Source: Sedimenticola thiotaurini
GTDB lineage: Bacteria > Pseudomonadota > Gammaproteobacteria > Chromatiales > Chromatiaceae
Assembly: GCA_007713595.1 (NCBI GenBank)
Contig: VMRY01000010.1
Location: 106,161 to 170,160 of the forward strand
Reading direction: 5' to 3'
DNA length: 64,000 bases
The first letter of the stretch is position 1. Every line of letters begins with the position of its first letter. Under the pieces are notes generated by a model. That model was not told where the DNA came from. It ran no database searches and was given only the letters and a program-made list of their open reading frames with translations. The position numbers and the translations under genes are program-made. Positions 1 to 64,000 of this stretch are shown piece after piece.

Positions 1-462
1 TTGTCCACATACTAGAACGGCCTCCGATCGAGCAAAAACCAGTCTTCTCAGAGCCTCTCTGAGCAACCATTTGGGTAATGAAAACCGGCCCTCTGGCCTT
101 CCATTGTTGAATATGTCTGCGTGCACCACAAATCTCTTCCCCAACAGGGAAGCATAAATGATGGCAAACACCGTCTGAAGGTGAACATAACCTGCAATAT
201 AAGTGAGATCTGGCACTACCCTCCTAAACATACCGAGCACTCGCAGCGCCGAACGAATAGCACCCATCAGACCTTTCCCTTCAAGGACAACGGATTCGTA
301 CCTGTCTATGGGAAAACGCTGGTAGTCGTGTCCTGCATCAGGAGACCAGTTACGCCTTTCTGTGAACACAACTGTTGCATCCACCTTTCCCGAATCGGTG
401 AACGCATTCCACAAGTCCGCCTTGTAGTGTGTCGGTTCTAGTTCAACAACAAGTATTTTCAT
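1..462 (-). CDS. Glycosyltransferase family 4-like protein, partial (runs off the left edge)
   Basis: Reverse-strand ATG at 462, open to base 1 (154 codons): MKILVVELEPTHYKADLWNAFTDSGKVDATVVFTERRNWSPDAGHDYQRFP...LVCGQ. GT-B N-terminal style. Absent from the ORF track because no stop lies in the window. Confidence 0.7.
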   Translation of the reverse strand, partial: MKILVVELEPTHYKADLWNAFTDSGKVDATVVFTERRNWSPDAGHDYQRFPIDRYESVVLEGKGLMGAIRSALRVLGMFRRVVPDLTYIAGYVHLQTVFAIIYASLLGKRFVVHADIFNNGRPEGRFSLPKWLLREALRRLVFARSEAVLVCGQ

Positions 463-568
463 CTAATCCTACACCAATGACCAACCATTATCTGACTAAT
501 AATCGAAGATCAAATTCTCAAAGAACGCAACAGCACTAATTGGTCCACAACATCCTATGACCATGTAT

Positions 569-1297
569 CTATAGTTTACGCAAGTCATGAAAAACGCCCA
601 ATTCTGCCTTATTGTCGCGGTACTTCAAATGCCTTGCTGGCACACCAACCACCACGCTATACGGTTCTACAGATTTAGTAACAACTGCCCCTGCACCTAC
701 AAACGCCCCTTCACCAATAACCAAATCAGGCAACACCGTCGCATTTGTCCCAATCGTTGCATACATGCCAATTCTCACACGACCTGCAATTGCAGCCGAC
801 CCCATTACATGTACGCCATGACCTACATCACATTCATGGTCCACAGTAGAACCGGTATTGAGAATAACATTATTGCCAATCCGACAATATTTATGAACGA
901 TAGCGCCAGGCATCATTTGTAGGCCATAGCCAATATCTGAACTTCGATCAATATATGCCTTCGCATGAACAAGACTAATCGACTCCAAATCTAGTTTCGA
1001 TAGTGCTTCTGAAATTGCATTTCTTGCATACCCGAACTCCCCGCCAATACCCACAACAAATGAGTCAAGTTCCGGCAAACACTGCTTTATATCTTTAGCT
1101 GTACCAATCCACATAGCCGACGTGTCAAACTTTTCTAAATTGGGCGTGGCATCAAATACACATTGAACGACACCAATACTGTACTCATCAATCATTTCAT
1201 GAAGTATTCTTGCCTGACTCCTTCCTCCCCAAAGCAATATCTTCCTTTTACTCAAAGCAATAATCTCCACAAAGATATAATGTGGCACATCTATCAA
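569..1297 (-). CDS. NeuD/PglD-type sugar acyltransferase with left-handed beta-helix
   Basis: N-terminal Rossmann-like segment, then hexapeptide repeats ([67 protein letters not shown]). Confidence 0.8.
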   Translation of the reverse strand: MIDVPHYIFVEIIALSKRKILLWGGRSQARILHEMIDEYSIGVVQCVFDATPNLEKFDTSAMWIGTAKDIKQCLPELDSFVVGIGGEFGYARNAISEALSKLDLESISLVHAKAYIDRSSDIGYGLQMMPGAIVHKYCRIGNNVILNTGSTVDHECDVGHGVHVMGSAAIAGRVRIGMYATIGTNATVLPDLVIGEGAFVGAGAVVTKSVEPYSVVVGVPARHLKYRDNKAELGVFHDLRKL

Positions 1298-1341
1298 CTA
1301 GAAAGATGCCACCATTAATCGTCAGTCTATGATCATTCCAA

Positions 1342-2607
1342 CTAACCAAGCATTTCCCCGACCATCTTATCTAGATTAGCTTGATAATGAGCTTCGCCCA
1401 ATTGCTCTAGCGCCAGTTCTCTTGCATTCTTCCTCATTATGGCGATCTCTTCATCAGAAGAATCAAAAAAAGAAACTACTAAATCCTTTAACTCGGATGC
1501 ACATGGGCTTTTCATTATATTTCCGTTTAAAGGTGGGCAAACAAGATCCCTTGCCAAACCAACATCTGTAGATATAACTGGTGTACCAGACATTAATGAC
1601 TGAGCAAGCATCACTGGACCACTATCCGAATGCGACGTCATAAGAAACACATCAGCTGCAGAGTACATCTTTGACAATTCATCTTTATCAGAGATAAATC
1701 CGGGCGAATATATATTTAGTTGCAAGTCCCTTAGCTGATCAGAAACATACTGATCACCTATCGCAACGATTGTCATAGTATTTAATATCTCTGGCATTTC
1801 CTTTTCTATTCTACGAATAGCTTCCACAAACAAATCGCACCCTTTTCGCGGCTCGGATGACGAGCGAACGAGGATTGCCCTACCGGTGAAACCATACGTT
1901 TTCTTAAGATCCTCTCTGGTGGCCTCATATTTTCCATACAGGCAATTATCAACAGCCATCAATAAATGCCGTATGTCCGACTTCTCAAATATACGAGACC
2001 GACTCATCTGTTGATAATGTTCGTTAGATGAAGCCACAACAATGTGTTGTTTGATTCGCTGAAAGCAATCGATTTTCTCCTTAAAGTCTCGATTGACCTT
2101 AGTACGCAGAGACTTTGGAACAGCAGGGCAGTTTGAACAGTCCTCCTGATAGGCAATACAATCTCTAGAGTAATGACACCCCCCCGTATATAGATTCATA
2201 TCGACGCCATAAAATATCACCGGAGGATTTCTATAACGTTCTCTAACAGCCAAGAACGCCGAAGGACTCATCATCCCTGACAGAAAAGTACATATAATGA
2301 GTCTACATTTGTTTGGCCAAACACCCGAATCCAATACGCTCCGGTCAGAAAGACCATGCAAGTGGATAAAAGCGTATTCAGGCCGCACTGAAAAAAGGCG
2401 TCGTTCAAACTCTTGAGTCAAACGATAAGTAACTTGCCGCATCGGATACCCATCAATAAGTCCATAGGTATTCACGTCACCTGACCGGCTTCTCACACAC
2501 ACCACTCTTGTGGAATAGCCAAGCTCTTGCAGGGAATTCGACAATTGGAGCGTGAACTTGCCTGCACCATCGGTATCGTAAGTTGATAGGATCAGCACAT
2601 CCACCAT
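1342..2607 (-). CDS. Glycosyltransferase family 4
   Basis: C-terminal GT-B signature: AILVRSSSEPRKGCDLFVEAIRRI ... SAADVFLMTSHSDSGPVMLAQSLMSGTPVISTDVG. Confidence 0.8.
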   Translation of the reverse strand: MVDVLILSTYDTDGAGKFTLQLSNSLQELGYSTRVVCVRSRSGDVNTYGLIDGYPMRQVTYRLTQEFERRLFSVRPEYAFIHLHGLSDRSVLDSGVWPNKCRLIICTFLSGMMSPSAFLAVRERYRNPPVIFYGVDMNLYTGGCHYSRDCIAYQEDCSNCPAVPKSLRTKVNRDFKEKIDCFQRIKQHIVVASSNEHYQQMSRSRIFEKSDIRHLLMAVDNCLYGKYEATREDLKKTYGFTGRAILVRSSSEPRKGCDLFVEAIRRIEKEMPEILNTMTIVAIGDQYVSDQLRDLQLNIYSPGFISDKDELSKMYSAADVFLMTSHSDSGPVMLAQSLMSGTPVISTDVGLARDLVCPPLNGNIMKSPCASELKDLVVSFFDSSDEEIAIMRKNARELALEQLGEAHYQANLDKMVGEMLG

Positions 2608-2620
2608 AGCGTTGCCCTAT

Positions 2621-3442
2621 CTACCGTTTGGCTTCAACATACAGCGACAAAGGTCCATCAATAGTACCGCCAACCACATCAAGACCGTACTTTTCCCAAT
2701 TTTGTATTGTGGAATTATGTGCATCCACCCTCACAATAGTATGAAACCCCGCCTTCTGCAGAAGACGCGTCAAACTATAGATGTCGTGCATGTACCGATG
2801 CACTTCTCCTGACCGACGGAATCTTCCGATTCTCATCGAATCAGATGCAAAAAAATCTCCTGCCAGCAGTCGCAACTTGCGAGGTATTCGTTTGACCTTT
2901 CGAAGCAGATGCGCAAACGTCAACTTACGTTGCGGTAACTCCTGGGGAGCGAAGAAGGTAGTAGCTGTATATCCAATCCGGTCGACTATGTAACGCTTAG
3001 TCGCATCGTCGCAAGCAGCCAGAAACATCAGTGTTTCTCCACCGGAGTGATCCCTGACTATCTGATCGAACAGCTCCAGTCGCACCCAATCGTAGCGGTT
3101 GGCTATTTCGACGCTGGAGGCGGCCTTAAGTTGATCAAGGAGCGCGAGGTACGTTCTCGAAAGTTCTTCCAGGTCAGGGGTCACCAATCGAATCACGCCA
3201 CCTGGCTTCATTACCCTGGCAACATCCTTGAGAACCTTTTCACCTTCATTAAGGGTCAAGTGCTCTATGAACTGCGCGCTATAAACAACGTCAAAAGTGG
3301 CTTCAGGAAAATCCATTTCCTTGAGAATATTCATTTCAATCACCCCCTCTATCGGTGATTGAAAGTCGACATTCGTCCAGTTACCCACTTCTGAAACCTT
3401 GGATCCACATGCCAGGTTTAGCAACTGATAGTTCATTGACAC
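2621..3442 (-). CDS. Class I SAM-dependent methyltransferase
   Basis: LNLACGSKVSEVGNWTNVD ... FDVVYSAQFIEHLTLNEGEKVLKDVARVMKPGGVIRLVTPDLE. Confidence 0.8.
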   Translation of the reverse strand: MSMNYQLLNLACGSKVSEVGNWTNVDFQSPIEGVIEMNILKEMDFPEATFDVVYSAQFIEHLTLNEGEKVLKDVARVMKPGGVIRLVTPDLEELSRTYLALLDQLKAASSVEIANRYDWVRLELFDQIVRDHSGGETLMFLAACDDATKRYIVDRIGYTATTFFAPQELPQRKLTFAHLLRKVKRIPRKLRLLAGDFFASDSMRIGRFRRSGEVHRYMHDIYSLTRLLQKAGFHTIVRVDAHNSTIQNWEKYGLDVVGGTIDGPLSLYVEAKR

Positions 3443-3534
3443 ACATCCTTATTAAACACTAAAAATAATTACCAGCTTATCTTAGAAGAGCATGCATGAG
3501 CACAATTTGAGTACAACTTCGACACCCTACGAGC

Positions 3535-4920
3535 TTATAGCCTGCCATCAATGACATCCTCTATGGCAATACAATTCGCCCTTTTGGAGTTGGCAGCTGA
3601 CTGTGCAACTGATTGAGGTATATAGGTATCATCCAGAGCGCCGTCATAACCACAAGACATCATCCGCTCAAACGATTCGTGTAAATCCTCCTCATTCACC
3701 ACCCATTCCCCGTGGACAATGCTTGTGAATGTCTCCCGCAACTCTGATACGGTGCTAAGATTCGCATCGATCACCAGCCCCTTGTTGAACTGAGCAAACC
3801 TTGGCGTATAAAAGATAACCGCGGCCTTGCCTCTCGCAAGCGCCTCGGTCAGGCAAATCCCTGCGATCGATGCGACAAAGAGCGACTTGTCTATAAGATC
3901 AAATGTGGCTGTATTCGCTAGACAGATACGGGTATTCGGTAGGGAGCCCAACCGCTCGTAAAATCCTGCCGGTCGCCAACGTCGATCACATCTTTTCGAG
4001 AAAGTACTAGGGTGTTCCTTTATCAGTAAGGTTACCCCGGAAGGCAAAGCATCAACCAATTTCTTTACCGCCTGGAATTGATCGCAATACAAACCCGCCT
4101 CGGGTAACGTATTCATCTCTGGTTGGTAATGTAAAAAATATATCGCATACGACTCCCCTTCTACCAAGGAGGATGCGACCCGTTCGAAATCCCGTTGTAC
4201 GGCTCTCTTCTCCATGTACTTGGCAATATCTCGAACACTCCATCTGGATAAGCTGGAAAAAAAGTGCCGAAACGAGGAACGACGAAGCGCTTTTTCATAG
4301 TAGGGAATGGCCGCAGAGTAGTCTCCCCTTAGTATCGACAAGTACTCATCAACCGCAGCACTACGCACGGGTCGTTCTTTCGCTTTGAGATTGCAGCCGG
4401 TTAGGTTTAGCAGTCCCTGAACTGGAAGCAGGACCCACGGCAAAGGAGACGGAATAAGCCGGACAACTCTGGCACCCAGTTCCTCCAACGTTCGAACGAC
4501 AATCCAGGCTTCAACGGTATGTGGTGTGTAGGAACAAAACACCACCTTCGGTCTACGCCCCTCTGCCAACTTAAGCGCATAGTCGACAACATCTGAAAAG
4601 TAGCCAAACCCGTCGAATGCACCTTTAAGATCAACGCGCAAGAAACGCATCCGGAGAAGGAAAACCTTAAAATCGCTCAACACCGCCTGAACAATCCGCT
4701 CCCTATCGTCAATACTGGATTCACACGCGGCGCGAACTGCAGATGAAATTTCGTCACGATCGATAGAAAATGCCCTATCCCCATCTGCCATTCCAACGAG
4801 CGTCTCCATAACATGCACCGAGTCTTCCTGCTCATATAAGACAACAGCATCCACAGATCGTTGGATAATATCGAGCGCTTCCTGATGGATATTCGCACCA
4901 AGATAGAAGAAAGTTATCAT
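3535..4920 (-). CDS. Capsule-polysaccharide-biosynthesis (KpsS-like) family protein; possible nonulosonate transferase
   Basis: HYQPEMNTLPEAGLYCDQ and LLIKEHPSTF motifs, C-terminal half typical of Capsule_synth-like GTs. Confidence 0.55.
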   Translation of the reverse strand: MITFFYLGANIHQEALDIIQRSVDAVVLYEQEDSVHVMETLVGMADGDRAFSIDRDEISSAVRAACESSIDDRERIVQAVLSDFKVFLLRMRFLRVDLKGAFDGFGYFSDVVDYALKLAEGRRPKVVFCSYTPHTVEAWIVVRTLEELGARVVRLIPSPLPWVLLPVQGLLNLTGCNLKAKERPVRSAAVDEYLSILRGDYSAAIPYYEKALRRSSFRHFFSSLSRWSVRDIAKYMEKRAVQRDFERVASSLVEGESYAIYFLHYQPEMNTLPEAGLYCDQFQAVKKLVDALPSGVTLLIKEHPSTFSKRCDRRWRPAGFYERLGSLPNTRICLANTATFDLIDKSLFVASIAGICLTEALARGKAAVIFYTPRFAQFNKGLVIDANLSTVSELRETFTSIVHGEWVVNEEDLHESFERMMSCGYDGALDDTYIPQSVAQSAANSKRANCIAIEDVIDGRL

Positions 4921-5086
4921 AAACTGCCTAAAGGCTTCTTACATACAACGATCATGCAATCATCTCCTCGAGATAGCATGCCGACGAACCGGAAGGGAAA
5001 GCCAATATTGAGACAGACCGGCCAGAACATCGGCAACCCCGGTCTTCGAAAAATATTTGCAGAAAAACAACATCTGTTCGCTTTGA

Positions 5087-6415
5087 TCAAGTGGCTTCAA
5101 TTAGACTTATTCTCCGCCTACGCCCCGGATTTTCTTGCGGCAAATATTGGGATGCACATGAAAGGGGGAGTAACAAGAAAGACAGGATAACCAGCTTGTT
5201 CGGACTGAATATCGCTCCGTTCTGTGAGAATACAGCAAGCACTGCGAGCACCGAAAGAGCAGTGAGTCCGAGAGGGCGTGCCATGAGCGCTACCCGATAA
5301 AGCAGGTAGGCAATCAGGGACACACCACCTAAACCCGCCATCATAACAATGTAGATAATACCATTATGAAAGCCGAATGAAGGCATTCTGTCTTGGTCGT
5401 GAAGACCAAACATAAAGTCCTGCGGCAAGAAGTCAAGAATGACACCGAAACGCTGCTGTGCACTAAGGCTTTCCGAAAATGTCTCCAGACGATGCAAGTA
5501 GTATGGATAGCTCTGCATAACTATCATAAAGATGACAACACCAAACAGAATGGCACCTACAGCCTTCATGGGTGTAAGCCTCATCGATCCAGGATGCGAC
5601 AGGAAGTTTGTCAGCAGAAAACCGCCCACTATTGCGGCATAAAACAGGGAGCTGAACGACTGAATATAGAGCATACAGCCAAGGCCACAGACAAGCATAA
5701 AAACAGACACACCTTGGACACCTTCGCCATGCGAAGGTTTTTGATCAGCTTGTCTGATGTCCTCCAATGCATATGATGAGATCAAGTATGACACCAGGCA
5801 GATAAATATAACCAAAGACAAAAAACTCTGCTCCCCATAAAACAGGTCAATATCAGGCCGCACACCTCTTGCACTCCTCATCGCAAGATCATCAAGCAGA
5901 CCGCTCAGTGCGCTGTAATTGGTCACCAGATCTGCATTTTGAAGGATAAAGTATTCACGGGTAAGAGACGGGAAAAGCACCAATTCGGTCACGACAACCA
6001 GCATAACGATTAGCACAATCGTCGTGACTGATGCGTGTTTATAGAACAGTAGAAGCCGATCTGCTCTAATATGATACAGACTGACCATGGCGAGGATAAG
6101 CACAACATACCCTACCACGCCTATCGTAGTGACAGCGATGTGCGGACTGTTCTGGCTGATCGTCTCCGGTAGCAGGACAGCTGTAACGATCAGAAGCGCC
6201 GTGAATAACCCGAAAACCGCAAGCAGCAGTGGAGTGACTCGCACGACAGCCCCCGAATAGAACACGATCCCCATCAAAAATAATAGTGCCGCAGTCTGCA
6301 CCGACGCATAATAGGAAACCCCCTCCTGAATAAAGAGCATAAGGAGAGCAAAGACAAAAGGCAGAAAGACACTGCCCCTTGAATATTCACCACGAAAAAC
6401 GCTCATCTGAATCAC
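5087..6415 (-). CDS. O-antigen polymerase/ligase-like polytopic membrane protein
   Basis: Many hydrophobic segments; Wzy-like layout with a large periplasmic loop; embedded in the polysaccharide operon. Confidence 0.6.
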   Translation of the reverse strand: MIQMSVFRGEYSRGSVFLPFVFALLMLFIQEGVSYYASVQTAALLFLMGIVFYSGAVVRVTPLLLAVFGLFTALLIVTAVLLPETISQNSPHIAVTTIGVVGYVVLILAMVSLYHIRADRLLLFYKHASVTTIVLIVMLVVVTELVLFPSLTREYFILQNADLVTNYSALSGLLDDLAMRSARGVRPDIDLFYGEQSFLSLVIFICLVSYLISSYALEDIRQADQKPSHGEGVQGVSVFMLVCGLGCMLYIQSFSSLFYAAIVGGFLLTNFLSHPGSMRLTPMKAVGAILFGVVIFMIVMQSYPYYLHRLETFSESLSAQQRFGVILDFLPQDFMFGLHDQDRMPSFGFHNGIIYIVMMAGLGGVSLIAYLLYRVALMARPLGLTALSVLAVLAVFSQNGAIFSPNKLVILSFLLLPLSCASQYLPQENPGRRRRISLIEAT

Positions 6416-6417
6416 TG

Positions 6418-7092
6418 TTAGATAATAGCCCTAGCAAGCATGAAGGACTCTGCTGCAGCCAAGCCAACACTATACCCCCGGTGCCGCGCCAGAAGCTCTG
6501 CATGTTCGATACTACGGGAATGAGGAGCGGCACGCATCTCATGATCGTATGCAGATAACGCAGCGATCTTAGTTCCGAGATACGCACTGATGTCGACAAA
6601 AACACTTGGCTGAAAGGACTCAAACGCCGGACCGCCCCACTCAGTGCTGGAAAGCACCTCGAAACAGCGAATCTCTCGCACACTCAATCCGGGGACTGGA
6701 CGACAGGCTGTCATGACCGCTTGATGTGTGATGCGATGATCTATATTCAGGTCTCCATGATGATGCGTATAGATGAGCTGGGGGCAAAACTCATCGATTA
6801 TCGGTTCCAATTGCTGGACCACGTCGAGCAACGATGGTGTATCCATCTGATTGTCGGGAAATTTCAAGTAGTTCACACGACTCACACCCAGGATTGCATG
6901 AGCTTTCTCCGCCGCAGCCATCCTAGCCTGAATGTTGCTCATGTCCGCGCCTGGCCTTGACGTAACACCGTCAGCCATGAACACGACATGTACCATGTCA
7001 CCTTCGGCAACATGGCGCGCCAATGCACCTGCGCAACCGAGCACTTCGTCGTCGGCGTGTGCAGCAACTACTAAAACATTCCTATTCATCAA
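6418..7092 (-). CDS. PIG-L (LmbE-like) deacetylase
   Basis: VLVVAAHADDEVLGCAGALARHVAEGDMVHVVFMADG ... HHHGDLNIDHR, the AHPDDE and HxxDH motifs. Confidence 0.85.
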   Translation of the reverse strand: MMNRNVLVVAAHADDEVLGCAGALARHVAEGDMVHVVFMADGVTSRPGADMSNIQARMAAAEKAHAILGVSRVNYLKFPDNQMDTPSLLDVVQQLEPIIDEFCPQLIYTHHHGDLNIDHRITHQAVMTACRPVPGLSVREIRCFEVLSSTEWGGPAFESFQPSVFVDISAYLGTKIAALSAYDHEMRAAPHSRSIEHAELLARHRGYSVGLAAAESFMLARAII

Positions 7093-8131
7093 ATAGGTCC
7101 CATCTGGTGGCGGTTCCCCGCTTTACGGAAGTCCTTAGCCGTTTTCCTATTAATTGGTCGAACTGTTTAGGCGGTAGCCCCATCCCCGGGCGAATGCAGC
7201 GGATGTCGGTACCTGAAACCACCGCCCCGGCAGGCATGTCGCGTACAAAATAAATGGAACGTCGAAACACACGGCTGGCTGACTCAGCTTGACACCGTTC
7301 ATAACCAACCTTACCCAACGCCGCCCAGGCATCCCGAGCATCCTTGCACAAGCACTCAAGTTCATCTGGCTCAAGGGAAAACTCACTGTCCGGTCCTTTG
7401 TCTGCTCGGCTCAACGTGAAGTGCTTTTCAATCAGGCAGGCACCGAGGGCGGTAGCAGCAATAGAAGCTGTCGTCCCCATCGTGTGGTCCGAAAGACCGG
7501 ACACCACGTTGAAACGGGTTGCAAGTTCGGAAATCTGCTTGAGGTTCGCTTGCTCAATAGGAGCCGGATAGCTGCTAATACAATGAAGCAAAGCCAATTC
7601 TTCACATCCTGCATCACGTGCTGCAGTCACCGCATCATCTATTTCCACTTCATTCGCCATACCTGTTGAAATAATGATGGGCCTTCCGGTGCGCGCAACC
7701 CGGCGGATCAGATCCAAATCCACAATTTCAAACGATGCGATCTTGTACGCCGGGGCATTCAGTTCCTCCAGCATATCAACGGCAGAAATATCGAAGGGCG
7801 TCGAGAATATAGTAATCCCACTCTCACGCGCTCGACGAAATATCGCTTCGTGCCATTCATAGGGCGTCTGTGCCCACTTATAAAGATCGTAGAGCTTGAA
7901 GCCATCCCACAATCCACCATGAATCATGAAATCAGGCGCATCACAATCGATCGTCATAGTGTCCGCAGTATATGTCTGGATTTTGATGGCATCTGCACCA
8001 CAACGCTTTGCTATGTCAATTGTTTCCAAAGCCCTCTCAAGTGAGCCATTGTGATTTGCCGAGAGTTCGGCGATAACGTAAGGGGGATAACCGGGGCCGA
8101 TAGTACGCCCCGCAATAGTCATTTTTCTCAT
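7082..8131 (-). CDS. pseI: Pseudaminic acid synthase (NeuB family with SAF domain)
   Basis: AELSANHNGSLERALETIDIAKRCGADAIKIQTYTADTMT ... GLSDHTMGTTASIAATALGACLIEKHFT ... C-terminal SAF-like segment. Confidence 0.88.
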   Translation of the reverse strand: MRKMTIAGRTIGPGYPPYVIAELSANHNGSLERALETIDIAKRCGADAIKIQTYTADTMTIDCDAPDFMIHGGLWDGFKLYDLYKWAQTPYEWHEAIFRRARESGITIFSTPFDISAVDMLEELNAPAYKIASFEIVDLDLIRRVARTGRPIIISTGMANEVEIDDAVTAARDAGCEELALLHCISSYPAPIEQANLKQISELATRFNVVSGLSDHTMGTTASIAATALGACLIEKHFTLSRADKGPDSEFSLEPDELECLCKDARDAWAALGKVGYERCQAESASRVFRRSIYFVRDMPAGAVVSGTDIRCIRPGMGLPPKQFDQLIGKRLRTSVKRGTATRWDLFDE

Positions 8132-8821
8132 TTATCTTTTGCCGTCATGCTGTTTTTTACGTATTGTCACGTGTGCCTTAACCTCCTCCTCCCCGAATTC
8201 GGCCTGCGAAAACTCGAGGATATAGTCCCCGTGCTCTACGAATGCTCGAGGATAGGTCGGAGCGTCCAACATCCGTATGTGATCATAAACGCGGTTTAAC
8301 TCGCCATTAGTTGGCAAGACGCTCTGAAATGGCTTGCGTCGTTTGAAAAGCGTCACCTTTCCTGTTTGCGGAACGGGTTCCGGTTTTACGCGAATAATCC
8401 AGTCTATTAGCTCCCAAGATATATCACCTGCACGAAGATAGATTTCCTCAGCGCGCCCCTCCAACGATAAAGGGCGTTTGACATAGACCGGGCCCGCATC
8501 CATTTCTTCCGACATACGTAGGGCCGTGAGTTGTGTCTCTGAATATCCGCGCTCAATCAAATTTTGCAGCGGGCTACCACCACGCCCAAACGGAACATCA
8601 GTCATATGAAAACAGACGCATTCATACCTGGACCATATATCCTTTGGAACCAACCAGTTCCAGTGCAGGAAGAATATATAGCGGGGCTGATAATCTTCGC
8701 TGGCCCACTCCAACTCCTCAGGAGACGAAACATATTCCCAGACATCCGCTGCTCCAGACTGCCGTCGCGCAAATGCCTTTCGATGCCAATCCTTGCTACT
8801 TGCGACAATATAGTTAGTCAT
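8132..8821 (-). CDS. Formyltransferase-fold protein (methionyl-tRNA formyltransferase-like)
   Basis: FHMTDVPFGRGGSPLQNLIERGYSETQLTALRMSEEMDAGPVYVKRPLSL resembles the formyltransferase catalytic region; abuts pseI. Confidence 0.65.
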   Translation of the reverse strand: MTNYIVASSKDWHRKAFARRQSGAADVWEYVSSPEELEWASEDYQPRYIFFLHWNWLVPKDIWSRYECVCFHMTDVPFGRGGSPLQNLIERGYSETQLTALRMSEEMDAGPVYVKRPLSLEGRAEEIYLRAGDISWELIDWIIRVKPEPVPQTGKVTLFKRRKPFQSVLPTNGELNRVYDHIRMLDAPTYPRAFVEHGDYILEFSQAEFGEEEVKAHVTIRKKQHDGKR

Positions 8822-8848
8822 GGCCGTTTTGCATATACATTACTTCGC

Positions 8849-10531
8849 CTACTCGGAAGCACGTCTTGCCACAAAGTTCCCAATTACCAATACATCGATC
8901 ATACCCGTGCGAAGTGCGTCAATTGCCTCAACCGGGCTGGCGACAATGGGCTCTTCATGCCGATTAAACGATGTATTTATCAACGCCGGCTCGCCCGTTC
9001 TCTCGAAATATCGTCCGAGCAACGAATGCATAAAAGGATTATCCTCTTCGAAAACGACCTGTGGACGCGCCGTGCCGTCCACGTGAACAACGGCTGGGCT
9101 TGCCTGTTTCATGAAATCGGTGCACTGATATGTAACGGTCATAAATCTACTTGCCACATGATCCTGTTTCCAATCTACAAAACAACGTTCGGCAAGTTCA
9201 CTCATCAAAACCGGGGCGAATGGCATAAATTCGGTTCTTACCATCCGCTTATTGAGCCAGTCGTTAACTTCGACATCTCTACAATGATAGATGATGCTTC
9301 TATTGCAGAGCGCACGAGGCCCAAACTCCATACGACCTTGGAACAGCCCAACCACCTCACTCCTGGCAATTGCATCCAGTGCATCAGAAATAACATCTTC
9401 ACTTTTAATAAAATCAATTTGCGGCTCAGCGGAGAGTGCCCCACTAATCTCCTCATCCGCGTATGACGGACCAAGATACATATTTCTCCAATTGATCTTG
9501 GGTTTACCGTTTTGATGCAAAAATCCTGCTACAGCGCCAACACATAACCCACCATCACCCATCTGGGGCTGAACAAATATGTTATCGACCCCATCGATTT
9601 CCATGATGCATTGATTCACCCGCACATTGGCAAAAACACCGCCTGCCAGACACACATTCCGAATACGCGTCTTCTGTGTGTAATATTCCACCAATGCACT
9701 TACGCATTGCTCCAAGTGCAGCTGAGCCGCCGCGGCAACATCTTCCTTGCTGTTGGCAGCGACAATGCTCTGCAATTCATCAGAAAAATTCGAATAAAAA
9801 GGCCTGAAATAGTCACCCAAATGTGCGACGATTCGCCCGTCCTCAACATCTATCATTTTCTTCATTAGAGGCAGCAATTTGTTGGGATTGCCTCGCGCAG
9901 CAAGGCCCGTTATCTTTCCTTCATGCCTGTGAGGAACAAATCCCAGCAATTTAGTGATGCGACCATAAAAGAAACCCAAGCTATCGATGCTGGGCGCCCG
10001 ATAAAGAACCGAATGAGAGTCACGGGTAAAAACGGAGGCAGTAAGCGAAGTAAAATCTCCACGTCCATCACATGTCAATACCAACGCTTCATCAAAAGGA
10101 GCACAACAGTAAGCCGAATAGGCATGTGAATCATGGTGGTCTATATAAACAACCCTGTCGCCAAAATTATTATCCCTTGCAAATTTTGCAAATTCATCAC
10201 GCTTCGGCGCATCTCGCTCAATTTCAATAGAAATACGTTCACGAAACACATCTAAACCCGTCTTATTCTGTGCCTCCGCAGCAATCCGGTCGAAGTACGT
10301 GAGCAGATGCCTCTCTGCGTCAAATCCAGCACTCCAGCCATAAGCGATTATATTGACATCTTCTAGGCTTATGTCGCCGGCCTTAAGGCAATAATCAATT
10401 GAATGCTGTGGCCAAGAACTATCCATTTTGATGCGTGTAAACCGCTCCTCACTTGCCGCCGCGACCAATTCACCGCCCTTAATTAGGCAGGCGCTCGCAG
10501 TCTCATCGTTGGCAATCCCAAGAATATTCAT
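8849..10531 (-). CDS. Carbamoyltransferase, NodU/CmcH family
   Basis: MNILGIANDETASACLIKGGELVAAASEERFTRIK ... DHHDSHAYSAYCCAPFDEALVLTCDGRGD ... LAGGVFANVRVNQ ... GRMEFGPRALCNRSI. Confidence 0.92.
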   Translation of the reverse strand: MNILGIANDETASACLIKGGELVAAASEERFTRIKMDSSWPQHSIDYCLKAGDISLEDVNIIAYGWSAGFDAERHLLTYFDRIAAEAQNKTGLDVFRERISIEIERDAPKRDEFAKFARDNNFGDRVVYIDHHDSHAYSAYCCAPFDEALVLTCDGRGDFTSLTASVFTRDSHSVLYRAPSIDSLGFFYGRITKLLGFVPHRHEGKITGLAARGNPNKLLPLMKKMIDVEDGRIVAHLGDYFRPFYSNFSDELQSIVAANSKEDVAAAAQLHLEQCVSALVEYYTQKTRIRNVCLAGGVFANVRVNQCIMEIDGVDNIFVQPQMGDGGLCVGAVAGFLHQNGKPKINWRNMYLGPSYADEEISGALSAEPQIDFIKSEDVISDALDAIARSEVVGLFQGRMEFGPRALCNRSIIYHCRDVEVNDWLNKRMVRTEFMPFAPVLMSELAERCFVDWKQDHVASRFMTVTYQCTDFMKQASPAVVHVDGTARPQVVFEEDNPFMHSLLGRYFERTGEPALINTSFNRHEEPIVASPVEAIDALRTGMIDVLVIGNFVARRASE

Positions 10532-10609
10532 TTCTTATCCTGTTTATTACTCATGACTTACCCCTGAGGTCTGCATCAGTTGGCCGCACCCTGGGGACCT
10601 TACTATCCG

Positions 10610-11737
10610 TCAGCGTCCGTCGCGTGCAAGCACATGCCTGTCACCCGGAATCCGCTCCATCAGCTTTCTGATCACACGGCCAGCGCCATCACCATCAACA
10701 AGGCTGTGGCACTTCGCCGCCATTTCGTTAGTAACTCCGTTCTGCAACAGTGCTTCGAGCTCCTGATGAAGACTCGACAATGTCACCTCGCCCTTATCGC
10801 CCAGCCAACGGATCATTCCCTGTCGATGAAGTTCCGCTGCCGCTGCCTTTTGGTTATCGGCTATGGTAATAACAAGCGTCGCCAAGCCAAGGCAACAACG
10901 CTCCCATGACGTTGCACCACCTGCGCCAACTGCCGCGTCCGCATTCATCATCAACGGTGCGAGGCTTGGCAGCCTACCATGAAGAGTTATATTGCTATGT
11001 CCGCCAATCCTGTTACAAACCATTTCTGCATCAGGATGTTCAGTACTTAGGACAACATCAAGCTCGACATCACCAAGATCAAGCAAAAGGAAAGCGTCTA
11101 TCGTTAAAACGATTAAACTTCCAAAGTTTCCAGCACCGAAATATACAAGTATTCGACGCACGGGATCATTTCGCCGCATGGCACTCCCATGCAACTCACG
11201 GTATTGAGGTTGCAAAAGCGCAAACTCCGGTCCAAGCAATAACTCACATGCCCCTGGAACTTTATCCTTATAACGAGTTCGGGCATTGGATACCAGGTTC
11301 TGGTCGAGCAAAATATCGCAGTTGTGGAGACGATCCGCTAGATCGTCAATTACCATCAGGTGACGGCAACTCGGCCGGAGGATATTCTCCCAATTGATAT
11401 CCAGAGCATAATGATCAACGATTAGCCAGTCTGGCCGAGATGTACCCAGAGCCGCCGCCGTAAGTGCCGCATCATTGCTCCAAGAATCGCCAAGCCATCC
11501 GGCGTGCTTCGTCTCGTATAATCCGGCTGATATTGCTTCACCTGCATTTCTCGCTGGCAGACAAACCACATCAAATCCCTGTTCGTGGATCAGTCCTATC
11601 ATGTTGCCTTGATGCTCACGACTAACGAAGCGGCACTCGGCCCCCTTGTTCCGTAAGGCCTTCGCCAGCGTCAGGCAGCGCATTACATGTCCACTTCCGA
11701 TTTCGTTCGAGGCGTCGACACGAAATACAATCAACAT
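10610..11737 (-). CDS. pseG: UDP-2,4-diacetamido-2,4,6-trideoxy-beta-L-altropyranose hydrolase (PseG-like)
   Basis: Likely start is Met29 of the ORF-track frame: MLIVFRVDASNEIGSGHVMRCLTLAKALRNKGAECRFVSREHQGN ... GGATSWERCCLGL. Confidence 0.85.
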   Translation of the reverse strand: MLIVFRVDASNEIGSGHVMRCLTLAKALRNKGAECRFVSREHQGNMIGLIHEQGFDVVCLPARNAGEAISAGLYETKHAGWLGDSWSNDAALTAAALGTSRPDWLIVDHYALDINWENILRPSCRHLMVIDDLADRLHNCDILLDQNLVSNARTRYKDKVPGACELLLGPEFALLQPQYRELHGSAMRRNDPVRRILVYFGAGNFGSLIVLTIDAFLLLDLGDVELDVVLSTEHPDAEMVCNRIGGHSNITLHGRLPSLAPLMMNADAAVGAGGATSWERCCLGLATLVITIADNQKAAAAELHRQGMIRWLGDKGEVTLSSLHQELEALLQNGVTNEMAAKCHSLVDGDGAGRVIRKLMERIPGDRHVLARDGR

Positions 11738-12447
11738 GTGTCCTGCCTGCCCCTTGCCAGGAAACACGCACGCGCCATATCCAAATCTTCGGCATCGTCG
11801 ATATCCATAGCCGACATCCAACCCATAGGGTGGAAAAGGTAATCATCGCCATAGAAAGTTCCTTTCGACCTTAAAGCATCGACTTTTGCAATCCAAATGG
11901 CTCCACTTGGGCAATACAAGGGTGGTAAATCCTGGGAACGCGCCAATCTGGCTTCGGGAAACAGATGTTCAGGATAACCTTGATCATCAAGCTTGGCTGC
12001 CCACCATGGGTTCATCCAACCAAAGCGGAAACAACTAATCTGCGAATCTGCGCCACTCCCCATAAAATGGTTTACTGCATCTTCAATATCGGGCGCACCA
12101 CGTAATGGACAGTTTGCCATCAATTGTGAAACAAATTGGTAGCGCTCCCCCCAATGTCGCTCGGCTTGACCCAGTGCCACGATGGTTGCCTCGCTTGATG
12201 GCGATATGTCGTCCGCAGCGGAATCGCGTAGAAAGGGCACGTCTGCGCCAAACGTACGGCTAATCTCCGCGATCTCCGGGTCATCAGTCGATACCAGCAC
12301 ACGCTGATAGTGACCTGACTCTCTCGCAGCTTCGATCGTCCACGCAATCAGCGGCTTTCCGTGGAACTCTAATATATTTTTGCGGGGAAGGCGCTTAGAC
12401 CCTCCACGCGCCAGTATCACCGCAATATGGCTCACCAAGCCGTCCAT
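11731..12447 (-). CDS. pseF: Pseudaminic acid cytidylyltransferase
   Basis: IAVILARGGSKRLPRKNILEFHGKPLIAWTIEAARES, CMP-nonulosonate synthetase signature; abuts pseG. Confidence 0.87.
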   Translation of the reverse strand: MDGLVSHIAVILARGGSKRLPRKNILEFHGKPLIAWTIEAARESGHYQRVLVSTDDPEIAEISRTFGADVPFLRDSAADDISPSSEATIVALGQAERHWGERYQFVSQLMANCPLRGAPDIEDAVNHFMGSGADSQISCFRFGWMNPWWAAKLDDQGYPEHLFPEARLARSQDLPPLYCPSGAIWIAKVDALRSKGTFYGDDYLFHPMGWMSAMDIDDAEDLDMARACFLARGRQDTC

Positions 12448-13193
12448 CCTCCATCGACCGCGAGCACATGCCCTGTCATCCCGGAAAAATGATCAGACAA
12501 TAACATGTCCACGGGACCAGCCACCTCAAAGTCGGTCAACATCCGTCCTTGTGGGCACAATTGCGCATAACGCCGTTTAAAATCCTCATCGACACGGCCT
12601 TCTACGCCGCCAAAAGCGATGCAATTCACCTGCACGCCATTTGGCGCCAGACGAACAGCCAACTCCTTTGTAAGATGAGCCAAAGCCGCCTTTGCGACAC
12701 TGTAATGCAACGGCGACTGGGTTAACGGCTCCGTATATAGCGTGCGATTTGCTGCAACGGAACCATACTGTGAACCTATGTTGACGACCCGCTTTAATTT
12801 TGTCGCCGGCCATTTCACGAGAGTCATGGTTAACTCATAAGGAGCGATGACGTCAAGCAACAGTTCGTTAGCAAAATTGACACGGCTAACTGTTCCGTCA
12901 CGATCCATCCTTAGAAATTCAAGATTCCTTGCGTTATTGACCAGCGAGTCAGGAAAGACAGCCCTCATTTCCAGTTCGGTAACAAGTTCTGATGCGCTTG
13001 TTTCTTGCATAAGATCGCAACGGATACCAATAAACCGGTCGCCAAACCTCTCATACACGCAATTCATTTCATCTAAAGACGAATCACTGCGGGACGTTGC
13101 AATCACGGTATCGCCGGACGAAAGAAAATGCTCCAGCATCATCTTACCGAACTTCCCACTTGCGCCAGTAATTAGTATTGTCCTTTTGCTCAT
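12432..13193 (-). CDS. SDR family oxidoreductase
   Basis: TILITGASGKFGKMMLEHFL (TGxxxGxG-like), LHYSVAKAALAHLTKELAVRLAP (YxxxK). Confidence 0.85.
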   Translation of the reverse strand: MSKRTILITGASGKFGKMMLEHFLSSGDTVIATSRSDSSLDEMNCVYERFGDRFIGIRCDLMQETSASELVTELEMRAVFPDSLVNNARNLEFLRMDRDGTVSRVNFANELLLDVIAPYELTMTLVKWPATKLKRVVNIGSQYGSVAANRTLYTEPLTQSPLHYSVAKAALAHLTKELAVRLAPNGVQVNCIAFGGVEGRVDEDFKRRYAQLCPQGRMLTDFEVAGPVDMLLSDHFSGMTGHVLAVDGGWTAW

Positions 13194-14080
13194 AGTTTCC
13201 TGCCTGCTTCTATCAGGCCAACAACTTCAAGAACAAACTCTGGAGCAATGCGTTCCTCACGTTTTGTTACACCTGTAATAAAGTCCTCTAGAGCGCTCTT
13301 GAAAGCAAGGAACGCATCTTGAAAAAACATCTCCTTCCAGCCATTCTCGCCAATGAGCTTCAGGGAAAGTGGTCCATTCGCTCTGCCAAGTGCTGTTACA
13401 TGCAACTGAAGACCACTTGAAAATGTTGCAGCAAGGGTTGTTGAATCACCCGTATGCAAGACTTCCGTTTGTATAACCGCACCACGATCCTTAACCTGCA
13501 ACAGCGACGGTTCGATAACATGTACGGCGTATTTATCCCAATCCTTTGGCGTCATCGCGTATATCTGGCGAATCGGACCCAGCACAGCCCGATCTTCTCC
13601 CGAGAGGCAGAACTCCGAGGCATAACGAAGAGCCGAACAGGTAAACAACTGCCCGGTATATTTCTGCGCCGCCAGCATGACACGGGCCTCGGCCACCGAT
13701 AATGCTAGAGGCTTATCGATATAGACGGGTAGGCCGGCTTCGATGAATGTAAGGGCAAATTCTGCATGGCGTTCCGCATCATCTCGAGCCAAGAGAATTG
13801 CGTCGACTTGCCCGACCATATCTTCATATCGGTCGACCACGTTTTCAATTAGAGAAGCTCTGGCTATATGTGATGCAACTTCCCTATCCTGCGCCCAAAC
13901 GTGAGTAACCTTAGCACCGGCGATCTGATCTCTCGGAAATACCTGTTTTTTAAGATATCGTGGAATAACCGGGAACCCGCAGTGTTCCATTTCATCTGGG
14001 TCGTAGCCGTTGAATATGGCCGACCACGAATAAGGATGACCATTACCGGGCGAGAGCCCAATGACACCAAGACGGATCAT
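13190..14080 (-). CDS. Gfo/Idh/MocA-type oxidoreductase
   Basis: MIRLGVIGLSPGNGHP ... VDAILLARDDAERHAEFALTFIEAGLPVYIDKPLALSVAEARVML. Confidence 0.75.
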   Translation of the reverse strand: MIRLGVIGLSPGNGHPYSWSAIFNGYDPDEMEHCGFPVIPRYLKKQVFPRDQIAGAKVTHVWAQDREVASHIARASLIENVVDRYEDMVGQVDAILLARDDAERHAEFALTFIEAGLPVYIDKPLALSVAEARVMLAAQKYTGQLFTCSALRYASEFCLSGEDRAVLGPIRQIYAMTPKDWDKYAVHVIEPSLLQVKDRGAVIQTEVLHTGDSTTLAATFSSGLQLHVTALGRANGPLSLKLIGENGWKEMFFQDAFLAFKSALEDFITGVTKREERIAPEFVLEVVGLIEAGRKL

Positions 14081-14086
14081 TTGAAA

Positions 14087-14968
14087 TCACTCCTTCCAAC
14101 GAGAGGGGTTGACGAAAGCAGGGTCCTCGCAAGCGAGCCCCCCCGCATCAAAAATCCCGTGAACCGAAAAATCCGAAAAACACGCCCGGAATTGAGCCGC
14201 ATTTTCTACACCAACAAGTACCGTATCCACACAACCCAGATTACGCACATAGGACAATGCGGCCTGACTCAGGCTCATACCCTGCTCGGCAGCTGCCATA
14301 TGCCACCGGGTCACCAGCGCTCGGATCGGTTCAAAATATGTCGGCAATCGGCTCAGCGGCATGAGCAGCAACCCTTGTAGGAAAACTGATCGGACATGGA
14401 CTTCCACTCCCTTCTCCTTCAGCATCTCAAGATGACCGCTACGCAGGAGGCGCTGATCAAGAACACTAAGCGGCAACTGCACAATGTCAGGACAAAACAC
14501 CTTCAACACCGCATCAATCTGTCGCCCATCATAAACCGAGACTCCAATCTTGCTAACCAGGCCCTGCGTTCTTAGGGCTTCCATAGCGGAAAGCAACTTA
14601 TATCCCCCACGTATAAACAAATCGTCAACGCGGTGAAGCAATAGTCCATGGACTCGCTCACATGACAGGTTGGAAAGCGAACGTCGAAAAGTAGTCAATA
14701 ACTCATCCACTTGCTCAAAAGAAATCTCCGAACTGCCAAAACTAGGCGTCTTAGTAACAATCCGGAATCCATCGAGTACGTTTCTACCCAATACAGATTC
14801 GGCCTCCCCATACTGGGAAGCCGTGTCCAAAACACTTATGGAATGCTCTCGGGCTTCAGCAAGTATGGCCCTGACTTCGTCCCGCGATGTTTGGCCTTTT
14901 GCATTGGCAATCCCGTAAGGCAACCCCCATTGCACGGTCCCAAGACCCAGTTCCGCCGTGGCACTCAT
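14087..14968 (-). CDS. Aldo/keto reductase
   Basis: LGLGTVQWGLPYGIAN ... ISVLDTASQYGEAESVLG ... GLLLHRVDDLF. Confidence 0.87.
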   Translation of the reverse strand: MSATAELGLGTVQWGLPYGIANAKGQTSRDEVRAILAEAREHSISVLDTASQYGEAESVLGRNVLDGFRIVTKTPSFGSSEISFEQVDELLTTFRRSLSNLSCERVHGLLLHRVDDLFIRGGYKLLSAMEALRTQGLVSKIGVSVYDGRQIDAVLKVFCPDIVQLPLSVLDQRLLRSGHLEMLKEKGVEVHVRSVFLQGLLLMPLSRLPTYFEPIRALVTRWHMAAAEQGMSLSQAALSYVRNLGCVDTVLVGVENAAQFRACFSDFSVHGIFDAGGLACEDPAFVNPSRWKE

Positions 14969-16137
14969 TTTTCGAGAGCCGTTCTCAGTGCATTGATAAC
15001 ATATGCCTGATTTTCTTCACTCAAACCTGGATACATCGGCAAGCTGATTGTTTCCCTGTGATATAGTTCCGCCTGTGGACAATAACCTGCCTTAAAACCC
15101 ATTGCCTCGTAATATGGCTGCCGATAGACGGGGATATAATGCAGGTTGACCGCAATTTTCGCTCTCCATAATGCATCGTAGACCTGCCGCTGCGTCCTTC
15201 CACACAAACTTTCACGAACACGAATCGGGTAGAGATGGTAACTTGACCAACTCTCTGGATTTTGCCGTAGGGTCAGTACTGGCATTGAGGCAAACGCTTC
15301 GTCATAGTGCGCGGCAATTTCACGCCTGCGCTCAACGAAGGTATCAAGCCTCGACATCTGGCTGACGCCGAGCGCTGCCTGGATGTCAGTCATGCGATAG
15401 TTGTAGCCGAGATAAATCTGCTGGTAATTCCAAATCTCGTCTGCTGGCCTCGGCAGCATATGCGAATGGTCGCTGGTGATGCCGTGACTACGATGTCGCT
15501 GCAAACGGTCCAATAATATAGGATCGTTGGTCAGCGCCATCCCCCCTTCTCCGGTTGTAACAATCTTGACCGGGTGAAAACTGAATACGGTGATATCGCT
15601 GTAACGACAGGCACCCACCGGTTCTCCGCGAAAACGGCCACCGATACCGTGAGAGGCATCCTCAATAATGCGAAAGCCGTACTCCTGGGCCAGCTTATGG
15701 ACTGAGGCCATATCGCAACTTTGACCGCACAGGTGTACAGGGATGACCACCTTTGGCAATATCCCCCTGCGCTTGGCTTCTGCCAACTTATCGGTCAATC
15801 GATCAATACTCATATTGCCGGTAAGCGGATCTATATCCACGAAGTCCACCCTTGCGCCGCAATACAAGGCACAGTTCGCGCTGGCAACAAAGGTTGTTGG
15901 ACTGGTCCATACCCAATCGCCCGGCCCTACATCGAGGGCCATGCAGGACACATGCAGGGCTGATGTAGCACTATTGGTTGCCACCGCATGTTTTGCGCCA
16001 CAATACTGCGCCACGATGACCTCGAACCGTGGAACGGCGGGACCTTGTGTGAGAAAGTCTGATCGAAGTATGTCAACAACTGCTTCGACATCCGCTTCAT
16101 CAATATCTTGTCTACCGTACGGAATCTTGGATTTCAT
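14965..16137 (-). CDS. pseC: UDP-4-amino-4,6-dideoxy-N-acetyl-beta-L-altrosamine transaminase
   Basis: MKSKIPYGRQDIDEADVEAVVDILRSDFLTQGPAVPRFE ... EDASHGIGGRFRGEPVG ... FSFHPVKIVTTGEGGM, a DegT/PseC signature. Confidence 0.9.
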   Translation of the reverse strand: MKSKIPYGRQDIDEADVEAVVDILRSDFLTQGPAVPRFEVIVAQYCGAKHAVATNSATSALHVSCMALDVGPGDWVWTSPTTFVASANCALYCGARVDFVDIDPLTGNMSIDRLTDKLAEAKRRGILPKVVIPVHLCGQSCDMASVHKLAQEYGFRIIEDASHGIGGRFRGEPVGACRYSDITVFSFHPVKIVTTGEGGMALTNDPILLDRLQRHRSHGITSDHSHMLPRPADEIWNYQQIYLGYNYRMTDIQAALGVSQMSRLDTFVERRREIAAHYDEAFASMPVLTLRQNPESWSSYHLYPIRVRESLCGRTQRQVYDALWRAKIAVNLHYIPVYRQPYYEAMGFKAGYCPQAELYHRETISLPMYPGLSEENQAYVINALRTALEK

Positions 16138-16139
16138 TT

Positions 16140-17921
16140 TTACTCAACACAAAGGCCCGTAATTTGAGAATAGCTACCAGTACGGCGAATCCTCCCCTGA
16201 TCCAACTCGACGACGCAGTCACAGCGTGTGAGAGTCGATAGCCGGTGAGCCACCATCAGGATCGTGTACCCACTTCCCAGACTTCCAATCGCCTCCATCA
16301 CCGAACGTTCGGTATCGTTGTCGAGAGCGCTGGTCGCTTCATCTAAAACAATCACATCGGCACGCTTGTAAAGTGCCCGCGCAATTCCGATGCGCTGTCG
16401 CTGGCCACCAGAAAGCCTAACCCCACCTTCTCCGGTCATGGTTTGATACTGCTCAGGAAGAGTCTCTATGGTTTCCGCAATTTGGGCATAGACGGCTACC
16501 CGGCGCACCTGTTCGTGGTCGATCTGCTCGGAGGGGACACCAAAGGCAATATTTTCCGCAATAGTTGCATCAGCCAAAAAGATCGTTTGTGGTACATGTG
16601 CGATATGAGCCTGCCAAGCCCTTCGGTTACTATCGGTAACTGCGGCACCGTCGATGAGCAAAAGTCCTTCGCTCGGCTCAAGAAGACCCATCACAACATC
16701 AAGCAAGGTACTCTTACCACTTCCCGTCGTACCTATAAATCCGATTCGACTCCCCTTCGGAATACACAGATCAATCTCCTGGAGCACCGGAGGCGCATCA
16801 GCTGCGTAGTGATAACCAAGCCCCTTAAGAGTAATCTCGCCATCGAAAGGCAAAGGAGCGTGGACAGGTTCGTCGACATAACAAGGAAGAGGCTGATCAA
16901 GCAGGTCAAGAGCGTCGCTCAGTGAGGCTTGACCTCCCCGCATTGCTGCCATGCTAAGATAAATTTGCTGGAGCACCGGTAGCAGACGCTGGGCACCTAG
17001 AGCAAGTGCACCCAACACAGGAATCGCATTGGCGATGCCTTCTGGATTACCGGCAAGAACATATGCCAGCCAAGCAATCAGAATCATCGCAAGCGCTTCA
17101 ATACCGAATCTTGGGCTACTACTGACAATCTGGACGTTGGCCTGAGCACGGCGTAAAGGCAAGTCAGCATTGCGGTAAATCTTGCAATAAGCTGCCTGAG
17201 TCCCATCCAGCAGAACGTCCCGGATTCCCCCCAGCCCTTCCTGCAAAGCCTTGATCACTTGTGTCGACTCACGGCTTATCCGCTTACTGTCACGAGCAAG
17301 ACTGCGCTTAGTAAACCCGATCACTACCATGTATATCAGGCCGAAACCGGCGAAAGCTCCGATCGCTATCACGGGATCGATGATGATCAAGGCAACCAGA
17401 ATGGCGACCAGCATCATCGAAGAACTTACGATGGTCAGCACCGGCAACACGGTATTGTTTACCAACACACTCGTTTTTGCCGTAATTCCGGCGATAACTT
17501 CGCTGCTGTTCCGCACTAGATGGGTGGAGTAGGGCTGATACAACGTACGCCGGTAGATCTCTATGCTGAATTCGACGCCGATTGCATGCCCCATACGAGT
17601 CTGTACCCAGAGCAACAACAGACGCATTCCGCCGGAAAACAGAGCTGCGACAGAAAATGCCACCGTAAGCGGCAACAGCAGCTGATCCGGACGCTCCAAC
17701 CCGAGCACCTCAATGAGCGGCCGCGCAGTTGGGTGAGCAAAAATCATATCAGGTGCAGTCAACACCCCTAGAAACGGCAAGACCGCTCCGATACTGAGCA
17801 CCTCGGCAAAAGATGCAGCAATGGTCAGCATTAGCAGCAGGGCAAACTGAAAACGACGGCGCGCGGAAATGTGCTTCCATAAGCGTTTGAGTAAAGGGAT
17901 CAACAAGGGATGCTGCTGCAT
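16140..17921 (-). CDS. ABC transporter, fused permease/ATPase (PglK-like polysaccharide flippase)
   Basis: Six-TM N-terminus plus Walker A GTTGSGKST, signature LSGGQRQRIGIARAL, Walker B VIVLDEATSALD. Confidence 0.85.
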   Translation of the reverse strand: MQQHPLLIPLLKRLWKHISARRRFQFALLLMLTIAASFAEVLSIGAVLPFLGVLTAPDMIFAHPTARPLIEVLGLERPDQLLLPLTVAFSVAALFSGGMRLLLLWVQTRMGHAIGVEFSIEIYRRTLYQPYSTHLVRNSSEVIAGITAKTSVLVNNTVLPVLTIVSSSMMLVAILVALIIIDPVIAIGAFAGFGLIYMVVIGFTKRSLARDSKRISRESTQVIKALQEGLGGIRDVLLDGTQAAYCKIYRNADLPLRRAQANVQIVSSSPRFGIEALAMILIAWLAYVLAGNPEGIANAIPVLGALALGAQRLLPVLQQIYLSMAAMRGGQASLSDALDLLDQPLPCYVDEPVHAPLPFDGEITLKGLGYHYAADAPPVLQEIDLCIPKGSRIGFIGTTGSGKSTLLDVVMGLLEPSEGLLLIDGAAVTDSNRRAWQAHIAHVPQTIFLADATIAENIAFGVPSEQIDHEQVRRVAVYAQIAETIETLPEQYQTMTGEGGVRLSGGQRQRIGIARALYKRADVIVLDEATSALDNDTERSVMEAIGSLGSGYTILMVAHRLSTLTRCDCVVELDQGRIRRTGSYSQITGLCVE

Positions 17922-17942
17922 TTGATTGCCAGTTGGAGATAT

Positions 17943-19037
17943 CTACTCGACAAACGCCATGGTCTGGTAACCGTGTTTCTTAACTAGTTCATCGCGCTCG
18001 GCAGACCTGAGATCTTCCCTCACCATCTCAGCAACCAGCTCCTCAAAACTTATGCTCGGCGTCCAGCCAAGCTTCTCCTTTGCCTTTGTCGGATCACCGA
18101 GTAGAGCTTCGACTTCAGTGGGGCGAAAATAGCGGTCATCGACAGCGATGATGACATTGCCTTTTGTATCGTAACCCTTCTCCTTCACACCTTCACCTTC
18201 CCAGCGGATTTGCATCCCAAGTTCCTTGGCCGCAGCATTAACAAAGTCACGAACCGAATACTGGACACCAGTAGCGATAACGAAGTCTTCAGGCTTGTCC
18301 TGCTGGAGCATGAGCCACTGCATTTCGACGTAGTCACGGGCATGCCCCCAGTCGCGCTTGGCTTCCAGGTTGCCCAAATACAGGCAATGCTGCAAGCCTA
18401 TCTTAATTCTGGCAAGAGCTCGTGTGATTTTACGAGTAACGAAAGTTTCGCCACGAATTGGAGACTCATGATTAAAGAGGATGCCATTGCAGGCGTAGAT
18501 GCCGTAGGCTTCACGGTAGTTGATAACGATCCAGTAGCCATAGAGCTTGGCGACAGCGTAGGGGCTACGTGGATAGAAGGGGGTAGTTTCATTCTGAGGA
18601 GTTTCCTGGACAAGACCGTAGAGTTCAGACGTTGATGCCTGGTAGAAGCGAGTTTTCTTTTCGAGGCCGAGGATACGGATGGCTTCGAGAATGCGCAGAA
18701 CACCGAGAGCGTCGGAGTCTGCCGTGTATTCGGGCTCCTCGAAGCTGACGGCAACGTGAGACTGGGCGGCGAGATTGTAAATCTCGTCGGGTTGGACCTG
18801 CTGAATAATGCGGATCAAGCTGGAAGAGTCGGTCATGTCTCCGTGGTGAAGGAAAAACCGAACGCCCTTTTCATGGCGATCCTTGTAGAGATGATCGATG
18901 CGGTCAGTGTTGAAGAGGGAGGTGCGACGTTTGAGACCGTGGACTTCGTATCCTTTTTCGAGTAGGAATTCGGCGAGGTACGCTCCATCCTGCCCAGTGA
19001 TACCGGTGATTAGCGCAACTTTGTTTTTTTCTCTCAT
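17943..19037 (-). CDS. gmd: GDP-mannose 4,6-dehydratase
   Basis: [46 protein letters not shown], canonical Gmd N-terminus. Confidence 0.96.
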
Positions 19038-19050
19038 TCTGAAATTTCCT

Positions 19051-20028
19051 TCAGGACTGCGTGATATAGTTTTCCAAGAAATCTCCGTAAGCCATCTCGA
19101 GCCCCTCTTCTAGGCCAATCTCGGCCTGCCAGCCCAAGGTATTAATTAGGGAACTATCCATTAGCTTGCGCGGAGTACCATCTGGCATATTACGGTCAAA
19201 AGCAATCTCTCCCTTATATCCGACCACGTTGCCAATAGCCTCTGCAACTTCTCGAATCGTGATATCGTGCCCACACCCCACATTGATATGACTGAGCATG
19301 GGTTTTGTGTGCTGATCGAATACGGTTTTTTCAATGTTCATGATATATACGCAAGCCATAGCCATGTCATCGACGTAGAGAAACTCCCGCTTCGGCGTAC
19401 CGGAACCCCAGATGGTGACTTTTGAAGCACGGTTGATCTTAGCTTCATGAAATCGGCGAATTAGAGCTGGAATGACATGAGCATTTTCCTGGTGGTAATT
19501 GTCGCCGGGGCCATAGAGGTTGGTCGGCATAACGCTGCGGTAGTCGATACCATAGCTTGCACCATATTGCCGGTTGTAACTTTCACACAACTTGATACCA
19601 GCAATCTTGGCGATAGCATAAGGTTCATTGGTATGTTCGAGTGTACTGGTGAGCAGAGCATCCTCGCGCATAGGCTGTGGGGCCAGTTTTGGATAAAGGC
19701 AACTTGACCCGAGGAATAGCAGCTTTTTTACTCCACAACGGAAAGCCGCATCGATGACATTAGCTTCGATCATCAGGTTTTCGTAAATAAACTCGGCTGG
19801 GTAGATATGGTTGGCGTGAATGCCACCGACTCTGGCTGCAGCAAGATAAACCTGATCAGGCTTTTCAACTTCAAAGAAGGCCCGGACGGCAGCCTGGTCA
19901 GTGAGGTCGAGTTCCGCCTGCGTCCGGGTGATTATATTCTCGTACTGGTGAATCCGTAGAGTACGAACAATAGCCGAACCCACCATACCTAGATGACCAG
20001 CAACGTAGATCTTCCAATCTTTATTCAT
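19051..20028 (-). CDS. fcl: GDP-L-fucose synthase
   Basis: [20 protein letters not shown] ... [29 protein letters not shown] ... LYGPGDNYH. Confidence 0.96.
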
Positions 20029-20197
20029 TAGCTACTTCGCCCGTAATTGTATTCAAAATCCCCAACATCATCCTCATCTAAATAGCTATCCATATATTTC
20101 TGCCGCAGAAACTCAGCCGTTACCGATTGTTGGATACGGACACTTCCATCTTTTCAGAGAACGGATAAAAACTCTCTTCCGGAACCGTTCGCAGCAT
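20028..20197 (-). pseudogene. Possible small gene with an apparent frameshift, coupled to fcl
   Basis: Frame A MLRTVPEESFYPFSEK joins frame [41 protein letters not shown] by a one-base shift at TCTGAAAAGATGG. The frame B stop overlaps the fcl start as TAATG. Confidence 0.45.
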
Positions 20198-20265
20198 TTT
20201 CCAACCGGCCTTTCTCGACCGAGATCGAGTTAGATCTATCCACAAATTCAGCTGCGGGGCCACAA

Positions 20266-20805
20266 TTATAAACTTGCCATATCAAATGACCCTGCTGATG
20301 CATCCTTCTCTGACAGAATCGGAGCACTAACCGGCCAATCAATTGCTATAACTTGATCATTCCAGGCAATTATTCGCTCATGTTCCGGCGAATAGTAATC
20401 CGTCGTCTTATACAACACGTCAGCTTCTTGACTTAACGTTAAGTATCCGTGCGCAAAACCCTGTGGAATCCATAATTGCCTCTTATTAGCAGCGCTAAGG
20501 TGTGCGCCAACCCACTTGCCATACGATGGCGATTCCTTTCTGATATCTACAGCAACATCAAAGATCTCACCATTGACAACTCGAACCAGTTTTCCCTGCG
20601 CCTTGGGCGATAACTGATAATGCAATCCGCGCAATACACCTAGGGTAGACTTGGAATGATTATCCTGTACAAAGGATGCATGTAGCCCGACAGCATCTTC
20701 GAATAGCTTCTGATTAAAGCTTTCATAGAAGAAACCTCGTTTGTCCTCAAAAACATTGGGCTCTATGAGCTTAACATTTGGTATTTGTGTTTCAGTTACT
20801 TTCAT
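20266..20805 (-). CDS. rfbC: dTDP-4-dehydrorhamnose 3,5-epimerase
   Basis: [36 protein letters not shown] ... [15 protein letters not shown]. Confidence 0.96.
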
Positions 20806-21682
20806 GAAATGACTCTTTGATTAGCTGAAGAAGGTAAGCTCCATACCCATTCTTTGATACCCGCTCAGCTAACTTTTCAAGCTGTACTTTACTGATCCAT
20901 TGATTTCGATAGGCTATCTCTTCAGGGCAGGCGATCTTCAACCCTTGCCGATGTTCGATCGTTTGAACAAATTGATGCGCTTCGAGCAAGCTCTCATGGG
21001 TTCCGGTATCCAACCAGGCATAACCTCGTCCCATGCGTTCAACTGCAAGCGTTCCGTTGTTCAGATAGATTCGATTCAGATCGGTAATTTCAAGCTCACC
21101 TCGAGCGGAGGGTTTTAATTGCTTCGCGTAGTCGACGGCAAAATGATCATAAAAGTAGAGACCGGTGACTGCATAACTGGACTTGGGTTGCTCCGGCTTC
21201 TCCTCCAGACTAATCGCCTTTCCAGCATTATCAAACTCCACGACACCGTAACGCTCGGGATCACGGACGTGGTATGCAAATACCGTAGCGCCGCCTGATC
21301 TGGCGTTTGCAGACCGCAAATTCTGATTTAGGGAGTGACCATAGAAAATATTATCTCCCAAAACTAGAGCACATGGCGCCCCATCCAGGAACGCTTCACC
21401 TATTATCAGTGCCTGAGCCAGACCGTCAGGTGAGGGTTGTACAGCATACTGAAGACTCAAGCCCCACTGGGAGCCATCGCCCAACAACTCCCTGAACCTT
21501 GGTGTGTCTTCTGGAGTTGATATCACCAAGATTTCCCGAATCCCGGCCAACATCAGTGTTGACAGCGGATAGTAGACCATCGGCTTGTCAAATACGGGCA
21601 AAAGCTGTTTGGATACCACCTGGGTGGCGGGGTAGAGTCGAGTACCCGAACCGCCCGCGAGAATAATGCCTTTACGGGTCAT
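20792..21682 (-). CDS. rfbA: Glucose-1-phosphate thymidylyltransferase
   Basis: [55 protein letters not shown]. Confidence 0.97.
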
Positions 21683-22581
21683 TGTCGTGCTTCCTCTCTG
21701 ACCAAATAATCAATAAAGCAATCGACCTCCGACTGCCAATCCGGCAAGGTGATGTCAAGAGTTTGGGTGAGAAGGGATGTATCCAATCTCGAGTTCATTG
21801 GTCGTTTTGCAGGAGTTGGGTAGTCTTTTGTTTTAATAGGTCGTATCTGCTCGGGTTTCAGGTCAAGCAGCATTCCTGACTGACGCGCCCGGCTTACCAC
21901 CCTCCGCGCCAGCTCATGCCAGGTCGTATCACCTGACGGCGCAAGATTGAAGATGCCCGCCCCCATTGTGCCGCCAAGGATTGCGGGAATGGCTTGGGCG
22001 GTGATCTCCGCAATCTGTACCGCTGAGGTGGGAGCGCCTCGCTGGTCAGCTACAACATCCAGCATCTCCCGCTCCCTGGCAAGGCGTAGAATGGTTTTGA
22101 TAAAGTTGCTTCCGTGCGCACCATAGACCCAACTGGTGCGGAAGATGAGGTATTTGCATCCACTTCGTCTTATCGACCCTTCGCCTTGCAGTTTGCTCTT
22201 GCCGTATATGCCGAGCGGATTTGGCTGGTCCGTTTCGATATAGGGTTGGTCCTTAGTTCCATCAAATACATAGTCGGTGGAGTAATGAACCAGCCAAGCG
22301 TCGAGGCATTTAGCTTCCTCTGCCATCAGCGAGACTGCTTCAGCATTGATGCTATTTGCCTTATCCGGTTCCGTTTCAGCCCGGTCCACAGCAGTATAGG
22401 CTGCGGCATTTACGATGATGTCCGGGCAATAGCTCCGGATAACCGCTTTCATACTCTCCTGGTCTTCGAGATTCGCCTCTTCTCTGCCACAGGGCTTGAG
22501 TTGTCCTAATTGCGGTAAAGTACGTATAAGCTCCGTACCAACTTGGCCGGTTTTGCCAAACAGGAGAATCTTTACGGGCAT
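21679..22581 (-). CDS. rfbD: dTDP-4-dehydrorhamnose reductase
   Basis: [18 protein letters not shown] ... [29 protein letters not shown] ... [10 protein letters not shown]. Confidence 0.96.
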
Positions 22582-23639
22582 TCAATAATTCCCAGTCGTT
22601 GTCGCTGATAGCTGCCGTCCTGGACGTGTTGGCACCAAAAGGAATTGTCCAGATACCACTGCACGGTTTTTCTGAGACCACTCTCAAAGGTCTCCTCGGG
22701 CACCCAACCGAGTTCTGCCTGGATCCTAGAAGCATCAATAGCGTAACGCTGGTCATGACCGGGGCGATCAGCCACAAAGGTGATCAGATCCTGGTATGAA
22801 GCGATGCCGTCAGGATGGCAAGGACGGAGTTCGTCTAGTATATCGCAAACTGAGCGGATCACCTCGAGGTTGGTCTTCTCGTTGTGGCCACCGATATTGT
22901 AGGTTCCGCCGACCCTTCCCTCGATGACGACCCGACAGAGGGCCCGGGCATGATCCTCGACATGGAGCCAGTCGCGAATTTGCTGACCATTTCCATAAAC
23001 CGGAAGGGGCTTGCCGTCCAGGGCATTAAGGACCATCAACGGAATGAGTTTTTCCGGGAATTGGTAGGGACCGTAGTTATTGGAACAGTTTGTTACCAGA
23101 ACGGGGAAGCCATAGGTACGATGCCAGGCACGCACAAGATGGTCGGAACTGGCCTTGGACGCGGAGTACGGCGAGCTTGGATCGTAAGGAGTCTCCTCGG
23201 TGAAGAGTCCATCTGCGCCAAGGCTGCCGTAGACCTCGTCGGTGGAAATGTGGTGAAAACGGAAGTTGGCTTTCCTGCCGGCTGGCAAATTGTTCCAGTA
23301 GGCGCGCGCCACCTCCAATAGCACCGAGGTGCCTACTATATTGGTCTGGATGAACTCAGCCGGCCCCTCAATGGAACGATCAACATGGGATTCCGCCGCG
23401 AGATGCATCACCACATCGGGCTGGAACTCAGCAAACAGACCGGAAACCTTATCCCTGTCACAGATATCGCCATGTACGAAATGGTAACGCGGGTTGCCTG
23501 AAACCAATGCCAGCGATTCGAGATTCCCGGCATAGGTCAGTTTGTCGAGATTGAGTATCTGACTATCAGTCTCAACAAGCATGTGGCGAATAACGGCAGA
23601 ACCAATAAATCCTGCACCGCCAGTTATTAGTAATTTCAT
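22572..23639 (-). CDS. rfbB: dTDP-glucose 4,6-dehydratase
   Basis: [21 protein letters not shown] ... [26 protein letters not shown] ... [11 protein letters not shown]. Confidence 0.97.
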
Positions 23640-23905
23640 GGGTTAATGGATGATTGAGTATTAGAGCTGCTTATTCCCATTCGGATACACTAGTTCCGGA
23701 AACGGCTTCTTGATCCGGTGCCGGCTCAAGACTCGATGTTCGCTTAATAACATTGCTGAATAGATCGAAAGGTATAACCTTAAGGGCATCGCTTACATTT
23801 AAATCGAAAGCCGTTGCCGCTACTGAGATCACCAGGGAACCTGGGATTTCAAGCGTTTTCTATATCCGAAAACTGTTGACTTCATGTTTTTTTGATCACT
23901 TCAGC

Positions 23906-23917
23906 CACGCTACCGCC
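23906..23917 (-). promoter_or_regulatory. ops element (RfaH recruitment site)
   Basis: Plus strand CACGCTACCGCC; reverse complement GGCGGTAGCGTG matches the E. coli ops sequence. It lies 266 nt upstream of rfbB, oriented into the operon, with rfaH divergent next door. Confidence 0.88.
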
Positions 23918-24338
23918 ATGACTTGCTGGTTTTGCAAGCCTGACTGAAAATGCGTTGAAGACTTTTGATCCAGCAGGTTAGGACACTAATCGAACACGAA
24001 TAATTCAGAGGCAGGCATGGTAGCATCAAGCGGTATTGATTTACAATTTCAAGCCATTAATCAGGCAGCAAACTCTGATTACGAAGCACTACCCGTTTCT
24101 GGTAACAAGCGACACGGTTAGACCCGTGACAAAGTATCGGTCTGTGAAAATAGCCGATCAGAGGGCTGCGCCCCCCCCCACAGAGAGCCTTGTAGACGAT
24201 TATGTTATTCAAATCGCATTTCATAAAAGGATCACAAAAAAACAACTCTTTCCACTACACAAGGGGTTGAACATTATTGATTTTCCAATCAATATGCACA
24301 ACCTGGCATGAAACCTCCGTCTCAGAAAAGGAATCCAA

Positions 24339-24833
24339 ATGAGCCATCAAGCAGCCTGGCATCTAATACACACAAAACCCCGCCAGGAAAGAACAGCTCG
24401 AGAACAACTGGAGAGGCAAGGCTACTACACATACCTTCCTGAAATTAGGCAATCAAATCATAGCGGAACGACTACAGCCCCTTTATTCCCCCGCTATCTG
24501 TTTATCCGCCTGACCGCAGGGCAAGATGACTGGACTCCAATTAGATCAACCCGAGGTGTGAGTTCACTAGTTCGTGTCGGCATAAAACCCGCCATCATTT
24601 CCGACCCGTTAATTGCAGCTATCCGGCAGAGAGCAGGTGCGGATGGCCTACACAGGCTGCCGGCCAAAAACTTTGCTAAAGGGGACTTCGTAAGGCTTGT
24701 AAACGGTCCATTGGCTGACTATGAGGCGATCTTCAGCGAGCAGCGTGCCGAAAACCGGGCAATTATCCTGCTCAACCTGATCGGCAAACAGAACCGAATC
24801 GAGGTGCCGCTAGAGAACATAGCCAGATTGTAG
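24339..24833 (+). CDS. rfaH: Transcription antitermination factor RfaH
   Basis: WHLIHTKPRQERTAREQLERQGYYTYLPEI ... PLFPRYLFIRL ... STRGVSSLVRVGIKPA ... KOW-like C-terminus. Confidence 0.92.
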   Translation: MSHQAAWHLIHTKPRQERTAREQLERQGYYTYLPEIRQSNHSGTTTAPLFPRYLFIRLTAGQDDWTPIRSTRGVSSLVRVGIKPAIISDPLIAAIRQRAGADGLHRLPAKNFAKGDFVRLVNGPLADYEAIFSEQRAENRAIILLNLIGKQNRIEVPLENIARL

Positions 24834-25125
24834 CCTTGCCGCTCATAGGGTCACTACAAACTGCCCGTTTTTTCAATTCGCTGCTGAAGTCGCTCCTGCG
24901 GATTTGAATACTCGCAAAACAAACCAGCAATTCTTTGCCACACCTATGATTGCTATCGCGAAACGCAAACCCAAAACATCTCAGTAATCCTGCCCCAAAT
25001 ACCCGCCCTTTCTGAAAAATCGGTGCATACCAGATGGCTTTTCGGTTATCATGCGCCCAGCATTGCTTCCAATACCTCTTTTTAAACAGCCACTTAAATA
25101 CCGCATCAGGGCAAAACACTAGCCG

Positions 25126-26859
25126 ATGACATCCCTCTCCCAGTACAAAAGACTCCTGCAGTATGTCCGCCCCCATTGGCGAATATTTCTTGTATCCATA
25201 CTTGGGACCATTGTGCTTGCTGCTACCCAACCGGCCATGCCCTACCTGATGAAGCCACTGCTAGATGGCAGCTTTGTCGACAAAGATCCGCAGATGATCT
25301 TGCTGGTACCTCTGCTGCTGATCGGCCTCGCGCTGATCCAGGGCCTGGCCACTGTTATCAGTTCAGTTGCCATGGAGTCAGTCGCCACCCGGGTAGTGTT
25401 CAATCTGCGTGAGTTGATGCTGCAGAAGCTCCTGGTTCTGCCAACCCGATTTTATGACAACAACTCGGCCGGGGTTGTGCTTTCAAAGATCACATTTAAT
25501 GTAGAGCAACTGACCAGTTCTGCCTCCTATGTCATCATTACCCTGATCCGGGACTCACTCTCCATTCTTGGCCTGTTGGGACTCATGCTCTATCTCAACT
25601 GGAAGCTGACGCTGATCGCCTTCGCCCTGATCCCTGCCGTCGCCTTCTTTGTCCGCATTGTCAGCAAACGCTTACGCACCATTAACCGCGCCCTGCAACA
25701 TCGCATGGGAGAGATGACCCATATTCTTGAAGAGATAATCACCGGCAACAAAGTAATCAAGCTCTTTGGCGGGCAGAAACAGGAAGCAAAGCGATTCTTC
25801 GGCTCCGCGAACAAAGTTCGTCAGTTCAAGATGAAGGCCGTGCTCGCACACAATAGCAGTGTCCAGGTGAACCAGATAATAGCGGTCTGCGGCCTCGCGC
25901 TAATGGCTTACCTTTCAGCCAAGGAATCAGCGGTAGGAAGTTTTACTGTCGGTGAATTTGTCGCCTTCTTTGGCGCCATGGCGATGATCCTGTCACCACT
26001 CAAAAAACTCACCAGTATCAACAATGAGCTGCAACGAGGGCTTGCTGCAGCAGAAAGTGTGTTCGAGTTGCTTGACCAGCAACCAGAACCGGACACCGGC
26101 ACATGTGAGCTGTCCGAACCCAGTGGTTTACTGGAGTGGCGGGATCTGGAGTTCAGTTACAGCGATGAGCCAAATCCCACACTGGCTGATATTCAGCTAA
26201 CCATAGAACCGGGAGAGAATATCGCCCTGGTTGGACCATCCGGGAGCGGCAAAACCAGCCTTGCCAGCCTGATTCCTCTATTTTATCGGCCAAGCCGTGG
26301 AACGATACGCATTGACCAGATTGATACCTGTGATCTGCCACTCGCAACCCTACGCGCCAATGTCTCCCTGGTCTCACAGGATGTCTTCCTGTTCAACGAC
26401 AGTATCAGAGCAAATATCGCCTACGGCATTAAAAGTAACGCCTCAGATGACCAGATCATTGAGGCCGCACGCGCTGCAAACGCGCTGGAATTCATTGAGC
26501 AGATGCCGGAAGGATTCAACACGACCATCGGTGATAACGGCGTCAGACTTTCGGGGGGGCAGCGTCAACGGCTTGCCATAGCCCGCGCCCTACTCAAGGA
26601 CGCCCCTATCCTGATCCTTGATGAGGCAACCTCCGCCCTGGATACAGAATCCGAGCAACTCATTCAGGAGGCAATGGATCGACTGCGCTCAGGCAGGACA
26701 ACACTGACCATCGCGCACCGCCTCTCGACCATTGAAAATGCGGATCGCATTGTCGTATTGAAGGACGGTCGCATCATCGAGATAGGCTCACATGCCGAGC
26801 TTCTGGCGCACGACGGACTGTATAAAAAGCTGCACACCATACAGTTCTCTACCGGATAA
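25126..26859 (+). CDS. msbA: Lipid A export ABC transporter
   Basis: Permease-ATPase fusion with PSGSGKTS, LSGGQRQRLAIARALLKDAPILILDEATSALD; next to an acyltransferase and LPS genes. Confidence 0.92.
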   Translation: MTSLSQYKRLLQYVRPHWRIFLVSILGTIVLAATQPAMPYLMKPLLDGSFVDKDPQMILLVPLLLIGLALIQGLATVISSVAMESVATRVVFNLRELMLQKLLVLPTRFYDNNSAGVVLSKITFNVEQLTSSASYVIITLIRDSLSILGLLGLMLYLNWKLTLIAFALIPAVAFFVRIVSKRLRTINRALQHRMGEMTHILEEIITGNKVIKLFGGQKQEAKRFFGSANKVRQFKMKAVLAHNSSVQVNQIIAVCGLALMAYLSAKESAVGSFTVGEFVAFFGAMAMILSPLKKLTSINNELQRGLAAAESVFELLDQQPEPDTGTCELSEPSGLLEWRDLEFSYSDEPNPTLADIQLTIEPGENIALVGPSGSGKTSLASLIPLFYRPSRGTIRIDQIDTCDLPLATLRANVSLVSQDVFLFNDSIRANIAYGIKSNASDDQIIEAARAANALEFIEQMPEGFNTTIGDNGVRLSGGQRQRLAIARALLKDAPILILDEATSALDTESEQLIQEAMDRLRSGRTTLTIAHRLSTIENADRIVVLKDGRIIEIGSHAELLAHDGLYKKLHTIQFSTG

Positions 26860-26867
26860 TACCCGCC

Positions 26868-27791
26868 ATGCAAGTGACACCGGAATCACCCTTTCCCTGG
26901 CTACAGTTTATTCATCCCCGTTACTGGCCAACTTGGCTAGGCTTGGGTCTGTTGCGCTTGCTGGGCCTGCTCCCGCACCCCATGCAATTGAGACTGGGGC
27001 GCCTTTTAGGCAGGCTGGCCCGCCGAGTACTGAAAAGTCGTGTGCATATTGCACGTACCAATATCCGTCTCTGCTTCCCCAAATACTCAGCTGTTGATCA
27101 GGAGAAACTACTGCACGCCCATTTTGAGGCCATCGGCATGGGTATCTTTGAAACCGCGCTCACCTGGTGGGGCACAACACCTCAACTTAGCAAGCGGGTG
27201 CACATTGAGGGGCTGGAACATATTTATAAGGCAAAAGAGGATGGAAAAGGCATTGTCCTCGTAACAGGGCACTTCAGTACCATGGAACTTGCCGGCCATA
27301 TACTGAGCACCCACAGCGCAATGGCCGCCATGTACCGCCCCATGAAAAACAAACTCATGGACAGGCTGGTACTTCGGGCGCGTAATCGCACCCTTACCGC
27401 CGCATTTACTCGGGACGATACCCGGGCAATGATCAAACATCTTCGAAAGGGCGAGGCCATCTTCTATGCCTATGATCAAAACTATGGCCTGGATCACGCG
27501 ATATTTACCCCGTTTTTCGGCATTCCCGCCGCAACCATCACAACCACATCGCGCTTTGCCAAACTTGGCAAGGCAGTCGTGATGCCCTACTTCCCCAAGC
27601 GGACGGCTGATGGTGATTATATTATCCATGTTCATCCTCCACTGAGTAACTTCCCATCAGGGGATGACGAAAAGGACACCCAGCAGATTAACAGACTCCT
27701 CGAGCAGGCCATTCTAGAGGCGCCTGAACAATATTTTTGGCTTCATCGACGCTTCAAGACCCGTCCCGAAGGGGCTCCTACGGTCTATTGA
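26868..27791 (+). CDS. Lysophospholipid/lipid A (LpxL-like) acyltransferase
   Basis: GHFSTMELAGHILSTHSAMAAMYRPMKNKLMDRLVLRARNR, HtrB/MsbB family layout with the HX4E motif. Confidence 0.85.
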   Translation: MQVTPESPFPWLQFIHPRYWPTWLGLGLLRLLGLLPHPMQLRLGRLLGRLARRVLKSRVHIARTNIRLCFPKYSAVDQEKLLHAHFEAIGMGIFETALTWWGTTPQLSKRVHIEGLEHIYKAKEDGKGIVLVTGHFSTMELAGHILSTHSAMAAMYRPMKNKLMDRLVLRARNRTLTAAFTRDDTRAMIKHLRKGEAIFYAYDQNYGLDHAIFTPFFGIPAATITTTSRFAKLGKAVVMPYFPKRTADGDYIIHVHPPLSNFPSGDDEKDTQQINRLLEQAILEAPEQYFWLHRRFKTRPEGAPTVY

Positions 27792-27853
27792 GTAGCACAG
27801 CAAACCTAGGGCACCAGCAACGCTTATGGTATATTTTACCCACGGTTTAATAG

Positions 27854-29311
27854 ATGCCCCAGGTACTCATGTCCTTTGATATTCCAGATTTTTCAGCTGT
27901 AAAAATCCTGGTCGTTGGCGACGTCATGCTCGATCGCTACTGGCACGGCGATACCCATCGCATCTCCCCTGAAGCGCCAGTACCGGTAGTCAGGATTATG
28001 CAAAATGAAGTACGCCCGGGAGGCGCTGGAAATGTAGCGCTCAATATTGCGGCTGTTGGCGGGAAGCCGACCCTGATGGGTATCACAGGCAATGATGATG
28101 AATCGGGAGTATTACAAAAAATCCTGGCTGATGCTGGGATCGCATGCCACTTTGAACAGGCCCCTAACCAGCCGACCATAACCAAGCTACGGGTTATCAG
28201 CCGTCATCAACAACTGTTACGCCTGGATTTTGAAGACGGCTTCCAAAACTATAATGCCGATAGTCTGATTGAGCATTTCCGCGAACAACTCAATCAGCAT
28301 GACCTGGTTCTTCTGTCTGACTACGGGAAAGGCACCCTAAACAATGTTCAGATGATGATTGAACTTGCCCAACAGGCCAAAAAACCGATCATTATCGATC
28401 CGAAGGGAACAGATTTCGAAAGGTATCGTGGCGCAACGCTGATAACCCCCAATCTGGGAGAGTTCGAAGCCGTGGCCGGCAAAGTATCAGACAATGATGC
28501 GTTATCCAGCAAAGGCAGGTCGATGCTCGATCAGTTTGGCTTCGAAGCACTACTGGTGACCCGTGGCGAACTCGGGATGACGCTGCTACAAAACGGCAAA
28601 CCAGACAAACACCACCCTACTCACGCGCAAGAAGTCTTTGATGTAACCGGTGCTGGCGACACAGTAATCTCTATCCTCTCCACCGCATTGGCCAGCGGCA
28701 TGCCCCTGGATGCTGCAACTCAACTCGCCAATATCGCAGCCGGCATTGTTGTGGGTAAACTCGGAACATCCACTGTAAGCCTGGCAGAACTTAAGTACGC
28801 CATTCAGGAACGGCAGGTCGCACACACCGGCATGGTTGATGAAGAACAACTACTCACCGCAGTCACCCAGGCAAGGGAACGCGGCGAGAGTATTGTCATG
28901 ACTAACGGCTGCTTTGATATTCTGCATGCAGGCCATGTCACTTATCTTGAGCAAGCCAGTCGCCTCGGTGATCGACTGATAGTTGCTGTCAATATTGATG
29001 AAACCGTTCGCGCCCTGAAAGGTGCAGACAGACCAGTGAATACGCTATGGCGGCGTATGACGGTACTCGCGGCTCTAGGCTGTGTTGACTGGGTGGTTCC
29101 CTTTTCAGAAGAGACACCCGAGCGGCTGATCTGCCAGATATTACCTGACTTCCTGGTGAAAGGCGGTGACAACGATCCTGACTTAATCCCTGGTTCAAAA
29201 TGTGTACGTGAGGCAGGCGGTGAAGTGCGCGTCATGCAGCTTGTTGACAGCTGCTCAACCACTGGAATGATTAAAACCATTCGCGACAGCGATAGCGGTC
29301 CTTCGAAATGA
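27854..29311 (+). CDS. hldE: Bifunctional D-glycero-beta-D-manno-heptose-7-P kinase/1-P adenylyltransferase
   Basis: ILVVGDVMLDRYWHGDTHRISPEAPVPVVRI (PfkB kinase) plus VMTNGCFDILHAGHVTYLEQASRLGDRLIVAVN (adenylyltransferase). The start may be internal, at MSFDIPDF. Confidence 0.95.
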   Translation: MPQVLMSFDIPDFSAVKILVVGDVMLDRYWHGDTHRISPEAPVPVVRIMQNEVRPGGAGNVALNIAAVGGKPTLMGITGNDDESGVLQKILADAGIACHFEQAPNQPTITKLRVISRHQQLLRLDFEDGFQNYNADSLIEHFREQLNQHDLVLLSDYGKGTLNNVQMMIELAQQAKKPIIIDPKGTDFERYRGATLITPNLGEFEAVAGKVSDNDALSSKGRSMLDQFGFEALLVTRGELGMTLLQNGKPDKHHPTHAQEVFDVTGAGDTVISILSTALASGMPLDAATQLANIAAGIVVGKLGTSTVSLAELKYAIQERQVAHTGMVDEEQLLTAVTQARERGESIVMTNGCFDILHAGHVTYLEQASRLGDRLIVAVNIDETVRALKGADRPVNTLWRRMTVLAALGCVDWVVPFSEETPERLICQILPDFLVKGGDNDPDLIPGSKCVREAGGEVRVMQLVDSCSTTGMIKTIRDSDSGPSK

Positions 29312-30498
29312 CCATCAGTGTACAAGCGGATATTACCGTCTTTGGGAGCGGTATCGCTGGACTCTGGATTAGCTCAGTACTGCGCCAGAAAGGCTTTTCT
29401 GTCGCACTAATTGAGTCAGCCTCAGTTGGTGGTATCCAGACAATCGCTTCGCAGGGCATTATCCACGGCGGTACCAAATATGCTTTGTCCGGTACACTTA
29501 GCGAAGCAACTCGGGCAATAGGTGATATGCCTCAACTCTGGCGCAGCTGCCTATCAGGTACAGGCCCACTCGATCTCAGTGATGTAAAAATACTTTCCGA
29601 ATACCAATTCCTCTGGTCCACTGAAAACCTGATATCCCAACTCACCGGTTTTTTTGCAAGTAAAGCAATGCGCAGTCGAATCCAGGCCGTAGCAGAAGAG
29701 TCACGACCTGCGCCTTTCAATACGACAAAATTCAAAGGGAATCTCTATCAGCTGGATGAGCTCGTACTGGACATACCCTCCCTGATAAAATCACTCTCCA
29801 GGCGATTGATAGAGCAAACCATTACTGCAGATCCCGCCCATATAGGACTAAAGCCTGAAACACCGCATTCACTCACCATTCAGCAGGCAAGCGGTAGGTT
29901 AATAATCGACTCCCAGTATATGATTTTAGCTGCAGGCGCCGGTAATAAGTCGCTCCTTGCACAACTCGGCAAAACCTCACCAGCAATGCAGTTACGCCCC
30001 TTGCATATGGTCATGCTCAAAGGCCAACTCCCTGAGCTTTACGCACACTGCATCGGCGCAAATGCCAATCCCCGCCTGACGATTACCAGCGCGAAACACA
30101 GACAGCAAAACATCTGGTATATCGGTGGCCAATTAGCAGAGAGTGGGGTTGGGATTTCTCCAGATGTCCAGATCAGTCGCGCCAAGGATGAACTAAGCGC
30201 AACAATGCCATGGGTAGATACAGGCAAAACAGAATGGGCGACTTTTTTGGCGCAACGCGCCGAACCAAAAATGAAAAACAGACGCAGGCCCGATAGCTAT
30301 TTTCTTCAACATGACAATAGAATCACCACCGTATGGCCGACTAAACTGGCATTTGCACCGCGATTAGCGAGCGACGTCCTTAGTCAACTAGACCAGACCA
30401 ACATTAGACCCAAGACCACTCAATCTGATCTCAGCATTTACTCGCTTGAAAACAAGCTAGCCAAGCCACCATGGGAGACTGCCATCCAATGGAAATGA
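29308..30498 (+). CDS. FAD-dependent oxidoreductase (DAO-like)
   Basis: DITVFGSGIAGLWISSVLRQKGFSVALIES, an FAD-binding GxGxxG; ATGA overlap with the hldE stop. Confidence 0.75.
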   Translation: MTISVQADITVFGSGIAGLWISSVLRQKGFSVALIESASVGGIQTIASQGIIHGGTKYALSGTLSEATRAIGDMPQLWRSCLSGTGPLDLSDVKILSEYQFLWSTENLISQLTGFFASKAMRSRIQAVAEESRPAPFNTTKFKGNLYQLDELVLDIPSLIKSLSRRLIEQTITADPAHIGLKPETPHSLTIQQASGRLIIDSQYMILAAGAGNKSLLAQLGKTSPAMQLRPLHMVMLKGQLPELYAHCIGANANPRLTITSAKHRQQNIWYIGGQLAESGVGISPDVQISRAKDELSATMPWVDTGKTEWATFLAQRAEPKMKNRRRPDSYFLQHDNRITTVWPTKLAFAPRLASDVLSQLDQTNIRPKTTQSDLSIYSLENKLAKPPWETAIQWK

Positions 30499-31277
30499 GA
30501 CGGCTGGGCAGCACAGAGATAATGATCAGCCCCCTGGGACTCGGCACGGTCAAATTCGGCCGCAACGAGCAGGTAAAATACCCAAGCCATTTCAACATTC
30601 CTGATGATAAGGCGGTTCAACACATCCTTTCGCTGGCAAAGGAGCATGGAATTAATTTGCTGGATACTGCACCCGCTTACGGTACAAGCCAGGAGCGCAT
30701 TGGAAAACTGTTACCCGGAAAACGTGAAGAATGGGTGATCGTATCTAAAGTTGGAGAATTTTTTGAGAACGGACAATCACGATTCGACTTCAGCTTTAAT
30801 ACCACAATTAAAGTTATAGAAGAGACTCTGGCTACCTTAAAGACGGATTATCTTGATGTCGCACTCATCCATTCAGATGGTAATGACCTCAAGATACTCG
30901 AACAAGAAGGTGCTGCGGATGCACTAAGAACACTAAAAGAGAGAGGACTTATACGTGCCCACGGAATGTCCAGCAAAACGATCGAGGGTGGAGTGCAGGT
31001 GGTGAAAGTAATGGATATCGTCATGGTGACCTGCAATCCTTCCTACAATGAGGAATTGCCAGTCCTTCAAGCCGCAGAAAAGAGCAACAAAGGTGTGCTG
31101 ATAAAAAAAGGCCTGCAGAGTGGCCATGTTGCCGGAGGGCAAGGGGTAGAGGAGTCCCTGCGCTTTATCTTCTCCCAACCAGGCGTTAATGGCATGATCG
31201 TCGGGACCATCAACCCGGATCATTTACTAAGCAATATCCGCATAATGGAACACGTGCTACAGAAGGTACCGGAATGA
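30489..31277 (+). CDS. Aldo/keto reductase
   Basis: MRRLGSTEIMISPLGLGTVKFGRNE ... HGINLLDTAPAYGTSQERIGKLL. Start chosen at MEMRRLG. Confidence 0.85.
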   Translation: MEMRRLGSTEIMISPLGLGTVKFGRNEQVKYPSHFNIPDDKAVQHILSLAKEHGINLLDTAPAYGTSQERIGKLLPGKREEWVIVSKVGEFFENGQSRFDFSFNTTIKVIEETLATLKTDYLDVALIHSDGNDLKILEQEGAADALRTLKERGLIRAHGMSSKTIEGGVQVVKVMDIVMVTCNPSYNEELPVLQAAEKSNKGVLIKKGLQSGHVAGGQGVEESLRFIFSQPGVNGMIVGTINPDHLLSNIRIMEHVLQKVPE

Positions 31278-31870
31278 GCAATAGCCACACAGATCAATTA
31301 AAACTTTTTCTCGAACGTTCCATCGTGGCAAAACGGGAACTATTGCAGGATACGGAACAACTGAAAGCGTTTGATCGCGCCATGCAGGAAATCATAATCT
31401 GCTACCAGCAAGGCGGACGCCTCTATATAGCGGGGAATGGTGGTTCAGCCGCCGATGCCCAGCATCTGGCGGCTGAACTGGTCTGCCGCTTTGGCAAGGA
31501 GCGGCCTGCGCTGCCGGCAGAAGCATTAACCGTAGACAGCTCTACCGTGACTGCCATCGGCAATGACTATGGCTATGATCATATCTTTAGCCGGCAAGTA
31601 GAGGGCAAGATGAAGCAGGGCGATATCTTCTTGGCCATAACCACCTCCGGTAATTCACCTAATATCCTGAGGGCACTGGAGCAGTGTAGAAGCATGGGAT
31701 TGACCAGCATCCTGCTCTCTGGGCATCAGGGTGGAAAGGCAGCTGCCCTGGCCAACCACCTCATTCTGGCCAAAGGTGAGAAGACAAGCACTATACAAGA
31801 GCTACATATCGTAATTATCCACGCCCTGTGTCAATGTATTGAAGAGAGTATTTTCTCTGAATACGGATAA
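31274..31870 (+). CDS. gmhA: D-sedoheptulose-7-phosphate isomerase (SIS domain)
   Basis: GGRLYIAGNGGSAADAQHLAAELVCRFGKERPALPAEALTVDSS ... TTSGNSPNILRALE. Confidence 0.93.
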   Translation: MSNSHTDQLKLFLERSIVAKRELLQDTEQLKAFDRAMQEIIICYQQGGRLYIAGNGGSAADAQHLAAELVCRFGKERPALPAEALTVDSSTVTAIGNDYGYDHIFSRQVEGKMKQGDIFLAITTSGNSPNILRALEQCRSMGLTSILLSGHQGGKAAALANHLILAKGEKTSTIQELHIVIIHALCQCIEESIFSEYG

Positions 31871-31887
31871 TTGCCTGAGAAAAGTTA

Positions 31888-33009
31888 TCAATTTTTGACA
31901 TGAGGAACAGCATCCATACATTCCGCAAAACACGCCACCACTTCACTTTGCTGTTCAGTCTCAAGATAGGGATGCATAGGTAAACTCATTACACATTTTG
32001 ATACTAACTCTGCGACTGGCACTTGTGCCTCAGCATCAGCAAAAGCTGGCTGCAAATTTAGCGGAATAGGATAGTGAACAGCAACAGGAACCCCTCTGTC
32101 AGTCATATGCTCAACAACCTGATCTCGGCAATTTGTACTGATCGTAAATTGGGCAAAAACACTCACACAGTCATCCCTGACATATGGCAGCGTAACATTG
32201 GTAATGTTGGAGCCAGTGAATAACTCCAGATAATTTTCTGCGACTCTAGCTCGCAATGCCAGCTCATCTTCGAAAATTGTCAGCTTTGACAATAATATTG
32301 CGGCCTGCAGCGTATCAAGCCTACCATTGATACCAACCAAAGGATGATGGTAGCGCCTATCCTGACCATGCACTCGTATCTGCCTCATCAAGAGGGCCAG
32401 TTCATCATCATCCGTGAAACATGCTCCCCCATCACCATACCCGCCAAGCGGTTTAGATGGAAAAAAACTTGTGCAGGCTAATTCAGTTAAGCTACATGAA
32501 CGTCTACCTTTATAGAGAGCCCCAAAGCTTTGAGCCGCATCTTCAATCACCGGAATACCATGTCGTTTTGCAATAGATTTAATGCTATCAAAATCGGGAC
32601 ATTGCCCGTAAAGCGATACAGGAAGTATTGCCTTGGTCCTATCGGTTATTGCTGCCTCAATCAATGCAGGGTTGATATTGTAAGTGTCCCTTAAAATATC
32701 GACAAATACAGGTTTTGCACCAAGCAAGGCGATCACCTCAGCTGTTGCAATAAAGCTAAAGGGCGTTGTGATCACTTCATCACCAGGGCGAACTCCTAGC
32801 GCCATTAAAGCAATTAAAAGCGCGTCCGTTCCACTCGCCACACCTACACAATGCTTAACTCCTACAAATTCAGCCAGCCGCTCTTCCAGTTCAAATACTT
32901 CCTTACCTAAAATGTATTGACCATGATCAAAAACAGCCTTAACACGCTTTTCTATATCAGCTCGTATTCGAGCCTGCTGTGCTGCCAAATCTATAAATTG
33001 CATATTCAA
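31888..33009 (-). CDS. DegT/DnrJ/EryC1/StrS aminotransferase (WbpE-like)
   Basis: FIDLAAQQARIRADIEKRVKAVFDHGQYILGKEVFELEERLAEFVGVKHCVGVASGTDAL ... PSKPLGGYGDGGA. Confidence 0.9.
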   Translation of the reverse strand: MNMQFIDLAAQQARIRADIEKRVKAVFDHGQYILGKEVFELEERLAEFVGVKHCVGVASGTDALLIALMALGVRPGDEVITTPFSFIATAEVIALLGAKPVFVDILRDTYNINPALIEAAITDRTKAILPVSLYGQCPDFDSIKSIAKRHGIPVIEDAAQSFGALYKGRRSCSLTELACTSFFPSKPLGGYGDGGACFTDDDELALLMRQIRVHGQDRRYHHPLVGINGRLDTLQAAILLSKLTIFEDELALRARVAENYLELFTGSNITNVTLPYVRDDCVSVFAQFTISTNCRDQVVEHMTDRGVPVAVHYPIPLNLQPAFADAEAQVPVAELVSKCVMSLPMHPYLETEQQSEVVACFAECMDAVPHVKN

Positions 33010-33046
33010 TCCTACGGATACAATAACTCGAGCTATCTGATACGCA

Positions 33047-33625
33047 TCAACTTATGCGACTCACATGACCCGCCTTAAGCTCGTACAAGACACCTGTATT
33101 AGGACATGTAAAGATACAATTATCTTCTTCCAAAAAGTTCAAACGCTCCCCATACTCACTCATCCAGCCTATTTGTCGCGCTGGGACACCAACCATTAAT
33201 GCATAGTCTGGAACATCAGAACAAATAACCGCACCAGCACCAACGAATGCAAATTGCCCAATGGTAACACCACAAACCACTGTGCAATTTGCACCTAAAG
33301 TTGCGCCTTTTCTAACCAAAGTTGCACGGTATTCATCTTTTCTAGAAACAGCTGAGCGTGGATTATGAACATTGGTAAACACCATACTTGGCCCACAAAA
33401 CACATCATCTTCCAGTGTCACATTATCATAGACAGAGACATTGTTCTGGATCTTCACATTGCTCCCAATTTTAACGACATTTCCAATAAATACATTCTGG
33501 CCAAGACTGCAATTTTTTCCGATATCAGCTCCTGCTGAAACATGCACCCAATGCCATATTTTCGTTCCATCCCCAATTTTTGCACCGTCATCAATCAGTG
33601 CGGTTTTGTGCACAAATAAGTCCAT
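33047..33625 (-). CDS. Acyltransferase with hexapeptide repeats (WbpD/WlbB-like)
   Basis: [82 protein letters not shown]. Confidence 0.9.
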
Positions 33626-33634
33626 AAATCAATC

Positions 33635-34699
33635 TCAATACTCAAGCGGCAAAGAGACGCGTCTGCCATCCCGCGAAGACAGATAAGCCGCTATAAGGAT
33701 TTCCAACGATCGCAACCCTTCGCGACCGTCCGTTTCTGGGGCCGCTTTTCCCTGAAGCGCCTTTATAACATTATCGTAATAGAGCGGATGACCATAACCA
33801 TACACAGAGGAAGTCTGGTAATTGGCATCCTTAATTAAATGATCATTTTCATCAGCATCTTCAAATTCCCAGTGCTGTATCTCATTAACAGCAACACCAC
33901 CCACTCTAACTGTACCCTTTTCACCAATGATGGTTATAGATCCTTCCAGGTTCTTTGGATAAGTCAGCATTGTTACGTTCATTGAACCCATAGCCCCATT
34001 GCGCCAACGAACGCCCAAGGTTGCTGTATCTTCCACCTCGATATCTCTGGCAAGAGTTCCCGTATACGCCTGTAAACTTTCAACCGGACCAATCAACCAA
34101 TCGAGCAGATCAACATAATGACTGGCTTGATTCATCAAGGCACCACCATCAAATTCCCACGTCCCTCGCCATGCATCCATATCATAGTATTCTTGCGGCC
34201 TAGTCCAGAAAACATTAACAACAACCATATGAATACGACCAAAACGTTTCTTTTCTACAGCTCTCTTTAATAACTGAAGAGTAGTATTTCGTCGATTCTG
34301 CTTGACGACAAAAAGATGTACTCCTGCGGCATCACAGGCCTCAACCATCTGCACCCCATCCTGCCACCGAGTAGCCATTGGCTTTTCTGTCATTACATGG
34401 CGACCTGCTTCTGCGGCCTGTATGGTTTGTAGTGGATGCAATCCACTAGGTGTAGTCAACACGATAACATCAGCATCTGATTGTTCTATCATTTCTCTAT
34501 AACTTCTATAACCGGGAACCCCTTGATTCTTCTTTTGGGCCCCAATCAATCTTTGCTCATCTGTATCGCACAGCGCTACTAGTTCGGCATGCTCAGCGTG
34601 TTTAGAAATAGCCTCGAAATGTTTTGCTGAAATCCGACCACATCCAGCAAGTGCAAATTTAATTTTTCTGTCATTGATGGGCTTGGGTTTTTGGAACAT
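33635..34699 (-). CDS. Gfo/Idh/MocA dehydrogenase (WbpB/WlbA-like)
   Basis: KIKFALAGCGRISAKHFEAISKHAEHAELVALCDTDEQRL ... VMTEKPMATRWQDGVQMVEACDAAGVHLFVVKQNRRN. Confidence 0.88.
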   Translation of the reverse strand: MFQKPKPINDRKIKFALAGCGRISAKHFEAISKHAEHAELVALCDTDEQRLIGAQKKNQGVPGYRSYREMIEQSDADVIVLTTPSGLHPLQTIQAAEAGRHVMTEKPMATRWQDGVQMVEACDAAGVHLFVVKQNRRNTTLQLLKRAVEKKRFGRIHMVVVNVFWTRPQEYYDMDAWRGTWEFDGGALMNQASHYVDLLDWLIGPVESLQAYTGTLARDIEVEDTATLGVRWRNGAMGSMNVTMLTYPKNLEGSITIIGEKGTVRVGGVAVNEIQHWEFEDADENDHLIKDANYQTSSVYGYGHPLYYDNVIKALQGKAAPETDGREGLRSLEILIAAYLSSRDGRRVSLPLEY

Positions 34700-34782
34700 G
34701 ATCAGTAACTCAACATTATTTAAAGTTAAAAAAATATTTTATGCAGCGCATTATCATGGCATTCAACTGATAACCACTATCA

Positions 34783-35973
34783 TCAAACGATCTTTCTTCT
34801 ATGCATTCTACTGTGAGTCAGAATGTACAGCACAGAAAAACAAAACAACATGTAGTATCTCGTAATGGGATGAATATACCCTTTATCCAGGATGCCACCA
34901 ATGAGCGCGGCAACACCTGAGGAAAAAAACACCGCATAAACTCTTCTATCCATTCCTTCTAGCACCTGATAGGCGCGGGGTAAGTTTGATAGCAAGACAA
35001 AAATCAAAGTCAGGTAACCCAGCAGACCTAATAGGCCTGTCTCATACCAGATTTCGATAAACATATTATGCAGGTGTTTAACATAGCTCACCTCGGGTAG
35101 GAATTCGATTGACCTTCGCATTCCTACCCCAGTTAAATAATTTTCTGGAGGATGAGTTAATGCCTCAGCCCAGATCTCCAATCGCAATGAACTAAGCTGA
35201 TTAAGCCACTGGAAAAGCCCGTCGTCAGAGTTTAAAGGCTGGGAATTAATAATCAAGCCATCTACTGCCAGAGCAGTGATGATGATAACAGGCACTGCAA
35301 AAAGAAAAACCTGCATCTTTCTCGCATAGAACGAAAAGTAGACAGCTCCACCTATCAACAGCATTAGCAATTCTGTTCTACTATCAGCAAAAGAAAGGAG
35401 CACTAGTGATAACAGATAAAACATTACATACATAGAAGCTGATGACTTTTGTTCTTCCTTTGTATGGAAAAAGATCAAAGGAGCCAGCGTTGCCAATATC
35501 ATTCCGTTTACTTGAGTGGCGGGATGAAAGTCTTTTAAAATAAAAAAGAAATATCCCAGCTCAGATGCAAAGCCAATAAGTAACGCAACAGAAATCCAGA
35601 CCAATACACGATTATCTGCCTCACGACTCTCTAACGAAGATACGCCCACCGTAAATATCAGTACAAGTCCAGACAATGCATAGAGCACCCAGTACTTAAA
35701 ACTTCGCGCAGAAAAATCGGGGTAAAATACCGATACTAGAAATAGTACCAATAACAGGATGAGCAAATAGACGGGAGTTCGATGTGGCCGAAGGTCCAGG
35801 AACCTTAATGAATAAAGACCACACAACAGATACAGCAGCTGAAGAGAGTCACCCAATCCCCTTCCAATGAAATAACTCGCAATCACTATCACTGGTAAGA
35901 TTAAGGCATGGCGCATAAACCAACCAGCAACACCAGTGGCTCGGCCAACTTCGTACTTTAAATCAGTTTCCAT
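34783..35973 (-). CDS. O-antigen ligase family (WaaL/Wzy-type) membrane protein
   Basis: Polytopic; LHNMFIEIWYETGLLGLLGYLTLIFVLL matches the C-terminal Wzy_C-type region. Confidence 0.8.
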   Translation of the reverse strand: METDLKYEVGRATGVAGWFMRHALILPVIVIASYFIGRGLGDSLQLLYLLCGLYSLRFLDLRPHRTPVYLLILLLVLFLVSVFYPDFSARSFKYWVLYALSGLVLIFTVGVSSLESREADNRVLVWISVALLIGFASELGYFFFILKDFHPATQVNGMILATLAPLIFFHTKEEQKSSASMYVMFYLLSLVLLSFADSRTELLMLLIGGAVYFSFYARKMQVFLFAVPVIIITALAVDGLIINSQPLNSDDGLFQWLNQLSSLRLEIWAEALTHPPENYLTGVGMRRSIEFLPEVSYVKHLHNMFIEIWYETGLLGLLGYLTLIFVLLSNLPRAYQVLEGMDRRVYAVFFSSGVAALIGGILDKGYIHPITRYYMLFCFSVLYILTHSRMHRRKIV

Positions 35974-36013
35974 GTATTGATCTGTTCCTATCTCGGCATG
36001 AGGTACTTATTAT

Positions 36014-37012
36014 CTAAACTGCATCATTGTATCCCAATATTTCACGGTATAGCTTGATGTGCTGACCCGCAATATTAGAGAGTAAGAAGCCAGGTTGATG
36101 CAGCTTTTGCAATTGCTTGAAACGTTCGGCGTAGTTTTCATAATCTTGAGATATCTGTTCAATTTTCTTTGCAAAGCTGCCATGCTCCACTAACAGATCG
36201 GGCGGTAAAATCTCTGGCACGATACCAACCGGCGTTGAGATCAGCATATTGCCATAAAACAGTGCCTCAAGAGCGATGACCGGCCCACCTTCGCTCTTTG
36301 AACTGACAACAACCATATCGGCTTCACTTAATTGTTGCGGAATATCCTCACGAAAGCCCATCAACTCAACCCGGTCCGAAAGACCCAGGCTTTTAATCAA
36401 ACCTTGCAAATACTGAAGTTGACTACCTGACCCGATAATTTTTAGTAAAAACTTCACATCAAGGTTTGCCAGATCGCGCAACAACAGATCAAAGCCTTTG
36501 ATTGGATCAAGGCGACCAACAGCCGCGATTGTAAATTTATCAGGACGCAGCTTACGCGGCGCGATAGAGATAGGTGATAACGCATTATGTATCACATGAA
36601 CAGCTGGATTATTTATAGTTTTCTTAACCTGATCAGATACAGCTATGACGTTACGCACACGATTAAATATGTTACCTTTCCGTGGATTATGCTTAGTCGC
36701 CACATGCGGAATATTCAATAGCCTATTCAGCAAATAAAATATTTCGGTTGCTTTAGCAAAATGGCTATGCACTATATCTGGCTTGATTTCTAGAAACTTC
36801 TTGCGCAACTCCCACAGCAAAAAAGGGTTCTTCCGCGAATTTTTATGCTCATATTGGCAGACAGTAACATTATCTGAAACTCTATTTAAATAATGTGAGC
36901 CTTTCGGAATTACCAATGTTATGTCGCACAAACATGACAACTCATTTACCAGGTCAACATAAAACTCACCTCGACCAAGTCCACGCGATGCAATAAAGTG
37001 ACACACCTTCAC
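36014..37012 (-). CDS. Glycosyltransferase family 4
   Basis: FTIAAVGRLDPIKGFDLLLRDLANL ... SEADMVVVSSKSEGGPVIALEALFYGNMLISTPVGIVPEIL. Confidence 0.87.
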   Translation of the reverse strand: MKVCHFIASRGLGRGEFYVDLVNELSCLCDITLVIPKGSHYLNRVSDNVTVCQYEHKNSRKNPFLLWELRKKFLEIKPDIVHSHFAKATEIFYLLNRLLNIPHVATKHNPRKGNIFNRVRNVIAVSDQVKKTINNPAVHVIHNALSPISIAPRKLRPDKFTIAAVGRLDPIKGFDLLLRDLANLDVKFLLKIIGSGSQLQYLQGLIKSLGLSDRVELMGFREDIPQQLSEADMVVVSSKSEGGPVIALEALFYGNMLISTPVGIVPEILPPDLLVEHGSFAKKIEQISQDYENYAERFKQLQKLHQPGFLLSNIAGQHIKLYREILGYNDAV

Positions 37013-38100
37013 TGAAGAATCCTGTAGACAGCCAGAGTACTCTCTACCATGGCATCGAGCGTAAACGCGGGATCCACGGATGTTCGTGTCTCATGAATAG
37101 GTGATTGGTATAATTTCTCAATCGCCTGCGCAAGACCATCAACATCCTGATTTTTTATAATGTAGCCGTTCACTCCATCGACTACCAGATTACGCAGCCC
37201 TTCAAATGTCGTTGCGATCACGGGGGCGTTCATCGCCAGTCCTTCTGTAACAGTACGACCAACATTACCCATTTTAAGTGATGCATTGACCATTACATCA
37301 AATAGGCTATACAGCTCTGGCATACGTGTTTGGCTGCCAGCAAAAACAATTTCTTTCTCTACACCAAGCGAAATAGACAAGCGCTTCAAACTCTCCAGGT
37401 ACTCCTGCTTGTCCTGCCTTACTCCACCTACAATCACACCGCGTATTCCAGGAATTGCCTCTTTGCACTTGGCAATGGCCTTAATGAAGGTCTCATAATC
37501 CTTAAGGTAAGTGATACGTCCAACACTGCCGACAATGTACGCATTATCTAGACCGAGGCTATTTCTGAGCGCATCAACAAAGGAACTATCAACCACAGCT
37601 GGATCAAAGACGGCCATATCAACCCCACGTTGAATCACATGGAGCTTATTTTCATCGAGTCCTGGATAGTTGTTTAACAAATAATCCTTAATCACTTCAC
37701 TGACGCAGATAGTTTGATCACCCGTTGTCATAATCTGGCTATATCGATTAACACTATTCATACCATGTACGGTGGTTACAAATGGAAATTGCTTTTTACT
37801 ATTTGCAAAATGACAAAGCCATGCAGGCACCCTGCTTCTTGCATGAATGATATCTGGTTGTATACGGGCAAACAGACGCCTCAACTTAAAACTACGAAAG
37901 GGAACCGACAACGGGTTCTTACCACAGACGTCAAAGGTAATATGCCTACCGCCCATTTCAGTAATCAGTGGAACCATTTTCCCGCCATTACTGATCACAA
38001 TGCTCTCATGCCCTCGCTTCACAAACTCTCGATTTAGCTCAATAACACCGCGTTCTACACCACCCTCGTTCAGCTCAGGTAATAGCTGGATTATTTTCAT
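37009..38100 (-). CDS. Glycosyltransferase family 4
   Basis: QLLPELNEGGVERGVIELNREFVKRGHESIVISNGG ... VGSVGRITYLKDYETFIKAIA ... TEGLAMNAPVIATTFEGLRNLV. Confidence 0.88.
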   Translation of the reverse strand: MKIIQLLPELNEGGVERGVIELNREFVKRGHESIVISNGGKMVPLITEMGGRHITFDVCGKNPLSVPFRSFKLRRLFARIQPDIIHARSRVPAWLCHFANSKKQFPFVTTVHGMNSVNRYSQIMTTGDQTICVSEVIKDYLLNNYPGLDENKLHVIQRGVDMAVFDPAVVDSSFVDALRNSLGLDNAYIVGSVGRITYLKDYETFIKAIAKCKEAIPGIRGVIVGGVRQDKQEYLESLKRLSISLGVEKEIVFAGSQTRMPELYSLFDVMVNASLKMGNVGRTVTEGLAMNAPVIATTFEGLRNLVVDGVNGYIIKNQDVDGLAQAIEKLYQSPIHETRTSVDPAFTLDAMVESTLAVYRILQ

Positions 38101-38235
38101 AACTTTTTTCCATTGGATTCCAAATCATTCTGCTGCACTCGCAATGGATCTGTAGCTAAACAGGCACATAAAATATGTACGGCAATAATAACCAAGGGCT
38201 TCAACAAACGCGTGATCTCAATTCACAATAGTGCA

Positions 38236-39162
38236 TTACTGATCCAGATAGAGACCCAGATGGTCAAGTCCATCTTCGATTCGAATATTTGTATAGTAAT
38301 CACCAACAATTAACTGGCTACTTGCCGGCGGATGATTCGTCGCAAAATAGGTACGGTCAAACAGCGCGACACTCCAGGGTCCAAACGGTGCTGACCGGAT
38401 CCAGTTTGTTGCCCCGAATATCCCGATAGTGGGTGTCTTCTGAACTGCCGAGAGATGCATCGGCCCTGAGTCAGTCGACACCGTCAAGCAGGCTGTTTTT
38501 AATAGCTGCTTTAATTCAGGAATTGTTGTTTTTCCGGCAGCAACCTCTATCTTTCCTGGTATGAGTCGAGCAATATGCTGAACATACTCCAGCTCTTCAG
38601 CGCTTCCTGTCATAACAAAGGGCAGTTCAAATCGATCTTTTAACTTCTCTGCAAACTCAATCCATTTACAATCAGGAAGTCTTTTGGATATCCATTTTTC
38701 ACTAGAGCCCACATTCAGGACAATAAAACTCTTCTCTCGCGATTCAGGACTCATATCAATTGGGTTAAAGCAGTCCGTTCGATGAGCAATATCTGCAAGG
38801 ATTTTTGTTGTTTGTTGCTGCTGATTCGTACCTTTGGAGTTTACCCGGCGCGTCAGAGCCAATGCCGTCATCGCGCGACTTCTGTCATTACTTTGCAGAT
38901 CAACAATCACATCAAAATGATTTCGCCAAATTTCAGACAGCGCCCTAAATCCCTCCCTGACACTTTTATTCCGCATTACAACAAACGAATCACACTCATC
39001 CTGATAGAGTGCTTGGCCGATAGGTGAAGTTATAAGTGTTGGGGGATACTTACAGGCACGCACAACAGGTATTGTAGAGGCAATATCACCCAACGCACTA
39101 AAACGAATAATCCCGACCCTTTTCATCTTGCTAGGTATTATCCAGCGGTATTGAAATTTCAA
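38236..39162 (-). CDS. Glycosyltransferase family 9 (heptosyltransferase-like)
   Basis: VGIIRFSALGDIASTIPVVRACK ... TVSTDSGPMHLSAVQKTPTIGIFGATNWIRSAPFGP. Confidence 0.88.
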   Translation of the reverse strand: MKFQYRWIIPSKMKRVGIIRFSALGDIASTIPVVRACKYPPTLITSPIGQALYQDECDSFVVMRNKSVREGFRALSEIWRNHFDVIVDLQSNDRSRAMTALALTRRVNSKGTNQQQQTTKILADIAHRTDCFNPIDMSPESREKSFIVLNVGSSEKWISKRLPDCKWIEFAEKLKDRFELPFVMTGSAEELEYVQHIARLIPGKIEVAAGKTTIPELKQLLKTACLTVSTDSGPMHLSAVQKTPTIGIFGATNWIRSAPFGPWSVALFDRTYFATNHPPASSQLIVGDYYTNIRIEDGLDHLGLYLDQ

Positions 39163-39171
39163 AAAGCGGTT

Positions 39172-40161
39172 CTAAAACCATTGATCTACCATCCAATCCA
39201 CACAGCGGGACGCCTCATTAAAAGTACCTGGAGGAGTCCCCAGCTTGCCGGTTTTTTGCCACTGCTCATAAGTTGTTGCCCAGCCACCCTCGATCAATTG
39301 TGCTACACCTTTAGTTATACGACTTACACGCCTCTGCTTCAGAGAAATAAGTCCGACTACCGCACCCGATGAGATCGCCTCATAGACCATTGAGACCGAA
39401 TCTTCACTGACCCAGACCGTATGACTCAACCCAAGCTGCTCGACTACCCAGCCTGATGCCGTCTGCTGGCAGGGAACCAATGATAGATTTTTCAATTGCA
39501 ATGCAGCCAGTTTCCCCATAAAGCCCACGGGCGTTCGGCGGGAGTCGCTTAGCACAAAGCTCACTTCAGGCTGTAGTCTCACTATTGATTCTACCTGAGC
39601 TATAACAGAATCATCTTTCCAGTCGTAGTGCGACGAAACTCCCCCCAAAAGTATCAATCCCTGAGACAGTTCTTTTCGGCTGCTAGCAACAACCGTATTC
39701 ATCACCCCTTGGGTAACAAAAACATTTTCGCCATCCGTCTGATCATGGGCGGGTATCACGCAGAGATCAAACAGACTCAGCGGCAGGGAAGGTTTCATGA
39801 TGACCACAGCCCTGGCTGCAAATCGTCGCTTGGCAGCCAGCAGGGCAAAGTGTGTCATGTGTCCAGCACCCATGACGATGTCGGGTGGCGGCAAGGATTT
39901 ACTTGCGGGCGAGATGCCGAACAACCATTGAAGCAGCTGTACTGCGCGGGGTGCAACAGGAATATCGCACTGTTTGACGTTGATTCGCCGGGACAGTGCC
40001 TGACAAAGACCCAATGACTGGTTCTCGTGCCCCGGTTTTCCATCCAGTAGCCGCCAGATCACCACTCTTTTTTCAGCTGATTCTGTCTGCCGCTCATCCA
40101 CCCGGACGGCCCCTTTAGTTTTCGAACAGTGCGAGTGATAGGCGGCGCTGGGGCCGGCCAC
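39172..40161 (-). CDS. ELM1/GtrOC1-like protein (DUF1022-type)
   Basis: VIWRLLDGKPGHENQSLGLCQAL ... DIVMGAGHMTHFALLAAKRRFAARAVVIMKPSLPLSLFDLCVIPAHDQ ... VLSDSRRTP. Confidence 0.75.
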   Translation of the reverse strand: MAGPSAAYHSHCSKTKGAVRVDERQTESAEKRVVIWRLLDGKPGHENQSLGLCQALSRRINVKQCDIPVAPRAVQLLQWLFGISPASKSLPPPDIVMGAGHMTHFALLAAKRRFAARAVVIMKPSLPLSLFDLCVIPAHDQTDGENVFVTQGVMNTVVASSRKELSQGLILLGGVSSHYDWKDDSVIAQVESIVRLQPEVSFVLSDSRRTPVGFMGKLAALQLKNLSLVPCQQTASGWVVEQLGLSHTVWVSEDSVSMVYEAISSGAVVGLISLKQRRVSRITKGVAQLIEGGWATTYEQWQKTGKLGTPPGTFNEASRCVDWMVDQWF

Positions 40162-40165
40162 AGCA

Positions 40166-41092
40166 TTACTTAACGTAGGTCAGCCATTCAGGATGTTCCG
40201 CTCGGCGCCCATGGACTTGATCAAAATACATCGATTGCAATTTCTCGGTGATGGGTCCGCGCGTACCACTGCCGATTGTTCGATTATCGACTTCCCGGAT
40301 AGGAGTCACCTCTGCCGCCGTTCCTGTAAAGAACGCTTCATCAGCTATATAGACTTCATCACGTGTGATGCGCTTTTCGACAATCGGAATACCAAGCTCC
40401 TGGGTAAAGGTGAAGATGGTCTTGCGCGTGATGCCATTCAATACAGAAGTTAAGTCCGGTGTATAGATAACACCATCCTTGATCAGGAAGAAGTTTTCAC
40501 CCGAACCTTCCATGACATAACCGCTGGCGTCCAGGATCAGCGCCTCATCATATCCATCAGTCACCGCTTCCTGCAGCGCAAGCATTGAGTTGATGTAGTT
40601 ACCGGTCGCCTTGGCCTTGCACATCAGGGAGTTAACCTGGTGACGGGTATACGATGAGACCCGAATTCGGATACCGTTTTTCAGGTTATCTTCGCCCAGA
40701 TAGGCACCCCACTCCCAGGCAGCGATCATCACATGGGTCCCGAGGCAATCGGCACGGATACCCATGCCTTCTGAACCGTAGAAACAGAGTGGCCGCAGGT
40801 AGGCGGAATCCAGACCGTTATTTTTCACCACATCAATCTGCGCCTGATTCAGGGTAGCCGCATCATAAGGGATCTTCATACCCATGATATGGGCCGATTC
40901 AAACAGCCGCTTGGTGTGCTCTTCCAATTTAAAAATGGCGGGGCCTTTCTCTGTTTTATAGGCACGAACACCCTCAAAAACGCCCAACCCATAATGCAAG
41001 GTGTGGGTTAACACGTGCACCTTGGCTTCACGCCAGGGCACCATCTCGCCATCCAGCCAGATCCAGCCGTCACGGTCCGCGAAGTTCGCCAT
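40166..41092 (-). CDS. ilvE: Branched-chain amino acid aminotransferase
   Basis: WIWLDGEMVPWREAKVHVLTHTLHYGLGVFEGVRAY ... YVMEGSGENFFLIKDGVIYTP. Confidence 0.96.
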   Translation of the reverse strand: MANFADRDGWIWLDGEMVPWREAKVHVLTHTLHYGLGVFEGVRAYKTEKGPAIFKLEEHTKRLFESAHIMGMKIPYDAATLNQAQIDVVKNNGLDSAYLRPLCFYGSEGMGIRADCLGTHVMIAAWEWGAYLGEDNLKNGIRIRVSSYTRHQVNSLMCKAKATGNYINSMLALQEAVTDGYDEALILDASGYVMEGSGENFFLIKDGVIYTPDLTSVLNGITRKTIFTFTQELGIPIVEKRITRDEVYIADEAFFTGTAAEVTPIREVDNRTIGSGTRGPITEKLQSMYFDQVHGRRAEHPEWLTYVK

Positions 41093-41132
41093 TTATTCTC
41101 TCCACTCGTTCATGTTTACAAAAAACGTTCCG

Positions 41133-43979
41133 CTACGCTTCCATCAGTGACTGCCACAGCGCCCGCACTTGCCCGCGTTCAGTTTGCAACTCACTATTGG
41201 GCACCAAACCCGGTAATTCGCTTAATGCCTTGCGATGATACACTGCACGCAGTGCCCGATAATTGTCTGCCAGACGCTCCGCCACTTCCCCTTCAAACAA
41301 GTGGTGTCGCGCAAGTGATTCGAGCAACCGAATATTATCAGTCCAATCAAGTAGATCCGGATGTTTTGATGACCAGCGTAAAACGCCGTATTGAACCATA
41401 AATTCGATATCGGCGATACCGCCGGAGCCCTGCTTTATATCAAACTGCTGGTCATTGCTCTTATCCAGGGCACCACGCATTTTTTCACGCATTTCACGAA
41501 CATCTTTCTGCAGCTGCTGTGGATCGCGCTCGCGGGACAATACCGTGCGACGAATCTGCTGGAAACGCTCGATCACAGCCGGGTCACCAGCCACCGGCCT
41601 GGCTCGTAGCAACGCCTGATGTTCCCAGGTCCACGCCTCATTCGACTGGTACTGTTCAAACGCCTCCAGGGAACTGACCAGCATGCCAGAATTCCCATTC
41701 GGTCGCAGACGCATATCCACCTCATACAACGTCCCAGCAGGCGTACGGGTCGTGTACATCTGAATCATACGCTGCCCCATTCGGGCATAAAAAAGATCAT
41801 TGGCGATGGAGCGCTCCCCGTCCGTCATTCGATTAGGATTGTCATTGCCATGCAAAAAGACCATGTCCAGATCCGAGCCATAGCCCAGCTCAATACCGCC
41901 CAGCTTGCCGTAACCAATAACCGCAAAACCGGTATCTGTGCCGATCGCACAACTCGGCCTGCCATGTTTAGCCGTCATCAGCGACCAGGCCTGCTCTAAC
42001 ACTTTGGCGGTGACAACCTCGGCAATCTCCGTAAGGTAGTCGCTGACGACCATCAATGGAATATTGCCCGTCAGATCGGCCGCCGCCACGCGCAACAGAT
42101 TACTCTGGGTAAACTGGCGCATTCGCTCCATCTGTTGTTCCAGGTCTTCTGGATCAACCGAGCCCAGCAGGGTATTCAGTTCAGCCTCAAGCCGCTGTTT
42201 TTTCAGTGGCCGATAGAGCCGCCGAGGATCAAGCATCTCATCCAGCAGCAGAGGATGCCGTGCAACCTGCTGCGCAATCCACGGACTGATTCCAGCCAAC
42301 TTGATCAGCTGAGCCAATGCCGTCGGATTCTCCACCAGCAGGGCCAAATAAGCCGTGCGCCGTGTGATGGATTCGAGAATTTTAAGGATCCGCTCCAACG
42401 TTACATCCGGCGCATCCGCTTTTGCAATTTGCTCAAGCAGCATCGGCATCAACTCTTCCAGGCGACCGCGTCCCCGGGAACCGAGACTGCGGCAGGCATA
42501 CCCCTGCTTAAACTCTTTCAGTTTCGCAACTGCATCAGCACCGACCAGAAAGCCTGATGACTCAAGCAGCTCTATCGCTTGATCATCATCCAGCTCCTGA
42601 TCCCACACGGCCTGTAACGGTGAATCTGTTGTAACCTCTTCGCTCAGGGCGAATACGTTATCAAAATGGATCTGCACCTTTTGCCGGTGCTGCTCCAATA
42701 CCCCGTAAAATGTATCCCAATCGCAATAGCCCATTGAGCGGGCGATACGCAGTCGACCCACCTCATCCTCGGGTAGCAGATGGGTCTGCTTATCCTTCCA
42801 GGCCTGTATGCGATTTTCGACAAGACGCAGAAACGCGTAGGCGGCAGTCAGCTCTTCCACCTCTTCCAAAGATAACTGCTGCTTCTCACCCAACACTTCC
42901 AGTACAGGAAGAATCGGGCGAATCTGTAACTCCGGCTCCCGTCCGCCACGAATCAGTTGAAACGCCTGACCGATAAACTCAATCTCCCGGATGCCGCCTG
43001 GACCCAGCTTTACGTTCTCGGCCATACCCTTACGCATCAACTCACGACTGATGAGTCGCTTCATGTCCCGGATCGACTCGATCGCCCCATAATCGAGATA
43101 GCGCCGGTAGATGAAGGGCTTCAGCATGGCCATGATCTCCTGGGCATCAGCGACATCACCCGATACCACCCGGGCCTTGATCATGGCATACCGTTCCCAC
43201 TCACGGGCGTGGGATTGATAATAGTTTTCCATGGCATCAAAAGAGAGCGCCATCGGGCCAGAATCACCAAAAGGTCGTAAACGGGTATCCACGCGAAAGA
43301 CAAAACCATCGGCCGTTTGGCTATTCAGTGCCTTAATCAACTGCTGGCAGAGACGGATAAAAAACTGCTCATTAGGAACAGGTCGGACACCATCGGTCTG
43401 GCCATGCTCTGGATAAGCAAAGATCAGATCAATATCCGATGAGAGATTCAGCTCTCGGGCACCCAGTTTCCCCATGCCCAGGACAACCAGCGACTGTTGC
43501 ACGCCCGCCTCATTCCGCGGGACACCCTGCTTTTCTATGGCCCAGCCATAGAGCAGCCGCAGCGCCTGATCGACACAGGCATCTGCCAACCCGGAAAGAT
43601 CAGCCAACGTCTCGGCCAATGGGGCTCGCTGACTCAGATCGCGCCAGATAATACGCACCATCTGTTCATTGCGAAATCGCCTCAGGTGATGCTGCAAACC
43701 GACTTCATCGGTTACTTCAGCCAGAATACTCGCCAGTTGTGAGGCAATGTCTCCTTCAGCATAGGACTCACTCAGTTGCCCAGACTGCTGCAGACGAACC
43801 AGTAATTCTGGCTCCCGCACGCAACACTGTACGACGAAATCACTCCCCTCCCAGACCTTCAGAAGCTCTTGCTCAAAGCCCTTGGCTGAGCAGAGGGATT
43901 CGGCGATCACAGGAGAACCTGATCGCCAATCACACCATCTTTTATTCGCTTCTTCCTGGGGTTGTAGCAACGGCAACAT
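41133..43979 (-). CDS. glnE: Bifunctional glutamine synthetase adenylyltransferase/deadenylase
   Basis: 948 aa with duplicated nucleotidyltransferase motifs: VLGMGKLGARELNLSSDIDLIFAYP and VIGYGKLGGIELGYGSDLDMVFLH. Confidence 0.97.
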   Translation of the reverse strand: MLPLLQPQEEANKRWCDWRSGSPVIAESLCSAKGFEQELLKVWEGSDFVVQCCVREPELLVRLQQSGQLSESYAEGDIASQLASILAEVTDEVGLQHHLRRFRNEQMVRIIWRDLSQRAPLAETLADLSGLADACVDQALRLLYGWAIEKQGVPRNEAGVQQSLVVLGMGKLGARELNLSSDIDLIFAYPEHGQTDGVRPVPNEQFFIRLCQQLIKALNSQTADGFVFRVDTRLRPFGDSGPMALSFDAMENYYQSHAREWERYAMIKARVVSGDVADAQEIMAMLKPFIYRRYLDYGAIESIRDMKRLISRELMRKGMAENVKLGPGGIREIEFIGQAFQLIRGGREPELQIRPILPVLEVLGEKQQLSLEEVEELTAAYAFLRLVENRIQAWKDKQTHLLPEDEVGRLRIARSMGYCDWDTFYGVLEQHRQKVQIHFDNVFALSEEVTTDSPLQAVWDQELDDDQAIELLESSGFLVGADAVAKLKEFKQGYACRSLGSRGRGRLEELMPMLLEQIAKADAPDVTLERILKILESITRRTAYLALLVENPTALAQLIKLAGISPWIAQQVARHPLLLDEMLDPRRLYRPLKKQRLEAELNTLLGSVDPEDLEQQMERMRQFTQSNLLRVAAADLTGNIPLMVVSDYLTEIAEVVTAKVLEQAWSLMTAKHGRPSCAIGTDTGFAVIGYGKLGGIELGYGSDLDMVFLHGNDNPNRMTDGERSIANDLFYARMGQRMIQMYTTRTPAGTLYEVDMRLRPNGNSGMLVSSLEAFEQYQSNEAWTWEHQALLRARPVAGDPAVIERFQQIRRTVLSRERDPQQLQKDVREMREKMRGALDKSNDQQFDIKQGSGGIADIEFMVQYGVLRWSSKHPDLLDWTDNIRLLESLARHHLFEGEVAERLADNYRALRAVYHRKALSELPGLVPNSELQTERGQVRALWQSLMEA

Positions 43980-44026
43980 AACGTTTTCTATATCCTCAAT
44001 CTGAGATAAGCAGGGTAAAGAGCCAA

Positions 44027-44440
44027 TCAGGATTGGCCGGCAGCCACACGATAGGGGCCCAATCTCTCCTGCGGCACAAAATGCAGGTGCACCTTCTGAT
44101 CGCCTTCCACCAGATCCGCAAATCGGGCAATCAATTCACTGCGTATCGATTCACCCAGTTCAGCCGGAATCACTATGCGCAGTCGGTTATAACCAGCCGA
44201 ATTACGCTCAGCCACACCCTGGCGGTGCAGCTGGCTAAGTAGATCGGCCCTATTAAGGCAATCTTCATCCAGGATCAAGTAGACCAGTAAACGCTGGCCC
44301 GCCAGCAATCGCTGATACTGAATACCGGATAGTACACGGATATCACTCTCCAGCTCGGCAAATACTTCAGCAGGACAAGCACATCCCAGACACTCGCGTA
44401 CAAACGGCTCAATCGCCTGAGATGGTAGCGGTGTAATCAT
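44027..44440 (-). CDS. Hypothetical protein with CxC cluster (ECLGCACP)
   Basis: Likely start is Met28 of the ORF-track frame (MITPLPSQAIEPFVRECLGCACPAEVF...), preceded by AGGGAG. No family recognised. Confidence 0.6.
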   Translation of the reverse strand: MITPLPSQAIEPFVRECLGCACPAEVFAELESDIRVLSGIQYQRLLAGQRLLVYLILDEDCLNRADLLSQLHRQGVAERNSAGYNRLRIVIPAELGESIRSELIARFADLVEGDQKVHLHFVPQERLGPYRVAAGQS

Positions 44441-44531
44441 AAACAGACTCCCTTCGTTGATTGCCTCCATCCTACCGCCAGCACCGGAAAAGGTGAACCG
44501 CAAGTGGGTAGAGAAAAGCACACAACATAAA

Positions 44532-44565
44532 AAAAACCCTGCCGGATAGCTCCAGCAGGGTTTTT
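44532..44565. terminator. Bidirectional intrinsic terminator downstream of groEL
   Basis: AAAAACCCTGCCGGATAGCTCCAGCAGGGTTTTT: GC stem flanked by A/T tracts on both sides. Confidence 0.85.
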
Positions 44566-44594
44566 AGTTAGCGCGTATTGGCTAAGGGAGGGGC

Positions 44595-46600
<2,006 letters not shown>

Positions 46601-46658
46601 CTACCGATTTCTCCTAATTTGGCTGTTTACAATAAATGCTTATTATCTGGCGAGGCTG

Positions 46659-46685
46659 TTAGCACTCACCGCGACTGAGTGCTAA
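46659..46685. promoter_or_regulatory. CIRCE element (HrcA operator)
   Basis: TTAGCACTC-N9(ACCGCGACT)-GAGTGCTAA, exact consensus, 58 bp upstream of the groES start. Confidence 0.96.
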
Positions 46686-46764
46686 TAATAGGGTCGAAAT
46701 AACGATAGTCAAGGGCAGCGGCGATAAAAAATTTCCAAACAGGCTCTAAATTCACCCCAAGAGG

Positions 46765-48496
<1,732 letters not shown>

Positions 48497-48555
48497 TCAG
48501 CCTATCTATTAGGTTACGGAAAATACCGATGCTGCACATGCTCCCCGTCATCCTT

Positions 48556-50106
48556 TCACTCATTTTCTGTCAACCGGGCAGCTGGCGGGACAATACCCCA
48601 GCCAATCAGCAGAGATGCACTCTTCCCCCCCGCTGCGGATCTGATCTTGATCGGAGCACCCACCACCAATGAACCAAATCGCTCGCGATAACTGTCAACA
48701 ACTTCAGGGTTGAATGTGGAGGGTGAAGCAGCGGAACCCATGCTCCAGAGGATCAGAGCGCCATCGCGCCGCATCGCTTCATCATCAACCCAGGGTGAGC
48801 GAGCCTTATTAAGCTCGATAGAGACAGAAGGTCGACTGGCTGCGCCGGAATACCAGGCGGCATTACCGGCCAGCCAGGGATCGCCACCAATATATCGCAA
48901 GGGTTTATCTGTCTGATTCATCCAAAGGCGCTGAACCTCAGCAGCAAGTTCCCTTCCGGGAAAATGGGTTCGTTTACCCGCTTCCCGGTATAATGGCGTT
49001 AACACCTGCACAGCGACATAGGCGGAAATAAAAAACAGATTAATGCCAACAAATGTTCTCATGAAGCGCTTCAACTTCCACTCTGTTGCCGCCACCGAAA
49101 AGAGCGAGGCTACCAGCAGCCCTACAGGAAGAAACAACGGGTAGGCCCACATGGAACGCAGACGCATCCCGGTCACAGTCGAGAGCAGCATCACGGAGAT
49201 GAGAGGCAGTACGAAAACCAAACAGACAAAAAGATTTTCCCGGGAGATAACCGCCGTCGCTCTACGCCATGACAGACCCAGCGCATAGGTCATACCTAGT
49301 ACGGGAACCACTACCGCAACATAGGCAGCAAAGAATTTTAACGGGTTCTTTATATGATCAATCAGACTACTCTCCACACTCCCGCCACTGCGATTCATTG
49401 CATAGTGAATCGTGATGAAGTCATTTGCCACCATCCATATCAAATGGGGCGCCAGCAAAAGCAAAGCCGCCGAAAGCCCGGCATAAAAATGCCTGCGCTT
49501 GAAATAGTGACGCCCCGCTTTATCGAGTAGAAGAAACAGCAACAGCGGCAACAAAAGCACCGCCGCAAAATACTTACTGAGCAAAGCCAGGGCAGCAAAA
49601 ACACCACACAGGATCCAGTCAATCAATCGGTCGTGTTTGTAGCTTCGCCAAAAAAACCAGAGTGTCAGAGACCAGAAAAATAGCAGTGCGACATTCGCGT
49701 TGAACTCAGGGGTGGTGTAATTATGAAAGTAGACACCCTCAAGCAGCAATACGGATAATAGTGCATGGTCCTGATCAACCATTTCACTGGCAATTGACCA
49801 GATCGCATAAAAGGCGATGACCACACAAAGCTGTGAAAGCAGATACTGGCCCCAATCAGAATAGCCCGTCAGCCAGGCCATGCCCTCCATCATCCAGGCC
49901 GACACCGGTGGGTGCTTGTCATAGCCCCATTGCCACTCATTCCCCCAAACAAGTCCCTCGATAACATCCAACGGAAGATTCTGGTTGAGCAATGCGGGAA
50001 TCAGTGTCCATAACAGCAGATGCAACGCAAGGACCACAAAAAGCAATCTGGCAGGTGGAAGGGGCCACACTGATGAAGCATTTTTTACCGCAGGATTAGA
50101 CATCAC
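48556..50106 (-). CDS. GT39/ArnT-like polyprenyl-phosphate-sugar glycosyltransferase (membrane)
   Basis: LPLDVIEGLVWGNEWQWGYDKHPPVSAWMMEGMAWLTG, PMT_2-type first loop; polytopic. Confidence 0.82.
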   Translation of the reverse strand: MMSNPAVKNASSVWPLPPARLLFVVLALHLLLWTLIPALLNQNLPLDVIEGLVWGNEWQWGYDKHPPVSAWMMEGMAWLTGYSDWGQYLLSQLCVVIAFYAIWSIASEMVDQDHALLSVLLLEGVYFHNYTTPEFNANVALLFFWSLTLWFFWRSYKHDRLIDWILCGVFAALALLSKYFAAVLLLPLLLFLLLDKAGRHYFKRRHFYAGLSAALLLLAPHLIWMVANDFITIHYAMNRSGGSVESSLIDHIKNPLKFFAAYVAVVVPVLGMTYALGLSWRRATAVISRENLFVCLVFVLPLISVMLLSTVTGMRLRSMWAYPLFLPVGLLVASLFSVAATEWKLKRFMRTFVGINLFFISAYVAVQVLTPLYREAGKRTHFPGRELAAEVQRLWMNQTDKPLRYIGGDPWLAGNAAWYSGAASRPSVSIELNKARSPWVDDEAMRRDGALILWSMGSAASPSTFNPEVVDSYRERFGSLVVGAPIKIRSAAGGKSASLLIGWGIVPPAARLTENE

Positions 50107-50135
50107 ATCCCGCCCATAATATTCGCCACATAAAA

Positions 50136-50531
50136 TTAGCCCGGCTCATCCGCAAACACCCAACAGCGACTGATAACGTAGGTTAGCGCAGGAATAGTCA
50201 GCACAATAATGGCAAAACCAATCCAGTAATTCAGCGCCAGCTTCTCAGTAACCAGCGCCATGATGGCGATATTGGCAAAGAAACCCGCAAGCGCGGTGAG
50301 CAGGAATTTACTCATTGAACTGATATGGCCGGCACTTGAACCGAACGTCCAGTGATAATGGCCGAGATAACTGACCAGAAAGGCCGTGGAAAAAGCCAAT
50401 GCATTCGATACCACTGGGTTTAGCCCAACCAGCTCGACCCAGCAAAAGAGCGCAACACCATGAAACAGTGTGGCCGCCACACCAACAAGACAAAATCGTG
50501 ACAGCTGCAGAAAAGCATCACGACTCATCAT
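50136..50531 (-). CDS. GtrA-like membrane protein
   Basis: LSRFCLVGVAATLFHGVALFCWVELVGLNPVVSNALAFSTAFLVSYLGHYHWTFG. Start chosen at MMSRDAF. Confidence 0.87.
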   Translation of the reverse strand: MMSRDAFLQLSRFCLVGVAATLFHGVALFCWVELVGLNPVVSNALAFSTAFLVSYLGHYHWTFGSSAGHISSMSKFLLTALAGFFANIAIMALVTEKLALNYWIGFAIIVLTIPALTYVISRCWVFADEPG

Positions 50532-51462
50532 TTCGGGGATCATCTTCGGCGGGTTTATCAACGACATAAAGCGGGCGCTTCTTAACCTCTTCAAAAATCC
50601 GCCCGATATACTCACCCAGAACCCCGAGCGACATTAATTGCACACCACCCAGAAACAGAATGATGACCATGGTTGAAGCGTAACCGGGAATATCCACACC
50701 GAAAAACAGTGTCTTGGTGATAATCATCAGGCCATACAAAAAAGAGAGCAAGGCGATAAACAGGCCAACATAACTCCAAATTCTCAGCGGTATCGTTGAG
50801 AATGAAATAATGCCATCAACAGCCAGCTTCCACAGCCGCTTGAAACTCTGGCTCTCCTGCCCCGCAAAACGCTCGGGGCGGGCATACTCTACCGAGGTCT
50901 GCCGATAACCGACCCAGGCAAAAACACCCTTCATAAAACGTGAACGCTCACGCATCTTTCCGATGGTAGTAACTACCCGCCTGTCCATCAGGCGATAATC
51001 GCCCGCATTGAACGGGATCTTGGTATCCGTCACCAAGTTGAACAGACGGTAATAGAGTTCAGCAGACCAGCGTTTAAACCAGGAATCCATATCACGCAGC
51101 GTGCGGGTCGCATACACAACGTCATACCCCTCGCGCCACTTGGCAATCATCTCGGGGATCAGTTCGGGTGGGTCCTGTAGATCACTGTCAATCGGAATCA
51201 CCACATCCCCGTTGCTGTGGTCAAGCCCGGCGGTCAGGGCAATCTCTTTGCCAAAGTTGCGCGCCAGATTAACCACTACAATCTCAGGCCGTTTGCCGCT
51301 CCACAAAGAGAGCAGTTCCAGGGTCTTATCGCTGCTGCCATCATTAACACAAATGATCTCAAAGCTATCACCCGCCTGCTCCAGAATCGGTATCACCGTG
51401 GTAAAAAACTCCTCGATACCTTCTTCTTCATTATAAAAAGGGGCAACCAGTGATATCTTCAT
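50518..51462 (-). CDS. GtrB-like polyprenyl-phosphate glycosyltransferase (GT2)
   Basis: MKISLVAPFYNEEEGIEEFFTTVIPILE ... AGLDHSNGDVVIPIDSDLQDPPELIPEM, two C-terminal TM helices. Confidence 0.9.
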   Translation of the reverse strand: MKISLVAPFYNEEEGIEEFFTTVIPILEQAGDSFEIICVNDGSSDKTLELLSLWSGKRPEIVVVNLARNFGKEIALTAGLDHSNGDVVIPIDSDLQDPPELIPEMIAKWREGYDVVYATRTLRDMDSWFKRWSAELYYRLFNLVTDTKIPFNAGDYRLMDRRVVTTIGKMRERSRFMKGVFAWVGYRQTSVEYARPERFAGQESQSFKRLWKLAVDGIISFSTIPLRIWSYVGLFIALLSFLYGLMIITKTLFFGVDIPGYASTMVIILFLGGVQLMSLGVLGEYIGRIFEEVKKRPLYVVDKPAEDDPRNDES

Positions 51463-51567
51463 TTGTCGGCTCTTTATTGATTTATGATTTCAACACGCTT
51501 GTGTCTGTCAGACAGACCATTCTGACCGATTCCCCCCCACCCAGGAAACCGTTCCCATGGCATAAGC

Positions 51568-51600
51568 AAAAAAGCCACCTTATCAGAAAGGTGGCTTTTT
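51568..51600. terminator. Intrinsic terminator downstream of rho
   Basis: AAAAAAGCCACCTTATCAGAAAGGTGGCTTTTT hairpin with T tract. Confidence 0.85.
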
Positions 51601-51626
51601 AATTCCATCACAACCTTGGGAACAAC

Positions 51627-52883
51627 TCACCCCTTCATCGAGGTGAAGAACTCCTCATTGGTCTTGGTATCCTTGAGCTTGTCGAACAGGAACTCCATCG
51701 CTGCCAGCTCATCCATCGGATGCAGGATCTTGCGCAGAATCCACATCTTCTGCAGCGCATCCGGCTTCATCAACAGATCTTCACGACGGGTACCGGAGCG
51801 GTTGATATTGATCGCCGGGAAGATGCGCTTTTCGGCAATGCGGCGATCCAGATGGATCTCCATGTTACCGGTTCCCTTGAACTCTTCGTAGATCACGTCA
51901 TCCATACGTGAGCCGGTCTCAACCAGTGCTGTGGCGATAATAGTCAGGCTGCCGCCCTCTTCTACATTTCGCGCCGCACCGAAGAAACGCTTAGGACGAT
52001 GCAGTGCGTTAGCATCCACACCACCAGTCAGTACCTTGCCAGATGAAGGGATAACGGTGTTGTAGGCACGGGCCAGACGGGTAATTGAATCCAGCAGGAT
52101 CACCACGTCTTTCTTGTGCTCAACCAGCCGTTTGGCCTTCTCGATCACCATCTCGGCGACCTGCACGTGACGCGCCGCAGGCTCATCGAAGGTGGATGAG
52201 ATCACTTCACCGCGAACTGAACGAGCCATCTCGGTCACCTCTTCCGGGCGCTCATCAATCAGCAGAACGATCAGTTGGGCTTCGGGATGGTTATAGGCGA
52301 TCGACTGGGCAATGTTCTGCATCAGCATGGTCTTACCCGCTTTTGGCGGCGAGACAATCAGGCCACGCTGGCCTTTGCCTATTGGCGCACACAGCTCAAT
52401 GGTACGGGCGGTTATGTCTTCGGTGCTGCCGTTACCCTTTTCGAGATTGAACTTCTCATTCGCAAACAGCGGGGTGAAGTTCTCGAACAGGATCTTGTTC
52501 TTGGCATTTTCCGGCTTGTCATAGTTGATCTCGCTGACTTTGAGCAGCGCGAAGTAGCGCTCGCTCTCTTTCGGCGGACGGATCTTGCCGGAGATGGTAT
52601 CGCCAGTGCGCAGATTGAAACGCCTGATCTGACTGGGTGAGACATAGATGTCATCAGGCCCTGCCAGATAGGAGCTGTCTGCGGCACGTAGAAAGCCAAA
52701 GCCATCCTGCAGGATCTCCAGTACGCCATCTCCACTGATGTCCTCGCCTTTTTTGGCGTGGGCCTTGAGGATAGCGAAGATCAGATCCTGTTTGCGGGAA
52801 CGGGCCATGCCTTCCAGCTTCATGGATTGGGCTAATTCGACCAGTTCAGTAACCGGCATCTTTTTAAGTTCGGTGAGATTCAT
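51627..52883 (-). CDS. rho: Transcription termination factor Rho
   Basis: Start at [25 protein letters not shown] (Met36 of the ORF track); [23 protein letters not shown]; ~418 aa. Confidence 0.98.
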
Positions 52884-53052
52884 GATGTTATGCGTGATTA
52901 AAAAAAGAACGGAACGGGGATTAGATTCCCGTTTGGAACAGAGTTTATTGGATATTGCTCTGGGGTGATTTGTTTTGGTTTTAAGCACTCACGGGAGGGC
53001 TATGTGTGAATTCTAGCACCATCCCGGAGTACGTCCAGTATTAATTTCGTTT

Positions 53053-53385
53053 TCAGAGATTGCTATCGATAAAGGCAATGAGTTGAGATTTGGATACCGC
53101 ACCCACTTTCGTGGCTTCCACTTCGCCATCTTTAAACAGCATCAGCGTGGGAATACCACGGATACCGTAACGTGGCGGCGTATTAGGGTTATCATCAATA
53201 TTCAGCTTTGCGACCTTGATCTTGCCAGCGTATTCACCGGTGATCTCGTCCAGTACCGGGGCGATCATCTTGCATGGGCCGCACCACTCTGCCCAGTAAT
53301 CGACCAATACTGGCAGCTCAGATTTTAAAACTTCGGCTTCAAAATTATCATCGGTTACATGAACAATCTGTTCACTCACTAGCAT
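53053..53385 (-). CDS. trxA: Thioredoxin
   Basis: [22 protein letters not shown], the WCGPC active site. Confidence 0.97.
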
Positions 53386-53562
53386 TCTCCACAAGATTCA
53401 GTTGGGATATCACACCATAATGTACAAAGCAGCTGTGGTGCATATCATTTAAGTACGGGAACTGTTGTTATTCGAATCCCCAGACAGCGGGATCTATTTG
53501 ATCCCAATATTTTGACCATTTCAAGTCCAAACCATCAGGAAATTACTGTATCCTAGCGTCCC

Positions 53563-54918
53563 ATGACAGATAAACACCTCACGGACACCCGTTTTGACAG
53601 CCTTGCGCTGTGCAAAGAACTCACTCAAGGCATTGACGACACAGGCTTTTCTTTCTGCACACCAATCCAGGCAGAGACCCTACCCATTGCGTTAAAAGGA
53701 ATGGACGTCGCCGGTCAGGCGCAGACAGGAACTGGTAAAACGGCCGCATTTCTACTCGCCACCTATCAGTACCTGCTAAGCAATCCGGCCAAAGAAGAGC
53801 GAAAACTGAACCAACCCCGGGCACTTATTGTCGCCCCAACACGCGAATTAGCCATCCAAATTCATAAAGATGCCGAGTCTCTGGGCAAATATAGCGGACT
53901 AAAACTGGGACTGGTTTATGGTGGCACCGGGTACGAGCAGCAGCGTCAACAGCTGGAAGACGGCGTTGATATTCTGATCGGCACACCGGGTCGACTGATT
54001 GATTACCTGAAACAGCACATTTACAACCTGAAGGCGATTCAAGTTGTGGTGATGGATGAGGCCGATCGCATGTTCGATCTTGGTTTCATCAAAGACATCC
54101 GCTTCATGCTGCGCCGCTGCCCGCCACCGCAAGAGCGGCTGGGCCTGCTCTTCTCTGCAACGCTCTCATTCCGCGTGCTGGAGTTGGCCTATGAACACAT
54201 GAACAACCCCACCACAATCAAGATTGAAACCGATAAGGTCAACGCTAACAAGGTCAAGCAGGTCTGTTACATGACCGCCAATGACGAAAAAATCTCGTTA
54301 CTGCTCGGGCTGTTAAAGAAGATGGACGCCCACCGCACCATTGTATTCGTTAACACCAAGCGGGGTGCCGATCTGGTCTGGGGCTACCTGGAAGGCAACG
54401 GCATTGGTGCCGCCGTCATCTCAGGTGATGTACCGCAGAAAAAGCGCATGCGTCTGCTGAGTGATTTCCAGGAAGGCAAACTTCCCGTACTGGTTGCCAC
54501 CGATGTAGCCGCACGCGGACTGCATATCCCGGATGTATCACACGTATTCAATTTTGATCTACCCGACGACGCGGAAGATTACGTGCACCGTATTGGCCGT
54601 ACCGCACGTGCCGGTGCCAGCGGCGATGCTATCAGCTTTGCCTGTGAGACCCACGCCTTCTCCCTGCCCGATATTGAGGCTTACATTGGCCACCGTATCC
54701 CCATGGAACCGGTGACAGCCGAAATACTGGCAGAGGTCGACCCCAAGAGCCGTATCATTCCTGATCGGCCTGATCGCGACAAACGGCGCGGCAACAGCAG
54801 TCGCCCACCCCGTAAATCAAACTCTGCAGCGAGCAGCCCAACTGAAAGCAGCGGTGACGCTGCCAACAAAAAACGTCGTCGCAGAAGAAAACCGAAGCCC
54901 GCCACCACCTCCGAATAG
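53563..54918 (+). CDS. rhlB: ATP-dependent RNA helicase RhlB-like (DEAD-box)
   Basis: [40 protein letters not shown]; divergent from trxA-rho. Confidence 0.92.
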
Positions 54919-54921
54919 CGC

Positions 54922-55293
54922 ATGGACCTGCAAGTCACCAACAAGTGCAGTCGCTGCATAAAATCCATCTGCTGTACCTATACCACTGAAGCGCTGGGCG
55001 TTACGCCCCGCGCCAAGGCCGATTTCGATCACCTACTTTGGCAGGTTTCACATGAAGGTGTGGAGCTCTACAAAGATGAAGGTGATTGGTATCTGATGTT
55101 TATTGGCCGCTGTGAGCATCTGCAAGAAGGCGGTGCCTGTGGTATTTATGATGCGCGACCTCAGATCTGCCGCGACTATGAGAACGACTGGTGCGAATAC
55201 GATGCGCCCGCCGAGGAGGGGTTTGAACTGCACTTCCGCAACTACGCTGAACTACTGAGTTACTGCAAAAAGCGCTTCAAGACTTGGAGTTAA
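54922..55293 (+). CDS. YkgJ family cysteine cluster protein
   Basis: CSRCIKSICCTY ... CEHLQEGGACGIYDARPQICRDYENDWC, zinc/iron-cluster CxxCx pattern. Confidence 0.87.
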   Translation: MDLQVTNKCSRCIKSICCTYTTEALGVTPRAKADFDHLLWQVSHEGVELYKDEGDWYLMFIGRCEHLQEGGACGIYDARPQICRDYENDWCEYDAPAEEGFELHFRNYAELLSYCKKRFKTWS

Positions 55294-55327
55294 TGATTCC
55301 AGTCGCCTAGCTCGAACCGGCGCTATT

Positions 55328-55358
55328 GTAGGTTGGGCTGAGCGTAGCGAAGCCCAAC
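55328..55358 (+). repeat. REP-like element, copy 1 (GTAG + hairpin)
   Basis: GTAG-GTTGGGCT-GAGCGTAGCGA-AGCCCAAC, 8-bp perfect stem. Confidence 0.75.
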
Positions 55359-55463
55359 ACCTCCACATCACTCGCCATATTCACCATCCGTTAACGATCG
55401 CTCTAAACACCCATCTTGATCAAGCATGCCGTTTGGGGATGTACTGGTGAATAGCTTGATCGT

Positions 55464-55494
55464 TGGGCTTTACTTTGTTCACCCCAACCTACGT
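55464..55494 (-). repeat. REP-like element, copy 2, inverted
   Basis: Minus strand: GTAG-GTTGGGGTGAACAAAGTAAAGCCCAAC, same 31-nt layout as copy 1 with internal substitutions. Confidence 0.7.
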
Positions 55495-55506
55495 CAATAA
55501 AAACAA

Positions 55507-56157
55507 CTAGGGTAAAATCTCCGAAAAATCATGAATGGCCACAAAACCGCCGGGCTCCCGCACGGGTCCTTTGGTATCGGGATAGAGCACCCGTATCAAG
55601 TAGCCCATGCCGTAGTCCCGCGCTGACTCCAAGACCGACTGACTGTCATCCACAAACAACGTGCGCTGTTTTTCAAACGACTCCACCTGCTGCAACTTAG
55701 CCCAGAAGCCGCGATGCTCTTTCGGCAACCCCAGATCATGGGAACAGATAACCGCATCAAAATAGCCATGCAGCTTGGTCCGTTCCATCTTCAGTCCCAG
55801 CGCCTTTTGATGGGCATTGGTGACCAGCACAACCCGCTTCTCCAATGCCGTAACTGCCTTAAGAAAATCAATCACATGGGGATGAACCGCAATCAGATGA
55901 TCCACTTCAGCCTTCAGTAGGGCGATATCCAGTCCCAGCTCCCGACTCCAGTGATCAACGCAGTACCACTCCAGCGTCCCCTCCACACTGCGGTAACGCT
56001 TCGCCAGCTCATCCTTGGCCTCATTAATTGAACAGCCCTGACGCTCGGCAAACCGGCGCGGTACATGCTCCAGCCAGAAATAGTTATCAAAATGGAGGTC
56101 CAGCAGGGTGCCATCCATATCCAGCAGGATCGTATCAATTTGGTTCCAGTCAATCAT
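55507..56157 (-). CDS. HAD-family GMP/IMP nucleotidase (YrfG-like)
   Basis: IDTILLDMDGTLLDLHFDNYFWLEHVPRRFAERQG ... VTNAHQKALGLKMERTKLHGYFDAVICSHDLGLPKEHRGFW. Confidence 0.87.
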   Translation of the reverse strand: MIDWNQIDTILLDMDGTLLDLHFDNYFWLEHVPRRFAERQGCSINEAKDELAKRYRSVEGTLEWYCVDHWSRELGLDIALLKAEVDHLIAVHPHVIDFLKAVTALEKRVVLVTNAHQKALGLKMERTKLHGYFDAVICSHDLGLPKEHRGFWAKLQQVESFEKQRTLFVDDSQSVLESARDYGMGYLIRVLYPDTKGPVREPGGFVAIHDFSEILP

Positions 56158-56206
56158 AGGGTAAAGTTACAGTGGAACCCGACCCGATAGCAACAGAAGA
56201 AACAGC

Positions 56207-56761
56207 ATGCCCAAGCCACCTGAGATCAAAGCCCGCAGAACACTGAATGAAACCGGTGTTTTTCACATTGAAGAGATCGACCTGGAATTTTCCAACGGAG
56301 AGCAGCGCACCTATCAGCGCGTCGTGGGCTCTGATGAGGGAGCCGTGCTGGTTGTCCCGCTGCTGGATGAAAACACCCTGCTGCTGATTCGTGAATACGC
56401 CGCCGGGGTTAATCAGTATGAACTGGCCTTTCCGAAGGGACATATTGAAAAAGGCGAGGATGTCCTGAGCGCCGCAAATCGTGAGATGCAGGAAGAGACC
56501 GGCTATGCCGCCCGGCAGCTGGAACTCCTCTCATCGGTCAGCGTGGCACCCGGTTATATCTTCCATACGACCCACATTGTCCTGGCCAGCGATCTCTATC
56601 CACAGCGACTGGCCGGTGACGAACCTGAAGAGATCGAGGTTGTCCCCTGGAAACTCAGCGCGTTCAGGCAACTACTCGAACAACCCGACTTTACCGAGGC
56701 TCGTTCGCAACTGGCCCTGTTTCTGGCCCGTGACAAGCTACAAAGCAAGACAATAGAGTAA
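56207..56761 (+). CDS. nudE: ADP compounds hydrolase, Nudix (NudE-like)
   Basis: Nudix box GHIEKGEDVLSAANREMQEETGYA. Confidence 0.9.
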   Translation: MPKPPEIKARRTLNETGVFHIEEIDLEFSNGEQRTYQRVVGSDEGAVLVVPLLDENTLLLIREYAAGVNQYELAFPKGHIEKGEDVLSAANREMQEETGYAARQLELLSSVSVAPGYIFHTTHIVLASDLYPQRLAGDEPEEIEVVPWKLSAFRQLLEQPDFTEARSQLALFLARDKLQSKTIE

Positions 56762-57211
56762 TCAACGACAGAACTGGCGCAAGTAATCCTGCTGCTCACG
56801 ACGCTGCTGACGCAAGCGCTCACCCCTCGCCGGCTTATAGCCTTTGCGCAGCGCCCACTCAATCTTTTCGATACGCTGGCGTGCTTTCCAGCAAGCCTTC
56901 TCCTGACGGGCACTCTCCCGGGCCAGTTGACTCTTTTGCCGCGGTCTTTTGCGCGCCTGCGTTTTTCTTTTATCCGGCTTCGACTCTGGCGTAGTAATCC
57001 ACTCCGTGGCACGAACATCCAGCTCCAACTCAACCCCTTCAGCACACGGCATCTGCTGAAAAAGCACAGCACCGGAAGCATCCGGACAGCGGTACACACT
57101 CGCAAGAGTCGCCAAGGGGAAAAAAGCCGTCATATAAATCGTGATCCAGCACACAATCGAACGGATTGTTACCTTACCTATAGCCCATTTTTGACGCTGT
57201 AAATGAATCAT
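56762..57211 (-). CDS. DUF4124-like secreted hypothetical protein
   Basis: Signal-like N-terminus, then VYRCPDASGAVLFQQMPCAEG; basic C-terminal half. Confidence 0.65.
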   Translation of the reverse strand: MIHLQRQKWAIGKVTIRSIVCWITIYMTAFFPLATLASVYRCPDASGAVLFQQMPCAEGVELELDVRATEWITTPESKPDKRKTQARKRPRQKSQLARESARQEKACWKARQRIEKIEWALRKGYKPARGERLRQQRREQQDYLRQFCR

Positions 57212-57283
57212 CCATGATTCTCCTATCTATACTGTTGTCACATACTGTGACTGGAAGAAACTGTGACTCGGGGTATGATGTAG

Positions 57284-58453
57284 ATGGAAACACTAAAGCC
57301 CAACCGTGGATGGTCGAAAGCTAACACTATGCCAAAAACACCGAGCGCCCCATCTCCCAGTGATCTGACATTTATAAACCGTCAGCTGAAGCAGCAGCTG
57401 AAGACACTGACGCGAGAGGCCAGTCATAATGAGCAGGTACTCAAGCGCTTCCATGACCGCGAGCTGACCCTACTGGCAACGGAGACCCTGCCCGAGCTTC
57501 TCAGCTGCCTGGTTGATGGCATGAAATCCTCCTTCGATCTCCCCTATATAAAACTGGTTCTTAATGATCCCGACCATGAACTGAGACACCTCTTGCTCCA
57601 CTCAGGCATTGAGCCTGACAGCTTACCGGATATCCGCTTTGTCGATCAGGTAGCACTGTTCTCACCCAAGCTCTCTCGTTACAAAAGCCCATGGCTTGGG
57701 CCCTTCATTAGCGATGATCATGATCAGCTTTTTCCCGAGGCTGCATTACTTAAAAGTATCGCCATCTTGCCCATGCTACGGCGCAGCAAACTGGTTGGAT
57801 TTATCGGACTCGGCAGTCATGATCGAAACCGTTTCACGCGTCATCATGCCAGTGACTTCCTGAATCGACTGGCCACCATCAGCGCCATATGCCTGGAAAA
57901 TACCGCTAATCGGGAACACCTAGTTGTAGCCGGACTGACTGACGCATTGACCGGACTGCATAATCGCCGTTATCTAGACCGCCGCCTTGAAGAAGAGGTC
58001 ACACGGGCACTGCGCTACCAACACCCACTCAGCTGCCTGTTTATCGATGCAGATCATTTCAAGCGCATCAATGACACGCACGGACACGGCGCTGGCGACA
58101 GTGTGTTGCGCGAAATAGCTCTTCGAGTCAAAGAGTGCTTGCGTGCCTCTGATATCGCCACCCGCTTCGGCGGGGAGGAGTTTGCCCTCCTGTTACCCCA
58201 AACCGATGCCAGTGAGGCCTGCACGCTGGCTGAACGTATTCGCCACCGCATCCAGGATAAACCGATCGCCATACACGGCGGCGGAACTGTCTCGGTTACC
58301 GTCTCTATCGGCGTAGCCCCCATGCGCTTTGAACAAAACGCCAATACAGAAAGCGTAAGCAAAACACTTCTGGACGAGGCAGACAGATCACTCTATATCG
58401 CTAAATCCTCCGGTCGCAATCGCGTCCAGCTGACAGAAGAAGAGGCGGAATAA
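57284..58453 (+). CDS. DUF484/GAF-like sensor diguanylate cyclase (GGDEF)
   Basis: GLTDALTGLHNRRYLDRRL ... SCLFIDADHFKRINDTHGHGAGDSVL ... RFGGEEFALLLP. Confidence 0.92.
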   Translation: METLKPNRGWSKANTMPKTPSAPSPSDLTFINRQLKQQLKTLTREASHNEQVLKRFHDRELTLLATETLPELLSCLVDGMKSSFDLPYIKLVLNDPDHELRHLLLHSGIEPDSLPDIRFVDQVALFSPKLSRYKSPWLGPFISDDHDQLFPEAALLKSIAILPMLRRSKLVGFIGLGSHDRNRFTRHHASDFLNRLATISAICLENTANREHLVVAGLTDALTGLHNRRYLDRRLEEEVTRALRYQHPLSCLFIDADHFKRINDTHGHGAGDSVLREIALRVKECLRASDIATRFGGEEFALLLPQTDASEACTLAERIRHRIQDKPIAIHGGGTVSVTVSIGVAPMRFEQNANTESVSKTLLDEADRSLYIAKSSGRNRVQLTEEEAE

Positions 58454-58652
58454 AATCTGGCCAATAGAATGCCGCCTTTACGCGATGTTATAACGTCGAA
58501 AAAGGCAGTTTAACTGTAAGCGATATCTGAAACCGCGTACGTCACAGCAAGGGATCGGAAAAAGATAAATCTAACCGGCAACCCGTGTAACCAATAACTG
58601 GCCTTCTCGGGAAAAGTCGGCGTTGAATACTTTTAAAAGGGAGATTTGCTTG

Positions 58653-59033
58653 TTACTTGTCTTTAAGTAGCGATGCCAAGTCAGCAAACGGATTGTGTGT
58701 CGCGCCCTGTTGTTTTGACTCACCCGATGCAGAGCCATACTCTGAATCAATATAGCGGGAGTGTTCATTGTCATGACAGTAGAGGCAGAGCAGTTCCCAG
58801 TTACTCCCATCCAGTGGATTATTATCATGATTGTGATCACGATGATGAACCGTCAGCTCTCGTAGATTCTCCCGCGTGAATTCCCGCGCACAGCGACCAC
58901 AAACCCACGGATACAGCTTCAGGGCGCGTTCGCGATAGCCCTTGTCACGCTCGTCACGATTGCGCCGCGCCTCTGCAACAACAGCGTCGAGTCTCTTCTT
59001 TGAATCTTCTTTTGAAGGCATGGTTTGGCTCAC
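58653..59033 (-). CDS. HNH nuclease YajD-like
   Basis: WVCGRCAREFTRENLRELTVHHRDHNHDNNPLDGSNWELLCLYCHDNEHSR. Confidence 0.9.
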   Translation of the reverse strand: MSQTMPSKEDSKKRLDAVVAEARRNRDERDKGYRERALKLYPWVCGRCAREFTRENLRELTVHHRDHNHDNNPLDGSNWELLCLYCHDNEHSRYIDSEYGSASGESKQQGATHNPFADLASLLKDK

Positions 59034-59261
59034 TCCGCAAATGCCACAAATCCATTCATCAGTGTAGCTGATTTATCATCATATACGCATTAATAGTAGC
59101 CGAACAGTAGCCATTGTACGCCATAGAGTAGCCGATCTTTAAAACAGCGAAACCACGCACTAAGGCTTTTTATTGCGGTAGGCAGTTAACTCTTTTTGCA
59201 ACCACTTGCCCAGATTTTCTGTATGTTATTCAGCTAATCCAAACATCTTTTATCATGACGC

Positions 59262-60617
59262 TTAGTTGAGCGATTTGTTATTTTTTTTCGATGCAATCAG
59301 CCTAATGTACAGCACCCCAATGAACGCAGAAAAGACCGAGGCAACCAAGATTGAGGTTTTTGCGTTATGAAGCTGATCAGGTTGTGCATCAAACCCCAGC
59401 GTCGCAATGAATGTGGACATGGTGAAGCCAATCCCGGCTATAAGTGAAGCACCTACAACGTACTGAAGATTAACACCATCGGGTAAGCGCCCAATTTTGT
59501 AGCGTAGGCCCAGCCAGCAGGCGCCAGAAATGCCGATTAATTTACCGAGTACAAGTCCAGTAATAATACCTAATCCAACGGGATGCTGGAGACTATTGAT
59601 TAATGAACCAAAGCCAAATACTACACCCGCATTGACCAACGCAAACAGCGGCAAAATAAACAAGGCTACCGGCAGGTCCAGTGCATCTTCCCAACGCCGC
59701 AAGGGCGTGCTGGCACGTTCTGCAAAATCGCGCATTTCCAAAACCTGCTCATGATCACGCCTGCTACCAAGAACATCCACCTCTACTGTTTTATCCTGTA
59801 TAGAGTTGATTGTTGATTTTGCCTTATCAAGCAACTTCCCAGACGGCAAGTTAGTTCGTGCCGGCACCGTCAGGGCGATTGCGACTCCGGCAACAGTGGG
59901 ATGAACTCCGGACTTTAGCATCATCCACCAAGTTGCAACGCCGACAATAATATAGAAAATCGGCTGCTGTACGCCTGTGTAATTTGCCACCGCCAATAAT
60001 GCAATAAGCGCAAATGCACCAGACAGGTGCAAAATAGATATTTCCTGAGTGTAAAATATTGCAATGACAAGTATCGCACCAACATCATCAACAATGGCGA
60101 GTCCAACAATGAATGCCAAAAGACCAGCGGGCATCTGTTTTCTAACAAGAGTGAGCACACCAAGTGCAAACGCGGTATCGGTTGCCATTGGAATGCCCCA
60201 GCCGATCTGTGAATCAAGTGACCAGTTGAACAAAGAATAGATTACCGCCGGGCAGACCATTCCACCTATGGCACAAAAAATCAACATGCGTCTATTTTCT
60301 GGTAGCGCTAGATCTCCGGCAAGGACTTCACGTTTGATTTCCAGTCCGAGCAAGAAGAAAAATATCACCATCAAACCATCATTTATAATGTGTTTGAGTG
60401 ACGCCCGAAGCTCAAAATCACCCCAGAAAATGCCAACCGGTGTGTGTACCAGATTCAGGTAGGTAGAAGAATATACTGAATTTGCCCACCATAGTGCTGC
60501 AATTGTTGACAGTAGAAGAAACAGGCTGGAAGTTGTCTGGGCACGAATGAAATTTGAGAATGGATCGTGAATATTTTCCAGTCCTCGCTGCAGGACATTT
60601 TTAGCATCATTGGTCAT
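59262..60617 (-). CDS. nhaA: Na+/H+ antiporter NhaA
   Basis: DGLMVIFFFLLGLEIKREVLAGDLA ... MATDTAFALGVLTLV ... FIVGLAIVDDVGAILVIAIFYT. Confidence 0.97.
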   Translation of the reverse strand: MTNDAKNVLQRGLENIHDPFSNFIRAQTTSSLFLLLSTIAALWWANSVYSSTYLNLVHTPVGIFWGDFELRASLKHIINDGLMVIFFFLLGLEIKREVLAGDLALPENRRMLIFCAIGGMVCPAVIYSLFNWSLDSQIGWGIPMATDTAFALGVLTLVRKQMPAGLLAFIVGLAIVDDVGAILVIAIFYTQEISILHLSGAFALIALLAVANYTGVQQPIFYIIVGVATWWMMLKSGVHPTVAGVAIALTVPARTNLPSGKLLDKAKSTINSIQDKTVEVDVLGSRRDHEQVLEMRDFAERASTPLRRWEDALDLPVALFILPLFALVNAGVVFGFGSLINSLQHPVGLGIITGLVLGKLIGISGACWLGLRYKIGRLPDGVNLQYVVGASLIAGIGFTMSTFIATLGFDAQPDQLHNAKTSILVASVFSAFIGVLYIRLIASKKNNKSLN

Positions 60618-60901
60618 ATCAACCGCCTAAAGAGCCGTATAAAAATGTAGCTCTGTCAATTAGTGATGCGGCATCCGCATAATCGCATTGCACTATTATC
60701 GATTTACATATAACCCTCTTCGCGGATCCAGGTATTTGCATAATCTCAACTAAACATAAAATCGCTTTTGAATCAAACAACAAGAACAGCAAAAGGAGGG
60801 AGGAATAGCGTAGTGAAGAGCTATAGTTAAAGATTTATTGCCTTTTAATGGTTGATGCCAGTTCCCGCAGCAACAATTTTGTACAATGACTTGAAGGCCA
60901 T

Positions 60902-61189
60902 TTATTCCTCGTATGAAAGCAAATCAACCTCAGCAGCTTTTTCTCTGAGAGGTATTAATGATTGGTACTCTGGAGAGGAATACCAACCATTTAGTGCCTT
61001 TAAATCAGGGAAGCGTATTACAACTGTGTCTGTGTGGCCATGATTGCCTGAAAGAACTGAACACAGCTTTCCTCTGAGAACCAGTTCAGCACCCCACGGC
61101 ATTAATGTAGCGGGTACTTTGTTACGGTATTCAGTCCATTTTTCTACGTTTTTTACTGTGATATGGCCTATAACATACGCAGCCTTCAT
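60902..61189 (-). CDS. DUF1330 family protein
   Basis: AAYVIGHITVKNVEKWTEYRNKVPATLMPWGAELVLRGK ... VVIRFPDLKALNGWYSSPEYQSLIPLRE. Confidence 0.87.
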   Translation of the reverse strand: MKAAYVIGHITVKNVEKWTEYRNKVPATLMPWGAELVLRGKLCSVLSGNHGHTDTVVIRFPDLKALNGWYSSPEYQSLIPLREKAAEVDLLSYEE

Positions 61190-61235
61190 ACCTGGACCTC
61201 ATTATGTGATTTGTTGTTTATTTTAACGAGCTTGC

Positions 61236-61505
61236 TTATATGGAGAACATGGCGTCTAAATCATGTTTTGAGTATGACTTGAATGCCAGCATCGTGTCTG
61301 TCTTTTCAATACCCTCTATTTTAACAAAACTGTTCGTGACCAGATCAGCAAGTTCATCATTTGTTTTGACGCGCGCAATCACAACCAAGTCATAATTACC
61401 TGTAACTGAATACACTTCAGAAATACCTTTCATTTCTGTTAACTGTTCTGCTACTTCATTAACTTTATTTCTTTTAATATTCAAAAGAATGATAGATGTG
61501 ACCAT
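61236..61505 (-). CDS. Stand-alone Lrp/AsnC ligand-binding (RAM) domain protein
   Basis: 89 aa, SIILLNIKRNKVNEVAEQLTEMKGISEVYSVTGNYDLVVIARVKTNDELADLV; no HTH. Confidence 0.87.
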   Translation of the reverse strand: MVTSIILLNIKRNKVNEVAEQLTEMKGISEVYSVTGNYDLVVIARVKTNDELADLVTNSFVKIEGIEKTDTMLAFKSYSKHDLDAMFSI

Positions 61506-61591
61506 GTTAATAACTCCGTGAATTAATCAGTTTTCTGTTTTTCTAATAGCGCCTAATAAGCCTCACATTGGTGCTACAGCCCATTTTACTT

Positions 61592-62311
61592 TTAATCAGA
61601 CAGGTAATATTCAACCGTTGATACCACACGAATCTTCTTTATATGTGGATTGTTTTTATCCCGCGCACTTATACTAAACTGCCCCTGTGAAGCCTTCTTT
61701 ATTTTTCCAAGCCTACTTTGGGAATCTGATGCGAATTTTTCTGCAACTTCTCTAGCCTTTCTAGTGGCTTCCTCAATCATTTCCGGTTTAACTTCATTTA
61801 ACCTGGTAAACATATATTCTGTCTGAGATTGATAATCTCCTCCAGTGAAAACAATGCCTTGTTTTCCGAGCTCTGACAACGAACTCATAACAATCCGTAC
61901 TGCTTGAATGTTTGTCGAGTAAACGGTTACAGTTTGAAGTGCAGTATAACGAAACTCTGGTTTAGCATTATTGCCATATTGCTGCGCTGATTTGTCGGTT
62001 ATTGCTGGAGATGCGAACGTTATCTCTTCCGGGCTAATTCCATTTCTTCCAAGAAATAGCTTGATCTTTGCTGTATTTTCTTCAATTGAGTTGTATAACG
62101 TCCCTAGGTCATTACCAGCAGCAGTAAATTGAATAGGCCATATAACAATATCCGCATCATATTCATGCTCCGATAGTCCTTTTACAGTCACGCTGCGATC
62201 GAACTGTTTGTATTCAATTGCAGCATTACCCAAAAGATAGCCCAGTGCTGACAACCCTAATAATATAAATACCCCTAAAACTAGCGCGCTTGCCTCGTTA
62301 ATTTTTTGCAC
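61592..62311 (-). CDS. SIMPL domain-containing protein
   Basis: SVTVKGLSEHEYDADIVIWPIQFTAAGNDLGTLYNSIEENTAKIKLFLGRNGISPEEITFASP. Confidence 0.87.
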   Translation of the reverse strand: MQKINEASALVLGVFILLGLSALGYLLGNAAIEYKQFDRSVTVKGLSEHEYDADIVIWPIQFTAAGNDLGTLYNSIEENTAKIKLFLGRNGISPEEITFASPAITDKSAQQYGNNAKPEFRYTALQTVTVYSTNIQAVRIVMSSLSELGKQGIVFTGGDYQSQTEYMFTRLNEVKPEMIEEATRKAREVAEKFASDSQSRLGKIKKASQGQFSISARDKNNPHIKKIRVVSTVEYYLSD

Positions 62312-62353
62312 AAAAACTCCTCAAAGGATAACGTCTGGTTAACAGGTAGGCCG

Positions 62354-62809
62354 TCAAGAGCGCCCTACTGGAGCAGATACTATATTGTGATCTTTACTCT
62401 CAACTATAGGCAACAGCCTAGAATCGAGAATAGCCGCTGTTCTATGGCCAATACCCGCTAAGTATTCCTTATGCGAAGCAAACTCCATAAAACTAGAGAG
62501 TGAGCGTTGTTTGACCAACATTACTACATCCCACTGTTCGTCTGGGGGACCGATTAAGAATTGTCCGCCGCAGCCAAGCAATAACAGCTCACCACCACTT
62601 TCCCTCAAAAAAGGCATCGTATGATCAATATATAATTGAAAGGCATCTTTACCCGTAATTGGCTCCTCTGGCAGCAACTCCGGATTTGCTGAATAATCTG
62701 CAATTTCTTTAAAACGCAACATATTAAGCATTACAACCTCCCCAGTAATATTCCTACTAAAGAGTGCCGAACCAGATTCTTGCGTAGGCTCCAAATAACT
62801 ATTTTTCAT
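62354..62809 (-). CDS. DUF1330-like protein
   Basis: VVMLNMLRFKEIADYSANPE ... GKDAFQLYIDHTMPFLRESGGELLLLGCG ... DVVMLVKQRSLSSFMEFASHKEYL. Confidence 0.7.
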   Translation of the reverse strand: MKNSYLEPTQESGSALFSRNITGEVVMLNMLRFKEIADYSANPELLPEEPITGKDAFQLYIDHTMPFLRESGGELLLLGCGGQFLIGPPDEQWDVVMLVKQRSLSSFMEFASHKEYLAGIGHRTAAILDSRLLPIVESKDHNIVSAPVGRS

Positions 62810-62811
62810 TT

Positions 62812-63234
62812 TTAAATCACCTTCGCATATAACGCTACAATTTTTTCCTGCTGACTCAAGCTTAAGTTTCCGACCAGTTCATTAGTAATATACTCAAAGC
62901 TCGTACTCGCTTCACCATAAAGGCGCTGGCCTGTTTTTGAAAGTTTAACCAGACTCTGCCTTGCATCACGAGGATTTACTACTTTTTCTACAATTTTATT
63001 TTTTTCCATGGGCGAAATAAGGCGTGTGATTCCTGAAGCGCTCATACCTATATGTTCAGCCAGTTCAATACGCGGTACTGCCTTTTGAGGTGAATTATCT
63101 AAATAGTGCATAACCAAGTACTCAGCAAGGCTTATACCATGAGCACTGAGGTGATTACCCACTCTTTTTGAGAGCTTTGATGCCAACAGCGCATTTTTAA
63201 TTACAAACACGGAGCTTATCGATTCACTGGACAT
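62812..63234 (-). CDS. MarR family transcriptional regulator
   Basis: LAEYLVMHYLDNSPQKAVPRIELAEHIGMSASGITRLISPMEKNKIVEKVVNPRDARQSLVKLSKTG, winged HTH. Confidence 0.9.
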   Translation of the reverse strand: MSSESISSVFVIKNALLASKLSKRVGNHLSAHGISLAEYLVMHYLDNSPQKAVPRIELAEHIGMSASGITRLISPMEKNKIVEKVVNPRDARQSLVKLSKTGQRLYGEASTSFEYITNELVGNLSLSQQEKIVALYAKVI

Positions 63235-63241
63235 AATACAC

Positions 63242-63277
63242 CTTGATATTTACTTGTATACGCAAGTATATATCAAG
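63242..63277. promoter_or_regulatory. Palindromic operator-like site upstream of marR
   Basis: CTTGATATTTACTTG-TATACG-CAAGTATATATCAAG, 14 of 15 arm positions match; ends 7 bp upstream of the marR start codon. Confidence 0.75.
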
Positions 63278-63502
63278 CATTTAGAAATGGCGAGTTATTA
63301 GCTTACAAGAACATATCATCTGAACTACTGGCTGTTCGCACTTCATAAAATCCAGAACAAATACTGATTACATGCACATGCAAAACGGGCCATCCAATTA
63401 TTCAAAGCCGATTCTTCAAACCCGGACACCCATCTATTGACTAACTTCATTCAGCTGACATAATAGAGAACATAAAGAAAACACATCACTCAAGGAATGA
63501 GC

Positions 63503-64000
63503 ATGCCCAGACCACGGAAGTCCCTCATCAGCCTCGACTCAACACCCTATTATCACTGCGTATCTCGCTGTGTTCGCCGCGCCTTTCTCTGTGGGATAGA
63601 TCAACACACAGGGCGTTCCTACGAACACCGCCGAGGCTGGATTGAAGATCGGCTATTAGCTCTTCCTCGCGCTTTTGCCATTGATATCTGTGCTTACGCG
63701 GTAATGCATAATCATACCCATCTGGTGCTCTATATCGACACTGATAGAGCTACCAATTGGTCACAGCGGGATGTCATTGAACACTGGCATGCACTATTCA
63801 ACGGCACGCCGTTAAGTCAGCGCTTTTTGAACAATGAACCGCTCAGCAAGGCTGAGTTTCTGCTGATACAAGAATGTGTTGAGTGCTGGCGTGAGCGCCT
63901 TCAATCGGTCAGTTGGTTTATGCGCTGCCTTAACGAGACTATCGCCCGTCAGGCCAATGAGGAAGACGGCTGCACAGGACGCTTCTGGGAAGGGCGATTC
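63503..64000 (+). CDS. REP-associated tyrosine transposase (Y1/IS200-like), partial (runs off the right edge)
   Basis: AAGGA then ATG: MPRPRKSLISLDSTPYYHCVSRCVRRAFLCGIDQHTGRSYEHRRGWIEDRLLALPRAFAIDICAYAVMHNHTHLVLYIDTD. HUH-type HTH motif. Missing from the ORF track because no stop lies in the window. Confidence 0.9.
   Translation, partial: MPRPRKSLISLDSTPYYHCVSRCVRRAFLCGIDQHTGRSYEHRRGWIEDRLLALPRAFAIDICAYAVMHNHTHLVLYIDTDRATNWSQRDVIEHWHALFNGTPLSQRFLNNEPLSKAEFLLIQECVECWRERLQSVSWFMRCLNETIARQANEEDGCTGRFWEGRF

Follow-up and report, generated by a model that had tools for sequence, protein, structure and literature searches.

RfaH of Escherichia coli serves polysaccharide operons that carry the ops element, and in both the rfb and the waa JUMPstart sequences a 5-bp stem is followed by 1 nt and then ops; a 2010 study reported a stem-loop conserved in JUMPstart (PMC2864571). 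The ops element has been assigned to the class II pauses, which backtracking stabilises (PMC5995543). The pause falls at U11 of ops; after RfaH has bound, the hybrid is 11 bp long, and the complex is prone to backtracking and depends on GreA or Mfd (PMC11001881). RfaH paralogs beside polysaccharide loci have already been described (PMC7593976; PMC13015549), among them the Shewanella CL7 RfaHs, which lie in exopolysaccharide operons (PMC7593976).

The window analysed here, a 64,000-nucleotide stretch of Sedimenticola thiotaurini DNA, contains an rfaH gene divergent from an ops element that heads an O-antigen operon, an arrangement that suggests an on-switch dedicated to one target. Among named relatives, Sedimenticola selenatireducens is the nearest (RfaH 73%). 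The features are as follows.

25126–26859, plus strand: msbA, a constant neighbour on the far side of rfaH throughout the genus members examined
24339–24833, plus strand: rfaH (164 aa), oriented divergently to ops and the operon; TIGR01955, 158.8 bits
24017–24022, minus strand: putative −10 element of the O-antigen operon (TACCAT with TG in front), which would place ops at about +94
23920–23940, minus strand: JUMPstart-like hairpin with a 7-bp stem (GGCTTGC/GCAAGTC) and a 7-nt loop, separated from ops by 2 nt
23906–23917, minus strand: ops element GGCGGTAGCGTG, exact at 12/12 positions, the sole exact copy in the genome
22572–23639, minus strand: rfbB, the first target gene, lacking a Shine-Dalgarno (SD) sequence
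20266–22581, minus strand: rfbD, rfbA and rfbC (dTDP-rhamnose)
569–20028, minus strand: the remainder of the window's O-antigen/polysaccharide run, which continues beyond the left edge

rfaH, ops and cargo across the genus

The original prediction had placed a minus-strand ops at 23917–23906, with 266 nt between it and the start of rfbB and 421 nt to the start of the divergent rfaH, and an exact match was found there, in a non-coding and presumably transcribed leader upstream of a long operon. A genome scan for further copies, a check named beforehand, returned no second exact GGCGGTAGCGTG in the 3,862,527-base (3.86-Mb) genome. A reversed control 12-mer was likewise present once in the same search, so a lone 12-mer is not in itself rare, and it is the position of ops, not its occurrence, that lies beyond chance. 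The control is what would favour a chance 12-mer beside rfaH, a reading whose probability we consider negligible: the position was kept in seven genomes, is non-coding and is accompanied by a hairpin and a characteristic flank (see below), and by our own arithmetic a random 12-mer would fall in the right kilobase and strand with a probability of about 1e-4.

Downstream of rfbBDAC, the run at 569–20028 comprised fcl, gmd, an ABC transporter, DegT, a neuB-like gene, a carbamoyltransferase, a glycosyltransferase, sugar-modifying enzymes and others. The predicted length of about 23 kb for this operon was set by the window edge; the long minus-strand polysaccharide run itself stands and extends about 19.3 kb further (to C148:86843) through glycosyltransferase, DegT and epimerase genes, giving a same-strand run of about 43 kb, possibly more than one transcript. 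Among 33 genes checked, rfbB had the weakest anti-SD pairing, which fits the known RfaH-dependent genes of E. coli, likewise without an SD (PMC7819879). To the right of rfaH the gene order was msbA, lpxL, hldE, gmhA. On the far side of msbA–gmhA (31888–34699) the window also contained a Gfo/Idh, hexapeptide and DegT trio without ops; the same trio stood directly after ops in G003, G061, G095 and G146.

The −10-like TA..AT columns were conserved in all seven rfaH-bearing genus members, and nothing at the leader passed a promoter scan for sigma70. Transcription of the operon would start about 94 nt upstream of ops. A palindrome resembling GTTCA-N4/5-TGAAC was seen about 35–90 nt before ops in six loci (L038, L048, L050, L052, L068, L072), and within the genus a GTTCA/TGAAC-like palindrome lay near the putative transcription start.

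rfaH was detected in seven of nine genus genomes. In the near-complete G135 neither rfaH nor ops was present at the locus, where msbA adjoins a short rfbBDAC set, and no rfaH match was obtained in G147 (78% complete). All seven rfaH-bearing members carried a divergent ops-like site upstream of rfaH, of the form [GT]GCGGTAGC[GC]TG. The window and G117 had exact ops; the other five had candidate variants, GGCGGTAGCCTG in G095 and TGCGGTAGCCTG, two changes from ops, in four members (G003, G061, G146, G148). Synteny of rfaH and ops in relatives, another check named beforehand, was borne out by this divergent pair. Other matches to KGCGGTAGCSTG in the rfaH-bearing genomes lay mostly inside long open frames, which makes one RfaH target per genome the simplest reading. 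With one RfaH and one credible ops, adjacent and divergent, and both absent in G135, the predicted self-contained module fits well.

The order msbA–rfaH–ops was the same in 7/7 members while at least three cargo types followed ops: rfbBDA, MarR_EPS with Gfo/Idh-hexapeptide-DegT, and a third in G148. This constancy would suit a dock that stays in place next to msbA and is inherited vertically, with cargo alone being swapped and the module not travelling. The comparison of two close members (G117 and G095; nusG 99.4%, msbA 97.3% identical) argues against this, since their identity breaks between msbA and rfaH and not between ops and cargo. Their DNA was 92–95% identical by blastn through gmhA-hldE-lpxL-msbA and beyond and 80.7% across the whole of rfaH (81.1% for rfaH itself, even along the gene); past rfaH the leader and cargo were unalignable and the cargo differed. 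The G117 rfb genes were 86% identical to those of the window, against about 69–77% for the housekeeping flank, and the leader sequence tracked cargo type within the genus. A static dock thus explains the constant msbA neighbour and not the G117/G095 breakpoint, and we regard it as rather unlikely. Block replacement is the simplest account of the break together with the different cargo: rfaH, ops/leader and cargo were probably replaced together between G117 and G095, one clear natural case of the transfer with cargo that had been predicted. The blastn break was used for this purpose because trees of rfaH and msbA, tried as proof of transfer, comprised seven taxa and were too weakly supported.

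Viral-collection contigs and plasmids also carried the regulator. Two contigs from a viral collection with RepB/ParB-type genes (L224, L225) encoded rfaH with an exact ops about 155 nt downstream, followed by sugar-nucleotide genes. A conjugative plasmid (L349, NZ_CP065407.1) and a mobilizable one (L350, NZ_CP045856.1) had rfaH beside polysaccharide clusters and no ops within one mismatch; these plasmid RfaHs may use another recruitment signal.

A hairpin abutting ops

An inverted repeat had been noted at 23922–23938, and it forms part of the hairpin at 23920–23940 (loop AAAACCA; seven pairs including one G-U; dG −8.0), which was equalled by 3 of 150 dinucleotide shuffles. A hairpin ended 0–2 nt before ops or the ops-like site in all seven rfaH-bearing genus members. 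The other six had dG values of −7.9 to −14.0 and differed in sequence, except for that of G117, which is close to the window's. Between 1 and 11 of 150 shuffles matched the genus hairpins per site, those of G095 (11/150) and G146 (8/150) being modestly better than shuffles, and the combined Fisher p was about 6e-5 over six lineages, an approximate value as the lineages are related.

The window element scored 18.1 bits against the JUMPstart RNA family in an Rfam search (RF01707), below the gathering score of 35, and no genus locus exceeded the threshold. The original prediction had failed to match the rest of the JUMPstart sequence; that sequence is indeed absent, but the architecture, a stem-loop directly 5' of ops, is present. 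The element is therefore JUMPstart-like in layout and by curated score not a member of RF01707.

Palindromes can serve as protein-binding sites, and the hairpin might be an operator, an attenuator or a DNA structure instead of an RNA element acting on pausing or backtracking. We consider this improbable: there is no U-run after the hairpin, and its sequence changes freely although it remains paired and at the same short distance from ops, a pattern that suits a structure dictated by RNA polymerase geometry better than an operator.

Beyond the genus, 59 of 91 ops sites in family genomes with RfaH carried GGYA[GT]-type flanks under a loose rule on the bases directly before ops, compared to 0 of 23 in RfaH-less genomes (p 2.6e-9), where the 23 ops 12-mers lay inside long open frames. 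The shared flank type was CA-N-GGYA[GT]-ops-YCYGA, in which GGYA forms a stem with a TRCY arm further upstream. The ATGCC/ATACC motif upstream of family ops sites was tried as a −10 box and rejected, being the 5' arm of this stem. When 3' arms were permuted among 25 deduplicated family sites, the observed stem score was 6.09 against a mean of 4.64 (sd 0.28), whereas neither the remaining sites nor those of RfaH-less genomes showed an effect; after 13 sites of other families had been added (n=38), 0 of 2000 permutations were as good. The flank class was defined post hoc and the class-level sample was chosen for its 3' arm; the independent evidence lies in the 5' arm. A purine-versus-pyrimidine (R-vs-Y) check, independent of pairing, gave p 0.007. 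Across both the family and the class, ops sites with flanks of the RfaH type are directly preceded by a covarying stem.

Several loci held multiple ops copies. Two arrays, each on one strand, had near-identical leaders, one of 14 exact ops (G139:C1:1450785-1561380; L083, L084) and one of 10 (G107:C1:5913565-5937022; L082), the latter interspersed with island genes, nuclease-like ones among them, and with some copies heading a MarR_EPS (TIGR04176) gene. Smaller sets occurred in G021, G069 and G123, and one locus (L113; G069:C297:319-351) had two tandem copies 21 nt apart, each with a CACGGCAG flank. In several relatives MarR_EPS was also the first gene after ops (L050:9016-9384, L052:10523-10879, L218:10662-11033, L038:10618-11043); the window and G117 lacked it.

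The RfaH protein

The protein scored 158.8 bits against the curated RfaH model (TIGR01955; cutoff 144.5) and fell short of the curated UpxY (62.1 against 100 bits) and LoaP (37.7 against 125 bits) cutoffs. The genome encodes two NusG-family proteins, the housekeeping NusG and this RfaH, whose closest solved structures are those of E. coli RfaH. Compared to E. coli RfaH, the ops-contact residues K10, Q13, T72 and R73 were kept and three were changed (R16T, H20Q, N70R). The autoinhibition residues I93, F130, R138 and L142 were kept, and E48 was lost, as in all seven genus RfaHs (window A, G117 T, G003 A, G061 I, G095 V, G146 A, G148 F).

E48A renders E. coli RfaH independent of ops, and the monomorphic beta-RfaHs, which adjoin their operons, act without it (PMC13015549). 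On this basis the linked RfaH could be one of these monomorphic proteins, acting in cis and freed from its need for ops, with ops and hairpin a relic or only a pause. AlphaFold (AF2) modelled the C-domain of the window RfaH as a beta-barrel, and in Foldseek the model matched recruited RfaH along its entire length and autoinhibited RfaH in the N-domain alone. The beta result is non-discriminating because an E. coli-type control in the same alignment (L319) also came out beta, and AlphaFold was dropped as a test of metamorphosis. Against an ops-free RfaH, the ops or ops-like site, the hairpin and their position are kept in 7/7 members and absent where rfaH is absent, and we judge it unlikely.

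Proposed mechanism and comparison with known systems

We consider it probable that the locus is a dedicated, linked RfaH–ops antitermination unit. RNA polymerase would start about 94 nt upstream of ops, and the leader hairpin, lying 0–2 nt upstream of ops, would fold directly behind the 11-nt RNA-DNA hybrid as polymerase pauses at ops U11, where it may steady the pause or block backtracking. Locally made RfaH would then load by reading the exposed non-template ops bases, displace NusG, shield polymerase from Rho and recruit a ribosome to the SD-less rfbB message, the predicted outcome being transcription through the whole of the long O-antigen operon.

Support comes from the sequence parts, their single copy, their conservation and joint absence, the covarying hairpin, the missing SD and one exchange of rfaH with cargo. 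Against an antitermination unit are the only partial retention of ops contacts, the loss of E48 in 7/7 members, variant ops in five members, the modest hairpins of G095 and G146 and the lack of a sigma70 promoter in the scan. A broader proposal, possible and put forward tentatively, is that the working gammaproteobacterial RfaH loading site is composite, made up of ops and of an RNA hairpin without fixed sequence that lies directly behind the 11-bp hybrid, and that Sedimenticola RfaH is an intermediate in which the site is kept and the E48 lock has been lost because single-target linkage makes tight autoinhibition needless.

The E. coli RfaH system with ops/JUMPstart (rfb, waa) shares with this locus the RfaH family, the identical 12-nt ops, a stem-loop just before it, ops upstream of rfbB with rfbD next, and an SD-less first gene. 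It differs in that rfaH lies apart from its targets and acts in trans on several ops sites, E48 is intact and the JUMPstart sequence is conserved. The JUMPstart RNA (RF01707) has the same layout of stem-loop, short spacer and ops, whereas the stem and loop sequence here is unrelated (18.1 bits versus 35) and the spacer is 0–2 nt. A covarying hairpin beside ops across many genera offers a testable reason for the JUMPstart stem-loop, as it would lie just behind the paused hybrid, a place where hairpins can steady a pause or stop backtracking.

UpxY, LoaP, TaA and the Shewanella CL7 RfaHs (PMC7593976) are likewise encoded with their long polysaccharide or antibiotic operons; the present locus has an exact ops and a hairpin, and its RfaH is below the UpxY and LoaP cutoffs. 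The monomorphic beta-RfaHs (PMC13015549, a preprint) also adjoin long LPS operons, and the E48 lost here is the residue whose E48A change mimics their behaviour, but they are without key ops-binding residues and work without ops, which is kept here. The novelty implied for linkage thus holds in part: linkage of RfaH to polysaccharide loci was known, and the ops-bearing, single-target version is new, namely a linked, single-ops, E48-less RfaH combined with a sequence-free JUMPstart-like hairpin. Keeping one ops and the hairpin, this linked RfaH forms a bridge between the described systems, a minimal arrangement of one regulator and one site.
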